Assembly (NCBI RefSeq): GCF_007747445.1
Contig: NZ_CP036425.1
Location: 1,472,175-1,536,174, forward strand
Length of the DNA: 64,000 bases
DNA from: Poriferisphaera corsica
Lineage (GTDB): Bacteria > Planctomycetota > Phycisphaerae > Phycisphaerales > Phycisphaeraceae
Direction: 5' to 3'
Shown here: positions 1-64,000 of the stretch, one piece after another
Layout of the letters: every line of letters starts with the position of its first letter
How positions within the stretch are numbered: the first letter of the stretch is position 1
The notes under the pieces: model-generated
What the model saw: the letters and a program-made list of their open reading frames with translations, nothing else
Database searches by the model: none
What the model was told of the DNA's origin: nothing
Program-made: the position numbers and the translations under genes

Positions 1-2
1 CT

Positions 3-86
3 TGTGTGGCCCGTGGTACTGCGATCTATTTGGAGCACTTGGAAGAGTGGAAACAGACGATGGAAAGTGATATGGACGAGCTGTAG
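3..86 (+). CDS. C-terminal end of an unidentified protein (5' truncated by window edge)
   Basis: A reading frame open from base 3 ends at a TAG at 84-86 and gives about 27 residues ending in an acidic, helical-looking tail (…EEWKQTMESDMDEL). It is followed 24 bases later by a strong hairpin terminator, which supports it as the true end of a plus-strand gene whose body lies upstream of the window. The family cannot be recognised from so short a tail. The overlapping frame at 4-195 runs through the terminator and was not accepted. Confidence 0.5.
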   Translation, partial: CVARGTAIYLEHLEEWKQTMESDMDEL

Positions 87-110
87 AAATCTTTGTCATA
101 ATGAATATAA

Positions 111-140
111 AAAAAGCCGAGCGAAATGCTCGGCTTTTTT
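111..140. terminator. Bidirectional intrinsic terminator
   Basis: A perfect 7-bp stem GCCGAGC/GCTCGGC (116-122 and 128-134) with a 5-nt loop is flanked by an A-run on the left and a T-run on the right. It sits between the plus-strand gene end at 86 and the minus-strand gene end at 150, so it can terminate both convergent transcripts. Confidence 0.85.
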
Positions 141-149
141 GTGCTTAGT

Positions 150-863
150 TTATTCAATCGGAGTGATGGATCCATCGGAAGGTGTGTATGTGTAGACGAC
201 TTCCAAGTTGCCCGCAGTTGTTGTGTGTGCGGATGCTGTGAATGCCGTACATACCCATGTTTCTGGACCGGTGTAATGATCATCTATTTGGCAATACCAC
301 TGGCCGTCCATGTATACATCGGCTTCAACTTCTATTGCGATTTGATTTGATACTGTTGTGCCAACAAAGTTATTCGGATTCGAGATCGTGCTTGATTGAT
401 CGGGAAGCATGATGATTCTGTTGTTCGCCCATTTGAAGGATGTGTAATCAATGATGCCGCCGCTTAGGTCTTCTGTCTTTAGAAGCAGTTGTTGATTGAA
501 ACTGCCATTTTGCAGTAGTGATATTTTTACTGCATGACCACTCTTGCTTTGACCGGGCATGCCATTGCCTTGGAATGCAGAACCTTGTGAGCCGGAGTTC
601 ATTGATAGCTGTTTTGTTCTGATCTCAACTTTTTCAAGTGTCCCTTTTGAGCTATCAAATGCTGGGATATCAATCACTTCGTTCATAAGATTTGCATTTT
701 CAGAGACGATAATCCATCCTGGTATGTGGTGTGTTTCTCCAATAACTGGCGTGGTAATCGATACTGTGATCTCATGAACTTCTTCTTTCATTTCGGCGTA
801 AGATGATGATGAAAATAATAGCAAACAAAGTGATGTGGTGATAACAGATAAGTTTTTAAACAT
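150..863 (-). CDS. Secreted protein of unknown function
   Basis: A 237-residue protein with a clear Sec signal peptide (Lys near the start, a hydrophobic stretch, then SSSSYA before the mature EMKEE). The remainder looks like an extracytoplasmic beta-rich protein with many Ser, Thr, Gly and Asn. It has a C-terminal segment with Cys residues about residues 191 and 205 (WYCQI, WVCTA) that could form a disulfide. GGAG lies 7 bases before the ATG, supporting this start. A palindromic TACAT-GTA-ATGTA sequence sits about 36 bases upstream at 899-911. I do not recognise a family and propose no function beyond secretion. Confidence 0.8.
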   Translation of the reverse strand: MFKNLSVITTSLCLLLFSSSSYAEMKEEVHEITVSITTPVIGETHHIPGWIIVSENANLMNEVIDIPAFDSSKGTLEKVEIRTKQLSMNSGSQGSAFQGNGMPGQSKSGHAVKISLLQNGSFNQQLLLKTEDLSGGIIDYTSFKWANNRIIMLPDQSSTISNPNNFVGTTVSNQIAIEVEADVYMDGQWYCQIDDHYTGPETWVCTAFTASAHTTTAGNLEVVYTYTPSDGSITPIE

Positions 864-1010
864 AGAACTGCTCCTATAGAAAAATGAATCATAAAGTGTA
901 CATGTAATGTAGAAGCGACAAATAGATAGTTCAATGAAAAAACAAATCGTGTATTAATCCACACAATAGGTTAGCACGAGATTCTTTGGTGTTATGTGGT
1001 CGGCGTATGA

Positions 1011-1041
1011 TAAAAACGGAGAGCTTAGCTCTAGGAGCTAA
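1011..1041 (-). terminator. Probable terminator of the first pseudopilin gene
   Basis: TTAGCTC (1025-1031) and GAGCTAA (1035-1041) form a 7-bp stem with a 3-nt loop. Read on the minus strand it is followed about 8 bases later by a run of five T (1012-1016). The gap between stem and T-run makes it a weak intrinsic terminator candidate. Confidence 0.4.
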
Positions 1042-1076
1042 ACCCTCGCGATGCATGTTTAAGTTGTTGTTATGAT

Positions 1077-1916
1077 TTATTGCAGCTTAGGATCGAGATC
1101 TGACCAGAGTACATCAAGTGTGCTGGTTTCATCGCCATGATTGACGACGCCCTCGTCATCGTAGATTGAAACGTGGCCATCAACAAAAGAGAAGTTGGCT
1201 TTGCCATCTGCTTTTAATTCGTCTTCACCGCCATGACGGGACCAGTCGATTGCAGATTCAGTTGGGTTGCCTGAGAAACGACCGGCGCTGAAGCCATGTT
1301 TTATGAATCGGTTATAGAGGCTGCCGAAAGTGCCGTAGTAGTTACCCGACCAGTAAAGCCTATTGTCGCCGGCAGGTCCCCAGACTGAATGAAGTTCTCC
1401 GTAAAGCAAGATTGAAGATGAGTTTCTTGGGGCATCGGTGAAGAAGGTACCGACATCATCACTTGCATTTGCACCTGCCCATGGTGAGCCGTCACGGACG
1501 AGTTGATAGCCAGATGATGAGAAGCCGTTAATGGTGTAGCTGCGGCCAGCTTCATCAATATCACTTGGGCAGACTAAGACTGTACCGCCAATTGAAGCAT
1601 TGGGATCCGTGCTGGTGTTCGCTGTTGTTTCTGCTGCAGGTAGATAGGCTCCCAGAGTTTTGTATTGATACCAATAGTACTGTTGATTTTCGTTTGAGTT
1701 TTGGGCGTTTAAAGGGAATCTTCCTTTGTTATCTGTGGCGTATGTAACTGTTGCAAGCGTTAACTGACGCATGCGACTTGCGCATTGGACTGTCATTGCT
1801 GTTTTACGTGCTGCACCGAGAGCTGGCAAGAGGATTCCAATAAGTAACGCAATAATTGATATAACAACAAGTAACTCTATGAGCGTAAAAGCAGATTTTT
1901 TGTGAAGTGTAAACAT
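1077..1916 (-). CDS. Pseudopilin-like protein (prepilin N-terminus, H-x9-DG type)
   Basis: A 279-residue protein with a short basic leader followed by the type IV prepilin signature ([19 protein letters not shown]). This is the site for prepilin peptidase cleavage before Phe and for N-methylation. Near the C-terminus is FSFVDGHVS, the 'H-x9-DG' signature of the large planctomycete pseudopilin family. Role by family: minor pilin or type II secretion pseudopilin-like envelope protein, actual function unknown. The ATG at 1916 is preceded by AGGGA at good spacing; a TTG 7 codons upstream is less likely. It is paralogous to the next gene (2286-3128); the two are separated by a strong terminator and so are probably transcribed separately. 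Confidence 0.85.
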   Translation of the reverse strand: MFTLHKKSAFTLIELLVVISIIALLIGILLPALGAARKTAMTVQCASRMRQLTLATVTYATDNKGRFPLNAQNSNENQQYYWYQYKTLGAYLPAAETTANTSTDPNASIGGTVLVCPSDIDEAGRSYTINGFSSSGYQLVRDGSPWAGANASDDVGTFFTDAPRNSSSILLYGELHSVWGPAGDNRLYWSGNYYGTFGSLYNRFIKHGFSAGRFSGNPTESAIDWSRHGGEDELKADGKANFSFVDGHVSIYDDEGVVNHGDETSTLDVLWSDLDPKLQ

Positions 1917-2013
1917 TTCAATCCCTATCTCTAGCAAAGCTGTTTTGTTTCAACGCGATTTCCGTATACATCTTGCGAGTCGCATTGGGTGTTTCATTTA
2001 CTGATATAATGAT

Positions 2014-2033
2014 TACATTACTCTTGTAATGTA
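2014..2033. promoter_or_regulatory. Palindrome upstream of the pseudopilin gene, candidate operator
   Basis: TACATTAC-TCTT-GTAATGTA is a perfect 8-bp inverted repeat about 100 bases upstream of the pseudopilin start at 1916. The half-site GTAATGTA also occurs at 904-911, upstream of the secreted protein gene. ATGTACCCA occurs twice, at 2029-2037 and 2071-2079. It could be a shared regulator site, or a weak hairpin. No regulator can be assigned. Confidence 0.35.
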
Positions 2034-2220
2034 CCCAGATGGTGACAAAAGTAAATGCTATTTTCTATAAATGTACCCAAAAAGCAACAAATAGGTTTAT
2101 GTCGAAATATTCTTGAGATATATTGCTAAGTAGTGGTGGGCTGGGAGGCGTCTTTGGTCACGCTCTTAGTTTCGTAAGTGTAGTTTATATTGAAAGATAT
2201 AAATATGATGGGGATTTGCA

Positions 2221-2272
2221 TCAATAAGAAAAGCAGCCACAATTAACCAATTGTGGCTGCTTTTCTTATTGA
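2221..2272 (-). terminator. Perfect 24-bp inverted repeat, terminator of the second pseudopilin gene
   Basis: Bases 2221-2244 and 2249-2272 are exact reverse complements around a 4-nt AACC loop, giving a 24-bp perfect stem. It contains AAAAGCAGCC…GGCTGCTTTT, so it carries a T-run in either direction. It lies 14 bases after the stop of the minus-strand gene ending at 2286. The stem is far longer than the other terminators in the window. Confidence 0.8.
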
Positions 2273-2285
2273 TATCACCGGTGTT

Positions 2286-3128
2286 CTAATCCATTTTTTT
2301 ATCGAGTGGCGACCATAGCAGCGTCTTCGTTGATGTTTTTGTGCTGTGATTAACCACATCATCATCGCTGAACATGGCGACGTGCCCATCGACCATCGCA
2401 AAGTTTGCCTTGCCACGAGCAGCATACATGTCATCAGTGTTGACGTGCCTGGTCCAGCAGATCGCGGACTCGGCTGCTGTGCCGGTATATGTCATGTATG
2501 GGTAATTGTTCTTGACGAATTTGCCATAGAGTGTTGCCGAGTTGTAGAAAGAGCCAACATACCAGCCGGTGTAGTAAAATTCACCGACAGGCCATTGAGG
2601 CCATGCCTCGGCAAGGAGGATCGTCTTTGAAGACTCTCTAACAGAGTCATTGAAACGGACACCACTTTGGTTTAAGCCTGAGCCCCAGCCGTCATACCAA
2701 TCTTCGTTCGTAACCGTTGTGTTTTTTTCGTCAAAATTACTCGAAGTCCAGCCATTGACGGTATAAGAGCGTCCCACATCATCCCCATCAGCCGGGCAAG
2801 GCATGACGATTCCGCCTATAGATCCTGGGTTTTTATCTCCAGCAGGCAGATAAGCACCGAGTATCTCATGGTCGAACCAAAAGTGCCCACCTTCCGGCAA
2901 GTTGGCGTCCAGGACATTGGGAGGGAATGAGCCTTTGTTATTGGTCGAGTACATGATCAGTACTGTACTAATTTGTCGCATATTACTGGCGCAGCTAATC
3001 GTTAGAGCAGTACGCCGTGCCGCACCAAGAGCAGGTAGCAAAATACCGATAAGTAGTGCAATGATTGATATAACGACAAGAAGTTCTATCAAAGTGAAAC
3101 CTTGACGGCAAATGTAAGGGGTCTTCAT
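2286..3128 (-). CDS. Pseudopilin-like protein (prepilin N-terminus, H-x9-DG type)
   Basis: A 280-residue protein with leader MKTPYICRQG then [18 protein letters not shown] and a C-terminal ANFAMVDGHVAMF matching the H-x9-DG signature. It shares overall layout and C-terminal ending (…LLWSPLDKK) with its neighbour at 1077-1916 (…VLWSDLDPK), so the two are tandem paralogues that have diverged. The ATG at 3128 is preceded by AGAGGAAAG, a better start than the one 7 codons upstream. Family role: inner-membrane anchored pseudopilin, substrate unknown. Confidence 0.85.
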   Translation of the reverse strand: MKTPYICRQGFTLIELLVVISIIALLIGILLPALGAARRTALTISCASNMRQISTVLIMYSTNNKGSFPPNVLDANLPEGGHFWFDHEILGAYLPAGDKNPGSIGGIVMPCPADGDDVGRSYTVNGWTSSNFDEKNTTVTNEDWYDGWGSGLNQSGVRFNDSVRESSKTILLAEAWPQWPVGEFYYTGWYVGSFYNSATLYGKFVKNNYPYMTYTGTAAESAICWTRHVNTDDMYAARGKANFAMVDGHVAMFSDDDVVNHSTKTSTKTLLWSPLDKKMD

Positions 3129-3542
3129 TTTCTTCTTTCCTCTATGCATGAGATGTGTTTGTTGCTTTAACTTTCCTTAGCAAGATTCTGATTAAAAGAC
3201 GTGCGATGGAAACGCTTGTCGCTCGAATATAGTCTGATCGAATTGCCCGGACTGAGTCTTGTTAGCACAAATATTGGCGGATACATGTCAAGGCGAGGAG
3301 TGGTTTAATAGATCATGAACAAATATGGAGATCGCCTTGCACTTAATAGTATAACTATGCATGAAGACTTTAAAACCATTTGAAACAGTAGTGGCATATA
3401 TTTGTATCTAAGTGAGATTGATGTGACTAAAAGTTGCGCTGGGGTGTCGCACGCGCTAAATATTCCCATCGATAAAGTTAAAAATCGAACAGTGTGGAAA
3501 AGATTTTTACCAACAATGCTGATCAGTTAGAAGTGTGCAGGC
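3129..3542. other. Intergenic region, no gene seen
   Basis: About 410 bases between the pseudopilin start and the terminator of the sodium symporter operon. All frames carry frequent stops. It must contain the promoter of the pseudopilin gene, but I see no convincing palindrome or RNA structure. Confidence 0.5.
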
Positions 3543-3577
3543 AAAAAACAAGGCGATCAGGATGATCGCCTTGTTTG
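3543..3577 (-). terminator. Intrinsic terminator of the NSS symporter operon
   Basis: An 11-bp stem ACAAGGCGATC/GATCGCCTTGT (3548-3558 and 3564-3574) with a 5-nt loop. The plus-strand A-run at 3543-3548 becomes the T-run on the minus strand, immediately after the small gene ending at 3604. Confidence 0.85.
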
Positions 3578-3603
3578 TCAAGTTATCCAAAAATGACGAG
3601 GTG

Positions 3604-3831
3604 CTATTGGCGTTCTTCGAGTTCATCGGGTGGTGTGATGTCGGATTGTGTATGTAGATGTTCAGGCGCTTCTGGAACAGAGACAACCTTGTAAATGCAC
3701 CAGCTCAAAAGTGTCGTCATGCCGCCAATTGCGAGGATCATAATGATGATGCCAAGTGGCGTGATACTGTGTGTATTAGATTGAGCTGTGAGATCAGATG
3801 CTTGTGCGATCAATGTGATGAGTGTACTCAT
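3604..3831 (-). CDS. Small single-span membrane protein, probable accessory subunit of the NSS symporter
   Basis: A 75-residue protein with one strong transmembrane segment (about residues 27-49, GIIIMILAIGGMTTLLSW) and a short acidic, Pro-rich tail ending DELEERQ. Its ATG overlaps the TGA of the symporter gene by 4 bases (ATGA, 3828-3831), so the two are translationally coupled. By analogy with other bacterial NSS transporters that are encoded with a tiny membrane subunit (MetS-type), it may be a partner of the symporter. That role is inference from position and topology, not from sequence homology I can verify. Confidence 0.75.
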   Translation of the reverse strand: MSTLITLIAQASDLTAQSNTHSITPLGIIIMILAIGGMTTLLSWCIYKVVSVPEAPEHLHTQSDITPPDELEERQ

Positions 3832-5405
3832 AGTTCAGCTCCTTTCATTGATTTATCTCTGCGATCCCATCGGCGAACGGCTTCAGATATAACGAGGATA
3901 ATAAATACAATCGTAAGAATGATCATGCCAAGAGTAATTTGGACAGGAAGACTATTCTGAATCTGATCGGTGATGGTTTTGTCGAGGATCAAATTCGTAA
4001 TGACCCAGTATGTGAATACGCCAATCAGGTAGACCGGACAGATGATTGTCACGACATATGGGATGATTCGAGGCACACGGATCTCGGCGCCACGATCAAT
4101 TTCTTCCTGACCTTTACGTATACCCATGATGAAGCCAAACATGAGGACTTGGATTGTTGCGAGAATGTAGATACCAACGGTTGCAATCCATGTATCAAGA
4201 GTTGCCAGGGCCGCGAAATCTTGTGTGAAATAAACAACAATGAATGTGCCTGAAATCGTGATAAAGCCGAGGATCGCACAGGAGGCGCGACGTCCGAGCC
4301 CAAGAGCTTCTTCGAGGAAAGCAATGGCGGGTTGGAGCATGGAGATGGATGAGGTGGCTGCTGCAAGAAATAGTAGGAAAAAGAAGAGGAAACCGAAGAA
4401 GTTGCCAAAGGGCATCGCATCAAATACGGCTGGTAAAGCGACAAAACCAAGGTTAAACGATGAGCCGTTAACAGCAGGGTCAGACATCGTTTCGGGGCCA
4501 AGGAAGTAGATTGCGGCAGGGACGACGATCATGCCACCCAGAACGACTTCTGTGAAACCGTTACCCGCCGCAGCGGTAATAGCTGATAACGATATATCGT
4601 CATTTGGTTTCAGGTAAGAGGCGTAAGTGATGATGATGCCAAATCCAACAGAGAGTGAGAAGAAGATTTGACCCGCAGCATCAAGCCATATGTCACCAGA
4701 CATCAGTAGATCCCATTTGGGATTCCACATGTAACCTAAACCATCGAGAAGCGATCGATCGGGGAATTCTGGATTGCTGCCTAGGGTAAGGACTCGGATG
4801 AGTATGATGATCGCGCAAAGGATAAGCGTCGGCATCGCAATTTTACAGAAAAGCTCGATACCCTTGGAAAGTCCGCGATAGATGAGAAAGAAGTTGAGTA
4901 TGAAGCAGATGCCGAGGAAGATGAGTGCGTTGCTAAGTGGGTTTTCGAAGAGGATGCCGTTCTGTGATGCGCCTGTGAATGCGGCAAAGAAATCTTTGAT
5001 GTTTTCGGGTTCGGGCATCGTGCCGGTAGCGTATTTGTAGGCGTAGCCGAGGCACCATGCTTCGATAAAGACATAAAAGGTGTAAATGAGTATCGGAATG
5101 ACGGGGCCAAGCGTGGCAACGTATGAAGCTAAGTGCGAGCGTCTGCCAACAGCTCTAAAAACGCCGGGAGTGGAGTTGTATCCGTATCTGCCACCGTATC
5201 GACCGAGCGCCCATTCGGAGAAAGCGATAGGCAATCCCAAGATAAGAAAAGCAATAATGTAGGGGATCATGAACGTGCCGCCATATTCGGCGAGCAAACC
5301 GGGGAATCGGAGAAAGTTACCGAGGCCGACGGCTGAACCGGTAACCGCGAGGATCACGCCAACACGCGTACCCCATGATTCCTTCGGCCGTTGTATTTCT
5401 GACAT
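3828..5405 (-). CDS. Sodium-dependent neurotransmitter:sodium symporter (NSS/SLC6-like) family transporter
   Basis: A 525-residue polytopic membrane protein. It begins with the NSS hallmark region WGTRVGVILAVTGSAVGLGN followed by FLRFPGLLAEYGG. This contains the unwound TM1 that binds Na+ and substrate in LeuT-type transporters. About 11-12 hydrophobic segments follow. The substrate is typically an amino acid, but which one cannot be read from the sequence. AGGA lies 8 bases before the ATG. It forms an operon with the small membrane protein downstream, which overlaps its stop codon. The upstream 200 bases face the divergent YqaA-like gene. Confidence 0.9.
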   Translation of the reverse strand: MSEIQRPKESWGTRVGVILAVTGSAVGLGNFLRFPGLLAEYGGTFMIPYIIAFLILGLPIAFSEWALGRYGGRYGYNSTPGVFRAVGRRSHLASYVATLGPVIPILIYTFYVFIEAWCLGYAYKYATGTMPEPENIKDFFAAFTGASQNGILFENPLSNALIFLGICFILNFFLIYRGLSKGIELFCKIAMPTLILCAIIILIRVLTLGSNPEFPDRSLLDGLGYMWNPKWDLLMSGDIWLDAAGQIFFSLSVGFGIIITYASYLKPNDDISLSAITAAAGNGFTEVVLGGMIVVPAAIYFLGPETMSDPAVNGSSFNLGFVALPAVFDAMPFGNFFGFLFFFLLFLAAATSSISMLQPAIAFLEEALGLGRRASCAILGFITISGTFIVVYFTQDFAALATLDTWIATVGIYILATIQVLMFGFIMGIRKGQEEIDRGAEIRVPRIIPYVVTIICPVYLIGVFTYWVITNLILDKTITDQIQNSLPVQITLGMIILTIVFIILVISEAVRRWDRRDKSMKGAEL

Positions 5406-5608
5406 ATACCATTCCTGTGAAATGAATAAAAAGATATGGTTAATTTTTCATTTAGCCACAATCCGGTACTATAAAAAATAACGATTTAGGCGCAAAAGGC
5501 AACTGGTGATTTCTATGGTGACTGGAACTATTTGTCTATTTAGCAGAAAATATGCCGACTGGTTTTTGTTCAGTGCAAAGAAACGCAATAACTCGATAAT
5601 GGATAGCT

Positions 5609-6268
5609 ATGGATTCAACATCAAAGCAGCCACCTTCTGAAGATGAGTTGCACGCCGCTGAAGCTGGGGTGGGCCCCGTATCGCGTTGGGCGATACATAG
5701 GCGAATGTATGACTGGGTCTTGGGGTTTGCTCATAGCCGGCATTCAAGTTGGTCCTTGTTTGGCCTGAGTTTTGCTGAATCCAGCTTTTTTCCGATACCA
5801 CCAGATGTTTTACTCGGCCCATTATGCTTGGGAGATCGAAAGAAAAGTTGGTGGTTTGCGACAGTCACGACAGCGGCTTCTGTACTGGGCGCATTTCTCG
5901 GGTATCTGATCGGTTGGGGTTTTCTGGACCTTGCTTTAATGATTCCCGGCATTGATCAGGCAAAAATAGACTGGCTCGATCAAGAATTTGCATTACGTGG
6001 GCAGCTTTGGGTTTTTGTAGCTGCGTTAACGCCAATCCCATTTAAATTGCTCACAATCACTGCAGGTTTTGCGAAGATGAACTTGCTCGTCTTTGCTGCC
6101 GCTTGCCTCGTCGGACGCGCAGCCCGATTCTATGGCGTTGCATTCATGTTCTGGTGGATCGGGCCAAAAGCCATCCCGTTTATCGACAAGTATTTTAATT
6201 GGTTGTGTATCGTATTTACCGTTTTATTGATCGCTGGCTTTGCCGCAATCAAACTTATTAGCGGGTAA
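5609..6268 (+). CDS. YqaA-like membrane protein (DedA/VTT superfamily)
   Basis: A 219-residue inner-membrane protein. After a hydrophilic 50-residue N-terminus comes FAESSFFPIPPDVLLGP, the re-entrant 'E…FxPxPxE/D' motif of the DedA/SNARE-associated (VTT) family. Later LTPIPFKLLTITAG carries the second half motif. Known relatives are thought to move or flip lipids across the membrane; the substrate here is unknown. It is followed by galE 45 bases downstream on the same strand, so the two may share a transcript. Confidence 0.8.
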   Translation: MDSTSKQPPSEDELHAAEAGVGPVSRWAIHRRMYDWVLGFAHSRHSSWSLFGLSFAESSFFPIPPDVLLGPLCLGDRKKSWWFATVTTAASVLGAFLGYLIGWGFLDLALMIPGIDQAKIDWLDQEFALRGQLWVFVAALTPIPFKLLTITAGFAKMNLLVFAAACLVGRAARFYGVAFMFWWIGPKAIPFIDKYFNWLCIVFTVLLIAGFAAIKLISG

Positions 6269-6313
6269 CGCGTCGCGGCGGTTCGCTTAAATTTTCAGGA
6301 TAGGGTTTAGTGT

Positions 6314-7306
6314 ATGAAAGTATTGGTAACTGGTGGTGCAGGCTATATCGGTTCACACGCGGTTAAGCATTTGGACGAAAGCGGACATGACGTTATTGCA
6401 GTGGATAACCTTTCTTTAGGGCATCGCGCTGCGGTCGCGGAACATATCCCGTTTTACCAAACAGACATCCGCAATGTTGCAGAAATGTATGAAATCTTGA
6501 AAGATCATGAGATCGAATGTGTCATGCACTTCGCTGCTTTCTCGCAGGTCGGCGAATCGGTCGGAGATCCACTCAAATATTACGATAACAACACCTATGG
6601 CTCGACTTGCCTGCTCCAAGCGATGAATGAAGCGGGTGTTAAAAAACTTGTTTTTAGCTCAACATGTGCAACTTACGGCGAGCCGGAAGAAGTTCCAATC
6701 GCTGAAACATGCAAGCAAAACCCAATCAATCCATATGGTTGGTCTAAGTTGTTTGTTGAAAGAATGCTAAAAGACTACGCTGCCGCGAATAAAGACTTTG
6801 CCTATTCCGCGCTTAGGTACTTCAATGTCGCAGGCAGTGCCGCCGACGGCAAGATTGGTGAAGATCACCATCCAGAAACACACATCATCCCGGTAATCTT
6901 GCAAGCCGCTCTAGGTCAACGCGACGCAATCACGATCTTTGGCAAAGACTACCCAACACCAGACGGCACCTGTATCCGTGATTACATTCATGTTGAAGAT
7001 TTAGTTGATGCCCACGCGGTTGTCATGGGAGCATTGCAGCCGGGCGATGCACGAATCTACAATCTCGGCATCGGCAACGGGTTGAGTGTGAAGCAAATCG
7101 TGGATGCCGCAAAGAAAGCAACCCAGATAGATTTCCAAGTAAACGATGGCGATCGTCGTGCTGGCGACCCGCCCATGCTTTATGCAAACCCATCCAAAAT
7201 TAAAGAAGAGTTGGGTTGGGAAGCAAAGTATCGTGACGTCGAAAAGATTATCGAGACCGCTTGGCGATGGTTTCGAGCCAATCCCGATGGTTACAATGAC
7301 AGATAA
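6314..7306 (+). CDS. galE: UDP-glucose 4-epimerase
   Basis: A 330-residue extended SDR enzyme interconverting UDP-glucose and UDP-galactose (Leloir pathway and envelope sugar supply). Visible features: NAD-binding GGAGYIGSH at residues 7-15, MHFAAFSQVGESV near 71-83, the Ser/Thr site in FSSTCATYGEP (about 114-124), and catalytic NPYGWSK with Tyr141 and Lys145. The substrate-binding ALRYFNVAG follows. Length is normal for GalE. The ATG at 6314 follows a GGATAGGG stretch at good spacing. It is ended by the hairpin at 7325-7355. Confidence 0.93.
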   Translation: MKVLVTGGAGYIGSHAVKHLDESGHDVIAVDNLSLGHRAAVAEHIPFYQTDIRNVAEMYEILKDHEIECVMHFAAFSQVGESVGDPLKYYDNNTYGSTCLLQAMNEAGVKKLVFSSTCATYGEPEEVPIAETCKQNPINPYGWSKLFVERMLKDYAAANKDFAYSALRYFNVAGSAADGKIGEDHHPETHIIPVILQAALGQRDAITIFGKDYPTPDGTCIRDYIHVEDLVDAHAVVMGALQPGDARIYNLGIGNGLSVKQIVDAAKKATQIDFQVNDGDRRAGDPPMLYANPSKIKEELGWEAKYRDVEKIIETAWRWFRANPDGYNDR

Positions 7307-7324
7307 TCAATTTTTTTGAAAAAC

Positions 7325-7355
7325 AAAGCCAATCAGCTTTCTGGTTGGCTTTTTC
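7325..7355 (+). terminator. Intrinsic terminator of galE
   Basis: AGCCAATCAG (7327-7336) pairs with CTGGTTGGCT (7341-7350) with one G-T wobble and a 4-nt loop, followed by TTTTTC. It lies 20 bases after the galE stop. Confidence 0.85.
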
Positions 7356-7390
7356 TATGCGCACTCGAATGAAAGACCTAAAATATAGCC

Positions 7391-7552
7391 ATGAATCAAG
7401 ATCAAAATGATTTAGAAGAGGGAATGCAGGAATGGTCGCCTCCTGTTGGGTGGGTCGGCAAACTTTTCGCTTGGCTAATGCTGCTGATTATCGCAATTGT
7501 TATTGTTTGGATGATCATATGGATCTTTACGCCAGAACCTCCTGGCGTATAG
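7391..7552 (+). CDS. Small predicted membrane protein, 53 residues
   Basis: An ATG at 7391 opens a 53-codon frame ending TAG at 7550-7552. The product has an acidic, hydrophilic start (MNQDQNDLEEGMQEW), then one long hydrophobic span (about residues 25-46, FAWLMLLIIAIVIVWMIIW) and a Pro-rich tail (TPEPPGV). This charged-then-membrane composition is typical of a real single-span protein and not of noise. The overlapping longer frame from 7432 has no such organisation. No clear Shine-Dalgarno sequence is seen and I do not recognise a family. It lies between the galE terminator and the convergent end of mreD. Confidence 0.6.
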   Translation: MNQDQNDLEEGMQEWSPPVGWVGKLFAWLMLLIIAIVIVWMIIWIFTPEPPGV

Positions 7553-7597
7553 AAAGCGATTCAATGTCGTGGGCAATAAATGACAAGATAAGGGGAT

Positions 7598-8152
7598 TTA
7601 ATAAGATTTTTTCTCGTGGAAGCGGAAGAGTGGGCTAAGTCGATAGAGCAGGGCCCCGATTGGAAATGATAGAACCGTCGTATAAAGCACCATCATGAAG
7701 TAGCGGTACATTTGTGTTGCAGAATCCCAGCCTTCGATCGGATCGTTCGTTAGCCATGAGAATGATCGCATCTTGAAAAAGCAGATGGTTGTGAGTCCTG
7801 CGAATACGCCCGCGCTGAAGGTGAGGATCGCAAGTGTAAAAACCGATTCTTTAAAGACAAGACCACGCATCTGAATAATCGTAAAGCCTGCCAACAGATA
7901 GCCAAGTGAGGCCGGCCCAATAATCGTTGCGCTAGGATTTGTCGTTGTGATCAGGTCCGTCAGAATGCCCAAGGCAAGCATCGCCCAAAGCGCAAGATAG
8001 GCTCGAGCTGACAGGCAAATATAAACACCAAAAATCAGCAATAACGACGGTGCCATACCACCAAACGCTTCAGGCAAAGAGATCAGCGAACCAAACCCTT
8101 TTTGAAGTGCTAAGAAAATATATGCGAAGATGGCGAATACGACCCAGTTCAT
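7598..8152 (-). CDS. mreD: Rod shape-determining protein MreD-like
   Basis: A 184-residue protein of about five to six transmembrane segments, directly downstream of mreC on the minus strand. Family members are inner-membrane parts of the Rod complex that position lateral wall synthesis with MreC and MreB. Sequence identity in this family is low, so the call rests on topology plus position. I chose ATG at 8152 (MNWVVFAIF), 13 bases after the mreC stop. The longer frame from 8197 would overlap mreC by 32 bases and adds an unlikely hydrophilic leader. No mreB is present in the window. Confidence 0.75.
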   Translation of the reverse strand: MNWVVFAIFAYIFLALQKGFGSLISLPEAFGGMAPSLLLIFGVYICLSARAYLALWAMLALGILTDLITTTNPSATIIGPASLGYLLAGFTIIQMRGLVFKESVFTLAILTFSAGVFAGLTTICFFKMRSFSWLTNDPIEGWDSATQMYRYFMMVLYTTVLSFPIGALLYRLSPLFRFHEKKSY

Positions 8153-8165
8153 AGCTATTCTTTGA

Positions 8166-9041
8166 TTAGTATCCTTGTTGAGGAATGACGATATCAACCT
8201 CCCGCAGTCGTGAAAGTTCGATACGCGGTTGAATAATCATGCGATTCAATAAGAACGGTTTGTTTGGATCCGGGATAATCTCGATGACCTGACCGACGAT
8301 CGCACCCTTAGCTTCACTCGGCCAATATATGTTTCGTTGATCCGATAGGTGAGCCCAGTCACCAATCTGAACCGGTGCCTCGACTTCAATCGACGCATAA
8401 AACGTTTGGTAATTATCATCAGGATTACGTTCGAGCAGATACTCTTTGCTCAGCCTAGCAGCGTCGCTTTCATTGTGCGAGCTGACAATCACCGGCAATT
8501 GCACCGACTGACTGTTAATCAATCGCACCTCTGCGGTCAACGGCGAAATCTGATGGATCACACCAATCAGGTTCCCCGCATATATAGCCACATTCCCAGC
8601 AGACAAGCCTTGGTTTTGACCTTTGGAAATCGTGATCGACGGATTGATCTTATCGTTTGATGTGGATGTCGTCCTCGCTTTGACCAGCGTAATACCTTCA
8701 GCTCCCTGATTGCTGCTCGGTGCGTTTCGTAAGAGTTGGTTTTCCATCCGTAATTGCTGGTTTTCGATCTCAAGTCTGCGGATGTAAAACGTTGCTTCAG
8801 AGTATTCCGCTTGCAGCTGATCAAAGCTGCTGATATTCGGCACATCCAATTTCTTTTGAGGCCGTACCGACAACGATAGCCCGTGAAAGATCGCGGTGAT
8901 TGGCGTGAGGGCCATCGATAACATGGTCTGCGGGACGTACGTAACCTTCCCCGCAATTGATGGTGGCAGCATGCTACTAACCAGCAATGCCACCGCAACA
9001 AGCACCAACGCTCGTTGTGAGTTGTGTGATTTCAAACTCAT
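8166..9041 (-). CDS. mreC: Rod shape-determining protein MreC
   Basis: A 291-residue protein with one N-terminal membrane span (about residues 10-28), then a coiled-coil (about 70-105, QLQAEYSEATFYIRRLEIEN region). The periplasmic beta-domain of MreC follows, with ITISKGQNQGLSAGN and GVIHQISPLTAEVRLI as family hallmarks. It scaffolds the elongation machinery with MreD, encoded next. Adjacent mreD supports the call. Phycisphaerae planctomycetes retaining mre genes is consistent with the inferred host. Confidence 0.9.
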   Translation of the reverse strand: MSLKSHNSQRALVLVAVALLVSSMLPPSIAGKVTYVPQTMLSMALTPITAIFHGLSLSVRPQKKLDVPNISSFDQLQAEYSEATFYIRRLEIENQQLRMENQLLRNAPSSNQGAEGITLVKARTTSTSNDKINPSITISKGQNQGLSAGNVAIYAGNLIGVIHQISPLTAEVRLINSQSVQLPVIVSSHNESDAARLSKEYLLERNPDDNYQTFYASIEVEAPVQIGDWAHLSDQRNIYWPSEAKGAIVGQVIEIIPDPNKPFLLNRMIIQPRIELSRLREVDIVIPQQGY

Positions 9042-9106
9042 ATCGTCTGGATTATACCGCTTTTAGCTCACCACCAATAGGCCCGGATCAGATAACGGAC
9101 CTTAAT

Positions 9107-9790
9107 TTACTCACCCAAAAATACAATCGGCCCTGCAGCTGCTAACTGCAAGTTAGGTTTCCACTCATTCATGATAAACCTTGGATATCCCAACGCATTG
9201 TTGACCGCAAGATTGACCGAATACAACGCTCTGGAAAAATCATCATCATTCCGAATCGCCACTAACTTCCCGGTCATGACCGTCTCGTTTAAGCGATTGC
9301 TGAATCCTTCAGTTGAATCAGATAGCCGAATATTCGCCTGCCAGATCCCTGCCGACAGCTTGCGACCGCCCACATCATTGTAGATGTACAAGAACCCCGC
9401 GCCCGAATACACGCCCACCGTTCGTTGTCCAAGCTCATTCTGGCCAAACGTCACATAATGCAGTGTCGCGTTTGTTGCCGTCTCGTCGATCGGTGTCTGT
9501 GACGGGATTGGCTTCCAGAACATCCGAATCGTAAGCGCTTCTGTCGGATTTCTAAACGTCCCCTTCACCATCAAAATCGTCAAATTCTCTTTGTCATCAA
9601 TCATATACGCGCTGCGTTCGAACTCAGTCAGCAGAACCCGCTCGCCGCTGATCTCATTCGTCAGCGTGATCTTACCTGATTCGCCACTTAAAACAGGCAA
9701 TGACGGTATCTTTGTGATGCAACCACCAGCCATGAGCATCATGACCGCGCACGCACTAATTATCAGAGCAAAAACAGGATTGATCTTCAC
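9107..9790 (-). CDS. Lipoprotein of unknown function (YcfL-like layout)
   Basis: A 227-residue protein with a signal peptide ending in the lipobox LMAGGC, Cys at about residue 24, so a lipid-anchored envelope protein. The mature part contains FRNPTEALTIRMFW and an all-beta-looking C-terminal half. It resembles in layout short planctomycete/proteobacterial lipoproteins with an immunoglobulin-like fold, but I cannot name the family firmly. The start is GTG at 9790 with GAGGAG 10 bases before it. It begins 3 bases after the stop of the amidohydrolase-like gene, so the two are one operon. Confidence 0.75.
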   Translation of the reverse strand: MKINPVFALIISACAVMMLMAGGCITKIPSLPVLSGESGKITLTNEISGERVLLTEFERSAYMIDDKENLTILMVKGTFRNPTEALTIRMFWKPIPSQTPIDETATNATLHYVTFGQNELGQRTVGVYSGAGFLYIYNDVGGRKLSAGIWQANIRLSDSTEGFSNRLNETVMTGKLVAIRNDDDFSRALYSVNLAVNNALGYPRFIMNEWKPNLQLAAAGPIVFLGE

Positions 9791-9793
9791 GTT

Positions 9794-10858
9794 TTATTTC
9801 TCCTCTGATTCGGCTTCTTCCGTGTCCGACTCAGATTCAATGACGGGCATCTGTTCGACAATCGGCTCATCGTCCGCAAGCTTCAGCGTCTGCGCCTCAC
9901 TTGCCGCGGCTGCGTCCGCTGCCTCCGCATTCTGTTCGTCTGGCGATGGCACAACCACTTCCATGACCTCAACCAATTTCTGTTTTGACGCATCCCCATC
10001 GTTCGCACTCGCAGGCTTTTGCAGCCCCAGCAATCCAAGCGTGTCACGCTCAATAATCGATCGCAAGACCTCTCGCGGCACCGATGGTAACTGCATCCCC
10101 TGGACCAGCGTATTCACCGAGTAAATCGTCATGATCGCTTTTTCAGGCGTGCAATACGGGAACCCCGACCCAAAAATAATCTGTGACGTGACACCCTGCT
10201 GGTGTGCCAACAGCAGCGCGTTATACAACTGCCATGGCCTTCTAATCAGATCTGTCAGATCTGTATACACCGTCGGATGTTTACCAATCAGTGCAATTGC
10301 CTGTTCAATCCATGGATGTCCAAGCGAGTTGATCACAATCTTCAAGTTCGGGAACGTCCGTGCAACCTCATCAAGTAAGTATGGCTGCCCAAACTCCATC
10401 TTCACATCACGTGCAAACATCGCATCAAACTCGATGAACACCGGCACGTTCCGCGCTTCACACGCCTCATACAATTCCATCGCATCCGTATTCGATGGAT
10501 GGAACCCACCAGCCGACGGACTCACCGTCACGCCAGCCAATCCCAAGGCCAATCCACGTTCCAGCGATGCCACCGCATTCCCCGCCGTCGGATCAATCCC
10601 CATAAACCCTAAATACTTCGATGGATTGCGTTTCACGTACTTCGCAACGCACTCATGTGCGATCGAAGCCTTCAGGTATGCCGACTCAAAACCCAAGATG
10701 ACAGCCGTCTCGATTTTCGCCATCGCCGCATCATGCGCATCCGTCGATGCCGCCGGCCTGTCCCACGGGGTCACCTGACGACGCAGCATCTGCTGTGCCA
10801 CCGCCGGGCCAAGTTGTTCCGTAGACTCCCAAATCCGTGTGTTGATGTCGACAATCAT
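9794..10858 (-). CDS. Amidohydrolase-2-fold protein lacking the metal-binding residues
   Basis: A 354-residue protein with the TIM-barrel layout of the amidohydrolase_2 family (GFMGIDPTAGNAVASLERGL, GLAGVTVSPS, IIFGSGFPY…TPEKAI). The ATG at 10858 gives the usual very short N-terminus before strand 1. Every position where the family carries a metal ligand is changed: the N-terminal HxH is INTRI, the next His is replaced in VFIEFDA, the later 'HlGg' reads NSLGH, and the 'GSDxP' Asp is Gly in FGSGFP. It is therefore probably a non-catalytic, scaffold or binding protein. A 65-residue Ala/Glu/Asp-rich tail follows the barrel. It is co-transcribed with the lipoprotein at 9107. Confidence 0.75.
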   Translation of the reverse strand: MIVDINTRIWESTEQLGPAVAQQMLRRQVTPWDRPAASTDAHDAAMAKIETAVILGFESAYLKASIAHECVAKYVKRNPSKYLGFMGIDPTAGNAVASLERGLALGLAGVTVSPSAGGFHPSNTDAMELYEACEARNVPVFIEFDAMFARDVKMEFGQPYLLDEVARTFPNLKIVINSLGHPWIEQAIALIGKHPTVYTDLTDLIRRPWQLYNALLLAHQQGVTSQIIFGSGFPYCTPEKAIMTIYSVNTLVQGMQLPSVPREVLRSIIERDTLGLLGLQKPASANDGDASKQKLVEVMEVVVPSPDEQNAEAADAAAASEAQTLKLADDEPIVEQMPVIESESDTEEAESEEK

Positions 10859-11077
10859 GAAAAACGATTCCGAAAACCTGTGATGATCTCTTCCCCGCAT
10901 TCGGGGGCCTGTAAATGAGCTAACAGACAGGTTGTTATGGTAACGCGCAGCAGACAATGCAGCCAGTACAGATACCGCCCATGTGAAAACTCAATACGTC
11001 CTGATTCCCCCTGTCTGCAGCATATCCACGCATAATCCCCCATCTCAAGCTGCTTACCCCCAGGTGAGGCCAGTTAA

Positions 11078-11455
11078 TTAGCCCGCCTGAGCGTCGTAAT
11101 CCGCAGCCGAAAGCAGCCCGTCAAGCTGTCCAGCATCTGAAACCTTGATCTTCAGCAGCCAGCCCTTGCCGAACGGATCTTCGTTAATCAGTGACGGATT
11201 ATCAATCACTTCCTGATTGACAGCAATCACTTCACCGTCAATGCCGGTATAGATTTCGCTTGTTGCTTTCACAGATTCCACCTCAGCAACGCTGTCTCCC
11301 TTCGACACCGCGCCTTCCTGGACCAGTGCTTCCACATACGTAATGTCCGTCAATTCTTCCACCGCGAATTGACTGATCCCCAGGGTGACCACATCACCCT
11401 CAAGTTTGTGCCATTCGTGTGATTCAAGATATCGGCAATCAGCAGGGCTACTCAT
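11078..11455 (-). CDS. gcvH: Glycine cleavage system H protein
   Basis: A 125-residue lipoyl-carrier protein of the glycine cleavage system; it shuttles the aminomethyl group between the P, T and L proteins. The lipoylation site is Lys63 in EVESVKATSEIY. The flanking GVSQFA-like region (TLGISQFAVEELTDI) and DNPSLINEDPFGKGWL are typical. AGGAG lies 8 bases before the ATG. It stands alone: gcvT, gcvP and lpd are not in the window. No glycine riboswitch was recognised in its 300-base leader. Confidence 0.92.
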   Translation of the reverse strand: MSSPADCRYLESHEWHKLEGDVVTLGISQFAVEELTDITYVEALVQEGAVSKGDSVAEVESVKATSEIYTGIDGEVIAVNQEVIDNPSLINEDPFGKGWLLKIKVSDAGQLDGLLSAADYDAQAG

Positions 11456-11758
11456 ATCCCAGGCTCCTGTTTCGGAAAAAGCATCATAATAAACAACACA
11501 AACACAAAATTACGATAAGCCATCATAGGCTCGTTATTCCCCCCTGACAAAGCAGCTTAAGCATGTTAATTCATGCTTGCTACTCGCATTCTTACTATCA
11601 GGCATTTCATGAAAGCGAGTTGCGTGAAGGCGCTAGAGCAAGTTGCATGATTATTTAGCCCGAGCGCATCTGCAAGTCTCAGCAGCCAACCCGTGTCATG
11701 GCTGCTTTTTTACATAACGACCTATTGGTCAACGTACTAAGTGATTTCGAAAAACGCT
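11456..11758. other. Intergenic region upstream of gcvH
   Basis: About 300 bases between gcvH and the alpha/beta hydrolase, both on the minus strand. It contains GCATGTTAATTCATGC (inverted repeat GCATG/CATGC around 11562-11577), and a terminator-like hairpin facing the plus strand at 11681-11711, described separately. No coding frame is convincing. Confidence 0.5.
11681..11711 (+). terminator. Orphan plus-strand terminator-like hairpin
   Basis: AGCAGCCA (11681-11688) pairs with TGGCTGCT (11699-11706) across a 10-nt loop and runs into TTTTTT. Its T-run is on the plus strand, but both flanking genes are on the minus strand and no plus-strand gene precedes it. It may end an unannotated small RNA starting in 11460-11650, or be fortuitous. 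Confidence 0.5.
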
Positions 11759-12532
11759 CTAAAGCGTCTTCTTCAGATGCTCCAGCACCAATCCGTGTAA
11801 TTGTTCACGATGCTCAACCGATTCAAAACAATGCGACGCACCATCCATCACTGTATGCGACACATCAAGCCCCGCCTCAGTCATGACTTCCAAATACTTA
11901 GCCGAATTGCTGGCCAGTGGGACCGCCTCATCCGCTTCACCAAATATCAATGCCGTAGGCCGCGGATGCATCACACATGCCTTTAAGGAATCCAGCATCT
12001 GAATGTCATCGTAGAATTCCGGATTCATGCGGAACGGCCCAATCTCTTTGACCTCGCCCTCCGCCAATTGTCGACGCATCATATTCTTCACCGTTGTCGG
12101 GGCGATCAGCACCAAACTCTTCACAAAATCCACCTTTTCCATCAGACATGCCGACACTAATCCGCCCAACGAGAATCCCACAACCCCCATGCGATCACGG
12201 TCAACAAACGGCTGCTCCCGTAAATCACGCAATACACACGCCGCATCCGCCAATTCGCCCGACACAGTCGCAAATTCGAACGACCCATCTGATTCGCCAG
12301 AATTGAGAAAATCAAACGTGACCGCCGCAATCCCCTCACTCGCCAGCATCCGAGCCATGTTCACAAACATCAGCCCAGCCTCATATCGATTCCCTGTAAA
12401 ACCATGACACAACATCACTGTCGGGAACGGCCCATCCCCCTCGCTATTCCCCCCGCTACCCCCCTCCGGTAAATACCGCATACCACGTATCAATTGCCCG
12501 CCATGATCCAATTCAAAATAAACCTGTTTCAT
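11759..12532 (-). CDS. Alpha/beta hydrolase, serine esterase/aminopeptidase S33-like
   Basis: A 257-residue alpha/beta-hydrolase. The oxyanion segment is CHGFTGNR, the nucleophile elbow GFSLGG (Ser about residue 120), the acid Asp is in FGEADEAVP, and the catalytic His is in DGASHCFE near the C-terminus. The order and spacing match small bacterial esterases related to feruloyl/cinnamoyl esterases; the natural substrate is not determinable. A Gly/Pro-rich insert (EGGSGGNSEGDG) lies between the first strands. No signal peptide, so cytoplasmic. Confidence 0.85.
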   Translation of the reverse strand: MKQVYFELDHGGQLIRGMRYLPEGGSGGNSEGDGPFPTVMLCHGFTGNRYEAGLMFVNMARMLASEGIAAVTFDFLNSGESDGSFEFATVSGELADAACVLRDLREQPFVDRDRMGVVGFSLGGLVSACLMEKVDFVKSLVLIAPTTVKNMMRRQLAEGEVKEIGPFRMNPEFYDDIQMLDSLKACVMHPRPTALIFGEADEAVPLASNSAKYLEVMTEAGLDVSHTVMDGASHCFESVEHREQLHGLVLEHLKKTL

Positions 12533-12703
12533 GCACGCATTGTGCTTTTGTCGCCCTAAATTGCAACAAAAACCATTTCATTTCGTCATTTCTTTTGAAG
12601 ACACTATTCCTGGCATCCTCATATTCAGCAACCTCACGCAACACGCAAAATTACCCGAGCATCACCCGCCAAATCGCGGTATCGTATGGGCACGGAGTCA
12701 ACC

Positions 12704-14176
12704 ATGAACAGCAGATCATTTACACATACAGTCTTACTCGTTTGCACATCCCTCATCGCATTCAACCCGCACGTAATCGCACAACCCGCCGCCCCCGGCT
12801 CAGGTGCATCCCAACAACAAAATCCTCAAGCCACACACAGCCAACTCCAGCAACGCGTCGAAGAAGCCTACAAAAACATCAATCAGTATCAGGCCACCCT
12901 CCAATACCACTTCGAATCACAATCCGGCCGGTGGAAACGTGATGAACGAGGCGAGTTCTACTTCGCCTTTGATCGATCCACAGGCCGCCTCAAAATCGAC
13001 CATCCCGGTGTCTACGTCGTCATCAAAGATGGCACGCTCTACGTTCGCTCCGACGACTTCATGGGCCGTTACCTCGAAACACAGGCCCCCGACCCACTCA
13101 CCTACGCCACACTCCTCGAAGCCACCACCATCAAAGGCGAACCCCTCCTCTCCAACCCCATGCTCCTCGCTCTCGGCTTCCTCATCGGCGAACAACCCAT
13201 CACCGAACTCACCGAATGGACCGAAAATGCTGCCGAATTCCTCCCCCCCGAGGCCGGCGACACACATCCACGTCTCCGCATCGACCTCTACGCCGCAAGC
13301 ACCATCATGAAAATCGACCCCTCAACCTTCCTCATCGACTCTGCCACCGATGAAACCGACATGAGCATGATGACCGGCAACGCAAACACCTCAGACTTCC
13401 AACGCAAGCACTACAAATACATCATCGAAAAACAAAACGAACCGCTCGAGGATCACCTCTTCGATTTCGATACCCAAGGTGGCAAATCATTTAGCTCCTT
13501 CGACACACTCGTCTCCGACATCTTCGGCTCCCCCGGCGGCGCCCCAACTGCCGGTACCTCCGGTACCCCCGGCTCAGCAGGTTCAGCCTCGCAACCACAA
13601 TCCCCACTCATCGGCACAGCACCCTCCGACTTCACCCTCAAAAACCTCGATGACAAAGACAACGCACTTGCAGACCTGCTTGAGAAAAACAAAGTTGTCA
13701 TCCTCGATTTCTGGGCCACATGGTGTCCGCCTTGTCGCATGGCTCTCCCCGAGATGGAAAAACTCCAGAAATGGGCCGATAGCACCGATCTCTCACTCCA
13801 GATCTACGCCGTCAATGCCGGCGAAGACCCATACACCGTCAAAGATTTCTGGGAGCAGAACAACATGACCCTCCCCGTCCTCCTCGACGCCGACGGCTCT
13901 GTCATGGACAAATACGGCATCAACTCCATCCCTCAAACCTTCATCATCATCGACGGCAAAATCGAGCACATCCACGCCGGTTACGTTGAAAACATGAGCA
14001 AAGAGCTTCAAAACAAGATCGAATCCCTCCTCGCCCCGAAACCTGAGCCGGAAGCCGTCACACCCGACGCCGCTGATACAACTCAGTCAGATGCAAACCC
14101 AAACAGCTCCCCCGCCTCTTCAGAGCCGCAAGCCAAGCCTAAGAAGCCTAAACGCGCTCCCGCCGCACCGCTTTAA
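12704..14176 (+). CDS. Secreted two-domain protein: LolA/DUF2092-like domain plus thioredoxin (TlpA-like)
   Basis: A 490-residue exported protein. A signal peptide ends around AQPAAPG. Residues about 45-250 form a domain like the lipoprotein-carrier/DUF2092 fold (YKNINQYQATLQYHF, FYFAFDRSTGRLKIDHPG). Residues about 300-455 form a redoxin/TlpA-type thioredoxin domain with active site WCPPC (Trp340, Cys341, Cys344) and cis-Pro in SIPQTF. A Pro/Lys/Ser-rich tail ends the protein. Probable role: extracytoplasmic thiol reduction. ATG 12704 has GGAG 7 bases upstream, better than the ATG at 12686. It ends before a clear terminator. Confidence 0.82.
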   Translation: MNSRSFTHTVLLVCTSLIAFNPHVIAQPAAPGSGASQQQNPQATHSQLQQRVEEAYKNINQYQATLQYHFESQSGRWKRDERGEFYFAFDRSTGRLKIDHPGVYVVIKDGTLYVRSDDFMGRYLETQAPDPLTYATLLEATTIKGEPLLSNPMLLALGFLIGEQPITELTEWTENAAEFLPPEAGDTHPRLRIDLYAASTIMKIDPSTFLIDSATDETDMSMMTGNANTSDFQRKHYKYIIEKQNEPLEDHLFDFDTQGGKSFSSFDTLVSDIFGSPGGAPTAGTSGTPGSAGSASQPQSPLIGTAPSDFTLKNLDDKDNALADLLEKNKVVILDFWATWCPPCRMALPEMEKLQKWADSTDLSLQIYAVNAGEDPYTVKDFWEQNNMTLPVLLDADGSVMDKYGINSIPQTFIIIDGKIEHIHAGYVENMSKELQNKIESLLAPKPEPEAVTPDAADTTQSDANPNSSPASSEPQAKPKKPKRAPAAPL

Positions 14177-14212
14177 TCGCATCCCCACCAAGATTCCGAC
14201 TGTTTACCACCC

Positions 14213-14240
14213 AAGACACGCATCATCGCGTGTCTTTTTA
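14213..14240 (+). terminator. Intrinsic terminator of the thioredoxin-domain gene
   Basis: AAGACACGC (14213-14221) and GCGTGTCTT (14228-14236) are a perfect 9-bp stem with a 6-nt loop, followed by TTTT. Confidence 0.88.
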
Positions 14241-14649
14241 TACCGCCTCAATTTAATGTCCAATGAACGACATTCTGCCACGATCGAGATCACAACTGAA
14301 TTTATAGCAATTGTTTACACACAATAGTCCCGTCCGTGATCAAACGTCTTTCCCAGTATTGCAACATTTCTCAATGAACCAAGACACAAATTTTCTTTAC
14401 GATAATTTAACAAATTGGTAAACTGTTTTAACAGTGTCGATTTGGCAAACCAACCGCTTCTCGCAAGCGTACTACAGCTACTTCGACACGCGAGCATACC
14501 GCTCGCCTCAGCTATCGGGGTGAGGCCGACTTACCATCGACCTCAACTTCAGCATCGGCCTTCGCGTTCCCGCGCAAAGCACACCAACCGTCAGTAGGTT
14601 TGCTTCGAGGCCGTGCAATTCTTTGATCCTGAATTTGACTGGGTGAACT
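14241..14649. other. Leader region of the pullulanase gene with a candidate operator
   Basis: About 400 bases without a credible gene. ACTGTT-TT-AACAGT at 14422-14435 is a 6-bp inverted repeat in an AT-rich stretch and is a candidate regulator site for the pullulanase promoter. CCTCA…TGAGG near 14506-14525 can form a weak hairpin. No structured RNA family recognised. Confidence 0.4.
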
Positions 14650-17220
14650 ATGACACAGCCGAATAAGCTGACTTCCGTCCTTCTCCTCCTCCTCACAACC
14701 CTACTTTTACCGGCCACAACCTCAGCAGCACCAAAGCTCAACGCCTCAGCACCCGATATGAATAAGGTGCGATCACTCGCACTCAAGCCAACAAATGGCA
14801 CAACTTTTGTTCTACACTATTACCGTCCTGACGGTAAGTACGACGGCTGGAACATCTGGACTTGGGCTGACGGACAAGAAGGCCGTTCCGTGAAATTTAC
14901 CGGCAGAGACGCTTTCGGCGCCTACGCCACCGTCAAATACCCCGTACGGCTTAACAAAGCCAACTTCATTATCCGTTACAAGGAATGGGAGCGTAAAGAC
15001 GTGGATCGTGATCGTTCAACCACCGTTAACGCCGACGGCATCGCCGAAGCATGGGCTGTCTCCGAAGACCCAAACGTCTATCAAAACCCCGCTGACATCG
15101 ACTTCTCACTCAGAGTCAATGCAGCCTTCCTCGATAAGGCCGACAACGTCCTTGTCACCCTCTCGCAGCCCGTTGACAAACGCGCCCTCAAAGCCTCGGA
15201 TGTCAACCTCTCCGTCAATGGCACACGCCTCCCCATCCGCGCAATCCAAGCGCCAAACGCTCAAGGAAACTCACACAAAACCTTCACACTCGTCACTGCT
15301 CGCAAAATCTCAGCCGACGAACTCGCAACCCCAATCTCCCTCACACTCCCCGGCCAGAACCCCGTCACCGTCTACGTCCGTGACGCGCTCGACAGCAAAG
15401 ACCTCTTCCCAGCTGACGCAAAGCTTGGCTCTTACGTCACCGAAAGCAAAACAACCTTCCGCACATGGTCACCCGTTGCCTCTTCCGTCGATCTTCTACT
15501 CTTCGATTCCGAAGACGCAGCAACCCCCAATAAATCCATCTCCATGACCAAAGCCGACTCAGGCCTCTGGGAAACCACACTCCCCAGCGATCTTCACGGC
15601 CTCTTCTACCAATACTCCTTCACCTCCTATGGCAAGACACGCACCGTCGCAGACATCAACTGCTTCGCCGCAGCCCATGACTCATCCAAATCAATGGTCG
15701 TCAATCTCAGCAACACCAACCCAGAAGGTTTCGCTGAACACACACCGCCAGCCTCAAAATCGCAAACAGACGAGATCGTCTACGAAGTTCACGTCCGTGA
15801 CTTCTCAATCCAAGACCAAAATGTTCCCGCTGAAAATCGCGGTAAATACTCCGGCCTCGCCATCGTCAACCCTTCCACTGGTGAAGAAGTCTCCACCTCA
15901 ATCTCACACCTCAAAGAGCTCGGCGTCACCGCCGTCCACCTCCTCCCAATCCAGGACTACTCCGCTTCACTCACCGAATACAACTGGGGCTACTGGACCG
16001 CACTCTTCAACGTCCCCGAAGCTCAATACTCATCAACCCCACATCAACCCGCTGAGACAATCAAAGAACTCAAGAAAACCATTCAAACCCTCCACGAAAA
16101 CGGCATCCGCGTCATTCTCGACGTCGTCTACAACCACACCTCCACATCCTACGAATACTCACCCTTCGACCAAGCCGTCCCCTACTACTACTTCCGCACC
16201 GGCGCCGACGGCACACTCGCCAACGAATCAGGCTGCGGCAACGCATTCGCCGACGAACGGCTCATGGCCCGTAAGTACATGATCGACTCACTCAAATACT
16301 GGGTCACCGAATACAAAGTCGACGGCTTCCGCTTCGACCTCCTCGGCATGCACTACCCCATCACCGTCAAAACCGCTGCTCAAGAACTCCGCAAACTCCG
16401 TTCAGACCTCACCATCTACGGTGAACCCTGGACCGGCGGCGGCCCAACACACTTCGGTAAAGGTGTCCAACGCGGCACAACCGTCGGTGTCTTCAACGAC
16501 CACATCCGTAACGCCATCCGTGGCGATCTCGACGGCACATCCACAGGCTTCGCCACCGGCTCAGGCGGCGACATCGAATCCGTCAAACGCGGCATCATGG
16601 GCGCTATCGACGACTTCGCCTCAGCGCCAACCGAAACCGTCTCCTACATCTCCGCTCACGATAACCGCACCTTCTGGGATAAGCTCGAATACACATACGC
16701 AGGTATGGACGACAACACCAAGCGTTCTATCCAGAAGTTAGCCCACGGCATCGTCCTCACCTCACAAGGCATGGCCTTCCTCCACGGCGGCTCTGACTTC
16801 GCACGAACAAAATTCGGCAACCACAACTCATACAACGCCGGCGACGACATCAACAAATTCGACTGGGACCGTAAAGCCGAATACATCGACGTATTCAACT
16901 ATTTCAAAGGCCTCATCGCTCTCCGCAAAGCTCACCCAGCCTTCCGCATGACCACCGCGTCAAACGTGAAACGCAACATCAGCTTCCTCTCAGCACCCAA
17001 CGGCGTCATCGCATACACAATCGATGCAAAACGTGTCGGTGACGACTGGAACCGAATCCTCGTAATCTTCAATGGCGAGCCTTCCGCTCAAACCATCGAA
17101 CTCCCATCCGGCCACTGGAACATCGTCGTCGACGATCAAAACGCAGGCACCTCACCGCTCCGCAAGGCCAACAACCGCGTCACGCTCCCACAATACTCCA
17201 TGATCGTTGCCTACAAATAA
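14650..17220 (+). CDS. pulA: Secreted type I pullulanase (GH13 with N-terminal CBM41-like domain)
   Basis: An 856-residue enzyme that hydrolyses alpha-1,6 branches of pullulan, glycogen or starch. The signal peptide ends at TTSAAP. A CBM41-like module follows (LHYYRPDGKYDGWNIWTW, about residues 54-71). Next come a linker module, a CBM48-like N-domain (FRTWSPVASSVDLLLF), and the GH13 barrel. Pullulanase signature YNWGYW starts at residue 444. The catalytic triad is Asp563 (GFRFDLLG), Glu592 (IYGEPWTGG) and Asp671 (SAHDNRTFWD). Length agrees with cell-associated type I pullulanases. It is probably regulated from the 400-base leader. Its C-rich codon choice matches the flanking 9-19 kb block. 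Confidence 0.92.
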   Translation: MTQPNKLTSVLLLLLTTLLLPATTSAAPKLNASAPDMNKVRSLALKPTNGTTFVLHYYRPDGKYDGWNIWTWADGQEGRSVKFTGRDAFGAYATVKYPVRLNKANFIIRYKEWERKDVDRDRSTTVNADGIAEAWAVSEDPNVYQNPADIDFSLRVNAAFLDKADNVLVTLSQPVDKRALKASDVNLSVNGTRLPIRAIQAPNAQGNSHKTFTLVTARKISADELATPISLTLPGQNPVTVYVRDALDSKDLFPADAKLGSYVTESKTTFRTWSPVASSVDLLLFDSEDAATPNKSISMTKADSGLWETTLPSDLHGLFYQYSFTSYGKTRTVADINCFAAAHDSSKSMVVNLSNTNPEGFAEHTPPASKSQTDEIVYEVHVRDFSIQDQNVPAENRGKYSGLAIVNPSTGEEVSTSISHLKELGVTAVHLLPIQDYSASLTEYNWGYWTALFNVPEAQYSSTPHQPAETIKELKKTIQTLHENGIRVILDVVYNHTSTSYEYSPFDQAVPYYYFRTGADGTLANESGCGNAFADERLMARKYMIDSLKYWVTEYKVDGFRFDLLGMHYPITVKTAAQELRKLRSDLTIYGEPWTGGGPTHFGKGVQRGTTVGVFNDHIRNAIRGDLDGTSTGFATGSGGDIESVKRGIMGAIDDFASAPTETVSYISAHDNRTFWDKLEYTYAGMDDNTKRSIQKLAHGIVLTSQGMAFLHGGSDFARTKFGNHNSYNAGDDINKFDWDRKAEYIDVFNYFKGLIALRKAHPAFRMTTASNVKRNISFLSAPNGVIAYTIDAKRVGDDWNRILVIFNGEPSAQTIELPSGHWNIVVDDQNAGTSPLRKANNRVTLPQYSMIVAYK

Positions 17221-17257
17221 GCATACTCATACAGATCACAACTCACATAAAAACCAA

Positions 17258-17296
17258 AAAACAGACGCGGCCTTACGCTGCGTCTGTTTTCTTTTT
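17258..17296 (+). terminator. Intrinsic terminator of the pullulanase gene
   Basis: AAAACAGACGC (17258-17268) pairs perfectly with GCGTCTGTTTT (17280-17290), 11 bp with an 11-nt loop, followed by CTTTTT. Confidence 0.88.
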
Positions 17297-17307
17297 ACAA
17301 CCATATC

Positions 17308-17388
17308 TTCAAGCCCACACGCCCCGCGTGTGGCGCGCCTCGCACCTTCCCCTCCCATGCCTTCAAGCCTGCCACCGCTGGTGGCAGG
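17308..17388. repeat. Two tandem REP-like hairpins with a shared CTTCAAGCC lead
   Basis: CTTCAAGCC occurs at about 17308-17316 and 17361-17369, each time running into a GC-rich short-loop palindrome. These are CCACACGC-CCC-GCGTGTGG (17315-17333) and CTGCCACC-GCT-GGTGGCAG (17369-17387). Two 8-bp stems with 3-nt loops 54 bases apart and with the same preceding word look like a REP-type pair. There is no coding frame here. Confidence 0.45.
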
Positions 17389-17461
17389 GTGTCTGAAACA
17401 TAAACATGCAACCTATCAAATCGCGATCATCATCCCATCCCGATCAAACTTGCAGTAGCTA

Positions 17462-18313
17462 TCACTCCCCACCATCTACATCTTCCTCATGCTGCGCACC
17501 AATCAGCTCCAACTCGACAACCACCGGCCGGTGATCCGATGCGATCCGATCATCAATCACTTTGATCGATTTTGTCTCAAACTGAATATCACCACTCGTC
17601 ATGAGATGGTCTATCTGTATGTTAGGCTCGTCTGCCGGATATGTTTTACCCGTGTCAATTTTCGAGCTGACCTTCCAAAATTTCAACATCTCATCCATCA
17701 CAACCGATGCGTATCCCGAATTAAAATCGCCCCCCAAAATCACCGGCGTCACATCGCTGTTCGCAAACACACGGTTCAACTCACGGGCTTGCAAGTATCG
17801 GTCTTCCTCCGGCTGCCATTGCAAATGAGTCGAGACCAATCGCACTTCACCCATCCCCGGCACATCCACTAACCCCGACAACGCAATCCGTCTTTCACTA
17901 CCCACACTATACGGCAACTCATGCACCGTAATATCGGTGATCGGCCACTTCGACATCAACATCACACCATACTCACCACCTTGGAAATCAATCGCCTTCC
18001 CAAACGTGTGGTACATCCCCGTCTGTTCCTGCAGCCGCCGCGGCATATCCACATGGCCACTCCGTATCGTATTCTTGTCCACTTCCTGTAGCGCAATCAG
18101 ATCCGCATCGCCCGATTGGATCACATCCGCAATCCGTTCAACATCATATTCCCCATCTAATCCACGGCTGTAGTGTACGTTGTATGTCATCACGCGCAGC
18201 GTCTTGCGACCACTCGCATCCGTCTTCGCATCATGCTTCATACTGCTCATACAACCCGCGCCTGCAATCATGATACTCACCAGTGCAAGCACCCTCAGGA
18301 AATTCATATGCAT
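17462..18313 (-). CDS. Endonuclease/exonuclease/phosphatase-family lipoprotein
   Basis: A 283-residue protein with a signal peptide ending IMIAGAGC, a lipobox, so lipid anchored outside the cytoplasm. The EEP fold is shown by MTYNVHYSRGLDGEYD, ALQEVD (metal-binding Glu), STHLQWQPEEDR, GGDFNSG and the terminal ASDHRPVV. Relatives include nucleases, inositol-phosphate and sphingomyelin phosphodiesterases; the substrate cannot be chosen from motifs alone. ATG 18313 is preceded by GAGGTAGG at 5 bases; a second ATG two codons on is also possible. The frame upstream (from 18355) is unlikely to be translated. Confidence 0.85.
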   Translation of the reverse strand: MHMNFLRVLALVSIMIAGAGCMSSMKHDAKTDASGRKTLRVMTYNVHYSRGLDGEYDVERIADVIQSGDADLIALQEVDKNTIRSGHVDMPRRLQEQTGMYHTFGKAIDFQGGEYGVMLMSKWPITDITVHELPYSVGSERRIALSGLVDVPGMGEVRLVSTHLQWQPEEDRYLQARELNRVFANSDVTPVILGGDFNSGYASVVMDEMLKFWKVSSKIDTGKTYPADEPNIQIDHLMTSGDIQFETKSIKVIDDRIASDHRPVVVELELIGAQHEEDVDGGE

Positions 18314-18501
18314 TGGGCCTACCTCTAATCGTTGTTGGAAATACTTTGAAATCATCGCCGCATCATAACAGAATTGTGACCCAACTCGCTCAGATCAATA
18401 CCACCCATCCACTCTGGATCTACCAAAATCACAGCGCGCACATTTTGCTTTGACTTTGAACAATCAAAAGAAAAAAGCAACCCAAACTTTGCCGTTCTTT
18501 G

Positions 18502-18671
18502 CCCATTTCTCACCAGAGTTGCACATTCTTTGGCAGTTTTCGCTTGTTTTAAGCTGTTTTCTCAATTCTGAAACTAAAGTTACAAACGCTTGCCAGATAA
18601 AGAGATAGCCCTGAATCTGTACGTGTCGTGTCATTTTTGTGCGCGCGTGTTTTGGCGCACAAACGCGCCGC
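18502..18671. repeat. Degenerate intergenic repeat, copy 1
   Basis: Within the 410-base gap 18314-18726. Ordered words shared with a second copy at 39980-40181 in the same orientation are CCCATTTCTCACCA (18502-18515), GTTTTCTCAA (18556-18565), TTTGTGCGC (about 18636-18644), and GCGCA-AAACGCGCCGC (18655-18671, one base different). Spacing between words differs by a few tens of bases. Both copies lie near the 3' end of a minus-strand gene. No coding frame is conserved. The rest of the gap shows no gene. Confidence 0.5.
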
Positions 18672-18726
18672 AATGTTTCATATGCCTAGACCGCAATCGC
18701 CGTTTTTTATGCGCAATGAATCGGTA

Positions 18727-20391
18727 TCATCCACCCACCAGCTTCATCTGCCGTCTGACCAGCCCCTCAATTTTCGCATTAATCTCATCTAGTGGCACCT
18801 GTTCATAAACCTTCTCAAGTGTGCGCACAAACCCATCATCACTCACACCTCCCCGCACATAAATATCAGCCGCCTCAATGCTTACACCTTCCACCATGAC
18901 CTTGCGTCCGACCACCCCAATGTCCGCAGCCGCGTGACGTCCGCACCCCGCCTTGCAGCCTGATACGGATATGGTTGGCACATTCTTTTCATCCTTCAAC
19001 ACATCAGCAAGGTGATGATTGATTTGTACTTGCAGCGTTTTAGTATCAATATGCGACATTCCGCAATGCGGCAACCCACTGCATGCAAGTGAGTTGCATG
19101 CAAACTCACTCGGGTTTACCACAAACCCATCTAACCATCGGTTAGCACAATCCTTTTGCTGTTCTGTACAGGTTGCGTGATGAGCGATTTTCATACCTTC
19201 ATCTGATAGGTTGGGAATCAAAACGCTCTGCTGTGCGGTTAAACGCAGTTGAGATTTTCCAAAATGCTGCGCAAATTCAGCGAGCCGCTTTAACTGTTCG
19301 GCGCACAATTGTGATTTCGGAACATACAACCCAAGTGTTGGTTTGTATTGATCTGAAGCGTTCTGATGTGTCTTGATTGTAGCCCTTGTATCTAATGGCT
19401 GATTAGGTTTGGGATTCGTGTCGATGATGCCAAATAAATTGATCCGTTGATCAGGATGAGGTGTTTGCAATTGCCCCTCTGGTGTGAGTTTGAAATGACA
19501 CTTGTTTTGTAGCGATTTTCGGATATCGGGCAAAGATTGTTCGTCGATCCAATCGCTTAATCTGGCTTTGGTTCGGCGATCACGTGGGCCTTGTTCCTGA
19601 TATAAATCAATTAGATTCTCCAATAGGTCGGCCGCTAATTCTGACGGAGCAAACACGTTTAATGATTTCGAAACATGTAGTTCCTGACCTGAAGCTCTTC
19701 CGCCAATATAGAAATTGAATCCATAAACTGATGGCGTTATTGAATCTGTTTTGCCTAATCGAGTATTAGTATTTCTGGCAGCTGGATGAACCGCAGGCAG
19801 CAGTGAGATGTCTTGAATACGTGAAACCGGATCGGGCAGGGTGGTCGCTGAGATGTACAAGTTGAGTTTGCGAGGCAGGTTACGCCAATGTGTTTTGGTG
19901 ATAATCGCTTTTTCAATCGCTGCGAGTACCGGCGACACATCGAAAAGATCAAACGGCGTAACTCCCTGAAGCGGGTGCGTCATCACGTTTCGCACCGAGT
20001 CCATCAGTGTTTGTTGTGAGATCAGTTCAGCTTCGATGAGCTGCGAGATGAAATCAGCGAGATGCATTTGTTTGATGTTGCGGATTTGGAGTTGGCAGCG
20101 TGAGGTGAGATTCATCTGACCGTCAGCGTACTGTTCGGCCAATTGCGCGATGGTAAACGCTTGAGCGGCAGTGAGTTGTCCTTGCGGGATGCGTAGGCGA
20201 AGGGTGTATCGATCGGGTCTGGCTTTGCTGGAAACCAATCCCATGAGCCTAAGGCTGTACTTAATAGCTGCGGTGGGTGAGGTGGGGCTGTTGTGTGGAG
20301 TATTGATATGAGGGGGGGGACAGGTTTGCTTGAGCGTTTGCTCAATTGAATCCAGTTTGATTTGGGATTTAATCTGCTCGAATCGGTTCAT
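18727..20391 (-). CDS. Siroheme/4Fe-4S nitrite or sulfite reductase
   Basis: A 554-residue ferredoxin-type reductase built of two repeated halves. The siroheme and iron-sulfur ligands are Cys437 and Cys443 (CSGLPHC) and Cys479 and Cys483 (SGCKAGCGR), matching the C-x5-C…C-x3-C pattern. The first half contains the siroheme-binding NLTSRCQLQIRNI. It catalyses six-electron reduction of nitrite to ammonia or sulfite to sulfide; the sequence read by eye does not decide which. No adjacent nitrate or sulfate assimilation genes are seen. An in-frame GTG at 20400 is an alternative start; no strong ribosome site precedes either. Confidence 0.85.
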   Translation of the reverse strand: MNRFEQIKSQIKLDSIEQTLKQTCPPPHINTPHNSPTSPTAAIKYSLRLMGLVSSKARPDRYTLRLRIPQGQLTAAQAFTIAQLAEQYADGQMNLTSRCQLQIRNIKQMHLADFISQLIEAELISQQTLMDSVRNVMTHPLQGVTPFDLFDVSPVLAAIEKAIITKTHWRNLPRKLNLYISATTLPDPVSRIQDISLLPAVHPAARNTNTRLGKTDSITPSVYGFNFYIGGRASGQELHVSKSLNVFAPSELAADLLENLIDLYQEQGPRDRRTKARLSDWIDEQSLPDIRKSLQNKCHFKLTPEGQLQTPHPDQRINLFGIIDTNPKPNQPLDTRATIKTHQNASDQYKPTLGLYVPKSQLCAEQLKRLAEFAQHFGKSQLRLTAQQSVLIPNLSDEGMKIAHHATCTEQQKDCANRWLDGFVVNPSEFACNSLACSGLPHCGMSHIDTKTLQVQINHHLADVLKDEKNVPTISVSGCKAGCGRHAAADIGVVGRKVMVEGVSIEAADIYVRGGVSDDGFVRTLEKVYEQVPLDEINAKIEGLVRRQMKLVGG

Positions 20392-20640
20392 TACAGGCAC
20401 TCATGAATCGGAAGGAACAACATGAAACATGTTGTAACACATGTGTTGAGCTACTCATATTACAAATTTCACCCATTAGATCCAGTTAAATCACTCAATA
20501 CCAAGCGGTTAAGTGTGGTGATCGGTTGAACGTGGCGTGAATGGGTGTTGTGTCTTGACGTTGTAATTGAAAAAACGGTCAAAAGCTAGAAAACGCTGGC
20601 AACAGGCAGGTTCTGCGCGACTGTGAATTCATTGATATGA

Positions 20641-20655
20641 CTAACGTGTCGTTAG
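20641..20655. promoter_or_regulatory. Palindrome CTAACG-TGT-CGTTAG, candidate operator
   Basis: A perfect 6-bp inverted repeat with a 3-base centre, 159 bases before the LacI-type regulator. It shares the TAACG/CGTTA core with the larger palindrome at 20733-20752. Confidence 0.5.
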
Positions 20656-20732
20656 AAAGGTTTGTTGTAGATCCGTAAATTAAGCTTGAATCGCGGGTTA
20701 CGAAAAAGGAAAATATATTTCTGTAACGTGAT

Positions 20733-20752
20733 GTAACGATTGGAATCGTTAC
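20733..20752. promoter_or_regulatory. 20-bp palindrome, candidate autoregulatory operator
   Basis: GTAACGATT-GG-AATCGTTAC is a perfect 9-bp inverted repeat centred about 70 bases before the LacI-type regulator gene. Size and symmetry fit a LacI-family operator. A further TGTAACG lies directly upstream at 20722-20728, in direct repeat with the left half-site. Confidence 0.6.
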
Positions 20753-20813
20753 GTCTGAGTTTAGTAATATCAAATCATCATTGAGAAATGTGCTAATTGA
20801 AGGTTTTCAGCAG

Positions 20814-21866
20814 ATGGCAACAGTTCGAGAAATAGCAAAACGATTGGGGGTATCGACAGCGACGGTATCACGATCGTTGAATGACTCATCTGAGGTGAGT
20901 GATGAGCTGAAGTCGAAGGTTGTGAGTGAAGCGAAACGGATCGGTTATCGTTTGCCAAGATCGAAGCGTTTGGTGCGGCCGATGACGATCGGGATTGCGT
21001 TTTTGAATCGGACGAGTGGGCCGAAGTTTATGGGGTATGACGCGGCGGTTTGGGGCGGTGTGGCGCGTGGTGCGAGTCAGTATAAGGCAGAGGTGATGTT
21101 GGTTGAGATTGATCCACAGGCAAGCCAGGCGGAGTTGGATCGGGTGATGAAATATCGCGGTTTGGATGGTTTGGTATTACGCGTTGATGCTGAAGCGAAA
21201 TACATGGTGGAGCGGCTAGCGGATTATGATTTGCCGATTGTGGTATTGGCAGATCATGGTGATGTTGATGGGGTGAGTTATGTGTATTGTGATGCGAAGC
21301 CGCCGTGTCAGATGGTGGTTGAGCATTTGATTCACTTGGGTCATAAACGGATCGGGTTGTGTCATAACCACGTGATGGATACGGACCATCGTGATCGTAT
21401 TGAGGCGTATATGAGTGCGCTGAAGGAGTCGGGTATTGGTTATGACCCTGAATTGATTGTGCCTGCGACGGTGGACTTGAATGGTGGGGCAAGAGCGATG
21501 AACAGATTTTTGTCGTTGCCGAATCCGCCGACAGCGATGTTTGTGATCGATCCGGTGTTGGTTGTGGGTGTGTTTAGAAGGGCACATGAGATTGGTTTGA
21601 AGATACCGGAGGAGATGTCGATCGTGGGGATTGATGATGACATGCTGCGGCAGGTGACGTTTCCGTCGTATACGGCGGTGTGTCAGAATGCTCCGGAGGT
21701 TGGCTTTCAGGCGGGGGTGGCCTTATGTAAGCGGCTACAGCATCAGATTGCCGATGAGTCGTTTACGATCAAGTTAGATGCATTTTTGGAGATTAATGAG
21801 TCTACGGCGCCGCCGCCGGTGGAATCGGTGCGGGCGACGCCTCAAGGACAAAGGATATTGGTTTAG
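20814..21866 (+). CDS. LacI-family transcriptional regulator
   Basis: A 350-residue regulator. The N-terminal helix-turn-helix with hinge (TVREIAKRLGVSTATVSRSL) spans about residues 2-50. A periplasmic-binding-like effector domain follows (IGIAFLNR…, HLIHLGHKRIGL, MSIVGIDDDMLRQ). Such proteins repress or activate sugar genes in response to a sugar. It precedes the pseudopilin-GH5-GH30 genes, which are its likely targets. Palindromes upstream suggest autoregulation. ATG 20814 fits the family's N-terminus; the TTG at 20781 would add 11 unlikely residues. Confidence 0.9.
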   Translation: MATVREIAKRLGVSTATVSRSLNDSSEVSDELKSKVVSEAKRIGYRLPRSKRLVRPMTIGIAFLNRTSGPKFMGYDAAVWGGVARGASQYKAEVMLVEIDPQASQAELDRVMKYRGLDGLVLRVDAEAKYMVERLADYDLPIVVLADHGDVDGVSYVYCDAKPPCQMVVEHLIHLGHKRIGLCHNHVMDTDHRDRIEAYMSALKESGIGYDPELIVPATVDLNGGARAMNRFLSLPNPPTAMFVIDPVLVVGVFRRAHEIGLKIPEEMSIVGIDDDMLRQVTFPSYTAVCQNAPEVGFQAGVALCKRLQHQIADESFTIKLDAFLEINESTAPPPVESVRATPQGQRILV

Positions 21867-22023
21867 CATATTCACACTGTTTAGAGCGTTTACGGAGTTG
21901 CATTCTTATTGGCCAGTAGGTCATTGCGTTAGAAAACAAGTTTTGCGTTCGCTGGTAGAGGCTGGCAAAAGCGTGAAAAGTTGGTAACAACGTAAAAGCT
22001 CGGATAACTGCAGGTATAAAGTC

Positions 22024-22725
22024 ATGTCAAAAAAACGGAACAGAACGAGGAACTGGCGAGCTTTCACGCTCATTGAATTGTTAGTCGTGATATCGATTAT
22101 CGCGTTGCTTATTGGGATATTGCTGCCGGCATTGGGAGCGGCCAGATCGACGGCGCGTAGTTTGCAATGCAAGACGAATCTGAAGCAGATCGGCATTGGC
22201 ATGTACACCTATGCTGATAGTTTTAAGGGACATTTACCTTATGCGAGAAACTGGGGCTGGCAGCATGGTGGTTACGATATCCCATTTGTGCAGGACGTCA
22301 TGATTCCATATTTAGGTGGTAAAGAGGGTGGCGGCGATTTTTCAAAAGTATTTCTTTGCCCGTTACAAGAAGATGGCTGGGGTGAAGATTGGATTGTAGG
22401 GGACGTTAATGCGACGCATTACCGTTACAACATCGATAAGGCGATTCGTTATGAAGCGTATGCCGAGGGTGATGAGCAGTCACGGCGAATTGATGACATG
22501 CTTGATCCGGGGATTACGGTATGGTTCTGGGACATTGCGTGGCCGGATTGGGTTGATAATCCTGATAAGATTTTCCCACATGCAAAGAACGGTGCTGCGT
22601 TTAATCTGTTGTACGGTGATGGGCATGTGACAAGTATGTCTGAAGACGAATATGGTGAGCAGGCTCCGAAGGATCGTGCTGAATGGGATACGGACTTTAT
22701 CACTCAAGGGTGGCGTAAGGAATAG
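22024..22725 (+). CDS. Pseudopilin-like protein linked to a glycoside hydrolase
   Basis: A 233-residue protein. The basic leader [13 protein letters not shown] is followed by [18 protein letters not shown] (prepilin cleavage/methylation site), and YGDGHVTSM near residue 207 matches the late DG motif of planctomycete pseudopilins. It is shorter than the pair at 1-3 kb. Its TAG stop abuts the ATG of the GH5 gene (22725/22726), so the two are translationally linked. This pairing suggests a role in secreting or displaying the enzyme or sensing its substrate, which is inference from position only. Confidence 0.85.
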
Positions 22726-25140
22726 ATGAAGATGTCGATAAAGAAACATATTGGGATAGTAATCGGTTGTTTGACATTGGTATCGGTGCTGAGTGTACCG
22801 GTGCTGGCGAAAGCTGAGCCGATGGAAAAGTTACGGATAGATGGGCAATATTTTGTGGATGGTGAAGGGGAGATGGTCGCGCTGAAGGGTGTGAATCTGG
22901 GGAATTGGTTCTTGATTGAGCCTTGGATGTTTGGGGTGGGAGAAGTGAACGATCATTATGGTTTCTGGAAGAAGCTGTCAGATCGTTTTGGTGAGGATAA
23001 GGTTGATGCACTAAAGGAAGTGCATTATGCGAATTGGATTACGCCGCGGGATTTTGAGGGGATTAAAACGTTTGGTTTTAATGTGGTGCGTGTGCCGTTC
23101 CATTTTGAGCGTTTGGAGACGAAGGCTCAAGATGGGACGCTTCGGGAGGATGCGTTTAAGTGGTTGGATAAGGCTGTGGATATGGCTGAGGATGCTGGGT
23201 TGTATGTGATCCTTGACATGCATGCTGTACCGGGTGGTCAGAGTGTTGATGCGCCGTCTGGCCGGATTGGTGAGAACAATCTGTGGACGGATGTGAAGGC
23301 ACAGAAGCGTGCAGCGAGCATGTGGCGTGCGATTGCGGAGCGTTACGGTAAGCGTGGTGTGATTGCTGCGTATGACGTGATGAATGAGCCATGGAGTGAC
23401 TTTACGTCGGATAATCGTGATGATCTTGTGAAGATTACAGGGATGATTCATGATGCGATACGTGAGGTTGACCGGGATACGTTGATCTGGGCGGCGGGGA
23501 GTCTGCGCGGCGTTGATTTTTATGGTAAACCTGCGGAACGTGGTTGGGTTAATGTTGGATATACCGAGCATCATTATCCGGGGCTATTTGGCGGCGAGCC
23601 AACGGTTGAAACGCATGCAAAGAATTTGGCATACGGGTTGATGGGTTTGGATAAGATGCTTGCAGAGAAGAATGTGCCTTACCTGATTGGCGAGTTTAAT
23701 GTTGTATTTGATCTTGTGAATAATGGCGCATTGATGCGTAAGTATTATGACGAATACGGCAAGCGTGGTTGGGCTGCGACGATGTGGTCTTACAAGCTTG
23801 TGAAGTCGGGCGGGGGCATTGAGCCTGATGGCTGGTACTTGTCGACGAACGCAGACGCGATGAGGTTCCCGGAGCTTGAGACGGGGAGTTATGATGAATT
23901 TTATGAGCTGTTTGGTAGTTGGAGTTCGATGCCTATGGCGTTGGATGAAGTGCTGCGAGAACGGTTGACTGAGAAGAATCCGGCACCATTGAATCTGCCT
24001 GAATATCCGGTTCGACGTGAAGCGCCTAACCAAGCATTAGCTGGCTGGAAGAGTGTTGAGATTGGCGGAGCTGTGAAGGGCGGTCTGGAGAAGTTGGCGG
24101 ATGGGACGATGGCTGTATATGGCGGCGGACGTGATATCTGGACGAATCATGACGAGTTTCGGTATGTGTATCGGCCTGTGAATCAGCGGTTTGCTTACCA
24201 TACGGTGATTGAATCACTTGAGGATATTGACCAGTACACGAAATCAGGCTTGATGCTGCGAAGCGGCGCGGGTGATGATGCGGCGATGTTGTTGTTGCAT
24301 GTGTTTCCGAATGGTGAAGTTGTGCTGGCAAGGCGTGAGAAGGATGGGGTGAATGCGACGGAAGAACGTCTTGATTATGGTCAGTTTCCGACGGGTCTTT
24401 CGATGAGTCGTGATGGTGATGTTGTGACGATTGGTTACACAAATCAGGCTGGTAAGTGGATTTACCGCGAGGTGAAAGTGCCTGATGGTGTGAAGGCGAA
24501 AAGTATGTTCGGTGTGGCGACAATGTCGCATAGAGCAGGGCTTTTGGCGAAGTCGGTGTACCAGCCGATCCGTGAGGGTGAACCTAATCAGGGGATAGAC
24601 CGTAAGATTCGTCGTGGCGAAAATCTGCTATCAAATGCTGGTTTTGAAGAAGCTAAGAACAAGCAATCGGATTCGGATCAGGCGAAGCAGTGGGATCGTT
24701 GGGGGCAATGGATGAACCGTGCTGAGGCTAAGCAAGCAGGTGCTGATGGAAAGTATGCGTTGGTGTACTTCCACAATCGGATACCGGACGGCGGGAATTC
24801 GGGCACTTGGCAGGACATGAAGCAGGCGAAGCCAGGTCAGAAGTACGAATTTTCAGTTGATGCGAAGATGGTTGATGCCACTTCGAAGAAATATCTGCCT
24901 AAGAACGTTGAGGTTCAATTTGAAGGTGTGGATGCTGACGGTCGATCACGTTTGATATCAAAGCGTAATTATCGGATTGAAACGATCTACAACAGCCAAG
25001 ATTGGATGAATTTGAGTGTTCAGGGTGTGGCTAATCAAGAGATAGTACGGGTATTGATTGTTGTCAGCCCGAATGAAGAAGACAGACGCGTTGGTCATCT
25101 AGTATTTGACAATGCTCAACTTGTCGAGATCAATCAATAA
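22726..25140 (+). CDS. Secreted multidomain GH5 glycoside hydrolase, probable exo-beta-1,3-glucanase-like
   Basis: An 804-residue enzyme. The signal peptide ends near VLAKAEP. The GH5 barrel (about residues 35-400) carries GVNLGNWFLIEPWM, reminiscent of the exo-beta-1,3-glucanase branch. The acid/base is Glu221 in DVMNEPW, the nucleophile Glu323 in IGEFNV, and HH in GYTEHHYPG aligns with the conserved His. Residues about 415-600 look like a DUF1349/concanavalin-like module (YTKSGLMLRSGAGDDAAMLL). Residues about 630-804 look like a CBM4/9-type module (LLSNAGFEEA…SGTWQDMKQAKPGQKYEF). It starts directly at the pseudopilin stop; ATG 22732 is an alternative. Substrate assignment is inference. Confidence 0.87.
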   Translation: MKMSIKKHIGIVIGCLTLVSVLSVPVLAKAEPMEKLRIDGQYFVDGEGEMVALKGVNLGNWFLIEPWMFGVGEVNDHYGFWKKLSDRFGEDKVDALKEVHYANWITPRDFEGIKTFGFNVVRVPFHFERLETKAQDGTLREDAFKWLDKAVDMAEDAGLYVILDMHAVPGGQSVDAPSGRIGENNLWTDVKAQKRAASMWRAIAERYGKRGVIAAYDVMNEPWSDFTSDNRDDLVKITGMIHDAIREVDRDTLIWAAGSLRGVDFYGKPAERGWVNVGYTEHHYPGLFGGEPTVETHAKNLAYGLMGLDKMLAEKNVPYLIGEFNVVFDLVNNGALMRKYYDEYGKRGWAATMWSYKLVKSGGGIEPDGWYLSTNADAMRFPELETGSYDEFYELFGSWSSMPMALDEVLRERLTEKNPAPLNLPEYPVRREAPNQALAGWKSVEIGGAVKGGLEKLADGTMAVYGGGRDIWTNHDEFRYVYRPVNQRFAYHTVIESLEDIDQYTKSGLMLRSGAGDDAAMLLLHVFPNGEVVLARREKDGVNATEERLDYGQFPTGLSMSRDGDVVTIGYTNQAGKWIYREVKVPDGVKAKSMFGVATMSHRAGLLAKSVYQPIREGEPNQGIDRKIRRGENLLSNAGFEEAKNKQSDSDQAKQWDRWGQWMNRAEAKQAGADGKYALVYFHNRIPDGGNSGTWQDMKQAKPGQKYEFSVDAKMVDATSKKYLPKNVEVQFEGVDADGRSRLISKRNYRIETIYNSQDWMNLSVQGVANQEIVRVLIVVSPNEEDRRVGHLVFDNAQLVEINQ

Positions 25141-25277
25141 AGTGTGGTCAGTTCATCTTACAGATGTAGGAGGATACGTTTAAAAGCAAAAACCATATAC
25201 ACGAGATATTGAGATGCTTGCGGGAAACTGTAAGTCTCTCATTTAGGAAAAATTAGTTTAGAATTTGGGGTTTAAAG

Positions 25278-26654
25278 ATGACTCAAGTAACCATTGGTAT
25301 GGAAAAAGAAAGTTTAGTTGGCCGAGCGGAAGTGTATCTGACGGCTAAGGATACGAAGGATCGTTTGACACAGAAGTGTGTTGAAAGCAACAAGGTTGAG
25401 GGCGATGTCGTTCCGATCGTTGTAAAGAAAAATGTGACGTATCAGGAGATTGAAGGCTTTGGTGGCGCGTTCACTGAGGCGACAGCCTATACGCTATCAC
25501 GCATGCCAAAAGAGCTGCGTGATCAGGCGATTGCAGCCTATTTCGATGAAGAAAATGGGCATAAGTACAACTTGTGCAGGACTCACATTAACTCGTGTGA
25601 CTTTGCGTTGGGCAATTATGCTTATACGGAGGTTGACGGTGATGTTGATTTTGAGCATTGGAGCCTTGAGCGTGATCATGAATATTTGATCCCGCTGATT
25701 AAGGATGCGATGTCTGTGAGTGAGAAGGGGTTTAAGTTGTTTGCGTCGCCGTGGAGTCCGCCTGCGTGGATGAAGACCAATGGCAAGATGAATCATGGTG
25801 GGAAGCTTAAGGCTGAACATGGTGATACATGGGCGCGGTATATCGCGAAGTACGTGAGGGATTACGAAACACTTGGGATTCCGATTTGGGGGTTGAGTGT
25901 ACAGAACGAGCCGGCTGCGGTTCAGACGTGGGATTCATGTATTTATGAGTCGGAGGATGAACGTGATTTTGTGCGTGATCACCTTGGGCCGGTGCTTGAA
26001 AAGGAAGGGCTGGACGATAAGAAACTGATTGTGTGGGACCATAATCGTGATTACTTGTTTGAGAGAGCGAGTACGATTCTTGATGATCCGGAAGCTGCGA
26101 AATATATCTGGGGTGTTGGGTTCCACTGGTATTGCAATGGGAACTTTGAAAATCTGAGTATGACGCAGGAAGCGTATCCGAATGTGAAGTTGTTGTTTAC
26201 GGAGGGTTGCCAAGAGGGCGGGCCACATATCGGGTCGTGGGATATTGGTGAGCGGTATGGTTACAACATGATCAATGATCTGAACAACCATACGGTTGGC
26301 TGGGTTGATTGGAATTTGGTGCTCGATGAAACGGGCGGCCCGAACCATGTTGGGAACTTATGTAGTGCACCGATTATTGCAGACACCGAGAAACAAGAGC
26401 TGATTTTCCAGAGTTCTTACTACTATATTGGGCATTTTTCTCGGTTTATTGAGGCAGGGGCGAAACGCGTGCTTTGCTCAACGTGTGATCGTGAGATTCA
26501 CGCAACAGCGATGGTGAATCCGGATGGCGAATGTGTCGTCGTGGTGATGAACCAAAAGGATGAGGCGAAGGCTGTTGAGCTTCGCGGTGTGAGTGATGAG
26601 ATGATTGGGTTTGAGTTACCGGCTCATTCGATTGCGACGTTTGTTATGAAGTGA
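25278..26654 (+). CDS. GH30 family glycoside hydrolase, beta-1,6-glucanase/glucosylceramidase type
   Basis: A 458-residue enzyme with the GH30 barrel and C-terminal beta domain. The family landmarks are EIEGFGGAFTEATAY (residues 57-71), the catalytic acid Glu211 in SVQNEPAA, and the nucleophile Glu309 in LLFTEGCQEGG. FASPWSPPAWMKTNG is strictly typical. There is no signal peptide, so it appears cytoplasmic and would act on imported oligosaccharides, unlike the GH5 partner upstream. The 137-base gap before it holds an AGGAGG at about 25170 with no usable start codon. Together with GH5 it fits laminarin or another beta-1,3/1,6-glucan. Confidence 0.9.
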   Translation: MTQVTIGMEKESLVGRAEVYLTAKDTKDRLTQKCVESNKVEGDVVPIVVKKNVTYQEIEGFGGAFTEATAYTLSRMPKELRDQAIAAYFDEENGHKYNLCRTHINSCDFALGNYAYTEVDGDVDFEHWSLERDHEYLIPLIKDAMSVSEKGFKLFASPWSPPAWMKTNGKMNHGGKLKAEHGDTWARYIAKYVRDYETLGIPIWGLSVQNEPAAVQTWDSCIYESEDERDFVRDHLGPVLEKEGLDDKKLIVWDHNRDYLFERASTILDDPEAAKYIWGVGFHWYCNGNFENLSMTQEAYPNVKLLFTEGCQEGGPHIGSWDIGERYGYNMINDLNNHTVGWVDWNLVLDETGGPNHVGNLCSAPIIADTEKQELIFQSSYYYIGHFSRFIEAGAKRVLCSTCDREIHATAMVNPDGECVVVVMNQKDEAKAVELRGVSDEMIGFELPAHSIATFVMK

Positions 26655-26678
26655 GTGAATCAAAAATAATAGATGATA

Positions 26679-26708
26679 AAAAGGACAGCTATAAAGCTGT
26701 CCTTTTTC
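26679..26708. terminator. Bidirectional terminator between GH30 and GH31 genes
   Basis: AAAAAGGACAGCT (26679-26691) pairs perfectly with AGCTGTCCTTTTT (26696-26708) around ATAA. A 13-bp stem with A and T runs at its ends serves both convergent genes. Confidence 0.9.
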
Positions 26709-26757
26709 CTTGGAGGGATTTGAGTTTTTGAGTGGTTCATGAGGGGGTGGGTTTGCG

Positions 26758-29700
26758 TTAGTCGAAGTAAAGGGGCTGGCTGGCTTTATCCCAAGCGGAA
26801 ATGCTAAACATCCAGTCGCCGCCGCCTTGGCTGATGCGTGCGATGATCTGGTGCTTGCCGGGGGTGAGTGTGAGGGTGGCCTGATCTTCGTTGGCGGTGT
26901 AGCCGCGGAATTTTTCGGCGTCGATCACGAGCTTGCCATCGACCCAAAGCATGAGGCCGTCATCTGAGCCGGAGCGGAAAGTGACGGGTTGTTTGTCTTT
27001 GAGTGTAAGAGTTGTGTTGGCGTAAACAACTTGATTGCTGCCTTGGCCAAAAAGATTGATAAGGTCGATCGTGTTGTTAGTTGTGGTGATGCTTCGTTTG
27101 TTTTTAAAAATGGGTTGATTGAGTGGTGAGGTGGTACTGATTGATTTTTCGAAATCGAAGTTGCCGATGACGGTATCACCTTCAAATGTGGATGTGGTTG
27201 AGATGGCCCAGTGTTGAGCAGGTGAGGTGATGAGGTTGTTTGAGGTGGGTCGGTTTGGGTTAAATTCTGAGAAGTTGACGAAGCCGTCATGGAGATTTGT
27301 GATGGGTTGGTTGTCTGGGGCGGTGATGCGGAAAAGTGCTTCCCATCCATATTCACCTTGCGCGATTTTAACGACAAGACGGTTGGCGCCTTTTTTGAGT
27401 GTTGCGGGAATGATGTCTTGGTCAGGAGCTGCAGCGCGAGCGGATTGATTGGCATAGAGCGGTTCGTCATTGAGCCAGACGGAGAGGGTGTCGTCAGAGC
27501 CGAAGCGAAGTTCGACAGGCTGGTCGATTGGGCTGTCGATATAGGTCATGAGGTATGCGGCAGCGTTGTCGGTTTGGCCGAAGAGTTTGTTGAAATTGAT
27601 GCCATTGTTTTCAATGATGAACTGTGCGGGGATTGATTCCCAGCGGTATTGTTGATCATCGTACTTGAAGGTGGCGTCTGCTTCTGGGATCCATTGTGGT
27701 GGGAATGCGTTGGTGAATGCGTCGTTGACATTTGCGGTTTTGATGGGGCCTGCAACTACCCAGCGGAGTGGGTTGACGAGGATAATGTCTTGCTGATCAA
27801 GCGTGAGATTGCCGCGAGTGGCGGTGAGTGTGGCGCGGAGATCGCCGACGTTTTGGGGGTGGTTTGGAACGGTGAGTTCGACGTTGATTTCTCGTGATTC
27901 GTAGGGTTTGAGCATGATCGTGCGTGGAAGGGGCTTGATTTTCAGCTGTTTTGAAGTTGGTTTGAGCATAAGCTCGGTGGTGAGTTTTTCTGCGGTATTG
28001 TTGGTGATCGTTGTTGAGATTGTGTGTGTCCCCGTCGTGGTGATGGCTCGTGCGTTGTTGGGGATGGTAATGTCGAGTATTGCATCCCAATCCATTGATC
28101 CTTTTAACAGGATGGATTGAGATACGGTGTCGATAACCTGGTAGTGCTGTATGCCTGAGAGTTGAGCATCGTTTGTTTCAGGTGTGAGATGGGCTACAAA
28201 ACTTTGTGCGTTTGACTTGAGCGGTGTAGTGTAGATTTTGTCAGGTGAGCTAGCGAACCAGTACTGGGTTTGAATGTTGTTTATTGATCCGGTTTGTAGC
28301 TCGAATGAGAGGCGATTCATTGCTTTGTCTGGGTGTGGGGTGAGCGGCGCGTTGATATTTTTTAGGATTGTATCTGAGGTGTAGAGGTAATCTTCGTTGA
28401 TCGTTTGAGTTTTAGCGGTGGCTGAACGGTCCCATTCACCAAGTTTGTTGGTCGTGGTGAGTTGCAGGTTCAGTTGCGCTTTATCTCGGATGAAGAGTGG
28501 TGCGTCTACGAGGTTGATGGGGACGTGGTAGATGGCTGGGCCTTCAAATACGATTGGCGAGAAGGGGTGAAGCCATTTGCCTTTGGGGAAGTAGATAGGG
28601 CGGGCAGATGCGCCTTTGTTGAGGATTGGCGCAACGAGCATGTCATTGCCGAGCATGAACTGCGTGTCGGTGAATTGTGTGTCGAGCGTTTCAGGGGCTT
28701 CAAAGAAAAGGGGGCGCATCATGGGGATGCCGGTTTTTGAAGCGTTTTTACCAATCTTGATGAGTTCAGGCATCAGGTTCATACGGAGTTTGGCGAGCAG
28801 TCGATAAGCATCGATGGCGGAATCGCCAAAGTTGTAAGGTTCGCGTGGTTCGATGCCGTGAAACTGCATGAGTGGGGAGAGGGTACCGAGCTGGAGCCAA
28901 CGGATGTAGAGTTCGGGTGATGCGGTGCCGAAGTATCCACCGATGTCGTGGCCCCAGAAAGGCATGCCTGAGACAGAAGTGGAGAGGCCTGCAGGGATGA
29001 GCGATTGGACTTGATCCCATGAGGCGCCTTGATCGCCAGCCCAAAGGGCAGGGGCCTTTTCGATGCCGATGCTACCGCTGCGAGCCCAGAGCAGGCCGTC
29101 GGCTTTTTCTTGGGTGAAAAGGTCGAATGTGGCTTGGTTGTAGAGGGAGGAATACTGGTTGTGCATCTCCACGCCGTTTTTACCGTTGTAGAAGACGTCG
29201 GTGGGTTTGATCGATTCGCCATCGTCGGCTTTAAAGCCTTTTACGCCTGCTTGTACGAGTGGACGAAGCATATCTTGCCAGAATTGAACTGCTTCGGGAT
29301 TTGTGAAGTCGTAGTTAGCGAATCCAGCGAGCCACTCTTCGCGTAGTGAAGGCTTGCCTTCGGGGTCTTTGACTAACAGATTATTAGAAACAGCTTTGGG
29401 GTAGAGGATTGATGAGGGATGAAGAATGGGGACTTGCCAAAGGATGACCGCAATGTCGTCGGTGTTGCAGTTTTCCATGAAGGATTTGAAATCAGGCCAA
29501 CGCTCTTTGGAGACTTGATTGAATTGCCCTTTTTCGCTGTGCCCTTTCCAAGCTTCAAGAACGATTGCACCGAATGGAAGATCAAGCGACTTCATTTTGG
29601 CGATCATGATCTCGGCTTCTTCTTGCGTTTCGTAGCTGTTTTTGGAAGCCCAGGGCTTGTAGGCCCAGTCGGGGATCGTGGCGAGGCCACCAATCATTTG

Positions 29701-30417
29701 CGTGCGGATTTTGATTTGCTCTTCGACAGTGTCAGCGAAGACGAGGTAGAAAGAAACCACAGACCCAGCTCGTTGGTAGTTGTTCCAGTTGTCTTGTTTA
29801 CTGTTGAGATCGAAGCGGCCCTTGGGGTTGTCGGTGAAGAAAAGTGCATAGCCTTTGGATGAGAAGATGGTGGGGGACGCGAAATAGGTTGCGCCGCCGC
29901 TCTGGCCGGGTGCGTCAAGGATCCACATGGAAATGATTTTGCCAGCCTGATTGAAGGAGTCGAAACGTTCGCCGAGGCCGAAGATTTGCTCACCCTTGGC
30001 GGCAGTCCAACTGACATCAAGTCCTTGATCGCTAACATCGCTAAAAGCATTTAGCGAACTAAGCTTAAAAGAGAGTTTTTTAGCGTTTTGGGTCGTGATG
30101 TTGAGTTGCTGATTCGAGGTATCGAATCGATAGAATTCGGAAGTGCTAGAAGTTGATACTGGGGATCGAAAAGCAGCCTGCTGAGCGGTGATCTTAAGAA
30201 CGTTATCCATACCTTTGATGGATTCAATCTTGATATTAATATCGTTTAACTTGTTTGTATATAGCGTATTAGACTTTTGAGTCATATAGTACCCCGATTC
30301 AGCGTTGCTGATAGATGGGGTGATTAATGTCACAGAAAAGCAGCCGACAGCAGCAACAATTGGGAAAAGCTTGCGATTAAATCGATTGATTGCTGCGAGT
30401 TTGCTCGTGAACCTCAT
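26758..30417 (-). CDS. Secreted GH31 glycosidase (YicI/alpha-xylosidase-like) with duplicated C-terminal modules
   Basis: A 1219-residue enzyme, about 400 residues longer than typical GH31. A signal peptide ends near SISNAES. The N-domain has QIFGLGERFDSFN. The barrel nucleophile is the Asp of KGFKADDGESI, like the KTDFGE motif of YicI; the acid/base Asp is in LWAGDQGAS. SGMPFWGHDIGGY is typical GH31. After the GH31 C-domains there is an NEW3/CARDB-like beta domain (about 770-890). Two homologous copies of a PA14-like module follow, with GSDDTLSVWLNDEPL near residue 972 and GSDDGLMLWVDGKLV near 1152. GAGG precedes the ATG by 7. The substrate is probably an alpha-xyloside or alpha-glucoside. 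Confidence 0.88.
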   Translation of the reverse strand: MRFTSKLAAINRFNRKLFPIVAAVGCFSVTLITPSISNAESGYYMTQKSNTLYTNKLNDINIKIESIKGMDNVLKITAQQAAFRSPVSTSSTSEFYRFDTSNQQLNITTQNAKKLSFKLSSLNAFSDVSDQGLDVSWTAAKGEQIFGLGERFDSFNQAGKIISMWILDAPGQSGGATYFASPTIFSSKGYALFFTDNPKGRFDLNSKQDNWNNYQRAGSVVSFYLVFADTVEEQIKIRTQMIGGLATIPDWAYKPWASKNSYETQEEAEIMIAKMKSLDLPFGAIVLEAWKGHSEKGQFNQVSKERWPDFKSFMENCNTDDIAVILWQVPILHPSSILYPKAVSNNLLVKDPEGKPSLREEWLAGFANYDFTNPEAVQFWQDMLRPLVQAGVKGFKADDGESIKPTDVFYNGKNGVEMHNQYSSLYNQATFDLFTQEKADGLLWARSGSIGIEKAPALWAGDQGASWDQVQSLIPAGLSTSVSGMPFWGHDIGGYFGTASPELYIRWLQLGTLSPLMQFHGIEPREPYNFGDSAIDAYRLLAKLRMNLMPELIKIGKNASKTGIPMMRPLFFEAPETLDTQFTDTQFMLGNDMLVAPILNKGASARPIYFPKGKWLHPFSPIVFEGPAIYHVPINLVDAPLFIRDKAQLNLQLTTTNKLGEWDRSATAKTQTINEDYLYTSDTILKNINAPLTPHPDKAMNRLSFELQTGSINNIQTQYWFASSPDKIYTTPLKSNAQSFVAHLTPETNDAQLSGIQHYQVIDTVSQSILLKGSMDWDAILDITIPNNARAITTTGTHTISTTITNNTAEKLTTELMLKPTSKQLKIKPLPRTIMLKPYESREINVELTVPNHPQNVGDLRATLTATRGNLTLDQQDIILVNPLRWVVAGPIKTANVNDAFTNAFPPQWIPEADATFKYDDQQYRWESIPAQFIIENNGINFNKLFGQTDNAAAYLMTYIDSPIDQPVELRFGSDDTLSVWLNDEPLYANQSARAAAPDQDIIPATLKKGANRLVVKIAQGEYGWEALFRITAPDNQPITNLHDGFVNFSEFNPNRPTSNNLITSPAQHWAISTTSTFEGDTVIGNFDFEKSISTTSPLNQPIFKNKRSITTTNNTIDLINLFGQGSNQVVYANTTLTLKDKQPVTFRSGSDDGLMLWVDGKLVIDAEKFRGYTANEDQATLTLTPGKHQIIARISQGGGDWMFSISAWDKASQPLYFD

Positions 30418-30462
30418 GGATATACCTCGAACAGATTGGTTGGTTGGGAACCCTTTTTATAC

Positions 30463-30482
30463 TAACTACAACGTTTTAGTTA
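30463..30482. promoter_or_regulatory. Near-perfect 20-bp palindrome upstream of the GH31 gene, candidate operator
   Basis: TAACTACAACGTTTTAGTTA is symmetric around AACGTT except at one base pair position in each half. It lies about 50 bases upstream of the GH31 ATG, with a central CG as in many LacI-family operators. The binding regulator is not identified. Confidence 0.55.
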
Positions 30483-30597
30483 ATATTTGGTGAATGTCAA
30501 GACTTTTTCACTTACTCAAGATTCACTTTTGAGGTAAAGAATGGTGATGGTAGGCCATATGGGGATTTGTGTGAACGTTCCAGAAATATATCTATAG

Positions 30598-30628
30598 AAA
30601 ACGCGGCAATCGGTTCGACTGCCGCGTT
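30598..30628 (-). terminator. Terminator-like hairpin after araA
   Basis: AACGCGGCA (30600-30608) pairs with TGCCGCGTT (30620-30628), with an inner TCG/CGA extension. The minus-strand T-run is only three to four bases (30598-30601 complement). It lies 39 bases after the araA stop. Confidence 0.6.
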
Positions 30629-30666
30629 AACTGGGTTGAGTAGAGTTTCGTTTAGCTGGGTAGCGT

Positions 30667-32169
30667 CTATTTCATTTGAATACCATAGGCGAGGTCATTG
30701 AAGCGTAATTCATTGTTGAACTGATTGATATTGGTGTGCTGGTCAATCACCGCAAGCTCAACGTCAGCAATTTGAGCGAAATCACGGATGTGCTGTTGGT
30801 TGAGTGCGAATGAGAGACATGTGTGGTGAGCGCCACCCGCATAGATCCATGCGGTGGCACTGGTTTTCAGATCAGGCTGAGGCAGCCAGAGAACACGGGC
30901 AACCGGCAGCTTAGGTAGATTGAAATCAGGCTCGATCGAGTCAATTTGATTGAGAAGCAGTCGGAATCGATTGCCCAGATCAATGACCGAGGCGTTAACG
31001 GCAGGGCCCGTCATGGCATTAAAGATCAGTCGAACAGGATCAGCTTTGCCACCGATACCGAGAGGATAGATTTCGCATCGCGGCTTTTCATTTGAAATAG
31101 AAGGGCAGATCTCCAGCATGTGCGAGCCTAGAACAGCCTCATTGTGCTGATCAAGATGATAGGTGTAATCTTCCATGAATGAGGTGCCGCCATCCAGACC
31201 GTAGGCCATGACTTTCATGGTGCGCACGAGCGCTGCATGTTTCCAATCGCCTTCAGCGCCAAAACCGTAGCCATCATTCATTAACCGTTGAACCGCAAGG
31301 CCCGGCAATTGCTTCAGACCGTGCAGATTTTCAAATGTGTCGGTGAAGGCGGTGAAGTTTCCTGCGGTAAGGAAAGATCGCAGGCCGAGTTCGATCTTGG
31401 CAATTTCAAGCAATGAATTATGAGATACACCGTCCGAAGATAGTGATTCATCAATGCTATATTCATCGGCATACACTTCGCAAAGTTGTTTGATCTCAGT
31501 CTTATTGATCGTATCGATATGAGCGATCAGATCGCCGAGGCCGTACCCATTGACTGAGTAACCAAAGATACGTTCAGCTTCGACTTTGTCCCCTTCAGTT
31601 ACCGCAACATCGCGCATGTTGTCGCCAAAACGAGCAATTTTCATATTGTTAGAATCATGCCATCCAACAGCAGCACGAATCCAAGATTCAAGCGATTGTT
31701 GAACGGATTTATCTTTCCAATGTCCAACGATAACTTTTCGTTTGATCCGCATCCGTGTGCAAATATGCCCAAATTCACGGCCACCGTGCGCTGACTGATG
31801 CAGATTCATGTAGTCCATATCAATCGTATCCCATGGTATTGAGACGTTGTATTGCGTATGAAGATGTACAAGCGGTTTGTTTAGCTTAGACAAACCACGG
31901 ATCCACATTTTTGCGGGGCTGAATGTATGCATCCATGTGATCAAGCCAATGCATTGATTAGATTGATTGGCTTCAAGAATAATGGATTGAATCGCATCCG
32001 ATCCGGTAAGCACTGGTTTATGGACGATTTTGGCCGGCAGTTCCGTATCCTGATTAAGATATTTAACAATGTGTTTCGCGTTTTGATCGACCTGTCCGAG
32101 CAATTCATCACCGTAGAGATGTTGCGAGCCTGTAAGAAACCAGATTTCCATGGGAGCCAGATTTAGCAT
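30667..32169 (-). CDS. araA: L-arabinose isomerase
   Basis: A 500-residue enzyme, exactly the E. coli AraA length, converting L-arabinose to L-ribulose. It starts MEIWFLTGSQHLYG after six extra residues. It holds GLITWMHTFSPAKMWI, the metal-binding segments FGAEGDWKHAALVR and MEDYTYHL, and LEICPSI. AGGTT precedes the ATG; MEIW at 32151 is a possible shorter start. It is third in the minus-strand operon araB-araD-araA, 61 bases after araD. Confidence 0.95.
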   Translation of the reverse strand: MLNLAPMEIWFLTGSQHLYGDELLGQVDQNAKHIVKYLNQDTELPAKIVHKPVLTGSDAIQSIILEANQSNQCIGLITWMHTFSPAKMWIRGLSKLNKPLVHLHTQYNVSIPWDTIDMDYMNLHQSAHGGREFGHICTRMRIKRKVIVGHWKDKSVQQSLESWIRAAVGWHDSNNMKIARFGDNMRDVAVTEGDKVEAERIFGYSVNGYGLGDLIAHIDTINKTEIKQLCEVYADEYSIDESLSSDGVSHNSLLEIAKIELGLRSFLTAGNFTAFTDTFENLHGLKQLPGLAVQRLMNDGYGFGAEGDWKHAALVRTMKVMAYGLDGGTSFMEDYTYHLDQHNEAVLGSHMLEICPSISNEKPRCEIYPLGIGGKADPVRLIFNAMTGPAVNASVIDLGNRFRLLLNQIDSIEPDFNLPKLPVARVLWLPQPDLKTSATAWIYAGGAHHTCLSFALNQQHIRDFAQIADVELAVIDQHTNINQFNNELRFNDLAYGIQMK

Positions 32170-32230
32170 GGTGTTGAACCTGTGAAAAAGTGAACATATT
32201 GAGAGTGCAAATGCTTAATGATCTTTAATG

Positions 32231-32920
32231 TTATTGGCCGTAATAGGCATTTTTCCCGTGCTTGCGTGTGTAGTGCTTTTGAAGCACATATGACTCAAGC
32301 ACTGGACCAAGTTGACCTGTGAGCTGTTTGGTTTGAAGAGCCATTTGCGCGATTGCTTCAAGTGCGACCGCGTTAGTGACAGCTTTTTTAGAATTTTCAC
32401 CCCAGACAAAAGGAGCATGCCCTGCGACAAGAACTGCAGGAATTGCCTCGGGATCTATCTGAGTCATGCGTTCTACAATAACTCGACCCGTATTGACTTC
32501 GTAACCTTCTTCTATTTCTTGCTTAGATAACGCTCTTGTGAGTGGAACATTACCTATAAAATGATCCGCATGTGTCGTGCCAAGGCAAGGTATCTCAACG
32601 CGAGCCTGCGCGAATGACGTCGCATACAGACTGTGAGTGTGAACGATCCCGCCAATCTTATCGAATGATTGGTATAGGATACGATGAGTTTCTGTATCAG
32701 AACTTGGGCGATAATCACTCTCAATAACATGGCCATCAAGATTAACGATAACCATTTTCTCAGGAGATAGTTCATCGTAACTCACGCCACTCGGTTTAAT
32801 CACAAACGCTTTGCCATCCGGCGTCAATTCACTGACATTACCCCATGTCAAAATTACTAGATTTTTTTCGGCTAATGCTATGTTAGATTCATAAACACGC
32901 TGCTTAGTTTTTTCATACAT
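32231..32920 (-). CDS. araD: L-ribulose-5-phosphate 4-epimerase
   Basis: A 229-residue class II aldolase-fold epimerase producing D-xylulose-5-phosphate. Zinc ligands are seen in GGIVHTHSLYATSFAQA and the later AGHAPFVWG. NVSELTPDGKAFVIKPSGV carries the phosphate-binding residues, and GTTHADHF the catalytic region. ATG 32920 has AAAGGGGAAAG upstream and overlaps the araB stop by 8 bases, so translation is coupled. The longer frame from 32950 would lie within araB. Confidence 0.94.
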   Translation of the reverse strand: MYEKTKQRVYESNIALAEKNLVILTWGNVSELTPDGKAFVIKPSGVSYDELSPEKMVIVNLDGHVIESDYRPSSDTETHRILYQSFDKIGGIVHTHSLYATSFAQARVEIPCLGTTHADHFIGNVPLTRALSKQEIEEGYEVNTGRVIVERMTQIDPEAIPAVLVAGHAPFVWGENSKKAVTNAVALEAIAQMALQTKQLTGQLGPVLESYVLQKHYTRKHGKNAYYGQ

Positions 32921-34616
32921 GTGCTTTCCCCTTTGTAACTGCGTTTTCACGAATCACGATCAGTTTCTTCATAACGTGGTATAGATGTCGAGACTCATCA
33001 GAATGTATGCCAAAGGCATCATGTAGGTCTGTGTATAGTTGATACAGTTCTTCGTATACCGCGACATTTTCTGTGATTGGTTCAAAAATTATTTCTTTCG
33101 TTCGTGTCATCTGTTCTGCTGCTTCTTGTACATTCTTATAGGTCTTGCCTACGATTGCCCCGAACATGGCCGCACCTAATGCGCATGTCTGATCGGATGC
33201 GGAAATTTTCATGGGCTTGTTACATACATCAGCGTAGATCTGCATCACTAGCCGATTTTTTTCCGAGATGCCGCCACAATTAATGACCTCATGCACAGGC
33301 ACATCGTACGTTTCCCATCGTTCAATGATCTTGCGCGCACCAAAGGCTGTTGCCTCAATCAGTGCACGATAAATCTCGCAAGGCTTTGTATGAAGTGTTT
33401 GCCCGATCAACAGACCACTTAGTTGTGGATCAACAAGCACCGTTCGATTGCCATTATTCCAATCAAGTGCGAGTAGTCCCGATTGGCCCGGCGTAAGTTT
33501 CGTAGCCTGTTCGGTTAGTTCAATATGCCTGTCACCCGTGGATGTTGTGCCGGGAGAAATATGATTTACGAACCAATTGAAGATATCACCCACAGCCGAT
33601 TGGCCTGCCTCCATACCATACATCCCGGGTACGATCGACCCCGGTACAATGCCGCACAATCCCGGTATATCCGGCAGATGATGGTCCAACGGTGAAACCA
33701 TCATGTCGCATGTGCTTGTCCCCACAATCTTCACCAATGTATTCTGCTTGATCCCTGCACCAACAGCGCCCGTATGTGCATCGAATGCGCCAACAGCGAT
33801 CGGCAATCCAGCAGGTAAGCCAACTTTAAGTGCAACAGATTTCGAAAGTTTCCCTGCTTCTTGATCACATGTAATCGCGTGCTTTGCGTAGCGTTCTCGT
33901 AGTGGTGCAAGGTCAGGATCAAGCATCGCAAGGAATGCTTCACTTGGCAGTCCGTCCCAATCCTCGTGATACATCGCCTTATGTCCTGCAGCGCAGATGC
34001 TGCGAGGCATCGTATTTGGATCGAGCTGATCCGTGATGTACCCCGGTATGAAATCGCACAATTCAACCCAGGCATACGCTGCCTCAAACACCTCTGGCGC
34101 TATGCGTTTGCAGTGCAATATTTTTGACCAATACCATTCAGAACTGTAGGTTCCGCCGCATTTACACAGATATCGCGGATCATAAGCTGCAGCTTTTTCA
34201 GTGATCTCCGCAGCTTCCATATAAGAGGTGTGGTCTTTCCAAAGCCATGCTTGTGCATTGAGGTCATTCTTGAACTGTTCCTGGAATGCTAAAGGTAGTC
34301 CAGTGCGATCGACAGGCAAGGGCGTAGAGCCAGTTGAGTCAATTCCCAATCCTACTACCTGTTTGACATCAAAGCTCGATTGCCCCATCGCTTTTGTGAC
34401 CGCTTCATTTACAGAGGCCATGAATCCAGCGATATAATCTGCCGGGTTCTGTCTTGCAACATTCGGGTCATGTGGGTCAAGCAATATGCCAGCATCACCG
34501 CTTGGGTAGTGATAAATCGCTGAAGCAATTTCCCGACCATTACTAACATCCACGATCAGCGCACGGACACTATTCGTCCCATAATCCACACCGATCGCAT
34601 AGCCGTTCTTATTCAT
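32913..34616 (-). CDS. araB: Ribulokinase
   Basis: A 567-residue FGGY-family kinase phosphorylating L-ribulose. The N-terminal ATPase strand is YAIGVDYGTNSVRALIVD; GAFDAHTGAVGAG and KIVGTSTCDMM are typical of AraB, and NCGGISEKN lies in the C-terminal half. ATG 34616 is preceded by GAGG at 5 bases and aligns with known AraB starts. The 26 extra residues of the longest frame (from 34694) run into the presumed promoter and were dropped. First gene of araBDA, divergent from the regulator at 34775. Confidence 0.93.
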   Translation of the reverse strand: MNKNGYAIGVDYGTNSVRALIVDVSNGREIASAIYHYPSGDAGILLDPHDPNVARQNPADYIAGFMASVNEAVTKAMGQSSFDVKQVVGLGIDSTGSTPLPVDRTGLPLAFQEQFKNDLNAQAWLWKDHTSYMEAAEITEKAAAYDPRYLCKCGGTYSSEWYWSKILHCKRIAPEVFEAAYAWVELCDFIPGYITDQLDPNTMPRSICAAGHKAMYHEDWDGLPSEAFLAMLDPDLAPLRERYAKHAITCDQEAGKLSKSVALKVGLPAGLPIAVGAFDAHTGAVGAGIKQNTLVKIVGTSTCDMMVSPLDHHLPDIPGLCGIVPGSIVPGMYGMEAGQSAVGDIFNWFVNHISPGTTSTGDRHIELTEQATKLTPGQSGLLALDWNNGNRTVLVDPQLSGLLIGQTLHTKPCEIYRALIEATAFGARKIIERWETYDVPVHEVINCGGISEKNRLVMQIYADVCNKPMKISASDQTCALGAAMFGAIVGKTYKNVQEAAEQMTRTKEIIFEPITENVAVYEELYQLYTDLHDAFGIHSDESRHLYHVMKKLIVIRENAVTKGKAHV

Positions 34617-34683
34617 GAAAACCTCACTAAGTAGTAATTCGTCATTAAATTCTTGCTCAGTTGCAGATTTAGCTCTATTCTTA

Positions 34684-34714
34684 ATTGCGAACATTAATAT
34701 TGATATTGCGCAAA
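34684..34714. promoter_or_regulatory. Two direct repeats 21 bp apart in the araB/regulator intergenic region
   Basis: ATTGCGAACA (34684-34693) and ATTGCGCAAA (34705-34714) match at 8 of 10 positions and are exactly 21 bases apart. That is two helical turns, the arrangement used by AraC-type dimers on direct half-sites. They sit about 70-100 bases from the araB ATG and 60-90 from the regulator ATG. Confidence 0.5.
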
Positions 34715-34774
34715 ATTGTTATTACACAATGAATCCACTTACTCGCTTATCTGAGCTATTTTTTTTCGGACATC

Positions 34775-35998
34775 ATGAATCGATCTATTGAATCCATTCC
34801 AAGAGTCGGCTTGCTCGTCGAGACTGCACGCGGTTACGGCCGTGATATGCTTCGTGGCATCATGAAATACGAGCAAGAGCATGGCCCGTGGTGTTTTCAT
34901 CTCACACCCGGTGATTTCAAGCAAGCTCTCCCGCAAATGAGCCGGTGGCACGGCACAGGCATCATCGCACGCACCGATGATGATCTTGAGTTTGAGCAAG
35001 CCATTCTTTCTGCGAAGATCCCTACCGTTCTACTCGATATGTCTGAGCGGCAACTTGCCCCAAAACATCCATTCTCTAAACTTGCTGAAATACATCCCGA
35101 TTCCGAAAGTATTGGACAGTTAGCCGCGGACTATTTCATTAATCGGCACTTCATCCAATTCGGTTTCGTCGGCATACTCGATCGCATTTGGTCTGACAAG
35201 CGTCGCCAAGGTTTCATGACCTCTGTTCAAAATTATGGCTATAACGCACGTTATTTTCATTTCGATATTCAAACCGCTTATGCGCCATCAGATTCACATC
35301 TCACGATCAACCAAACCCTCGACGATCAACAGGTTCAACTCGTTGATTGGTTACGCAAAATGCCTAAACCCATTGCCATCATGGCCTGTGATGACGTCAT
35401 CGGGCGATATGTTATCGATGCCTGCCGCATTGCCAATATTTCCGTGCCACAAGAAGTCGCAGTGCTTGGTGTCGATGATGATCACTTCTTTTGCAATCTA
35501 TCGCATCCTTCACTTTCAAGTATTGCCGTCAATGCTATGAAGGGTGGCTACGAAGCTGCTGCTTTGCTTGACAGAATGATGAAAGATGAGAAGCAAAGTT
35601 CCGAACGCATCATCGTTGCGCCTATGGATATCAAATCACGTCAATCCACAGATGTTCTTGCTATCGACGATCAACTGATCAAACAAGCCATGCAGATTAT
35701 CAATGAGAAAGCGATGCTTTTTATTACCATCGATGACATCGCACAACAATGTCATGTATCGCGTCGTCACCTTGAAATCCGTTTTCGTAAAGTTCTCAAT
35801 CGATCAATTCTGGATATGCTGCAGGATCGTAAAATACGTTATGCTTGTGAACGATTACAAAACACTGATTCACCAATCGAGCAAATCGCAGAGAATACTG
35901 GCTACTGTTCAGTAAGCTATTTTATACAAGTATTCCGTAACTACATGCATACCACACCAGCCGGTTATCGACGTAAGTTTTCCGCGGATCTTTATTAA
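34775..35998 (+). CDS. XylR-type AraC-family regulator with LacI-like sensor domain
   Basis: A 407-residue protein combining a periplasmic-binding-type sugar sensor (about residues 8-290: PRVGLLVETARGYGRDMLRG, LGVDDDHFFCNLSHPSLSSI) with a C-terminal AraC double helix-turn-helix (about 300-403: TIDDIAQQCHVSRRHLEIRF, IAENTGYCSVSYFIQVFR). This is the layout of the xylose activator XylR. Its place divergent from araBDA, 158 bases from araB, implies control of L-arabinose genes here. The direct repeats in the shared promoter are the likely site. Confidence 0.9.
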   Translation: MNRSIESIPRVGLLVETARGYGRDMLRGIMKYEQEHGPWCFHLTPGDFKQALPQMSRWHGTGIIARTDDDLEFEQAILSAKIPTVLLDMSERQLAPKHPFSKLAEIHPDSESIGQLAADYFINRHFIQFGFVGILDRIWSDKRRQGFMTSVQNYGYNARYFHFDIQTAYAPSDSHLTINQTLDDQQVQLVDWLRKMPKPIAIMACDDVIGRYVIDACRIANISVPQEVAVLGVDDDHFFCNLSHPSLSSIAVNAMKGGYEAAALLDRMMKDEKQSSERIIVAPMDIKSRQSTDVLAIDDQLIKQAMQIINEKAMLFITIDDIAQQCHVSRRHLEIRFRKVLNRSILDMLQDRKIRYACERLQNTDSPIEQIAENTGYCSVSYFIQVFRNYMHTTPAGYRRKFSADLY

Positions 35999-36015
35999 AA
36001 CCAATCCAGAGACAA

Positions 36016-37200
36016 TCATTTTTTTCGACTCAACAACCACTCAGTGACTCCGTACACAACGAATCCACCAAGAACTCCCCACAGTGTTCCATACGCAACA
36101 ATAATCAGCCCGGTTGCCATCGTGGCCGCAATCAATCGTCGTTTCATCGCATCTTTCGCAGTCCATGCAAGCGCCATTCCTGCGTACACCAGAGCGACCG
36201 CTAGTATCGAAACCGGATACGCCTGTACAAACCCCATCAGCACGGACCCCAACGTCACCGCAGCTAAAATCTTCAATCCACCCAGCATGATCACGCTGCC
36301 ACCAGTTCTTGCCCCAAATCTGTACTGCGCAGCCAATCCACCAGATCCGTGACATGCCGGCATCCCTCCAAAGGGCACGCACACCAGATTCATCAACCCC
36401 ACGCTCATCGCCATTTTCTTTTCGCTGATCCTTTTCCCAGGATAGTAATCAGCGCTTAGAGCACACACCGCGATCACCGAGTTTAATAGTGTTAGCGGCA
36501 ACTGCGGTATCGCCCCTTTTGTCAGACCGGTCCACCATGCTTCACTATTTGGCCATACCCACCTCACATGCGGTAACCCCCATCCGTAACTTTCAAATAA
36601 CCCATTTTTTGTGATCAGCATGATCACCATCCCACCGATAAATACCATCAACATTATCGGCAGCCACCTGACCCGAATCAATAAAATGAGCCCCGCCACC
36701 ACGAAGGCTGTCATCCACCCATCTATTGCTTGGATAGGCAGTATCCAAATCATCATAACACCTTTGATTGCTAGTTTTACGCCGACCCCCAACTGTATAC
36801 CTCTCACAATTGCCTTCGGCACACGTCCTGTCACCCAGTCAACGCCGCCGCCCAACGCCATGACAAAGAGTATGACCCCCATCAACATCCCTGCTGCCGC
36901 AATCTCGCCAACCCCTAACCCTTCTGCGATCGCAACCGCTGCGATCGCTTTCATCGGTTGTACCGGAATTGGCTGCCTGAAATACCATCCTGTTGCAACA
37001 TTCATTAGCCCCGCAAACAAAAACACCACTGCGATATCAAGCCCACATATCAACGACATTGATACCGCCAATGGCAAAAATGTGCCCAGATCACCTAACG
37101 ACCCCGACAACTCCCTAAAATTATACCGGTTTTTGTCTGATTCCCCACTCGCATGTTCATCAATACTGATCGTTTGCTCATCAGTAATTAATCTCATCAT
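36016..37200 (-). CDS. Putative molybdate/sulfate transporter (MOT1 family)
   Basis: A 394-residue membrane protein of about 10-12 spans. It carries ELSGSLGDLGTFLPL near the N-terminus, VFLFAGLMNVATGWYFRQPIPVQPMKAIAA and PFGGMPACHGSGGLAAQYRFG, all characteristic of MOT1-type molybdate carriers of the SulP superfamily. It lacks a STAS domain, as expected for MOT1. It is 30 bases downstream of moaC on the same strand, so molybdate rather than sulfate is the likely substrate. Confidence 0.85.
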   Translation of the reverse strand: MMRLITDEQTISIDEHASGESDKNRYNFRELSGSLGDLGTFLPLAVSMSLICGLDIAVVFLFAGLMNVATGWYFRQPIPVQPMKAIAAVAIAEGLGVGEIAAAGMLMGVILFVMALGGGVDWVTGRVPKAIVRGIQLGVGVKLAIKGVMMIWILPIQAIDGWMTAFVVAGLILLIRVRWLPIMLMVFIGGMVIMLITKNGLFESYGWGLPHVRWVWPNSEAWWTGLTKGAIPQLPLTLLNSVIAVCALSADYYPGKRISEKKMAMSVGLMNLVCVPFGGMPACHGSGGLAAQYRFGARTGGSVIMLGGLKILAAVTLGSVLMGFVQAYPVSILAVALVYAGMALAWTAKDAMKRRLIAATMATGLIIVAYGTLWGVLGGFVVYGVTEWLLSRKK

Positions 37201-37230
37201 GAATCACCATTTATCTATGAATTAGGCTAT

Positions 37231-37713
37231 TTACTTGTCCTCACGCAAATACTCGCCCGATTTTCCGCCCCGCTTTTCAAGCAGCTTCACCTCACCGATC
37301 ACCATCTCCCGATCAATCGCCTTGCCCATATCGTAGATCGTCAGCCCCGCAATCATCACTGCCGTCATTGCCTCCATCTCAACCCCTGTCTTCGCACATG
37401 CTTTCGCTTTTGCTGTAATCGAAAATCGATCATCTAATATCTCAATCGTCACCTCCACGCAATCCAGCGGCAGCACATGGCACAACGGCACAAGTCGTCC
37501 CGTTTCCTTCGCGCCCATCATCCCCGCTAGCCTCGCCACCTCAACAACATGACCCTTCTTCACCGACCCTTCTTTAACAGCATCCAAATACGCCCGCCCG
37601 CATTTCACCTCCCCATACGCCACCGCCTCACGTTCATTCACCTCTTTTCCCCCAACATCCACCATCACTGCTCGTCCTTGCTCATTCAAATGCGTCAATT
37701 GCTGATTATTCAT
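37231..37713 (-). CDS. moaC: Cyclic pyranopterin monophosphate synthase
   Basis: A 160-residue enzyme making cyclic pyranopterin monophosphate from the MoaA product in molybdenum cofactor synthesis. Landmarks: VDVGGKEVNEREAVA at the N-terminus, RLVPLCHVLPLDCVEV, AKTGVEMEAMTAV, and YDMGKAIDREM with KLLEKRGGKSG at the end (active-site Asp and Lys). Length is normal. It lies between moaD and the MOT1 gene; moaA is not in the window. Confidence 0.93.
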   Translation of the reverse strand: MNNQQLTHLNEQGRAVMVDVGGKEVNEREAVAYGEVKCGRAYLDAVKEGSVKKGHVVEVARLAGMMGAKETGRLVPLCHVLPLDCVEVTIEILDDRFSITAKAKACAKTGVEMEAMTAVMIAGLTIYDMGKAIDREMVIGEVKLLEKRGGKSGEYLREDK

Positions 37714-37818
37714 ACCGCGATCATATCCTCTCTAAGCCACACTGCGATTAGGCATCCCCCCATTCCTATTTCTATCTCCCTTCACGTCTCAACACCACAT
37801 CGTTGTTGTCATCACATT

Positions 37819-38070
37819 TCACCCCCCGCTGATCATCGCCACCAGCCCGACCTCATCACCTTCATGTATCACCCGATTGCCCAGAGCGTATTGATGATTC
37901 ACCGCCACTCGGCTTGTATCTAGCACGTCTCTTATCTGCGGATACTTGGCCGCCAACATTTCAATTAATTCCTCGCATCTCATTTCTCTCCTATTCGTCT
38001 CAATACGCAAAATTTCCTCGCCTCCCATTGCCTCAACATGTGGTCCGAACAGCCTGACATCAATCTTCAT
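37819..38070 (-). CDS. moaD: Molybdopterin synthase sulfur carrier subunit (MoaD)
   Basis: An 83-residue ubiquitin-like protein ending in the obligatory Gly-Gly (AMISGG), which is adenylated and thiocarboxylated for sulfur transfer to the pterin. MKIDVRLFGPHVEAMG and VAVNHQYA fit the family. It lies 105 bases upstream of moaC on the same strand. No moaE is seen in the window. Confidence 0.88.
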   Translation of the reverse strand: MKIDVRLFGPHVEAMGGEEILRIETNRREMRCEELIEMLAAKYPQIRDVLDTSRVAVNHQYALGNRVIHEGDEVGLVAMISGG

Positions 38071-38375
38071 AATACTTTCCCTTCAATTTCGCCCATGACA
38101 TCACTATGCTCAATCCTAACCAGCCCGAGCAAAGATACCATGCTGATTCTCCCCACCTTCAGCAACTGTATATTTATCTACTCAATACCTGTTGATTGTG
38201 ATGTCCAAATATTCGTTTAAGTTGGCCGTTGTCGGCGCAAGCATAAAAACGCAAGATACATCGCCGCTCTACAAATGATCTCAACATCCACACGGACGTA
38301 TCCACATGCAAGATATTGATGGCATACTGGTAATCCATGACTACAATCAACATGTTCACGAAACCATGCACTCAT

Positions 38376-38492
38376 ACGTAACGATTCCCGGTGGCAACAA
38401 TATTCCCAACCCTTTGCTCGTTCTCTCAAGGCGTACCTCAACTCACCCAGCCGTAACACCGTGATATCTTCTCCGGGTATACTGGCCTACGT
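38376..38492 (-). ncRNA. Possible structured leader RNA (Moco-riboswitch-like) upstream of moaD
   Basis: In the 528-base gap 38071-38598, two nested long-range pairings enclose about 80 bases: ACGTA (38376-38380) with TACGT (38488-38492), and CCCGG (38387-38391) with CCGGG (38473-38477). Read on the minus strand the element ends GCCACCGGG, and the inside contains CACGGTGTTACGGC. From memory these recall segments of the Moco RNA upstream of enterobacterial moaA. Against it: the element is about 300 bases from the moaD start. The rest of the gap has short Cys/His-rich frames (e.g. 38217-38459) that I do not accept as genes. Confidence 0.3.
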
Positions 38493-38598
38493 GAACTGCA
38501 AGCCGAAGCGGCGCTAAAGCGTTCCATCGTTTATGCAAACCTATAGATGTTCAAAACGAACTTCCCATTGCCGCTTCATTAACAGGAACACAAGCATC

Positions 38599-39642
38599 AT
38601 GAAACAAATCTTCTGTCTGGGCAACTCCTCTGTAAAAATGGGCGATACCGAAATCCCCGAAATTCTAAACGATCAAGTCCTTATCAAGACCGCCGTCTCC
38701 GCACTCTGTGGCTCAGAACTCCACGGCTATCGTAATGATGGCTTCGGCAACGGAAACAATGGCCATGAAGCTGCCGGCACCATCGTCAAAGTCGGCGATG
38801 AAATCAAGCACCTCAAAGAAGGTATGCGCGTCGGCGTTTCCGCTGTTCACGGCTGCGGCACTTGTGAACAATGCAAACACGGCCGTTACACATGGTGTGA
38901 AAACGGCTTCGACTACACAGGCAACATGCACTCCGAATACTTCGCCATCCCCGCGCTCGCCTGTCATGTCATCCCCGATGACGTCCCTTGGCCCGTCGCT
39001 GTCCTTATCTCCGGTGACGGCCTCGGTGTCCCATTCCACACTTCAACAAAAATTCCCGCCGACACTAAAACCGTCGCCGTCTTCGGCCTCGGCCCCATCG
39101 GGCTTGGCAATGTGATGCTCCAAGCCTCTCTCGGCCGCACCGTCATCGGTATCGATCTGGCGCAAGATCGCCTCAATATCGCCAAATCACTCGGCGCCGC
39201 ACACATCATCAACGCGACCACAGACGTTGTTGAACAAATCAAAGGGCTTACCGATGGCAAAGGTGCTGATGTCTGTATCGAAGCGGCCGGCATCCCCATT
39301 ACCGCGCAACAATGCTTCCCCGCAACACGCACCGCAGGCACCGTCATCTTTAATGGTGAACAACCTTCCGTAGAGCTATCGCCCAGTGAAGATTTCATTC
39401 GCCGCGATATCACCGCCATGGGCGCATGGTTCTATCACTTCCACGAGTTCACCGACATGCTCAAGCTTTATCGCCTCGGCTTCCCCATTGAATCACTCGT
39501 TACACACATCTATCCCCCGGAACATGCTGACGTCGCCTTTAAAATGATGGCTTCCGGCCATACCGGTAAAGTACTTATCGATTATGCCGCAACTGAGCCA
39601 CTCATTAAAACGGATATGCATCTTCAAGCAATAGAAGCCTAA
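38599..39642 (+). CDS. Zinc-dependent alcohol/polyol dehydrogenase (MDR superfamily)
   Basis: A 347-residue medium-chain dehydrogenase. Catalytic zinc: Cys in VSALCGSELHGY and GHEAAG. Structural zinc: CGTCEQCKHGRYTWC with four Cys. NAD(P)-binding FGLGPIGLGN is central. The relatives oxidise sugars, polyols or threonine; the substrate is undefined. ATG 38599 gives the family N-terminus; the 22 residues of the longer frame from 38533 (Cys/Arg-rich) are unlikely. AGGAA lies 12 bases upstream. Confidence 0.88.
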   Translation: MKQIFCLGNSSVKMGDTEIPEILNDQVLIKTAVSALCGSELHGYRNDGFGNGNNGHEAAGTIVKVGDEIKHLKEGMRVGVSAVHGCGTCEQCKHGRYTWCENGFDYTGNMHSEYFAIPALACHVIPDDVPWPVAVLISGDGLGVPFHTSTKIPADTKTVAVFGLGPIGLGNVMLQASLGRTVIGIDLAQDRLNIAKSLGAAHIINATTDVVEQIKGLTDGKGADVCIEAAGIPITAQQCFPATRTAGTVIFNGEQPSVELSPSEDFIRRDITAMGAWFYHFHEFTDMLKLYRLGFPIESLVTHIYPPEHADVAFKMMASGHTGKVLIDYAATEPLIKTDMHLQAIEA

Positions 39643-40239
39643 CCAAGAAATAGATAATCTGCCATTGACATCAAATCAAGAGCAACGCTGAGTTTTTATT
39701 CAACGCGCTTTTTATGTTGCATATTGATCACCCATCACTTACGCATTGCGGAAGCGTGTTTCGCGTGTTGGTTTGATGTGAGGGCAATCTTGATCATTGA
39801 TTAGTCGATCCTTGACACGTTTGTGCTTTACTACCGTCACACCTATCCGGCAACACCGAAAGCCATGCGATCGACATGCTTGAGATTCATTCGCAGACGT
39901 AAAGCGCTTTTGTGCGCGCATAGAGTTGTGTGACGAAGCCGCGCAGCGCACACAAAATGGTCAATGCCTAAAAAAGTTACCCATTTCTCACCATTATTTG
40001 CCAGTTTTTGATCAATTCTTCTTAAACATTGATCAGAGTTGAAGGTTTTCTCAAGTTTGAGAAAGTTCAGTGTTTTCAGACGTAAGAAATGAATGAAAAG
40101 TCACTTATAAAAATATATGACGCATTTGTGCGCATCTTCATGTTTGATTTGTTGTTGTTACTGTGCGCAAAAACGCGCCGCGCGATAAGCGTTTTTGTCA
40201 ATTCTAATCGTGAAATAGTCAAGTTGTCTACATACCGAT
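39643..40239. other. Long intergenic region with repeat copy 2 and a possible gene remnant
   Basis: About 600 bases. It contains the degenerate repeat copy (39980-40181). On the minus strand, 39739-39951 is an open frame whose segment RSHGFRCCRIG resembles the closing 'GFR' strand of formylglycine-generating-enzyme-like domains. It has no convincing start or ribosome site and may be a remnant or chance. No other feature seen. Confidence 0.4.
39980..40181. repeat. Degenerate intergenic repeat, copy 2
   Basis: Shares ordered words with 18502-18671: CCCATTTCTCACCA (39980-39993), GTTTTCTCAA (40045-40054), TTTGTGCGC (40125-40133) and GCGCAAAAACGCGCCGC (40165-40181). Same orientation, and again just past the 3' end of a minus-strand gene. 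Confidence 0.5.
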
Positions 40240-42444
40240 CTATTCAGATATCGGCTGAAGAGTTGCGATGACACGGAAAGCGCCCCGTGTTGGTTCGTTT
40301 GGATTCGCCCCGCGTCTTGCTGCTGGATCAATATTCTGAATACCATCATTAAAATTGCCACCGCGTTGAACGCGAGCCGATCCACTTTTAGGGCCGGTCG
40401 GATTGATAATCGTAAATTCCTCTGTAGTCGGAGTATACGGCCCATAAAAATCCAATACCCATTCCGATTCATTACCTCGCATGTCGTAGAGACCCAATGC
40501 ATTGGCATTTTTTGTCGCAACTTCATGTACGCGTCCACCGCTATTCACTGCATACCATGATTGGCTGTCATTGATTTGGCGATTCAGATTTTCGGACTGC
40601 TCGCCAGCGCGGCAAGCATATTCCCATTCTGCTTCGGTAGGTAGGCGATATACTAACTTATTGTTAGATAAGCTGTTAAGCCAATCGCAATAAGCATTGG
40701 CATCGTTCCAGCTGATGTTTATGGCAGGCAATTGATCGGTAATTTGAATATCACCCATCTTTCGCCAGCTATAAGGCCCGCGCCGCCATGCACCATTCAC
40801 ATATCCCCAGCCGGTTTGTTGTTCTGCTTGAGTGGTATAACCTGTTGCCTTCACAAACTTTCGGAATTGTGCAACCGTGATTTCCGTCGTTGTCATTAAA
40901 TATGGGTGAGTCAAAGTGACCTGGGATGTCGGACGCGCATTCACGATGCGATCATCACCCATAACAAATTGACCTGGCATGACTTGCGCCCATATCAAAC
41001 CATGAATTTCGTATTGCTCTTTAGCCATTCTACTTAGGTTTTGTATCGCATTTTCGTTAAGGAGTAATTCAGGTTTTTTGCTTGTTGATGGGGTAGGGAC
41101 AAAGGATTTGTTGTCAGTTGATCGTAACTTTTGCTTACTCGTTGAGTTTGTATCGAAAATATAACTCGTCTCATGATTTCCGGTTATCTTTTCTCCACTT
41201 TGATAGATGCTAACTAACCAATAGATAGTAATGAGAATAAGCATTATAATTGACGTGAGTATTGTGATCGGTTGGGTTAATTTTCGGATAGGTTTTTTTG
41301 AGATGTCTGATGAGATACTCTGAGATTCTTGAATAGCAGTCATCACTTGATCCATGCTGTGGTAACGATCAGCGGGCTTTTTGGCGATCATCTTTTGAAA
41401 AACATCGTTGAGTGGATCACTGACATCATTGCGAATAGATTTTAGTGAAGGCACAGGGCTTTTCTGATGAGCTAAGAGCTTTGATATAGCAGAGTTGCCG
41501 GGATAACAAGGTTGTGCGGTTAGCAGGAAATGCAGACAGCAGCCGAGACTATAAATATCGGATTGTACGCTGGCGGCGGATGGGTTTTCGGCTTGTTCAG
41601 GGGCCATGTAGTCGACGGTACCGAGCATGGCGGTGGATAGGGTGAGATCGCTTTGAATATTAAGTGTGGTCGCTAACCCTAAGTCGAGGATTTTGATTTG
41701 GTTATCATCAGTGAGCATTAGATTGGATGGTTTGATATCGCGGTGGATGATCTGCTTTTGATGTGCGTGGTGTAATGCGTTTGCGGTTTGAAGGATGATG
41801 TTAATGGTTTGTTTGATTGAGAGTTGGCCGTGCTGGGTGATGTGATCATGAAGGTTTTGTCCAGGCACGTATTCGCTGATGAGAAAAGGTGTGAGGCGAT
41901 GACGGCCTGCATCGAAGGCTTGCGCGAGATTGGGATGATTGAGTGCGGCGGCGGTTTTAACTTCACGTTCAAAACGTTTTTCAGCGGTCGAATCGAAAAG
42001 ATGAGGGGAGAGGATTTTGAGTGCAACGGGGCGGTTCATGTGTTTGTGAGTGGCTTTGTAGACGATGCCCATGCCGCCTTTACCGATAAGGGATTCGATT
42101 CTGTATTCGCCGATGTTTGCACCGGGGGCGAGGATGTTGGGGTGTGTGGTTGGCTCGGAATTGCTTTGATTTAAGAGATTTTTGATCCAATCCGGATCGA
42201 GATGAGGAAATTGATCGAGGTAGGTTTGCGGAGTGGATGGCTGATGAATGAGATTGCGATAGTCGATGTCGAGCTCAATCAAATTTTGAAGCAAGCGGTT
42301 CTGGTGAGGTTTGGAGAGATTGTTGGGGATGAATGATTGGAGATTAGGTTGACCTGTTGATTGCCAAGCATCCTCGAAAGCGTTGCATTGCTGGTTGATG
42401 ATTTGCAGTGTTGTGAGCGGGTTGTTGTCGGGAGATTTGCGCAT
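40240..42444 (-). CDS. Membrane Ser/Thr protein kinase with C-terminal FGE/SUMF1-like domain
   Basis: A 734-residue protein. After an N-terminal 110-residue region typical of planctomycete kinases comes the kinase domain: P-loop GKGGMG (121-126), Lys143 in VALK, catalytic HRDIKPSN (Asp236), and DLG at 254-256 in place of DFG. A membrane span lies about 392-415. A sulfatase-modifying/FGE-type domain follows (about 460-730: GQFVMGDD, EITVAQFRKFV, YRLPTEAEWEYACRAG, MRGNESEWV, RGGNF). The kinase is thus cytoplasmic with the FGE-like domain outside. It starts 24 bases after the sigma factor gene, so they form an operon. Confidence 0.9.
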   Translation of the reverse strand: MRKSPDNNPLTTLQIINQQCNAFEDAWQSTGQPNLQSFIPNNLSKPHQNRLLQNLIELDIDYRNLIHQPSTPQTYLDQFPHLDPDWIKNLLNQSNSEPTTHPNILAPGANIGEYRIESLIGKGGMGIVYKATHKHMNRPVALKILSPHLFDSTAEKRFEREVKTAAALNHPNLAQAFDAGRHRLTPFLISEYVPGQNLHDHITQHGQLSIKQTINIILQTANALHHAHQKQIIHRDIKPSNLMLTDDNQIKILDLGLATTLNIQSDLTLSTAMLGTVDYMAPEQAENPSAASVQSDIYSLGCCLHFLLTAQPCYPGNSAISKLLAHQKSPVPSLKSIRNDVSDPLNDVFQKMIAKKPADRYHSMDQVMTAIQESQSISSDISKKPIRKLTQPITILTSIIMLILITIYWLVSIYQSGEKITGNHETSYIFDTNSTSKQKLRSTDNKSFVPTPSTSKKPELLLNENAIQNLSRMAKEQYEIHGLIWAQVMPGQFVMGDDRIVNARPTSQVTLTHPYLMTTTEITVAQFRKFVKATGYTTQAEQQTGWGYVNGAWRRGPYSWRKMGDIQITDQLPAINISWNDANAYCDWLNSLSNNKLVYRLPTEAEWEYACRAGEQSENLNRQINDSQSWYAVNSGGRVHEVATKNANALGLYDMRGNESEWVLDFYGPYTPTTEEFTIINPTGPKSGSARVQRGGNFNDGIQNIDPAARRGANPNEPTRGAFRVIATLQPISE

Positions 42445-42468
42445 GTGTGATATTGATGTGATAACTAA

Positions 42469-43074
42469 CTAATCGAGGGTTAGATGAGTTGACTCAAGCC
42501 AACATTGCTGGATAAGTTGAAGCTTACGTTCGATGGTTCGGGTGACGCAGCCGAGCTGTTGGGCGATATGTAGTTTATCATGGCCTTGCAGGCGGAGGAG
42601 GGCAATCTGTTTGAGTTTGGGGTCTTTGATGTTGTCGAGTGAGTTGAGGAGTTGTTCGATCTGCTCTTGGAAAATGAGGATGAGTTGCGGGTCGGATTGA
42701 TGGGTGAGTGCAGCGATGGCTTGCTCGTAGATTTGGGTATGAGCGTATTGGTTGCCACGTTTGGCGCGATTTTCGTGTCGGATGTGATCAACGGCTTTAT
42801 AGGTGGTGATGGCGACGAGGAGGGGCCAGAGTGTGTCGCGGTCTTTGAGTTTAGGGAATTGGTTATTTTGAAGGCCCGTACAGAAGCTGTTGAATGCGGA
42901 GAGTGCAATGTCTTCTTCGTCTCGACGGGCGCGGGGGGTGTGGATGAGTTTGTTGTTTGCGAGATTGACCATACGGTCGAAATAGATGTCCCAAAGTTGT
43001 TGCGCGGCTTGGGATTGGCCGTCTTTGAGGTCTTCGATTAAGGCTGTGATGGGATAGTCGTTCAAGTTCAACAC
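42469..43074 (-). CDS. ECF-type RNA polymerase sigma factor
   Basis: A 201-residue sigma-70 family factor of the planctomycete ECF type. Region 2 includes QLWDIYFDRMVNLANNKL and the following segment. Region 4 carries LRLQGHDKLHIAQQLGCVTRTIERKL, the -35-binding helix-turn-helix. I start at GTG 43074 (VLNLNDYPITALIEDL); the longer frame from 43260 adds 62 His/Ser/Pro-rich residues with no homology. No strong ribosome site is visible, so the start is uncertain. The downstream kinase probably regulates or responds with it. Confidence 0.83.
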   Translation of the reverse strand: MLNLNDYPITALIEDLKDGQSQAAQQLWDIYFDRMVNLANNKLIHTPRARRDEEDIALSAFNSFCTGLQNNQFPKLKDRDTLWPLLVAITTYKAVDHIRHENRAKRGNQYAHTQIYEQAIAALTHQSDPQLILIFQEQIEQLLNSLDNIKDPKLKQIALLRLQGHDKLHIAQQLGCVTRTIERKLQLIQQCWLESTHLTLD

Positions 43075-43287
43075 CTGCGAAGTTTGTGGGTTACAGCATT
43101 TTAACTGGTTTTTATAGGGGTTTAAAGAGCGAATGATGAAGCATGAAACACGGTCAACGGATGGAAGCGTCTGATGTGATAAAAAAAATGCGGTTTGATG
43201 TCGTGGATGCGAGTGAGAAAACGAGTTATATGCGCGGGGGTGTTTGTGGATCAATTGCACTGATAAGAGGAAAGAAAGGTCATCGTT

Positions 43288-44310
43288 ATGATTACAAATT
43301 ACACGAGATTTGGGCGAGGGTTATTGATATGTGGTGTATTGGGAATGGTATCGATTGGGACTGCGCGCGGAGATTCACTTGGACATCTTAATGATGAGTT
43401 TGAGGATGGTAGTAAGCTTGGAGATTGGACACAAAACGATGTGGCGGAAGGGTGGGCGTCACATTGGGAGACATGGGATATTGATGGATCGAATGCGGGT
43501 AAGATGACGGTGATGCCATATTCGAGCAGTTGGTTTGGTGAGTATGTGAGTGGGCTGGCGTATAAGAAGGTGAGTGGCGATTTTGCGATTACGACAGAGG
43601 TGTCTGTGACGAATCGTGCGGGTGATGGATTGCCTACGGCGGCGTTTTCACTGGCGGGGTTGATGATTCGTAAGGGACGGCCTGAGATGGAGGCTGGTGG
43701 GCCTGATGCATGGACGCCGGGTGGGGAGAATTATTTGTTTTTAGCGCTTGGTTATGCGAGTGCGGGGTTTGGTGGGCCGGGTCAACCAGCGCCGGGACCG
43801 GGGCCTCATTTTGAACGAAAATCGACGACGAATAGTAGTTCATCGTTAGTTGCGACGCAGAATGAGGCGACGACTGCACAGTTACAGATTGCGCGTGTGG
43901 GTGATAGTGTGATTTTGATGTATAAACGGCCGCAGGATACGGAGTGGCAGGTGCACTGGCGGTATGATCGGCCGGATATGGCAGGTGAATTGCAGGTGGG
44001 TATGCATGCGTATACGAATTGGCCTGAGGCGTCATCGGTTCCGGCGTTTGAGCAAAATACGACGACAAATGATGGGCCGGGGTTTAATCCGGATTTGATT
44101 GCGCAGTATGAGTATGCGAGGTTTGCAAGGGTTGAGTTGCCGGATGAGTTGGTTGGAGTTGATTTGGTCGGTGATGCGACGGATGAACAGTTGTTAAGTT
44201 TTTTAGGTGAGAGTTTATCACAGCCGGTACCTGAGCCATCGGCGGTGGCGCTGATGGGGATGGGCGCGTGGATGTGTATCGGAAGACGGAACAGGCGGCG
44301 TATGGAATGA
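43288..44310 (+). CDS. PEP-CTERM-anchored protein with DUF1349/laminin-G-like domain
   Basis: A 340-residue secreted protein. A signal peptide ends near GTARGDS. The body resembles DUF1349-type concanavalin folds (DEFEDGSKLGDWTQ, SGDFAITTEVSVTNRAG, AGLMIRKGRP). It closes with the PEP-CTERM sorting tag VPEPSAVALMGMGAWMCIG and a basic RRNRRR tail, recognised by an exosortase that is not in the window. AAAGG lies before the ATG. A Gly/Pro-rich loop (GFGGPGQPAPGPGPHF) lies in the middle. Confidence 0.85.
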   Translation: MITNYTRFGRGLLICGVLGMVSIGTARGDSLGHLNDEFEDGSKLGDWTQNDVAEGWASHWETWDIDGSNAGKMTVMPYSSSWFGEYVSGLAYKKVSGDFAITTEVSVTNRAGDGLPTAAFSLAGLMIRKGRPEMEAGGPDAWTPGGENYLFLALGYASAGFGGPGQPAPGPGPHFERKSTTNSSSSLVATQNEATTAQLQIARVGDSVILMYKRPQDTEWQVHWRYDRPDMAGELQVGMHAYTNWPEASSVPAFEQNTTTNDGPGFNPDLIAQYEYARFARVELPDELVGVDLVGDATDEQLLSFLGESLSQPVPEPSAVALMGMGAWMCIGRRNRRRME

Positions 44311-44341
44311 TGAAGATGTGCGATTTTGTAGGGGATATGAG

Positions 44342-44370
44342 AAAAGCTGCCCATGACTGGCGGCTTTTTT
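44342..44370 (+). terminator. Intrinsic terminator of the PEP-CTERM gene
   Basis: AAGCTGCC pairs with GGCGGCTT (one G-T wobble) across a 7-nt loop and runs into TTTTTT. Confidence 0.8.
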
Positions 44371-44393
44371 GTTGGGATGAATATACGGAGGAA

Positions 44394-44582
44394 CTACGCG
44401 GTGATTGTAAGCCCGATAGTTAAACTAATCACAAGATAGGTGGCGAGTTTTGGTTTGAGAATGATGAATGTGAGATAGTCGAAAGAAACGTGACTATTGG
44501 TTGTATGTGTATTATTGATGCTGACGTGGATAATTGTTGTTTTAGGATTAGGAAAAGTATTGTTCGTTTTTTTGATCAACAT
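44394..44582 (-). CDS. Possible small protein with C-terminal membrane segment
   Basis: A 62-residue frame with AGGGG 6 bases before its ATG and a hydrophobic C-terminal half (FIILKPKLATYLVISLTIGL). No family is recognised and the composition (Thr, Ile, Asn) could be chance in AT-rich DNA. The remaining 44583-44843 stretch has no other gene and must contain the promoter of the secretion operon. Confidence 0.3.
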   Translation of the reverse strand: MLIKKTNNTFPNPKTTIIHVSINNTHTTNSHVSFDYLTFIILKPKLATYLVISLTIGLTITA

Positions 44583-44843
44583 GGTTGACCCCTAAAAAAT
44601 AAGGGAATACGATCACCCTGTGGGACGAGGAAAATCGGATCGAAATAGCGATCAGGTTTTGAGGTTGAAGTCGGAAGCGAGTCTCCTTGCTTGATGTGAC
44701 AATCGAGGTAGGAGCAAAAGCAAAGCATGCATGGAAGAACGGGTACGTTCGACGCATGTTAAGAACGACGTAAACAATTGAAGATAATCGTGAGTGTGTT
44801 AATTCCATCTTTGGATTCGCCGTGAGGAAGAGGTTAGTCCTTC

Positions 44844-45914
44844 TTGGATAACGCGAATTTGGATGAACAGCTCATGTCATCTTGTGAAGGCAGTACGTCT
44901 ATTCTGCGCTTACAGCGCAGTTTAGAAAATAGCCTTGGCCTGATATTGGGTGAGGCACTGCAAGAAAAAAACGTGGTCGAGATTTACCGTAGTTCCAACG
45001 GTACGGTCTGGGTGGAAAAACTGGGTTGCGCGCCTGCGTGTGTTGGAACGATGACAGATCATGATGCGGCGAGTGTCGTCTCGTTGGTTGCGTCTGTGAT
45101 GGGAAGAGGCGTGCATGCTGATTCACCGTCGATCTCGGGAACATTGCCGGGCTCGGGTGACCGATTTCAGGGGTTGATGCCGCCGGTGACGACGTCGCCG
45201 GTATTTGTGATTCGTAAACGGGCACATATTGTATTTACGTTGGATGATTATGTTGAGTCTGGGACGCTGGATGTGGGTTGGGCGGCCTATCTGAAACAGG
45301 CGGTTAAGAAGCGCAGCAACATATTGATCGTCGGTGGTACGGGTTCGGGTAAAACAACATTAGTTAATGCACTTCTAAGAGAACTGGCGGACAAAAAGTG
45401 TCGCGTGGTATTGCTTGAGGATACCCGTGAATTGCAATGTCCGGCGGAAGATACGGAATCATTGTTGACGAAGGAGAGCGAGCCGCGCGTGACGATGCAG
45501 CAGCTGGTGCGGATTACGCTGCGCATGAGGCCAGATCGGATCGTGATGGGTGAAGTGCGCGGGCCGGAGGCATTGGATTTACTGAAGGCGTTTAACACGG
45601 GACACCCGGGTGGTATATCGACATTACATGCGAACTCTGCGATGGATGCGATTCATCGTGTTGAGGATTTAGTGGGTGAAGCGCTTGCTGGGGAAGGCGG
45701 TGTGGGACAGGTGCCAAAACGAGCTATTGGATCGGCGATTGACTTGGTTGCGTTTATTGAGCGCGATCGTAGTTCGCCGTCGGGTAGACGGGTGAAGGAA
45801 CTCGTCGAGGTTTGCGGATGGACAGAGCAGGGCGGATATGACCTGCGGTCTTACGCGGCTGATGATTTATTAAACCAAGAAATGTGTGAGGTGCAGTATG
45901 AGCCCCAGACTTAA
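44844..45914 (+). CDS. trbB: VirB11/TrbB-type secretion ATPase
   Basis: A 356-residue hexameric ATPase of type IV secretion. N-domain: ILGEALQEKNVVEIYRS…WVEKLG, as in TrbB. Walker A GGTGSGKTT (residues 164-172, Lys170), Asp box VVLLEDTRELQ, Walker B region RPDRIVMGEVRGPEALDLL, His box GHPGGISTLHANSA. It powers pilus assembly and transfer at the inner membrane. Start TTG at 44844 has AGAGG 10 bases upstream; ATG 44874 is the alternative and removes ten residues only. It is first in the operon and overlaps trbC. Confidence 0.92.
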   Translation: MDNANLDEQLMSSCEGSTSILRLQRSLENSLGLILGEALQEKNVVEIYRSSNGTVWVEKLGCAPACVGTMTDHDAASVVSLVASVMGRGVHADSPSISGTLPGSGDRFQGLMPPVTTSPVFVIRKRAHIVFTLDDYVESGTLDVGWAAYLKQAVKKRSNILIVGGTGSGKTTLVNALLRELADKKCRVVLLEDTRELQCPAEDTESLLTKESEPRVTMQQLVRITLRMRPDRIVMGEVRGPEALDLLKAFNTGHPGGISTLHANSAMDAIHRVEDLVGEALAGEGGVGQVPKRAIGSAIDLVAFIERDRSSPSGRRVKELVEVCGWTEQGGYDLRSYAADDLLNQEMCEVQYEPQT

Positions 45915-46578
45915 AAAGGTTATATGTGCGTGTGGTGTGTTGGGATTGATGTTGGTGCTGTGTTCACCTGCTTTGGCGGGAACTAGTACGGGCATGCCTT
46001 GGGAAGATAAGATGGAAGCGATTCAGAATTTCTTTACTGGGCCGTTTGCGAAGGTCGCTGGCGTGATTGCGATTGTTGTGTTGGGTGTGTCTTTTGCGAT
46101 GGCGGAAGGTGCTGGTGGCACACGTCGCTTGATTGGTGTGTTCTTTGGTTTGGCTTTGGCATTCTCGGCTGTGAGCTGGGGCCTTGATTTCTTAGGCTTT
46201 AAGGATTCAGGATTGGCTGAAGAATATCAGGGGCCGGCTGTTGAGATGCGGATCGATGCGGATGAACAAGGTCAAGCTGCGACGGATGATCAGGTAGTTG
46301 ATGTAGATCAGGCTGGGGAGATTGGTCAGCCGGAAGTAGCAGGACAAACTGATCAACTGGGTCAGGTTGAAGAACCTGTAGTTGATGAGTCGATTGTCGA
46401 CGAACCTGTTGCGGATGAGCTACAGGTGCAAGAATCAGATGCTCAGGATGTACCGCAGCAAGACCATGGTGTGAGGTATGAGGAAGATGATGGTGGTGGT
46501 ACGCGTCTAGAAGTGAACCGGCCAACACCAGCGTATATGGATCAGATCCTGCATCGTTCGGATGCTTCACAGGAATGA
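45898..46578 (+). CDS. trbC: TrbC/VirB2-type pilin with long acidic C-terminal extension
   Basis: A 226-residue protein. The first 115 residues match TrbC/VirB2: a signal peptide ending SPALAG, TGMPWEDKMEAIQNFFTGP, then two hydrophobic helices (AKVAGVIAIVVLGVSFA and RLIGVFFGLALAFSAVSW). It then has about 110 residues rich in Asp, Glu, Gln and Val (VVDESIVDEPVADELQVQ), absent from ordinary TrbC. ATG 45898 overlaps trbB by 17 bases with GAGG upstream. The extension may be removed on maturation, or shield the pilin; this is inference. Confidence 0.85.
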   Translation: MSPRLKKVICACGVLGLMLVLCSPALAGTSTGMPWEDKMEAIQNFFTGPFAKVAGVIAIVVLGVSFAMAEGAGGTRRLIGVFFGLALAFSAVSWGLDFLGFKDSGLAEEYQGPAVEMRIDADEQGQAATDDQVVDVDQAGEIGQPEVAGQTDQLGQVEEPVVDESIVDEPVADELQVQESDAQDVPQQDHGVRYEEDDGGGTRLEVNRPTPAYMDQILHRSDASQE

Positions 46579-46585
46579 GCGTGTT

Positions 46586-46852
46586 ATGGAAAGCGAAATG
46601 CCTAGAAAGTATTACGCGCCGGTGCATCAATCGTTGATTCAGCCGGTGATGATCGCGGGGGTTCCGAGACAATTTGCGTTCATTAATTGGACAACGGCTA
46701 TGGCGATCTCATTTGGGATGCACATGCCTTGGATCGGACTTCCGCTTGGGCTAGTGTTGCACATTGTTGTGGCGAGGATAACGAAGAATGATGTGGACTG
46801 GATGACGATATTGATGCGTTATCTGCGTCAGCCGATACGATTGGAAACTTAA
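46586..46852 (+). CDS. trbD: TrbD/VirB3-type membrane protein
   Basis: An 88-residue protein with two adjacent membrane segments (INWTTAMAISFGM and WIGLPLGLVLHIVVA) preceded by YYAPVHQSLIQPVMIAGVPR, the VirB3/TrbD pattern. It links pilin handling to the VirB4 ATPase. ATG 46598 has GGAAAG 6 bases before it and is an alternative start. It lies between the pilin and the VirB4 genes in the canonical order. Confidence 0.85.
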   Translation: MESEMPRKYYAPVHQSLIQPVMIAGVPRQFAFINWTTAMAISFGMHMPWIGLPLGLVLHIVVARITKNDVDWMTILMRYLRQPIRLET

Positions 46853-46873
46853 TCCTGTGTGATGGAGCGAAGT

Positions 46874-49384
46874 ATGTTTGATCTACGCCCTTATCAGAAT
46901 AAGCAAAGAGTTCTGGCGGATTGGCTGCCGTGGGGGATGATGTTGGATGAGCAGACGATCGTGAATAAAGATGGCAGTTACACGACTGTGATCGAATTCA
47001 AAGGGCCTGATGGTGGGAGTGAAACAGCGACGATGCTGACAAACTTTCGTGAGCAGTTTAATAATATATTTCAACGCTTTGGTGATCGTTGGTGTGTTCA
47101 GGTTGAGGCGAAACGACAGGCATACAAACCAGAAGTTATTGATTTACCGAAAGATGCGCCGAAGGCGGCGATGTATATTGAAGATGATCGACTGAACATT
47201 TTTGGTAACGGTGAGTATTTTATTACGCGGTGTTATTTGGTTTTATCGTATTTGCCGCCAGAGGATAGTCATCGGAAAGTTGCGGATCTATTTATTGAGT
47301 ATCCGTCTGATCAAGATAAACCAAATCCTCAATCACCACCACTCGCTACTTATAAAAAAGTTATTGGCGAAACGGTAAGTTTACTGGGCGGCGTTGTCAA
47401 AGAAGTAAATGTTCTGAAAAATGAGACGTTGTTAACGTTTTTGCATAGCGCGATTAGCTCGCGATCACATCGTATTGCGGTGCCTGATTGTCCGATTGAC
47501 ATTGCGGAAAAATTAACGGATTCACCGCTGGATATAGGGTTGGGATTACGTTTGGGTGGACAGCATGTGTCGATGATTGGTGTTCGTAATTGGGTGAATG
47601 CAACTGAGCCGAATATGTTGGATTCACTGTTTTTGCTGCCGTTTGAATTTAGGTGGTGTATTCGATTTTTGCCGATGTCGAGGCAAATGGCTCATAGTCA
47701 TGTTACGAAATTGAAGCGGCATTGGTTTAGTAAGCGGAAAAATCTGTTTACAATGATTAAAGAGATGGCGTCCAAGGAAGAGAGTCAATTGGAAGATCCG
47801 GATGCGCGAGTGAAGGCGGATGATGCTGACCATGCATTGGCGATGATTGGAAGTGATGAGGCGAGTTTCGGGTATACGACGATGGCGTTTTGTGTATGGG
47901 ATTCAACAGAAGAGGCTGCGGAATCAAAGGCGAATATGCTGCGTGAAGCGACGGATCGAAGTGGTTGGGTGACACAGATTGAAACGACGAATGCGTTTGA
48001 TGCATGGTTGGGAACGATACCGGGCCATGCGTATGCGAATGTGAGACGGCCGATTACGAGCTCGCATAATTTCTGTGATGTTTCTCCGTTGATGATGCAA
48101 TGCTCGGGTGAGCAGTGGTGTGATCATTTGGATGCGCCGGCATTGATGCAGTGTGCAACGGGTGCGTCGACGACACCGTATTGGTTGAATATTTTTCCTG
48201 GAGGTACGGATGTTGGTCACACGATGATTGCTGGCCCGACGGGTGCGGGTAAATCGACGTTGTTAAATTTGATGGCAGCGCAGTGGATGCGATATGAGGG
48301 GGCGCAAGTCTATATTTTTGATAAGGGCGGGTCTGCGCGCGTAATGACATATGCAATGGGAGGACAATTCTACGATCTGGGTGAAAAGGAGTCGGCCTTG
48401 CAATTGCAGCCGCTGCGTGAGTTAGATAGCAAGTTGGATCGGACGAGAGCATTTCAATGGGTGATAGATGTTTTAACGCGTGAGAATGTGCCGTTGAGTG
48501 TGTCGGATAAGGAACATATTCTTGAGAAGGTAGATCAGCTTGCTTCGAGGCCTAAGGATGAACGCACGATCAGCTTATTGATTGGATATTTGCAGTTTCA
48601 GCATTTGAAACAGGGGTTGTATAACTATTCGGCTGAGGGTGCGTATGGGCATTTATTCGATGGAGATTGTGATCCACTGGGTAGCAACCGTTGGCAAGCA
48701 TTTGAGTTGGAGGGTGTTTACCGGATGGGATTGGCGCTGCCGGGCGTGCTTTCATATTTGTTTAATCGACTGGAAGATCGGTTTGCATCGGCGAGAGATG
48801 TGGAAGAAGGGATGGATAAGAACGGTACGCCAACAACGAAGCCTACATTGCTGATATTGGATGAAGCGTGGTTGTTTATCGGCAATGATATGTTTAGGGG
48901 ACAGATTCGTGATTGGTTGAAGACGCTACGGAAACGAAATGTGGCGGTGGTGTTTGCTACCCAATCGCTGGCTGATATCGAGTCTTCTTCAATTGCGGCA
49001 ACTATTTTAGAAAGTTGTATGACGCGGATTCTGTTACCTAATCCAACTGCAGCTGAGCGGCATATGCGTAGATTGTATGAGGAATTATTGGGTCTGAATA
49101 CAGAAGAAATGGACAAGCTGAGCGTTGCTGTAGCCAAGCATAATTATTATGTAATTTCTGATGTTGGACGGCGGATGGTGAGTTTAGCGCTATCGAACAA
49201 GCAATTAGATCTGGTGGGGGCATCGCAGCCCGCTCAGCAAAGGTTGGCTGAGAGTATATTTAGTGAATACCCGGATGATTTCTTGAAGCATTATCTAAGT
49301 GCTATTCAGCGCGAGAAAGCGTTAGAGCAGGTTAAGGAACATGAAACAAAAATAGAGATATTTAGAAAGGGAGCGTCGCGATGA
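46874..49384 (+). CDS. trbE: VirB4/TrbE-type secretion ATPase
   Basis: An 836-residue AAA+ ATPase required for pilus biogenesis. Walker A GPTGAGKST (Lys460), Walker B LLILDEAWLF (Asp663, Glu664), and downstream KRNVAVVFATQSLADIESS as in CagE/TrbE/VirB. The N-terminal DLRPYQNKQRVLADWLPW is typical of TrbE. ATG 46874 follows GGAG by 6 bases; the GTG at 46859 is less likely. Its TGA overlaps the next ATG by 4 bases (49381-49384). Confidence 0.93.
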   Translation: MFDLRPYQNKQRVLADWLPWGMMLDEQTIVNKDGSYTTVIEFKGPDGGSETATMLTNFREQFNNIFQRFGDRWCVQVEAKRQAYKPEVIDLPKDAPKAAMYIEDDRLNIFGNGEYFITRCYLVLSYLPPEDSHRKVADLFIEYPSDQDKPNPQSPPLATYKKVIGETVSLLGGVVKEVNVLKNETLLTFLHSAISSRSHRIAVPDCPIDIAEKLTDSPLDIGLGLRLGGQHVSMIGVRNWVNATEPNMLDSLFLLPFEFRWCIRFLPMSRQMAHSHVTKLKRHWFSKRKNLFTMIKEMASKEESQLEDPDARVKADDADHALAMIGSDEASFGYTTMAFCVWDSTEEAAESKANMLREATDRSGWVTQIETTNAFDAWLGTIPGHAYANVRRPITSSHNFCDVSPLMMQCSGEQWCDHLDAPALMQCATGASTTPYWLNIFPGGTDVGHTMIAGPTGAGKSTLLNLMAAQWMRYEGAQVYIFDKGGSARVMTYAMGGQFYDLGEKESALQLQPLRELDSKLDRTRAFQWVIDVLTRENVPLSVSDKEHILEKVDQLASRPKDERTISLLIGYLQFQHLKQGLYNYSAEGAYGHLFDGDCDPLGSNRWQAFELEGVYRMGLALPGVLSYLFNRLEDRFASARDVEEGMDKNGTPTTKPTLLILDEAWLFIGNDMFRGQIRDWLKTLRKRNVAVVFATQSLADIESSSIAATILESCMTRILLPNPTAAERHMRRLYEELLGLNTEEMDKLSVAVAKHNYYVISDVGRRMVSLALSNKQLDLVGASQPAQQRLAESIFSEYPDDFLKHYLSAIQREKALEQVKEHETKIEIFRKGASR

Positions 49385-50073
49385 AACAACAATTATCTTA
49401 TAAAATCAGGGTTTACGTAATAGTTTTAGTATCGATCACAACGATTATGGCAAATAAATCTTTTGGTCAATTCCAATCGCCAATTATACATGACCCGACT
49501 AATGGAATTCAGTTGATTGAATCAGTGCGAGATTCAATACAGAAGGCGGTGCAAATGATTAAGCAGATTGATCAGATGGCTAAGACATTAAAGGGTCTTG
49601 CTAACTTAAAGATGCCGGGGATTGGCGATGGGTTTGGTGATGTGAATTCGGCGTTGAAGCAGGTTGCAGATCAAGAAGAAGGTTTGGATAACTATCCTGT
49701 GAAATTCGATGGCCAGATTACAGTCGAACAGATGATTGATTTGGATCAGCAGGCAGCAAAGGCAGTTCGCGATTTTGCGGATAAGGTGAAATCAGCGGCG
49801 GAGAAAATTGAGCAGGATCGGAAGGCGGTATCTGATCGAATTAGCAGCATTATTGGTGGTAGTAATGCTGCAGAGGGTGAAACGAGTGCATTTCAGGCGC
49901 ATAACCATTTGTTATCGGTTATGTCTGTAGAGCAGGGTAAATTATCAGCTTTGCGATCACTGCGAGCGCGGCTAAGAGAAGAATCGCAAGCAAGGGATCA
50001 ATCTCGGGAGTCATTGAAAGAAAAATATCGTGAACAGGCTATTGAGTCAACCAAGGTGCTAACAGGTGAATAG
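49381..50073 (+). CDS. TrbJ/VirB5-like protein, copy 1
   Basis: A 230-residue exported protein (signal peptide ending NKSFGQ). The mature part is nearly all helical and coiled, with IQLIESVRDSIQKAVQMIKQIDQMAKTLKGL, as in TrbJ/VirB5 pilus-tip proteins, and ends ESTKVLTGE. It is translationally coupled to trbE. The next gene is a paralogue with the same ending. Sequence conservation in VirB5 is low, so the call rests on helical pattern, signal peptide and position. Confidence 0.78.
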   Translation: MKQQLSYKIRVYVIVLVSITTIMANKSFGQFQSPIIHDPTNGIQLIESVRDSIQKAVQMIKQIDQMAKTLKGLANLKMPGIGDGFGDVNSALKQVADQEEGLDNYPVKFDGQITVEQMIDLDQQAAKAVRDFADKVKSAAEKIEQDRKAVSDRISSIIGGSNAAEGETSAFQAHNHLLSVMSVEQGKLSALRSLRARLREESQARDQSRESLKEKYREQAIESTKVLTGE

Positions 50074-50114
50074 TAGGTCTTATGTTCCATAGAGCATTGA
50101 AGAAAGGTTCTGTG

Positions 50115-50792
50115 ATGAAAAAGCAAATGATAAAAGTTGTGGTTATGGTTGTGGTAACTACAGGGAGTTTGATAGTGATACCAGAAGCGAAGGCTCAAAC
50201 ACCTGTCCTTGATCCGATTAATCTAACACAAAATATCATTTTGGTTACTAAGAAAATTGAGGAACTACAGAAGATGGCTCAGCAAATCAAGATGTACGAG
50301 GAACAGATTAGAAAGTGGTCGTTTTCTGATGTTTTTAACACGCTCAAACGTATGGGGTCGTTGACGGATCAGATTAATGACAACCAAAAACGGTTAGATG
50401 ATTCACTGGGTAAGTTACCTGATGAGTGGAATCATGTTGATTTGGGTGAGCTGAAAAAATTTAAGGATGAAAGACGGGATGCAAATCGGGAACGTACGAG
50501 AAACATACTTAAAACGCAAAATGTTGTGAAAGAGAATGCGGACAAAATCAAGGGTCAGATCGAAACATATGTGAGTAAATCGAATGGTGCATCTGGTCCA
50601 TTGTCAGCGATTCAGGCAGGGAATGAAATGTTGGCTGCGACAATTGCACAGATTCAGGATATGCAGGCCATTGAGATTGCGAATTTGCAGACGGAGATTG
50701 AAAAGGCAGCAGAAAAGCAATCAAAAGAGGCGTGGGATCAAGCGTATGGCAAAGTTGCTGCGGAATCAGACAAAGTGTTAACAGGTGAATGA
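50115..50792 (+). CDS. TrbJ/VirB5-like protein, copy 2
   Basis: A 225-residue exported helical protein; signal peptide ends EAKAQT. It contains ITKKIEELQKMAQQ-like heptads and IQAGNEMLAATIAQIQDMQAIE, a TrbJ hallmark region, and ends ESDKVLTGE, almost identical to the preceding gene's end. ATG 50115 with AAGG at 8 bases is preferred over 50082. A tandem duplicate, so one may be the tip adhesin and the other a structural or surface-exclusion variant (inference). Confidence 0.8.
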   Translation: MKKQMIKVVVMVVVTTGSLIVIPEAKAQTPVLDPINLTQNIILVTKKIEELQKMAQQIKMYEEQIRKWSFSDVFNTLKRMGSLTDQINDNQKRLDDSLGKLPDEWNHVDLGELKKFKDERRDANRERTRNILKTQNVVKENADKIKGQIETYVSKSNGASGPLSAIQAGNEMLAATIAQIQDMQAIEIANLQTEIEKAAEKQSKEAWDQAYGKVAAESDKVLTGE

Positions 50793-50839
50793 TTTGTACT
50801 ATCGTTGCTGAGAATGAAGGATTAATGAAAGGGTGAACA

Positions 50840-51883
50840 ATGTTGTTTGAGATCGCCCAAAATGGGGATGTTGGAAGTTTGATTACAAGCTTCTATAGCA
50901 CAGTCGAGCAAGCAATCAACAATGGTACGCAGAACTTGATTGGCGATGTGACGTATGTGTTTAACTTTCTGCTTGTATTGACGATAGTATGGACGGGGAT
51001 TATGTGGGCTGTGAGTGAGAGCCCGATTGCACCTTCGATTATTAGACGATTGGCGTTTATTAGTATCTTAATGTTCTTTATTAATAATTGGGTGGATTGT
51101 GTAGATGCAATCCGACTTACTTTTGAGCAGTTTGGGCTAAGGGTAGATAGTACGAATTCGGATTTGGTGACGCAGCTGTTTAATGAACCGGGCAAGATTA
51201 TGGGGTTTGGTGCAAAGACGGCTCAGCCGATTTTGGTTCACATCAATATGGTAGGTTTTTCTCAAACACATATGCAGATCATGATGGCGTTTACGTATTT
51301 TATGATATTAGGATTTTGGGCGGCGCTTAGTTTTGTTGTGTTGTTGAATTTGGTGATCTTTAAGATTGGCGGAGTGATTGCATATGTACTGTTGCCGTTT
51401 GCGATGTTTGATAAGACGTCATTTTTGGCAGAGCGGCCGATTTCTTGGGTATTCTCTGCAGGAACTCGAATTATGGCGTACGCAATGACATTGGGAATTT
51501 CGGTTTCGTTTATGCAAGACAGCATTCCGAAGTTGGATCCTAATACATTGCAGATTGGACAAGCGATTGAATTATTGATTATTTCGGGTTTATTAGGTGT
51601 ATTTGTTATTTTCTGCGGCAAGATTGCATCGAATATTGGTGGTGGTATCGCGTCGTTAGGGTTGCGTGATACAGAAGCAACGAAGCGTGCTAGTACAACA
51701 AGAGAGATTCAAGTCAGAACACCACTGCAGCCTGTTGTGTATACAGGGAGACACGATACGACAGCTCTTATAGAGGATAAGGGTACTTTGATTGAAGGGT
51801 ACGTGAGCAAGCATCGAGCTGCGAGTAATCGTTATGAACGGCAACGCGAGTTAGCTGTGCTTGCGAAGCGGTATCGGCATTAA
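50840..51883 (+). CDS. trbL: TrbL/VirB6-type polytopic membrane protein
   Basis: A 347-residue inner-membrane protein with about six spans (NFLLVLTIVWTGIMWAV, FISILMFFINNW, MMAFTYFMILGFWAALSFVVLLNLVIF, ELLIISGLLGVFVIFCG). The conserved GGVIAYVLLPFAMF lies in the core. A basic, cytoplasmic-looking tail of about 75 residues follows. It sits in the TrbL position after the trbJ-like genes and forms the translocation channel base. Confidence 0.88.
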   Translation: MLFEIAQNGDVGSLITSFYSTVEQAINNGTQNLIGDVTYVFNFLLVLTIVWTGIMWAVSESPIAPSIIRRLAFISILMFFINNWVDCVDAIRLTFEQFGLRVDSTNSDLVTQLFNEPGKIMGFGAKTAQPILVHINMVGFSQTHMQIMMAFTYFMILGFWAALSFVVLLNLVIFKIGGVIAYVLLPFAMFDKTSFLAERPISWVFSAGTRIMAYAMTLGISVSFMQDSIPKLDPNTLQIGQAIELLIISGLLGVFVIFCGKIASNIGGGIASLGLRDTEATKRASTTREIQVRTPLQPVVYTGRHDTTALIEDKGTLIEGYVSKHRAASNRYERQRELAVLAKRYRH

Positions 51884-51928
51884 ATGGTGTCCTCAGATAG
51901 CTGGGTATGACCAGGGAAGAGGAATATT

Positions 51929-52633
51929 ATGAATAAAACAACACAGAGTTTTGGATCGAATGGGCTACCGGTTGAACTTGATACACCATTTGCTAAGGCA
52001 AAGGCGAAATGGGATGAGCGTCTTGGTATGGCGTTATCGAATAATCGTCTTTTACGGTTGATTGCAATCGGCTCGACATCTTTATGCGGGATTCTTGCGA
52101 TAGGCTTGATTTTTGTTTGCAGTAACAAACAGGTGGAAATGTTTGTTGTTGAGATTGACGGCAACAAAGCGCAGACGATTGGTGTGGAGTTGTCGGGGCG
52201 GCGTTATACGCCAACGAATTCTGCAACGGGGTATTTTGTTGCAGAGGCTGTAAAGCTTTCAAGATCAAGGCCGACGGATAAGGTTGTATTAGCTGAGAAC
52301 TGGAAGCGGCTTTACAAATTTATTCGTGGAGATGCAAAGCCTCGGATGGACGAGTATGCAAGGGAAGCGAATGGGATGCGGGCTAAAGATATTGCGAAAC
52401 AAGTTGAAGTCGAATCCGTTTTGCAGCGCAGCGATGATTCGTATCAGGTGCGTTGGAAAGAAAAAATCTATACATCGGGTAAGCTGACTGGGCAAGATAA
52501 TTGGACGGGTTTGTTCACGGTTGTTCATCAAGCACCGAAAGACAAGAAATCCATACTAGATAATCCAGTTGGTCTATATATAACTAATTTTGAATGGAGT
52601 CGAGATTTCTCGAATCCTATGGCAAATAGCTAG
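51929..52633 (+). CDS. trbF: TrbF/VirB8-type assembly factor
   Basis: A 234-residue bitopic protein: cytoplasmic N-terminus with AKAKWDERLGMALSNNRLLR, one membrane span (about 45-67), and a periplasmic NTF2-like domain (MFVVEIDGNKAQTIG, YFVAEAVKLSRSRP, QVRWKEKIYTSG). It nucleates assembly of the core complex with VirB9 and VirB10, encoded next. Standard ATG with AGAGGAAT-like site before it. Confidence 0.88.
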   Translation: MNKTTQSFGSNGLPVELDTPFAKAKAKWDERLGMALSNNRLLRLIAIGSTSLCGILAIGLIFVCSNKQVEMFVVEIDGNKAQTIGVELSGRRYTPTNSATGYFVAEAVKLSRSRPTDKVVLAENWKRLYKFIRGDAKPRMDEYAREANGMRAKDIAKQVEVESVLQRSDDSYQVRWKEKIYTSGKLTGQDNWTGLFTVVHQAPKDKKSILDNPVGLYITNFEWSRDFSNPMANS

Positions 52634-52650
52634 AATTTAAGGGGTTTAAG

Positions 52651-53736
52651 ATGCGTAACAAAATAACTATGCCCACATTATTATTTGTTTCGGCAGTGAT
52701 GATGCTGTCGGGATGTCGAACGGAGAATATTCAAGCAAAAAAGGAGCTGACGCGTCCAACGAGTCCAGATCTCGAAAAAGTGATTGAGCTTGAAGTGGCA
52801 AGACGGGTTTCAGATCGTGAGGTAATGAATAGAGATTTACCGGAGATTACATTGCCCGCGCCACAGCTTGTTCCTTTGCCAGAACCATTAGCTAAATCAG
52901 GAATGAGTCAAGGACCATCGGGGAATGGTCTGGATGGAATGCTTCAGGATTTGGGTGTTGCAAACAAGGAAGCAACACGCAAACCAGCACCTGAGGGATT
53001 TGTGAATGCGATTCAGTATTATGATTACGCTCCAGGTGTAAGATATAACGTTGTTGGCGCGGTTGGCTATGTCACAGCCATTGAGCTTGAACGCGGTGAA
53101 GAGATAGTGTCGTGGAGTGCTGGTAATACGCAGGATTTCGCAACAGAAACAACATCTTCGGGTATTGGCGGCAATATCAAACAATTGCTTCTAGTGAAGC
53201 CGACGAAGCCGCATATGACAACAAATTTTGTGATTACAACATCAAGGCGTGTGTATTTTATTGATATGTATGCTAATAGTTCTTCTAACTATCAATCTGC
53301 AATTGCATGGAATTACCCTTTATCTAGATTAGTACAGCATGTTAAACGTGTTGATGGACGAGAAGATGTGACGGGAAGTATCGTTTCAGGGAAATTCGAT
53401 CTGGATAATCTTAATTTCGATTACAAATTGTATTATCAGGAACGCGGATCTGATGGTAAGAAAAAGGATGCGGTGGCACCATATTGGGCCCCATTGCGTG
53501 TATTTGATGATGGTGCAAAAACTTATATACAGTTCCCAAGTTCGGCTCGCTATATGGAACTGCCACCATTATTTGTGCTTCCTACACCTGACAGCGAAGA
53601 AGCGCAGGTCGTGAATTACCGTAAAGAAGGTAATTACTATGTTGTGGATCGGTTACTCGGCGTTGCGGAGTTACGCTTGGGTGAAGCACCACAGACGATC
53701 GTCAAAGTTATTCGTGAGCATCAACTGAACTCATAA
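52651..53736 (+). CDS. trbG: TrbG/VirB9-type core protein with its own lipobox
   Basis: A 361-residue core-complex protein. Residues from about 120 show the VirB9 fold (YAPGVRYNVVGAVGYVTAIELERGEEI, KQLLLVKPTKPHMTTNFVITTSRRVYFIDM, VFDDGAKTYIQFP). The signal peptide ends VMMLSGC, a lipobox, so this VirB9 homologue is predicted to be lipid anchored. No separate VirB7/TrbH lipoprotein gene lies in the cluster. About 90 residues of Pro/Leu-rich linker separate the anchor from the fold. Confidence 0.88.
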   Translation: MRNKITMPTLLFVSAVMMLSGCRTENIQAKKELTRPTSPDLEKVIELEVARRVSDREVMNRDLPEITLPAPQLVPLPEPLAKSGMSQGPSGNGLDGMLQDLGVANKEATRKPAPEGFVNAIQYYDYAPGVRYNVVGAVGYVTAIELERGEEIVSWSAGNTQDFATETTSSGIGGNIKQLLLVKPTKPHMTTNFVITTSRRVYFIDMYANSSSNYQSAIAWNYPLSRLVQHVKRVDGREDVTGSIVSGKFDLDNLNFDYKLYYQERGSDGKKKDAVAPYWAPLRVFDDGAKTYIQFPSSARYMELPPLFVLPTPDSEEAQVVNYRKEGNYYVVDRLLGVAELRLGEAPQTIVKVIREHQLNS

Positions 53737-53753
53737 ATGAAAGGTTGTCCGTC

Positions 53754-55031
53754 ATGAAACATGGACCAAACTTTATTGATGCTACACATTCGGTCGGCGA
53801 GATCACACGAATCAGGCGGAATGCTGTGATTCTGGTTGTTAGCGTTGTGATAGCGATTATTGTTTTCACGCTGTTTTATGCGATTCAACCTCGCGATAAC
53901 TCGAATGAAGTTCGTGATGAGGTTGTTTTGGATCAGCGTAATGAATCGAACAATAATGGTCTGCCTCATAGTATGTTTGATGTGTCGTACGATGATATGC
54001 CAAGTGCTAAAGCAGGCGAACCGGCAGATTTCAGTGGTATGGTTGCTGACGGGAATTTTAGTCCTGAGCAGATGAAAGAATACCAAGATGCTTTACAGGC
54101 TTTGAAGAAGCAGAAGCAAGAAACCAATGAGCAGCTTGCTGCGATGCGGCAATTGCAGGCACAGCTTCAGAATCAACAGATTGAGGAAGCGCGTAAGGCA
54201 TTGGACAGTCCAATTTCATATGTCAACTATGCTCTTCGTAAAAGTCGCCAATCGGATGGAACAGAGAAAGATACTGATAATACAGTTGATGGCTCATATC
54301 CAGATATTGGGAAGATGGTTTCTGATGCGACTAGCGCGATGGTTTCTGCTTCGCAAGGTATGAATGGGGGCAATCTCGGTACGCGTTCAGAGAGTCCTGA
54401 TGAAGCATTCATGCGCAATGGTGAGTTTGATACAGAAACTTATCAAGTCACGCATGTCACACCGGTGTTATCGAAGTTTGATCTTTCAGCTGGAACATTT
54501 ATACCTGGTGCTTTAATTACAGGTATAAATACAGATCTGCCAGGCGTTATTGTTGGGAAGATTACGCAAAATGTTTATGATAGTACGACTGGTAAATACT
54601 TACTGATACCACAAGGTACGAATGTTGTTGGCGAATATCAGAGCTTAATTGCGAATGGTCAGAGTCGCGCTTTAGTTGTATGGCATACACTGACGATGCC
54701 GAATGGTACTTCTATACCATTGGGTGGCGCTCCAGGTACGGATGCTAGCGGGTTTGCAGGTCTATCGGATCATACAGATTTCCATATTGATAGTATGATT
54801 GCGACAACTGCGATTACGACCGGCTTAGGCTTTTTGGCGAATAGTGTTTCTAGCAGTAGTGATGACGACATCAGTATTCTTGGTGACACATTAGCACAGG
54901 AATCTTTACAGCTTGGGCAATCGCTAATTGATCGAGCATTGGCTCATCAGCCAACCATAACGATTCGCCCTGGATGGACATTCAATATTGTGCTTAGAAA
55001 GAATGTTTCATTAGCCCCTTATAAGTCATAG
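53754..55031 (+). CDS. trbI: TrbI/VirB10-type core protein
   Basis: A 425-residue protein. Cytoplasmic start, one membrane span (about 24-46), then a linker with a coiled-coil (DALQALKKQKQETNEQL, MRQLQAQLQNQQIEEAR). The C-terminal VirB10 beta-barrel follows (LSAGTFIPGALITGINTDLPG, LLIPQGTNVVGEYQS, RALVVWHTLTMPNGTSIPLGG, TIRPGWTFNIVLRKN). It spans both membranes. ATG 53754 preferred over TTG 53745. Ended by the hairpin at 55040-55071. Confidence 0.92.
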   Translation: MKHGPNFIDATHSVGEITRIRRNAVILVVSVVIAIIVFTLFYAIQPRDNSNEVRDEVVLDQRNESNNNGLPHSMFDVSYDDMPSAKAGEPADFSGMVADGNFSPEQMKEYQDALQALKKQKQETNEQLAAMRQLQAQLQNQQIEEARKALDSPISYVNYALRKSRQSDGTEKDTDNTVDGSYPDIGKMVSDATSAMVSASQGMNGGNLGTRSESPDEAFMRNGEFDTETYQVTHVTPVLSKFDLSAGTFIPGALITGINTDLPGVIVGKITQNVYDSTTGKYLLIPQGTNVVGEYQSLIANGQSRALVVWHTLTMPNGTSIPLGGAPGTDASGFAGLSDHTDFHIDSMIATTAITTGLGFLANSVSSSSDDDISILGDTLAQESLQLGQSLIDRALAHQPTITIRPGWTFNIVLRKNVSLAPYKS

Positions 55032-55039
55032 TTTATTCG

Positions 55040-55071
55040 AAAGTACTTGCAGAGATGTGAGTACTTTTTTT
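55040..55071 (+). terminator. Intrinsic terminator after trbI
   Basis: AAAGTACT (55040-55047) pairs with AGTACTTT (55060-55067) around a 12-nt loop and runs into a seven-T tract (55065-55071). It covers the GTG at 55057 that could otherwise start the next gene. Confidence 0.75.
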
Positions 55072-55086
55072 ACACAGGTATTCAGT

Positions 55087-55647
55087 ATGTGTTTGCGGAC
55101 CAAGCAATGTATTCAACGGATTTTACATACCGTCTGTCTATGGATGGGTATGCTGATTTGCTGCTTGATAATCTTTGGTTCAATTATGTCATATTTTCAG
55201 ATTAGTTATAGCTATACAGGCAGCTTGCCATGCGGAATCTATCGAGGTATTACGGGCCAAATTAAACGGGGATCTTATGTCAGTTTTGATCCAAAATTAA
55301 ATGATCGAATAGAATGTTTTCTCAATCAGTATGCTAAAAGGGGGGCAAGCAAAATTTGGATGAAAAAAGTGGTCGGTATGCCTGGCGATCTCATCAACAT
55401 TGATGAGATGAATCGTGTGACGGTTAATGGGCAAGGACTTGATGGTTCGAATTGGTTTCCCATCGTTTCGAGGAGCGGTATACCGATGGTGACTATGCCA
55501 CATTATCCCATTAGATTAGGTGATCATGAAGTCTTCGTGTTGGGTACAGATCCGAAGTCACTAGATTCGCGGTTTTTTGGACCAGTACCACTCGCGATTA
55601 TTACCGAGATCAACGAGCCTCTATTTGTGTTTAGTTCTGAGAAGTAG
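55087..55647 (+). CDS. traF: TraF-type S26 signal peptidase (conjugative pilin peptidase)
   Basis: A 186-residue membrane-anchored Ser-Lys peptidase. One span (about 20-38), nucleophile Ser in YTGSLPCGIYR, general base Lys in WMKKVVGMPGD, then the box GDHEVFVLGTDPKSLDSRFFGP. In RP4 the homologous TraF cyclises the TrbC pilin. ATG 55087 starts downstream of the terminator; GTG 55057 lies inside the hairpin and is unlikely. It follows trbI closely, so it is either reached by read-through or has its own promoter. Confidence 0.88.
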   Translation: MCLRTKQCIQRILHTVCLWMGMLICCLIIFGSIMSYFQISYSYTGSLPCGIYRGITGQIKRGSYVSFDPKLNDRIECFLNQYAKRGASKIWMKKVVGMPGDLINIDEMNRVTVNGQGLDGSNWFPIVSRSGIPMVTMPHYPIRLGDHEVFVLGTDPKSLDSRFFGPVPLAIITEINEPLFVFSSEK

Positions 55648-55992
55648 CGTACTGACCAATCTGCATTTGATAAATTTATATTGATATACAGATTTTAATT
55701 TAAGCAGATAGCATATATCTATGATCGCTTAGACTGGATTTTGACTGCGTAGAAGCATTCTATTCACGATATTTCCTTTCTTTGGTATGGTGTGAGTTTA
55801 CATCTCTAGCACGAATCTTGCGGGATGCTCAAAATTGGAGTGTGGATATGTGCTTTGTAATCGACTAAGTCTGTTCGAACAAAACTTGAAAAGACAATGT
55901 TGTCTGATATACTTCGCAGCGTCAACTCCACCCCTAGCCGGTTTTCTCATGCTTTGTTTGTGTTGGGGACAGCCGGCCTTAAGAGCATAACA
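55648..55992. other. Intergenic region, nothing recognised
   Basis: About 345 AT-rich bases between traF and the acetate-type transporter. A frame extending the transporter N-terminus to 55897 has no family resemblance and is treated as leader. No terminator with a clear stem follows traF. Confidence 0.45.
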
Positions 55993-56619
55993 ATGAGTGA
56001 TTCAGTGAAAGTCGGTAATCCGGCTGTGGTCGGTCTAGCAGGATTTGGCCTGACAACCTTACTTCTTCAAGTTCATAACCTCGGGCTTTGCTCGATCGGA
56101 CCAGTTTTGGCGATGGGCCTGATCTTTGGTGGGCTTGCGCAGATGATTGCTGGCTTTCAAGAGCAGAAAATCGGAAATAATTTTGGTTTCTCGGCTTTTG
56201 TTGCTTACGGGTCATTTTGGATTGGTCTAGGTATTATCTGGATTCTTAATAGTCTCGGTATTTACGAATCCAGCAAAACAGACGTTGGTTGGTTCCTTGT
56301 CGCATGGACCGGTTACACGACAATCTTGTGGATTGCATCGATGTGGATACACAAAGCAATGTTCAGTACTTTCACGTTGCTGATTGCTGGCTTTATACTT
56401 TTGGATCTTGGGCATTTTGGTCCGGCGATCTTTAATACAATTGCTTGTTATGTCTTGATCCTCTGTGCATTAAATGCTTGGTATATGATGGCGGGGATCA
56501 TCATCAACGACCTTGCTGGTAGAACAGTGCTACCAATGGGTACACCAGTGATCTCTGCTGGACCAGCACCAGCTTCCAGTCAACCTGCGACACCAGACAT
56601 GGTTCCAGCCAACGCCTAG
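55993..56619 (+). CDS. Acetate/succinate transporter (GPR1/FUN34/SatP family)
   Basis: A 208-residue membrane protein with six spans. It starts with the family signature VGNPAVVGLAGFGLTT (residues 6-21) and has NNFGFSAFVAYGSFWIGLG, including the conserved polar gate region. SatP homologues form acetate or succinate channels/transporters. A short Pro/Ala-rich tail closes the protein. ATG 55993 matches the family N-terminus, with AAGAG 7 bases before it. Confidence 0.88.
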   Translation: MSDSVKVGNPAVVGLAGFGLTTLLLQVHNLGLCSIGPVLAMGLIFGGLAQMIAGFQEQKIGNNFGFSAFVAYGSFWIGLGIIWILNSLGIYESSKTDVGWFLVAWTGYTTILWIASMWIHKAMFSTFTLLIAGFILLDLGHFGPAIFNTIACYVLILCALNAWYMMAGIIINDLAGRTVLPMGTPVISAGPAPASSQPATPDMVPANA

Positions 56620-56719
56620 GTTGTATATACTCAGCAGGTTAACTAACGCGTTAAATCAGAGTAGATATCAATTGCATCTTAGGGTTGTGAAGGTTGGCGT
56701 AAATATGCTTATCATGAAA

Positions 56720-57686
56720 ACTATACGCTATCTTCGATGTACCAATTACCAGTAGCATGAGACCGGTCTCAAAATAGATCAGAGGTTTGTTCCAATTGCG
56801 TTGGTCGTGTTAGTTAGGTGCTAATGAATTTCTCACATCGCCCATATGCTCGGGAAGATGTTCTGATTTAAGATGAAGCTTACCCATTATTTTAGCTATC
56901 ATCTCGCGAGTTCATTGACCTTGATACGTATTTCACAAGCAATGTTGTGGACTTGGCCGCCAGTCTTCTTTTCAGAACGAGCAGCTAATATATTTGCGTG
57001 AACAGCATTATTGATAGGGATGAAATCGTGTGACTACTCGCCATCACCTTAGATTTTTGATGTTTCATTAGCGATCAATGATTTTGCAAATGTAACGATT
57101 ACTGCAGTATCGGCGGAGTTCACATTCTGACGTGGACCAAAGGTATTGAAGTAGCGAAGAGAAACGGTATTCAAGTTATATGAATCCGCATCAGCACGCA
57201 TCAAAGCCTCATATATGTGACCTTATTGGTTGGATAAGGTGACTTAGCTAAAACGGGCATCGTTTCGATTTTAGGTAAAGTTTCGGAATCACTGTATGCA
57301 GCTAAAGATGCAGAAAATGTTATACGTTGAACGCCAGCGCGGCGTACAAGCTCAAGAATATTGATGGTGCCAGTTGTGTTAAAGGTGGGATAAACGATGG
57401 GCTACACTTGGTTCTTGTACAGAACCAAGTGTAGCTTGATGAAAGATAAAGCGGTATCCATTAATAAATGCTCGCACTGCTCTTTCATCTAAGATAGTCG
57501 CTTCAATAAATATTAATTTGTCCTCAGCTTGATCTTTAAATGTGTCAAAATTGGTTATATCACCACCAGATAGATCGTCTATAACAACTACGACTGAATC
57601 GAAGTCAATCAGCGCTTGGGTCAGGTATGAATCAATGAATCCAGCCCACCTGTAACACAAACTTTTGTTCTTTCAAAAATTGCCAT
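56720..57686 (-). pseudogene. Decayed NAD-dependent sugar epimerase/dehydratase (SDR) gene
   Basis: Read on the minus strand the region translates in pieces to a complete extended-SDR protein. In order: MAIFERTKVCVTGG then, after a frameshift, AGFIDSYLTQALI, VVVVIDDLSGGDITNF, VRAFINGYRFIFHQATLGSV; after another shift, NTTGTINILELVRRAGVQRI, SLAAYSDSETLPKIETMP, SPYPTNK (the YxxxK site); then NLNTVSLRYFNTFGPRQNV, a stop, GDGE-stop-SHDF, NNAVHANILAA, GDVRNSLAPN-stop, and finally IYFETGLM. There are at least three frameshifts and several stops. The original product was similar to UDP-glucose/UDP-N-acetylglucosamine 4-epimerase-type enzymes. The catalytic Lys is kept but the first glycine motif is broken. 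Confidence 0.88.
57401..57435. repeat. 15-bp perfect inverted repeat inside the pseudogene
   Basis: GCTACACTTGGTTCT (57401-57415) and AGAACCAAGTGTAGC (57421-57435) are exact reverse complements around TGTAC. It falls where intact relatives encode HQAALGSVP-RSVAHP, and adds about one codon there. It has no T-run and does not look like a terminator. Confidence 0.75.
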
Positions 57687-57778
57687 AATATTCACGTAAG
57701 TTAGTCAAAGCCATATTATCATTACCTAATATTATTTATCATGAACCAATTGAACGTCTATATTGATTCGTTTAATAC

Positions 57779-59305
57779 CTAAATTTTTTCTATACTTCTA
57801 AATTGTGAGGAAAGTGCTTGATAAAGTTTTGTATATTGATTGTGATAACGCGCATATAAAACTGATCTATCACTAGATGGGTTGAGCTTTTCTTTTTCGA
57901 TTACAATAGCTTTGCAAGCAGTTTGAATATCTGGCCAAATGTCTGCGCCGACTCCAGCAAGAATCACGGCTCCATATGCAGGACCTTCACTTGTGTTTAT
58001 CGTTGTAACTGGGGAATTATAAATATCAGCTTGGATTTGTCGCCATAAATTACTTTTTGCCCCACCACCAGTTAGTCGAATGATCTCTGTAGAAATATCC
58101 ATATTACGTAAGATTTGAAGCATATCATTCATGCCGAACGTGACACCTTCCAGTAGAGAACGAATCATGTGTGCTCTCGTGTGCCGTTGCGTTAAACCAA
58201 TCCAACACCCACGTGCATCAGGATCCATGTGTGGACAGCGTTCGCCTGCGAGATATGGAAGAAAGAAAAGACCTTCGCTGCCGGGTTGTATTTTACATGC
58301 CTCTTCAATTAATAGTGTGTAAATACTTTGATTGAGCGTCTTTGATTGCTCGAATTCGAAAGTTGCCAACTGGTTGCGAAACCATTGGAATGCACCACCC
58401 GCTGAAAGCATGCATCCAAATATACACCATTCACCATCAACTGCGGAGCACATGGTATGAACACGACCATGTGGATCTACTTCAGGTACTTCAGAGTGAG
58501 CATACATCACACCTGATGTTCCTATAGAGGAACAAAGATGCCCATGCTGGACAACACCATTCCCAACCGCAGCGGCTGCATTATCTGCAGCACCGCCTAC
58601 AACTGATATACCTGATTGAAGACCAAGTTCTTTTGCACCAGTATCGGATAGTTCAGCTGTAACAACATGTGATTCCGCACAATCTGGGAACAATGAGGGA
58701 TCTAGGTGAAGTTTACGCATGAATGCGTGATCCCATTTTCGATTATTAACATCAAAAAGAAGCGTGCCTGAGGCATCTGAAACTTCTGTGGCGTAAGTGC
58801 CGGTCATGCGCAATCGAATATAGTCTTTCGGCAGAAGTATCTTTGCGGTTTGCTCAAAAAGATCGGGTTTATGTTTACGAAACCAAAGAATTTTTGGAGC
58901 GGTAAATCCTGGTAGAGCAGGATTTCCAACAGCTTGAATTAGTTTCTTTTTTGATCCAGCGATGGATTCAATCATGTCACATTCTGTAACAGTTCGTTGA
59001 TCATTCCAGAGAATGGCGGGATGTAGGACTTCATGATTTTTGTTCAGAAAAACCGAGCCATGCATTTGGCCTGATAATCCAATTGCAAGAATCGATTCAG
59101 GAGAGATTGAAGCTTTATGCATGACTGAACGAACAGATTGACAAGTAGAATTCCACCAGTCGTGTGGGTTTTGCTCACTAAAACCGGGCCTTGGCATTGA
59201 GATTGGATGTGTTGCAGTAGCCGTTGCGAGTATATTGCCATCGGTTGTACTAATAAGCGATTTTGTACTGGAAGTACCAATATCAATTCCTAATAAATGT
59301 GCCAT
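57779..59305 (-). CDS. xylB: Xylulokinase
   Basis: A 508-residue FGGY kinase making D-xylulose-5-phosphate. HLLGIDIGTSSTKSLI opens the first ATPase lobe; LSGQMHGSVFL and ILWNDQRT form the substrate site; VGGAADNAAAAVGNG holds the catalytic Asp; CSSIGTSGVMYAHS binds phosphate; LTGGGAKSNLWRQ is in the second lobe. ATG 59305 with AGG at 6 bases is preferred over the start at 59335. Last gene of the lyxose-type operon, 118 bases after the isomerase. Confidence 0.94.
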   Translation of the reverse strand: MAHLLGIDIGTSSTKSLISTTDGNILATATATHPISMPRPGFSEQNPHDWWNSTCQSVRSVMHKASISPESILAIGLSGQMHGSVFLNKNHEVLHPAILWNDQRTVTECDMIESIAGSKKKLIQAVGNPALPGFTAPKILWFRKHKPDLFEQTAKILLPKDYIRLRMTGTYATEVSDASGTLLFDVNNRKWDHAFMRKLHLDPSLFPDCAESHVVTAELSDTGAKELGLQSGISVVGGAADNAAAAVGNGVVQHGHLCSSIGTSGVMYAHSEVPEVDPHGRVHTMCSAVDGEWCIFGCMLSAGGAFQWFRNQLATFEFEQSKTLNQSIYTLLIEEACKIQPGSEGLFFLPYLAGERCPHMDPDARGCWIGLTQRHTRAHMIRSLLEGVTFGMNDMLQILRNMDISTEIIRLTGGGAKSNLWRQIQADIYNSPVTTINTSEGPAYGAVILAGVGADIWPDIQTACKAIVIEKEKLNPSSDRSVLYARYHNQYTKLYQALSSQFRSIEKI

Positions 59306-59358
59306 GATCGACCTATAGTTGTAGTCTGATTTCAACTAACTGTTACATTCATAAATAC

Positions 59359-59393
59359 AAGTCGCTGCATAAATCACTATTACGCAGCGGCTT
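59359..59393 (-). terminator. Weak hairpin between the isomerase and xylB
   Basis: AAGTCGCTGC (59359-59368) pairs with GCAGCGGCTT (59384-59393) with one G-T wobble and a 15-nt loop. On the minus strand only scattered T residues follow, so it may attenuate rather than end transcription. Confidence 0.4.
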
Positions 59394-59423
59394 GAATAAA
59401 AATAATACACATAACATTATTAA

Positions 59424-60122
59424 CTAACACTTGTTTGCGGGGTATTCATGACACAGATAGCGTGTTGCAATCGTATCTTCTTCAATTTGAGGAAATCTTT
59501 CAGCAGGCTCTAAGAAGAAGTTATCATGCCAGTCATCACATACACTGGATACTTCACTGCTAACAGTGAGACCAGTTCCTTCTTCTCCCCAGAATTGATG
59601 AATCGTGCGTGGCATAATACATACACTCATGCCGGGTTTAAGCCGAATAATCTCTCCTGCTTCGATAATGCGTGCGACGCCATCAACTTTAACTGTAAGT
59701 GGTTTATCACTTGGCGTATTGTCTGGATTGACGCCACGTAATTGCACACAAATATTGCCTCCGGCGAGACAACAGATGTCTTCCATCTTGGCTTGATGAA
59801 AATGCGCCGGAGCGCGTTGTAACTCAGGATCAAACAAGTATTTTTGAGAATAAACTTTCTCATACCCCAACTTCTTTGTCGTGCCATTACGTAATGTGAA
59901 TAGAACGCGTCCGATCTCATTAAAGTGCTTAGAGCCAAAGTCTGTAACATCCCAACCCAGCATGCAATCACGAATTTCATCAAATGCCTGGTCACTAGCA
60001 CGGTTCTTCCAATCCTCTTTAGACCAGTATGCCCAGTCGGGTAGTGCAAGTCGAAAATGCTGAAAAGCATCGATTGCTTGTTCAATACTTGATTCAATAA
60101 CAGTACGAGATAGTTCTGGCAT
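59424..60122 (-). CDS. D-lyxose isomerase family protein
   Basis: A 232-residue cupin-fold aldose-ketose isomerase. Metal ligands are visible as His107 and His109 in APAHFHQAK, Glu114 in KMEDI, and His175 in PRTIHQFWG. GYEKVYSQKYLFDP and LKPGMSVCIMP are typical of D-lyxose/D-mannose isomerases. It converts D-lyxose to D-xylulose, the substrate of the xylulokinase encoded next. ATG 60122, 27 bases after the preceding gene. Activity on D-mannose is the alternative. Confidence 0.87.
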   Translation of the reverse strand: MPELSRTVIESSIEQAIDAFQHFRLALPDWAYWSKEDWKNRASDQAFDEIRDCMLGWDVTDFGSKHFNEIGRVLFTLRNGTTKKLGYEKVYSQKYLFDPELQRAPAHFHQAKMEDICCLAGGNICVQLRGVNPDNTPSDKPLTVKVDGVARIIEAGEIIRLKPGMSVCIMPRTIHQFWGEEGTGLTVSSEVSSVCDDWHDNFFLEPAERFPQIEEDTIATRYLCHEYPANKC

Positions 60123-60149
60123 AGATATTTTACCCTGTTAAATGTGTAA

Positions 60150-61574
60150 TTATGATGGGTCGGTGTCCCAAAGACTTTTCAGACGAACAAAGTCGCCGCG
60201 GATTGCATAAACTTCACCAGTGGTGATTTTTAACTCTAGTTGGCGACGTTTGCCATTACAAGCTTGCCCAAAGTGCTTACCATTCCAATTTGGTGACCAA
60301 AATAAATCATCTCCTTGAAAGGGAACGCAATCATCGAATGTAAAACCATCAAGTGGATTACTGTCTTCATCAAGCAGTTGCGCACGAACCTCTCCCCAAG
60401 GGCATCGTATATTGATACGTAGATCATCGCCTGTGATATAGAACGCACGGGTACGCATGCGGCCATCACCTGCATGAGTTTTTAGATACATAAACCCGTC
60501 CAGCCGCATATCATGAAGCATTAATGCTGCGTCAGTAAGTTCTTGATTTTGGAAATGCTCGGCTTTAGATCCGCCAGAGTAAAAGTGAATTCGATTTTCA
60601 GGTGTGACGAGCATCGATCCAGTGTAAACGCAACCGCCACCATGCTCGCCAAGTTCATTACGGGGAATGAATGCTCTGCGGTACGTACGATTAAAACGCA
60701 AACCATCATAGCTATAGCAAAGCTCAGCATCGATGCCGCCATTGGGGAGATTGTTTGATGCGGGATCGCAGAAGATACGCCACAACAAACCAATATACAT
60801 ATCCTCGTAAGGAAAAACAGGCATACCATAGAATCCAACGAGCGGCGGGTCTTGTGGATCAGGATGCATCACTAATTCAGGTCGAGTAAATTCGGTGAAG
60901 TCTTTTGTATGGAAGAAAAAGACACGTCGATCACCTGCATACTGACGAACGTTGAATGTATAGTGCTGAAATTCTTGATTATAAAACACACTCGTGGGTG
61001 TATCAGTTGCTTTTTGGTCATAGAAAACATGTGCAATGGTCCAGTTTTTTCCATCAGGCGAAGTGACCAAGCCACGACATCCCTGATGTAATGCACCGTT
61101 TGTTTCTTTCCAATCAGATGGTTCATAGTTAATCAAGAGTTTGAATCGTCGGTTTGGATCCGGATCGTGTGGATCATAGGTTGCAGGACCACCTTCAACG
61201 CCGTTGTTCAAACCGAATACCTGATTTGGTGTGCGTACGGAACCTTCGAATGAAACCGCGTCTCGAAGATCAGGCTTTTTCCAGTGAATACCATCTTCTG
61301 ATTCAGCATAACAAACGATTGGTGCTCGAGGTGATACCTTACTATCCGTGCCAGATGGTGTTCTAATTGTACCGTGCTCAGGATGTGATGGTGCGGCACC
61401 ATATAGACCGATGTATTTACCATCATGGTAGGCGACAAGAGGAAAATCCCACGTGCCTTCACATAAAGGATCTTCTAACGTACCTTCTGGGACATAGCGA
61501 GGTTGCCCCATTTCACGTTCAAGATTCTCACGTGCGATCAATGCCCAATCATCAAAAAAATTAATATATCCCAT
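60150..61574 (-). CDS. Five-bladed beta-propeller protein, glycoside-hydrolase-like, function unknown
   Basis: A 474-residue cytoplasmic protein whose repeats (CYAESEDGIHWKKPDL, LVTSPDGKNWTIAHVF, CYSYDGLRFNRTY) are the 'S-x-DG-x-x-W' blades of GH32/43/68-type propellers. RRFKLLINY and PPLVGFYGMPVFPYEDMYIGLLWR are similar to planctomycete 'hypothetical glycosyl hydrolase' proteins. The catalytic acids cannot be fixed by eye. ATG 61574 (MGYINFFDDW) with AAGGA upstream is chosen over TTG 61583. Its place in a lyxose operon suggests release of lyxose or another pentose from a glycoside. Confidence 0.75.
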   Translation of the reverse strand: MGYINFFDDWALIARENLEREMGQPRYVPEGTLEDPLCEGTWDFPLVAYHDGKYIGLYGAAPSHPEHGTIRTPSGTDSKVSPRAPIVCYAESEDGIHWKKPDLRDAVSFEGSVRTPNQVFGLNNGVEGGPATYDPHDPDPNRRFKLLINYEPSDWKETNGALHQGCRGLVTSPDGKNWTIAHVFYDQKATDTPTSVFYNQEFQHYTFNVRQYAGDRRVFFFHTKDFTEFTRPELVMHPDPQDPPLVGFYGMPVFPYEDMYIGLLWRIFCDPASNNLPNGGIDAELCYSYDGLRFNRTYRRAFIPRNELGEHGGGCVYTGSMLVTPENRIHFYSGGSKAEHFQNQELTDAALMLHDMRLDGFMYLKTHAGDGRMRTRAFYITGDDLRINIRCPWGEVRAQLLDEDSNPLDGFTFDDCVPFQGDDLFWSPNWNGKHFGQACNGKRRQLELKITTGEVYAIRGDFVRLKSLWDTDPS

Positions 61575-61605
61575 AGAAAACAAATCCTTCTTCCTGATAA
61601 GTTAC

Positions 61606-62361
61606 TTAATACGCGTCTTGTAACAGCTCATCCAGATTTGCATACTCAGCATGTAGATGGAAATTGGTTTGGGTTAAGCCAGGTGAACTGCTAAGCTCGC
61701 GATGATCTTTATCAATTATTTTTTTGTAGTTTTGGCGTGCGATAAGCACGTACCATGAACGGTCTAAAGGTAAAGTGTCCCCCATCACCCCAAAATCTTT
61801 GACGGAAAAATAGACGGTACCAGACCAACCTTCATCTATATCAGACGAATCATTTAGTGTGCCGTGGAGTTTGACATCAACACGAGGCCATATACGTAAG
61901 CTAGGCTGATCTTCATCGCCTCGATGATGCTGCTTCGTCCACAGCAGAGATGATCGGTAACTGCGTGGCGTTACAAAAATTTCCCAATAGTGTTTACGTT
62001 GTGGCGATTGAAGAAAGATTTCTAACACATCGCCAAGTTTATAATGGGGCAACTGATCAGACTCACCTTTTGCAAGTAAATCAGAATCTACGAAGTAGAA
62101 TCGCAATTCAAGTTCATCTGTGGCTTGATTATACGACCATCTATACCAGCCACCCTCGTGCGGTGTTGATGATTGATTATCAAGTCGGTCCGCAGGTAAT
62201 TTCAATTCATTTGCATATTGTGTATCTAGCAGTGTGTGTGTATTCGAGTGGTTTTTTGTTTTTGAAACTGGTGAGCATCCTGACAATAATCCACATAGTA
62301 CAATAGTAACTGAAGTGCAATAAAGGCATATTCTAAAATGTAGTTTCTGTTTAATGAGCAT
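61606..62361 (-). CDS. Lipoprotein with CBM9-like carbohydrate-binding domain
   Basis: A 251-residue lipoprotein; signal peptide ends CGLLSGC, lipobox Cys about residue 30. The mature part resembles CBM9-type beta-sandwiches found in sugar-utilisation proteins (LELRFYFVDSDLLA, KLGDVLEIFLQS, YWEIFVTPRSYRSSLLW, GWSGTVYFSVKDFG). It probably binds carbohydrate outside the inner membrane. ATG at 62361 overlaps the symporter TGA by one base (TGATG), so translation is coupled; a GTG directly upstream is the alternative. Confidence 0.8.
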   Translation of the reverse strand: MLIKQKLHFRICLYCTSVTIVLCGLLSGCSPVSKTKNHSNTHTLLDTQYANELKLPADRLDNQSSTPHEGGWYRWSYNQATDELELRFYFVDSDLLAKGESDQLPHYKLGDVLEIFLQSPQRKHYWEIFVTPRSYRSSLLWTKQHHRGDEDQPSLRIWPRVDVKLHGTLNDSSDIDEGWSGTVYFSVKDFGVMGDTLPLDRSWYVLIARQNYKKIIDKDHRELSSSPGLTQTNFHLHAEYANLDELLQDAY

Positions 62362-64000
62362 CACAAACGTATCTCCTCTAAGCGTTCATCTGATTCGGAT
62401 GCGTCGCTTTGAACATAGCCATCATCAAGCGCATTTCTTTTCGCCGATGCCATCGTTCGAAAGATGCCAATAACTTCAAATGTGCCACCGATACCGAACC
62501 ATATCGCTGTAATTAATCCAACGATGCAAGTAATGATCACATAGATCCACCAAAAGTTCGCCCACATCTTGAATGAAATTTCAACAAACATTGCAGCAAT
62601 GGTTCCGAGTAAAAAGATAGAGAACAAGCCAAGTGTCCATGTGATGACGGCAATGTAAATCAATTTATCAGCGCGTGTGAATTCGGATGTGATGAGTGAT
62701 CGCCAACCTATATTCTTCTTAACATTTGCTTGTCCATGTTCATTCTCTGCGTACCTGCCCCGTAGTAGTAACTTATCAAGATTAAAGCTTTGCTTTCTCG
62801 TCAGCAGTGAAACCACGATATAAGTTGTCGATGCAAGAAGCATTGTCAGGCCAAACATGTGCATCCCATTAAGTGGAAATGCATCTATGTAATTTGTTGC
62901 ATAGACACCAAAGAGAGCAAACATTGAGCCAATAATCATGGTTGCCCATGCAGCTTCTGTCGTGCCCCATCGTGTATACAAGCCGCCAATGATGACGGCA
63001 CCAGCACCACCCATAAAGATGGCACCAGTGATCTGGAAATACATTGCAATGTATTGTGTCTGTTGGAAGAGTAAACCGAAAAAGAATGCAAAAACAGCTA
63101 CAAAGATAATTGAAACTCGAAGCATCCAAAGATGAGCACGCTGACTGAGTGGCTTGCCACGGAGTGGAATTATGACATCTTGCACCAGAATCGAACCCCA
63201 TGAGTGGAGATATGGTTGATCGGTTGTTGTCATTGCCGCAAACATCATGGCAGCAAACAAACCCATAAGTCCTGCAGGAAGTAAATGTGTGAGTGCAACT
63301 GGAACCATGCCCTGTTGGCGCATCGTTTTATCAGGAAGGGCGTCAACAGATGCTTGAATGGCTGCCGCCTGATCTGCTGTTGAAGAATGATGCATGACTG
63401 CCCATACACAAATCGGCAAGACCACCATCACGGTGACATTGACCAGTTGACGCCAAGTACCTAGCACTTTTGCCATTTTTGCTTCATGCGGGCTTGATGC
63501 CGCAACATTAAATCCAGATCGTCCTTGCCAGGCAATGTTGTTAAAGAAAAAGGCTACTGCCCAAATTGCAAAAAAGACAAAACCAAAATCATCATCCGCG
63601 CCACCAATCATTGGATCCATTAAAGCACGACCAGATTCGCTCGAAGCCATCGCTTCGGTAATCATCGACCATTCAAAATTCAAAAGTGCCCAAATGATCA
63701 TTGTTACAAAAACTAAATTACAGAAGACGCCTTGATAAAAATCCGTGACCATTACCGCAAGCTGACCGCCAACAAAGACGTAGCATAGTGACAGTGATAA
63801 GAAGAATGCCATAATGGCCGGTACACAGGGTATTGTTAATCCCAAGAATGAAAACTCTAAAGGTAAGCCAAGGAACAGCACAAAAAACTTAGCGCTTACA
63901 ATTGGGAAAATGCCATAATTAAGTATGCCGGAAATATAACCTAATGCCCCAGCAAAAATCCGGAATCGCCTGCTGTATCGCATCTCTAAGAATTGAGCAA
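62361..64000 (-). CDS. Sodium:solute symporter (SSS family), N-terminus outside the window
   Basis: At least 546 residues of an SSS-family symporter. The frame is open to the right edge: upstream of the ATG at 63983 it reads AQFLE then MRYSRRFRIFAG, the conserved 'FLExRYsxxxR' segment that normally lies about 100 residues into the protein. The true start is therefore beyond 64000. About 11-12 spans follow; GLMGLFAAMMFAAMTTTDQPYLHSWGSILVQDV is the typical SSS region. It is first in the operon and presumably imports the pentose or its glycoside with Na+. Confidence 0.9.
   Translation of the reverse strand, partial: AQFLEMRYSRRFRIFAGALGYISGILNYGIFPIVSAKFFVLFLGLPLEFSFLGLTIPCVPAIMAFFLSLSLCYVFVGGQLAVMVTDFYQGVFCNLVFVTMIIWALLNFEWSMITEAMASSESGRALMDPMIGGADDDFGFVFFAIWAVAFFFNNIAWQGRSGFNVAASSPHEAKMAKVLGTWRQLVNVTVMVVLPICVWAVMHHSSTADQAAAIQASVDALPDKTMRQQGMVPVALTHLLPAGLMGLFAAMMFAAMTTTDQPYLHSWGSILVQDVIIPLRGKPLSQRAHLWMLRVSIIFVAVFAFFFGLLFQQTQYIAMYFQITGAIFMGGAGAVIIGGLYTRWGTTEAAWATMIIGSMFALFGVYATNYIDAFPLNGMHMFGLTMLLASTTYIVVSLLTRKQSFNLDKLLLRGRYAENEHGQANVKKNIGWRSLITSEFTRADKLIYIAVITWTLGLFSIFLLGTIAAMFVEISFKMWANFWWIYVIITCIVGLITAIWFGIGGTFEVIGIFRTMASAKRNALDDGYVQSDASESDERLEEIRL

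What the first reader, a model, noticed from the sequence alone, without database searches (positions are those of the whole stretch)
9794..10858. Amidohydrolase-fold pseudoenzyme with every metal ligand replaced
The barrel is kept, but the HxH of strand 1, the central His residues and the final Asp of GSDxP are all changed (INTRI, FIEFDA, NSLGH, FGSGFP). Loss of all ligands at once, with the fold and an added acidic tail preserved and an operon with a lipoprotein, points to a selected non-catalytic function.
Basis: partly seen in the sequence, partly recalled or inferred. Interest (0 to 1): 0.55.

Follow-up and report, generated by a model that had tools for sequence, protein, structure and literature searches.

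The report
Enzyme fold with lost metal site
This bacterial protein keeps an enzyme's barrel shape but has lost every residue that would hold the catalytic metal; its relatives have lost those residues many separate times, and many sit beside an amino-acid transporter gene or a lipoprotein gene, which suggests a non-enzyme job.

Summary
In detail: the ORF (354 aa, minus strand, start 10858) is a significant Amidohydro_2 protein. All five canonical active-site positions are changed: H6N, H8R, H143E, H178S, D232G. The interpretation needs correcting. Loss was neither "at once" nor shared. In 118 family members from one Planctomycetota class the five positions vary almost freely (67 combinations; 3 intact; 29 without any metal ligand). 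Each position was lost at least 7-9 times on well-supported branches (12-19 on the best tree). Eight canonical paralogues keep all five. The barrel meanwhile evolves as slowly as neighbouring GcvH, and three fully ligand-less relatives have dN/dS 0.05-0.09, so this is not simple decay. The acidic tail is not conserved. Gene context gives the lead. A lipoprotein gene lies directly downstream in 63 of 93 family loci. In another branch the next gene is an NSS transporter (36 of 40 genomes searched). None of 29 transporter-adjacent members has an intact site. The window genome's only NSS gene is LeuT-like and 4.4 kb away. Best reading: a repeatedly evolved pseudo-amidohydrolase working non-catalytically in a transport/envelope module. 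Non-catalysis is well supported; the transporter role is inferred, and gene-loss lineages and missing-transporter genomes count against it.

The parts
9794..10858 (-). pseudo-amidohydrolase (Amidohydro_2 barrel), 354 aa
10841..10843 (-). residue 6, canonical His (strand 1), here Asn
10835..10837 (-). residue 8, canonical His (strand 1), here Arg
10430..10432 (-). residue 143, canonical His (strand 5), here Glu
10325..10327 (-). residue 178, canonical His (strand 6), here Ser
10163..10165 (-). residue 232, canonical Asp (strand 8), here Gly
9797..10003 (-). acidic C-terminal tail (residues 286-354), fast-evolving, not conserved in the family
9107..9790 (-). lipoprotein of an unnamed family (no Pfam or PDB match), starts 3 nt after the barrel gene; Cys24 after a signal-like stretch
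11078..11455 (-). GcvH (glycine cleavage H protein), upstream neighbour in 18 of 23 same-family loci
8166..9041 (-). MreC, downstream; next to the lipoprotein only in the window and G001
7598..8197 (-). MreD
3828..5405 (-). the genome's only SNF/NSS transporter gene, LeuT-like; 4.4 kb from the barrel gene, with two opposite-strand genes between

Best explanation
It is a pseudo-amidohydrolase: an Amidohydro_2 barrel kept by selection for something other than metal-dependent catalysis. Shown by computation: an old family of one Planctomycetota class, descended from canonical-looking enzymes, lost the metal and catalytic residues over and over while the barrel stayed under purifying selection. 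It is genetically linked to a lipoprotein and, in another branch, to an NSS (LeuT-fold) transporter. Inferred: the ancestor gained a second, non-catalytic role; catalysis then became dispensable and was lost lineage by lineage. Inferred, less sure: that role is as a cytosolic partner (assembly, stability or gating) of a membrane transport or envelope module formed with the transporter and/or the lipoprotein. The barrel starts at strand 1 with no signal peptide, so it should be cytosolic, while the lipoprotein is exported; the two would then meet only indirectly or through a membrane protein.
For: Ligand columns are as variable as ordinary columns in 93 members (each more variable than 104-249 of 285 columns), while all 8 paralogues are HHHHD. 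Among 118 members: 67 combinations, 3 intact, 29 with none of four metal ligands. Irreversible-loss minimum per position: 12-19 on the quick tree, 7-9 with only branches of 95 or more; 13-19 and 8-11 on the careful tree. Barrel pN 0.065 with synonymous sites saturated, like GcvH 0.068 and far below the lipoprotein 0.244 and MreC 0.340; the ligand-less EQRGG trio has dN/dS 0.05-0.09. Lipoprotein directly downstream in 63 of 93 family loci, in 0 of 18 canonical loci. NSS gene downstream, same strand, in 36 of 40 genomes; in 23 of 25 measured loci the ORF gap is 139 nt or less. None of 29 NSS-adjacent members has all five residues. NSS is normally one copy per genome (15 of the 16 bearers). G227 carries barrel, lipoprotein and NSS in a row.
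Against: No biochemistry. Three members keep all five residues and 18 of 118 keep all four metal ligands, so some may still be enzymes. The barrel is dispensable in places: genus g21 (G021, G191) has GcvH and the lipoprotein adjacent with no barrel gene between, and many f2 genomes have the lipoprotein without it. NSS is missing in 120 of 248 genomes, including G014 and G009 that have barrel plus lipoprotein; G049 has NSS but no barrel hit. In the window the NSS gene is not in the same operon. In f9, f17 and f19 lipoprotein and barrel are on different contigs. The 40 genomes were picked mostly because they had an NSS hit.
Confidence: 0.5

Rival explanations
1. Decaying enzyme: catalysis is no longer needed and the protein is on its way out; ligand loss and gene loss are stages of one decline.
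For: Graded loss, then absence of the gene between GcvH and lipoprotein in g21 and in many f2 genomes.
Against: Barrel as conserved as GcvH; dN/dS 0.05-0.09 in ligand-less trio; D4, P90, P234 invariant in 118 of 118; homologues in 214 of 248 genomes of the class (paralogues included).
Confidence: 0.15
2. Still an enzyme by metal-free or relocated chemistry, its pocket reused with other residues.
For: D4 and P234 invariant and S231 in 117 of 118 near the barrel mouth. Metal-independent amidohydrolase-superfamily enzymes exist (LigI, recalled). The nearest solved relative, BB4693 (3irs), itself shows Met and Ala at the strand-5 His and strand-8 Asp positions (alignment).
Against: No invariant polar set replaces the lost residues; position 143 alone takes 13 different letters and position 232 takes 8.
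Confidence: 0.2
3. Metal-binding but non-catalytic: members with HxH plus the strand-5 His bind metal structurally or as sensors; the others lost even that.
For: 22 of 24 rows of the f18/20/23/24 clade keep three His but lack strand-6 His and strand-8 Asp.
Against: Cannot apply to the window protein or the 28 other members with no ligand.
Confidence: 0.1
4. No single role: intact members are enzymes and each degenerate lineage was reused differently.
For: Neighbours differ between lineages (GcvH, lipoprotein, NSS, adenylosuccinate lyase).
Against: The same lipoprotein and transporter recur in distant lineages, next to intact and degenerate members alike.
Confidence: 0.15

Closest known systems
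Amidohydro_2 (PF04909) / COG2159-type enzymes; BB4693 (PDB 3irs) is the nearest solved chain
   Same: Same fold family by profile (34 of 34 members scanned).
   Different: The metal site is absent here and eroded across the family; BB4693 also lacks two of the positions.
Fungal Ssd1/Dis3L2 pseudonucleases (PMC8097288; abstract and one section read)
   Same: An orthologous family that kept a second function while the active site was lost independently at least four times; some members still look active.
   Different: Bacterial, another fold, more losses, residue-by-residue mosaic; the second function is not known here.
CRMPs (PMC4051505; passages read)
   Same: Amidohydrolase-superfamily barrel with missing metal ligands and a kept pocket; non-enzymatic role.
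   Different: Animal Amidohydro_1/dihydropyrimidinase branch.
rBAT/4F2hc subunits of heteromeric amino-acid transporters (PMC9110406; passages read)
   Same: A glycosidase-like barrel protein serving as partner of a LeuT-fold amino-acid transporter (fold class of the transporter recalled).
   Different: Those are extracellular, membrane-anchored and proven by structure; here only gene linkage.
LeuT (PDB 2a65)
   Same: The window's transporter matches over nearly full length, 2.2e-110.
   Different: No barrel partner of LeuT is known to me (recalled, not searched in Aquifex).

Membership tests
Amidohydrolase family 2 (fold) | PF04909 profile match above cut-off | tested here: met
   82.2 bits against 26.4; 34 of 34 members
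Metal-dependent amidohydrolase-superfamily enzyme | HxH, strand-5 His, strand-6 His, strand-8 Asp present | tested here: not met
   N, R, E, S, G
Metal-dependent amidohydrolase-superfamily enzyme | binds metal and turns over a substrate | not testable with these tools
   needs purified protein
Pseudoenzyme | catalytic residues lost relative to active homologues, protein under purifying selection | tested here: met
Pseudoenzyme | no catalytic activity, with a non-catalytic function | not testable with these tools
   inferred only
Ancillary subunit of an NSS transporter | conserved gene linkage with the transporter | tested here: met
   36 of 40 genomes; in the window only proximity, 4.4 kb
Ancillary subunit of an NSS transporter | strict co-occurrence | tested here: not met
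   NSS in 128 of 248 genomes, barrel homologue in 214 of 248
Ancillary subunit of an NSS transporter | physical complex | not testable with these tools
Predicted TIM barrel (own structure model) | confident model matching amidohydrolase structures | tested here: inconclusive
   pLDDT 47.8 from two sequences; no Foldseek match at E 0.001 or better

The most novel reading that the evidence does not exclude
A bacterial counterpart of heteromeric amino-acid transporters: a pseudo-amidohydrolase barrel acts as the cytosolic ancillary subunit of a LeuT-type Na+-coupled transporter, with a lipoprotein as the outer partner, and this role freed the active site to decay a dozen or more times.
Probability: 0.2. 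Interest if true: 0.82.

Novelty: new variant of a known kind. Interest (0 to 1): 0.62.

Why it matters
It looks like an unusually rich natural experiment in pseudoenzyme evolution: one orthologous bacterial family spans every stage from an intact site to total loss and gene deletion, in a conserved neighbourhood. That makes it possible to test whether a second function precedes loss of catalysis. If the transporter link is real, it points to an accessory protein for bacterial NSS transporters, the family of LeuT and of human neurotransmitter transporters.

Tried and rejected

A salt bridge R8-E143 replacing the metal was considered: R8 goes with an acid at 143 in 13 of 33 rows, H8 in 5 of 40. 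On independent pairs it is 2.4 for and 0.1 against among 5, not significant, so it is not claimed.

An MreCD/cell-shape link was rejected: within the fetched flanks MreC/MreD sit directly after the lipoprotein only in the window and G001. A hidden diverged barrel gene next to the lipoprotein in f2 genomes was sought with a sensitive profile search in 19 loci fetched around lipoprotein hits: no significant match (best E 8); L145 there ends at a contig edge and cannot tell.

Technical slips, corrected: one search translated several loci on the wrong strand (replaced); branch collapsing failed; one search truncated the f20/f18 rows. In the careful tree the family is one clade, but the printed support of its stem (71/78) may have been shifted by re-rooting; in other trees it is 100 and 98. 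Rows dropped: L120 (distant homologue) from all trees; L033 had no family hit; L168-L170 used only.

Paper searches (open-licence PMC only) listed no paper on such a family or on an amidohydrolase-NSS gene pair; that is no proof that none exists.

Full report
Observation. The ORF at 9794-10858 (minus strand) encodes a 354-residue Amidohydro_2 protein. Aligned with relatives, its five canonical active-site positions read N6, R8, E143, S178, G232 instead of H, H, H, H, D. The nearest genome has the same letters (L031, 85% identity overall).

Family. A homologue is found in 214 of 248 genomes of the class (this count includes paralogues and a few weak hits). I fetched a hand-picked sample, skewed to high-scoring members and, for the last 25 rows, to genomes with an NSS hit: 118 family rows plus 8 paralogues. 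In every tree, built without the ligand columns, the family forms one clade. Canonical paralogues lie outside it, and so do homologues from other classes of the phylum (7 HHHHD and 3 HNHHD of 10).

Erosion. Of 118 rows, 3 keep all five residues, 27 four, 34 three, 11 two, 14 one and 29 none; there are 67 different five-letter states. On the careful tree each position needs at least 13-19 irreversible losses, or 8-11 if only branches with bootstrap 95 and SH-aLRT 80 are kept. If regain is allowed the minima are 10-15 and 7-9. In the first 93 rows the ligand columns rank among ordinary columns for variability, whereas D4, D89, P90, S231 and P234 are invariant; with 118 rows D4, P90 and P234 stay invariant and S231 is kept in 117. 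The window's 9-row clade had lost four positions earlier and H6 only in the window's genus, so the losses were not simultaneous.

Selection. Between window and G001 the barrel has pN 0.065 with saturated synonymous sites, close to GcvH (0.068) and far below lipoprotein (0.244), MreC (0.340) and its own tail (0.30). Three close relatives with no ligand at all have dN/dS 0.05-0.09. Other close pairs reach 0.13-0.28, so constraint varies. The acidic tail is not a family feature: median tail length is 12, and 5 of 93 rows have net acidity of 10 or more.

Neighbours. A lipoprotein of an unnamed family lies directly downstream in 63 of 93 family loci and in none of 18 canonical loci. A signal-like stretch with a conserved Cys is seen in most members; no Pfam or PDB relative was found. 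GcvH lies upstream in 18 of 23 loci of the window's GTDB family. In genus g21, GcvH and the lipoprotein are adjacent with no barrel gene between (L146, L147).

Transporter. The gene after the barrel in families f13, f18, f20, f23 and f24 is a sodium:neurotransmitter symporter (PF00209). Comparing positions, 36 of 40 genomes searched have it just downstream on the same strand (in G227 with the lipoprotein gene between); G198, G044 and G053 have it on another contig, and for G242 its position was not listed. Nine more genomes show direct adjacency. In 18 genomes checked for copy number, 15 have one such gene, G001 has two, and G014 and G009 have none. The window genome's only copy lies 4.4 kb from the barrel gene, on the same strand but beyond two opposite-strand genes, and is LeuT-like (2.2e-110 to 2a65). 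In f19 genomes the transporter and the lipoprotein are convergent neighbours while the barrel gene is elsewhere. G227 carries barrel, lipoprotein and transporter in a row. None of the 29 transporter-adjacent rows has an intact site.

Mechanism. Shown: recurrent loss of the metal site under continued selection on the barrel, with conserved gene linkage. Inferred: a second, non-catalytic role that predates the losses, as argued for fungal Ssd1 (PMC8097288). Inferred and weaker: that the role is in a transport or envelope module with the transporter and lipoprotein. Against it: the transporter is absent from 120 of 248 genomes, the barrel is absent from g21 and from many f2 genomes that keep the lipoprotein, and no physical evidence exists.

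Relation to known kinds. It is a member of Amidohydro_2 by fold and fails the ligand test for a metal-dependent enzyme. It works most like repeatedly evolved pseudoenzymes (Ssd1/Dis3L2) and like CRMPs in its superfamily. The transporter idea resembles rBAT/4F2hc, by analogy only. Verdict: a new variant of a known kind, more interesting as a family than as a single protein.

Noticed in passing
L146 3609-4583 and L147 3402-4399: In genus g21 GcvH directly precedes the lipoprotein gene; the barrel gene present between them in sister genera is gone.
   Followed up: partly
L177 and L178 (G134): One genome carries two barrel-NSS gene pairs, both barrels HHHRG.
   Followed up: no
L163-L167 and L171-L189: This whole clade has a shortened stretch after strand 1 (proteins mostly about 260 aa), and 22 of 24 rows keep three His but lack the strand-6 His and strand-8 Asp.
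   Followed up: partly
PDB 3irs (BB4693), alignment: The nearest solved relative also seems to lack the strand-5 His and the strand-8 Asp, so ligand loss may occur elsewhere in Amidohydro_2.
   Followed up: no
L149 and f19 genomes: Lipoprotein and NSS transporter genes are convergent neighbours although the barrel gene is elsewhere.
   Followed up: partly
L184 3253-3930: About 0.7 kb between barrel gene and NSS gene in G164 with no lipoprotein match; content not examined.
   Followed up: no

Follow-up and report, generated by a model that had tools for sequence, protein, structure and literature searches.

A conjugation-type secretion operon without a detected coupling protein or relaxase, probably domesticated, in the planctomycete Poriferisphaera corsica

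The chromosome of Poriferisphaera corsica KS4 carries a set of genes for a conjugative mating pore, and we asked what such an apparatus is kept for when no gene that would bring DNA to it can be found. Strain KS4 is a plasmid-free sponge isolate (PMC7783415). Its chromosome is complete as a single contig of 4,291,168 bases, of which we analyzed positions 1,472,175-1,536,174, a stretch of 64,000 nucleotides referred to here as the window (coordinates below are window positions). Between 44844 and 55647, the list of open reading frames gives eleven consecutive intact plus-strand frames, trbB-C-D-E-J-J-L-F-G-I-traF. Genes were identified by Pfam and NCBIfam profile searches of the operon proteins, which placed homologues of TrbB, C, D, E, F, G, I, J and L all within this one cluster; by its profile matches, the operon is a P-type (Trb, MPF_T) type IV secretion system (T4SS) together with a TraF pilin peptidase. 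The eleven-gene, one-strand trb/traF operon proposed in a preliminary description of this DNA is thus borne out by reading frames and profile matches alike. The same description had read the gene order as that of RP4 Tra2, which is incorrect: RP4 Tra2 runs B-C-D-E-F-G-H-I-J-K-L, and B-C-D-E-J-J-L-F-G-I is instead the rhizobial trb order, matched by a Mesorhizobium plasmid trb operon. The features are as follows.

44585-44613, plus strand: sigma-70-like promoter, TTGACC-17-TACGAT (promoter scan match)
44614-44873, plus strand: trbB leader, conserved in the sister species (alignment with P. heterotrophicis)
44874-45914, plus strand: trbB, VirB11-type ATPase, frame open from 44844 (TIGR02782, 341 bits; cut-off, 304)
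45886-46578, plus strand: trbC, VirB2-type cyclic pilin precursor with a long acidic C-terminal tail (PF04956, 6e-17)
46562-46852, plus strand: trbD, VirB3 (PF05101, above cut-off)
46859-49384, plus strand: trbE, VirB4-type ATPase (PRK13873, 795 bits)
49381-50073, plus strand: trbJ-1, VirB5-type minor pilin paralogue (TrbJ_Ti, 1e-5; homologous to trbJ-2)
50082-50792, plus strand: trbJ-2, VirB5-type minor pilin (TrbJ_Ti, 3e-15)
50840-51883, plus strand: trbL, VirB6 (PF04610, 8e-22)
51929-52633, plus strand: trbF, VirB8 (PF04335, 3e-36; PRK13872, above cut-off)
52651-53736, plus strand: trbG, VirB9, with lipobox LSGC (CagX, 3e-48; lipobox assigned by sequence and common to relatives)
53745-55031, plus strand: trbI, VirB10 (PF03743, 9e-50)
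55057-55647, plus strand: traF, S26-type pilin-maturation peptidase (Peptidase_S26, 2e-14)

We compared two Poriferisphaera genomes (n = 2), those of P. corsica KS4 (CP036425) and P. heterotrophicis ZRK32 (G044 among our genome handles). The latter carries all eleven genes, identically ordered, behind the same promoter, and a coupling protein and relaxase were likewise not found there. Homology between the species spans window positions 44776-55632 by BLAST, extends by alignment to the promoter at 44585, and ends at traF. TrbB is 87.6%, TrbD 89% and TrbE 88% identical between the two, as are 75 of 81 residues (93%) of the TrbC pilin region, while TraF, at 44% identity, is the most divergent product. 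Across the ten trb genes, pN ranges over 0.08-0.23 and pS, at 0.6-0.8, is near saturation, so that dN/dS can only be bounded; with that reading, the evidence that the operon genes are under purifying selection is strong. TrbB contains the Walker A motif GGTGSGKT, and both species retain the Walker motifs of TrbB, Walker A and B of TrbE, and the serine (SLPCGIY), lysine (MKKVVGMPGD) and DSRFFG motifs of TraF. Nucleotide identity over long BLAST blocks of the operon is 73-80%, close to or above the ANIb of 72.9% between the two species (PMC10945688), as would be expected under vertical inheritance from the genus ancestor.

The promoter block, GTTGACCC...GGGAATACGATC, lies at the same spacing 5' of the P. 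heterotrophicis operon in the alignment, and in both species a leader of 260 nt separates promoter from trbB. The start of trbB is most likely ATG 44874 rather than TTG 44844, because the sister species has an in-frame TAG just upstream of the matching ATG. In the predicted leader fold, CGUGAGNGUGUU pairs with GAACAGCUCAUG across this start codon; the folds of the two species have a z of about -2, which is weak and comes from n = 2 sequences, and the pairing over the start codon suggests possible translational control. The leader matched no Rfam family, and we rejected a known riboswitch on that basis.

Both species have kept the unit, judging from these comparisons, but its chromosomal location is not conserved. 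In P. corsica, the operon is flanked by a gene whose product has a PEP-CTERM-like end and by one for a GPR1/FUN34/YaaH transporter; in P. heterotrophicis, it occupies another chromosomal site with unrelated neighbors, the transporter orthologue lying 1.6 Mb away. Its neighbors there are two type II secretion-like operons, one on either side (loci L006, L007 and L008; G044:C1:4451337-4489474), whose secretins have no close P. corsica orthologue. The preliminary description had offered conservation at one locus as the mark of a resident machine; retention of the gene set in both species under purifying selection does favor such a machine, but the site is not shared. These differing flanks could reflect an independent acquisition in each species or a later move of the operon.

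Flanking direct repeats were not found between 42400 and 58000, and no integrase was recognized on reading the open reading frames of the window and of the 32 kb past its right edge, the latter encoding GroEL, DnaJ, an oxidoreductase and similar proteins. The preliminary description had named, as what would count against its own reading, a set of relaxase, coupling protein and integrase genes lying no more than about 30 kb away between direct repeats; no such set turned up in the profile searches for the first two and the reading of frames for the third. Among the neighboring genes we observed, downstream of the window (L162, 11786-15633), a tandem pair of groEL-like genes (576 and 537 aa) with a dnaJ-like gene after them, and scattered genes for prepilin-like proteins with near-identical N-termini (window 1077-3149 and 22024-22725; L162 3788-4495 and 18950-19801).

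Profile searches for the missing DNA-handling genes covered the whole chromosomes of both Poriferisphaera species. The VirD4/TraG model PF02534 had no match in them, and the TraG-D C-terminal domain model PF12696 matched only TrbE itself in each. Three relaxase models, PF03432, PF11843 (DUF3363) and PF08751, gave no match in either whole genome; this search is one of MOBP/MOBF-type models, as distinct from the MOBH, MOBV, MOBT, MOBC and MOBQ types, and PF03432 alone misses the relaxases of close relatives or scores them below cut-off. The case for relaxase absence in Poriferisphaera is therefore strong without being exhaustive. As positive controls, VirD4 was detected in seven trb-bearing planctomycetes (G009, G041, G043, G605, G547, G530 and G473) and a DUF3363 relaxase in three of these (G009, G041 and G043), in all three of which both genes share a contig with trb. 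A VirD4 search of trb-bearing G517, a fragmented genome, found none. Across full trbE loci of other genomes, VirD4 was present in 45 of 49, nearly always just 5' of trbB, and one of the four loci without a VirD4 call (L066) has a weak VirD4-like gene adjoining trbB. The earlier statement that neither relaxase nor coupling protein is in view holds for the window and extends to the whole genome. The locus is a MOBless, coupling-protein-less T4SS: a complete apparatus, under selection, for which neither a relaxase nor a coupling protein was found.

Where did it come from? A true trbE is rare: 5 of the 301 genomes from the order have one (the remaining matches listed are weak, at 16-23 bits), as do 8 of 392 genomes drawn from the phylum, yet both Poriferisphaera carry it. 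In a TrbE tree, the Poriferisphaera pair falls within planctomycete TrbEs, the majority of which come from loci with VirD4; the stem of the pair is long, at 1.35 changes per site, and long-branch effects are possible there. Planctomycete and proteobacterial P-type modules (G009 contig C64, G041 contig C25, and rhizobial plasmids) share the order trbB-C-D-E-J-L-F-G-I and the lipobox-bearing TrbG, with TrbE 37-41% identical. They differ in that a relaxase and virD4, joined in planctomycetes by a CopG-like gene, lie immediately 5' of trbB, where Poriferisphaera has none of these. G009 runs traF-relaxase-virD4-CopG-like-trbB...trbI (the CopG-like label being given by sequence inspection), so that traF lies on its 5' side, in contrast to its place 3' of trbI in Poriferisphaera.

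Because relatives carry relaxase and virD4 beside trb, the operon appears to be element-derived. The simplest history, inferred from those relatives, is that the DNA-processing block was lost and traF re-sited 3' of trbI. We consider it very probable that the mating-pair formation (Mpf) module of a conjugative element was domesticated in the Poriferisphaera ancestor: a P-type conjugative element would have entered that ancestor and lost the relaxase, VirD4 and CopG-like genes that stand directly 5' of trbB in relatives, the whole Mpf half being kept and traF coming to lie at the 3' end of the operon. Of the two origins between which the preliminary description had left the choice, element remnant or resident machine, each thus contributes a part, the operon being probably derived from an element and now resident, although its flanks are not conserved. 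As a separate observation, locus L054 of Planctomycetota JA4.bin8 has trbC-D-E-J-J-L-F-G-I at 483-8757, and 5' of its trbC, in the place expected for trbB, virD4 and relaxase, lie genes for a DNA methylase, a type III res helicase, a phosphoesterase and an AAA/SMC-like protein; these could belong to a defense island or to another rearranged trb operon.

Several components bear on what the apparatus might do. The two genes described earlier as J-like are genuine TrbJ-family paralogues, matching TrbJ_Ti and each other (24% identity; E, 1e-11 to 1e-13). Two copies of trbJ are also present at G009 and L054, and on that ground we rejected the duplication as a Bartonella-like specialization; a J tree assigns the copies no clear orthology. 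A structure model of TrbJ-1 is weak (pLDDT 66), and a fold search with it returned no significant match; CagL, a protein of the Cag T4SS, ranked ninth (E, 0.37). P. corsica has a single pilin gene in the operon. Beyond the pilin, its TrbC carries an acidic, glutamine-rich C-terminal tail of 118 aa (52 aa in P. heterotrophicis), unlike the TrbC of G009, which ends shortly past the pilin domain. VirB7/TrbH is absent, as first described, but its loss does not set this operon apart and was rejected as a distinguishing feature, a lipobox-like motif in TrbG being usual in the clade (39 of 54 related loci).

One close comparison is RP4 (IncP), whose apparatus is reported to require TraF and TrbBCDEFGHIJL (PMC11045733). 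Poriferisphaera matches that set, TraF included, minus TrbH; its gene order is different, it is chromosomal, and it lacks TraG, relaxase, TrbH, TrbK and TrbM. T4SSs without VirD4 are known or proposed to act as adhesive pili (Trw), in periplasmic secretion (Ptl) and in DNA import (ComB) (PMC12857230). Bartonella Trw, which works as an adhesive pilus, resembles the Poriferisphaera system in being conjugation-derived, chromosomal, without a coupling protein and provided with more than one VirB5-type gene (PMC2883598). It is of the R388 lineage with amplified pilin genes, whereas the one Poriferisphaera pilin gene is not diversified, so that the Trw pattern of amplified, diversifying pilin and VirB5 genes is not seen here. 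Bordetella Ptl and Brucella VirB likewise lack VirD4 (PMC12857230), but are VirB-lineage systems of pathogens, Ptl having no VirB5 and having its substrate genes alongside.

We judge it somewhat better than an even prospect that the domesticated apparatus serves contact, either as an adhesive pilus or in contact-dependent action. Two VirB5 copies, a pilin peptidase and VirB11 favor a pilus or contact function over a Ptl-like or ComB-like use. TrbB and TrbE would power export of TrbC, which TraF would mature and circularize; TrbL, TrbF, TrbG and TrbI would build the channel through the envelope, with both TrbJ proteins making up the pilus tip. The product would be a conjugation-type pilus and contact channel unable to recruit cytoplasmic DNA, since without a coupling protein neither cytoplasmic DNA nor effectors would be recruited in the usual way. 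It may be used for adhesion to surfaces or cells, or for contact-dependent, possibly cargo-independent, action on neighboring bacteria. KS4 bears fimbriae (PMC7783415), which might correspond to such pili.

Attachment or contact action thus ranks as the likeliest function we infer, followed by two-step protein secretion, a possible but doubtful alternative in which substrates would cross the inner membrane by Sec or Tat and the outer membrane through a VirD4-less T4SS, as in Ptl and partly in Brucella VirB. Known VirD4-less systems do work in this manner (PMC12857230), protein export is a common role of chromosomal T4SSs that are MOBless (PMC3158045), and the full channel and VirB11 ATPase are retained here. 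Against this, no candidate substrate lies in or beside the operon of either species, the flanking genes being unshared, and the two VirB5 proteins and pilin peptidase, unlike Ptl with its lack of VirB5 (PMC12857230), point to a pilus.

A more specific form of the contact reading, in which the apparatus is kept as a cargo-free contact weapon or contact sensor, strikes us as rather unlikely, and draws on an analogy with RP4. The reconstituted RP4 Mpf set kills Gram-negative neighbors without delivering DNA or protein, which makes contact antagonism a live possibility for the Poriferisphaera operon; the RP4 killing apparatus also required TrbH and TrbM (PMC11045733), neither of which was seen in the Poriferisphaera operon.

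Unlikely, too, is split conjugation, in which an unrecognized relaxase and coupling protein encoded elsewhere, or those of incoming mobilizable elements, would use the pore in trans. The search covered two coupling-protein and three relaxase models, of which PF03432 is weak on close relatives, and so leaves this reading some room. But PF02534, PF12696 and PF11843 work in the nearest relatives and in Poriferisphaera detect TrbE only, KS4 is plasmid-free (PMC7783415), and long retention for the benefit of chance helpers is improbable.

A DNA uptake machine like Helicobacter pylori ComB or archaeal Ced is a weaker option, and one we regard as quite improbable, because VirB11 and VirB5, both absent from ComB (PMC12857230), are kept in Poriferisphaera, VirB5 in two copies. 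Import of DNA is within the reach of a T4SS that has no VirD4, and both species encode ComEC for the inner-membrane step; ComEC is equally present in the trb-free relatives G020 and G050, however, and was set aside as uninformative. Least probable, and largely refuted, is a decaying remnant of an integrated element without present function: the mobility genes that relatives have beside trb are missing, but eleven genes remain intact in two species at an ANIb of 72.9% (PMC10945688), and the strong purifying selection, conserved promoter and retained ATPase and peptidase motifs argue against decay.

A T4SS without a coupling protein is in itself a known kind of system, as in Bartonella Trw, Bordetella Ptl and Brucella VirB; our literature search found no published example in Planctomycetota. 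Work on such systems has dealt almost exclusively with proteobacterial pathogens, to which P. corsica adds a free-living marine planctomycete. If the cargo-free contact reading is true, its operon would be the natural equivalent of RP4's reconstituted apparatus and might count as the first domesticated Mpf from the Planctomycetota. With a retained set close to the RP4 Mpf set and every searched-for DNA-handling gene gone, the Poriferisphaera pair offers a natural experiment on the role that a mating apparatus may play for its host when DNA transfer is absent, be it adhesion, antagonism or secretion.
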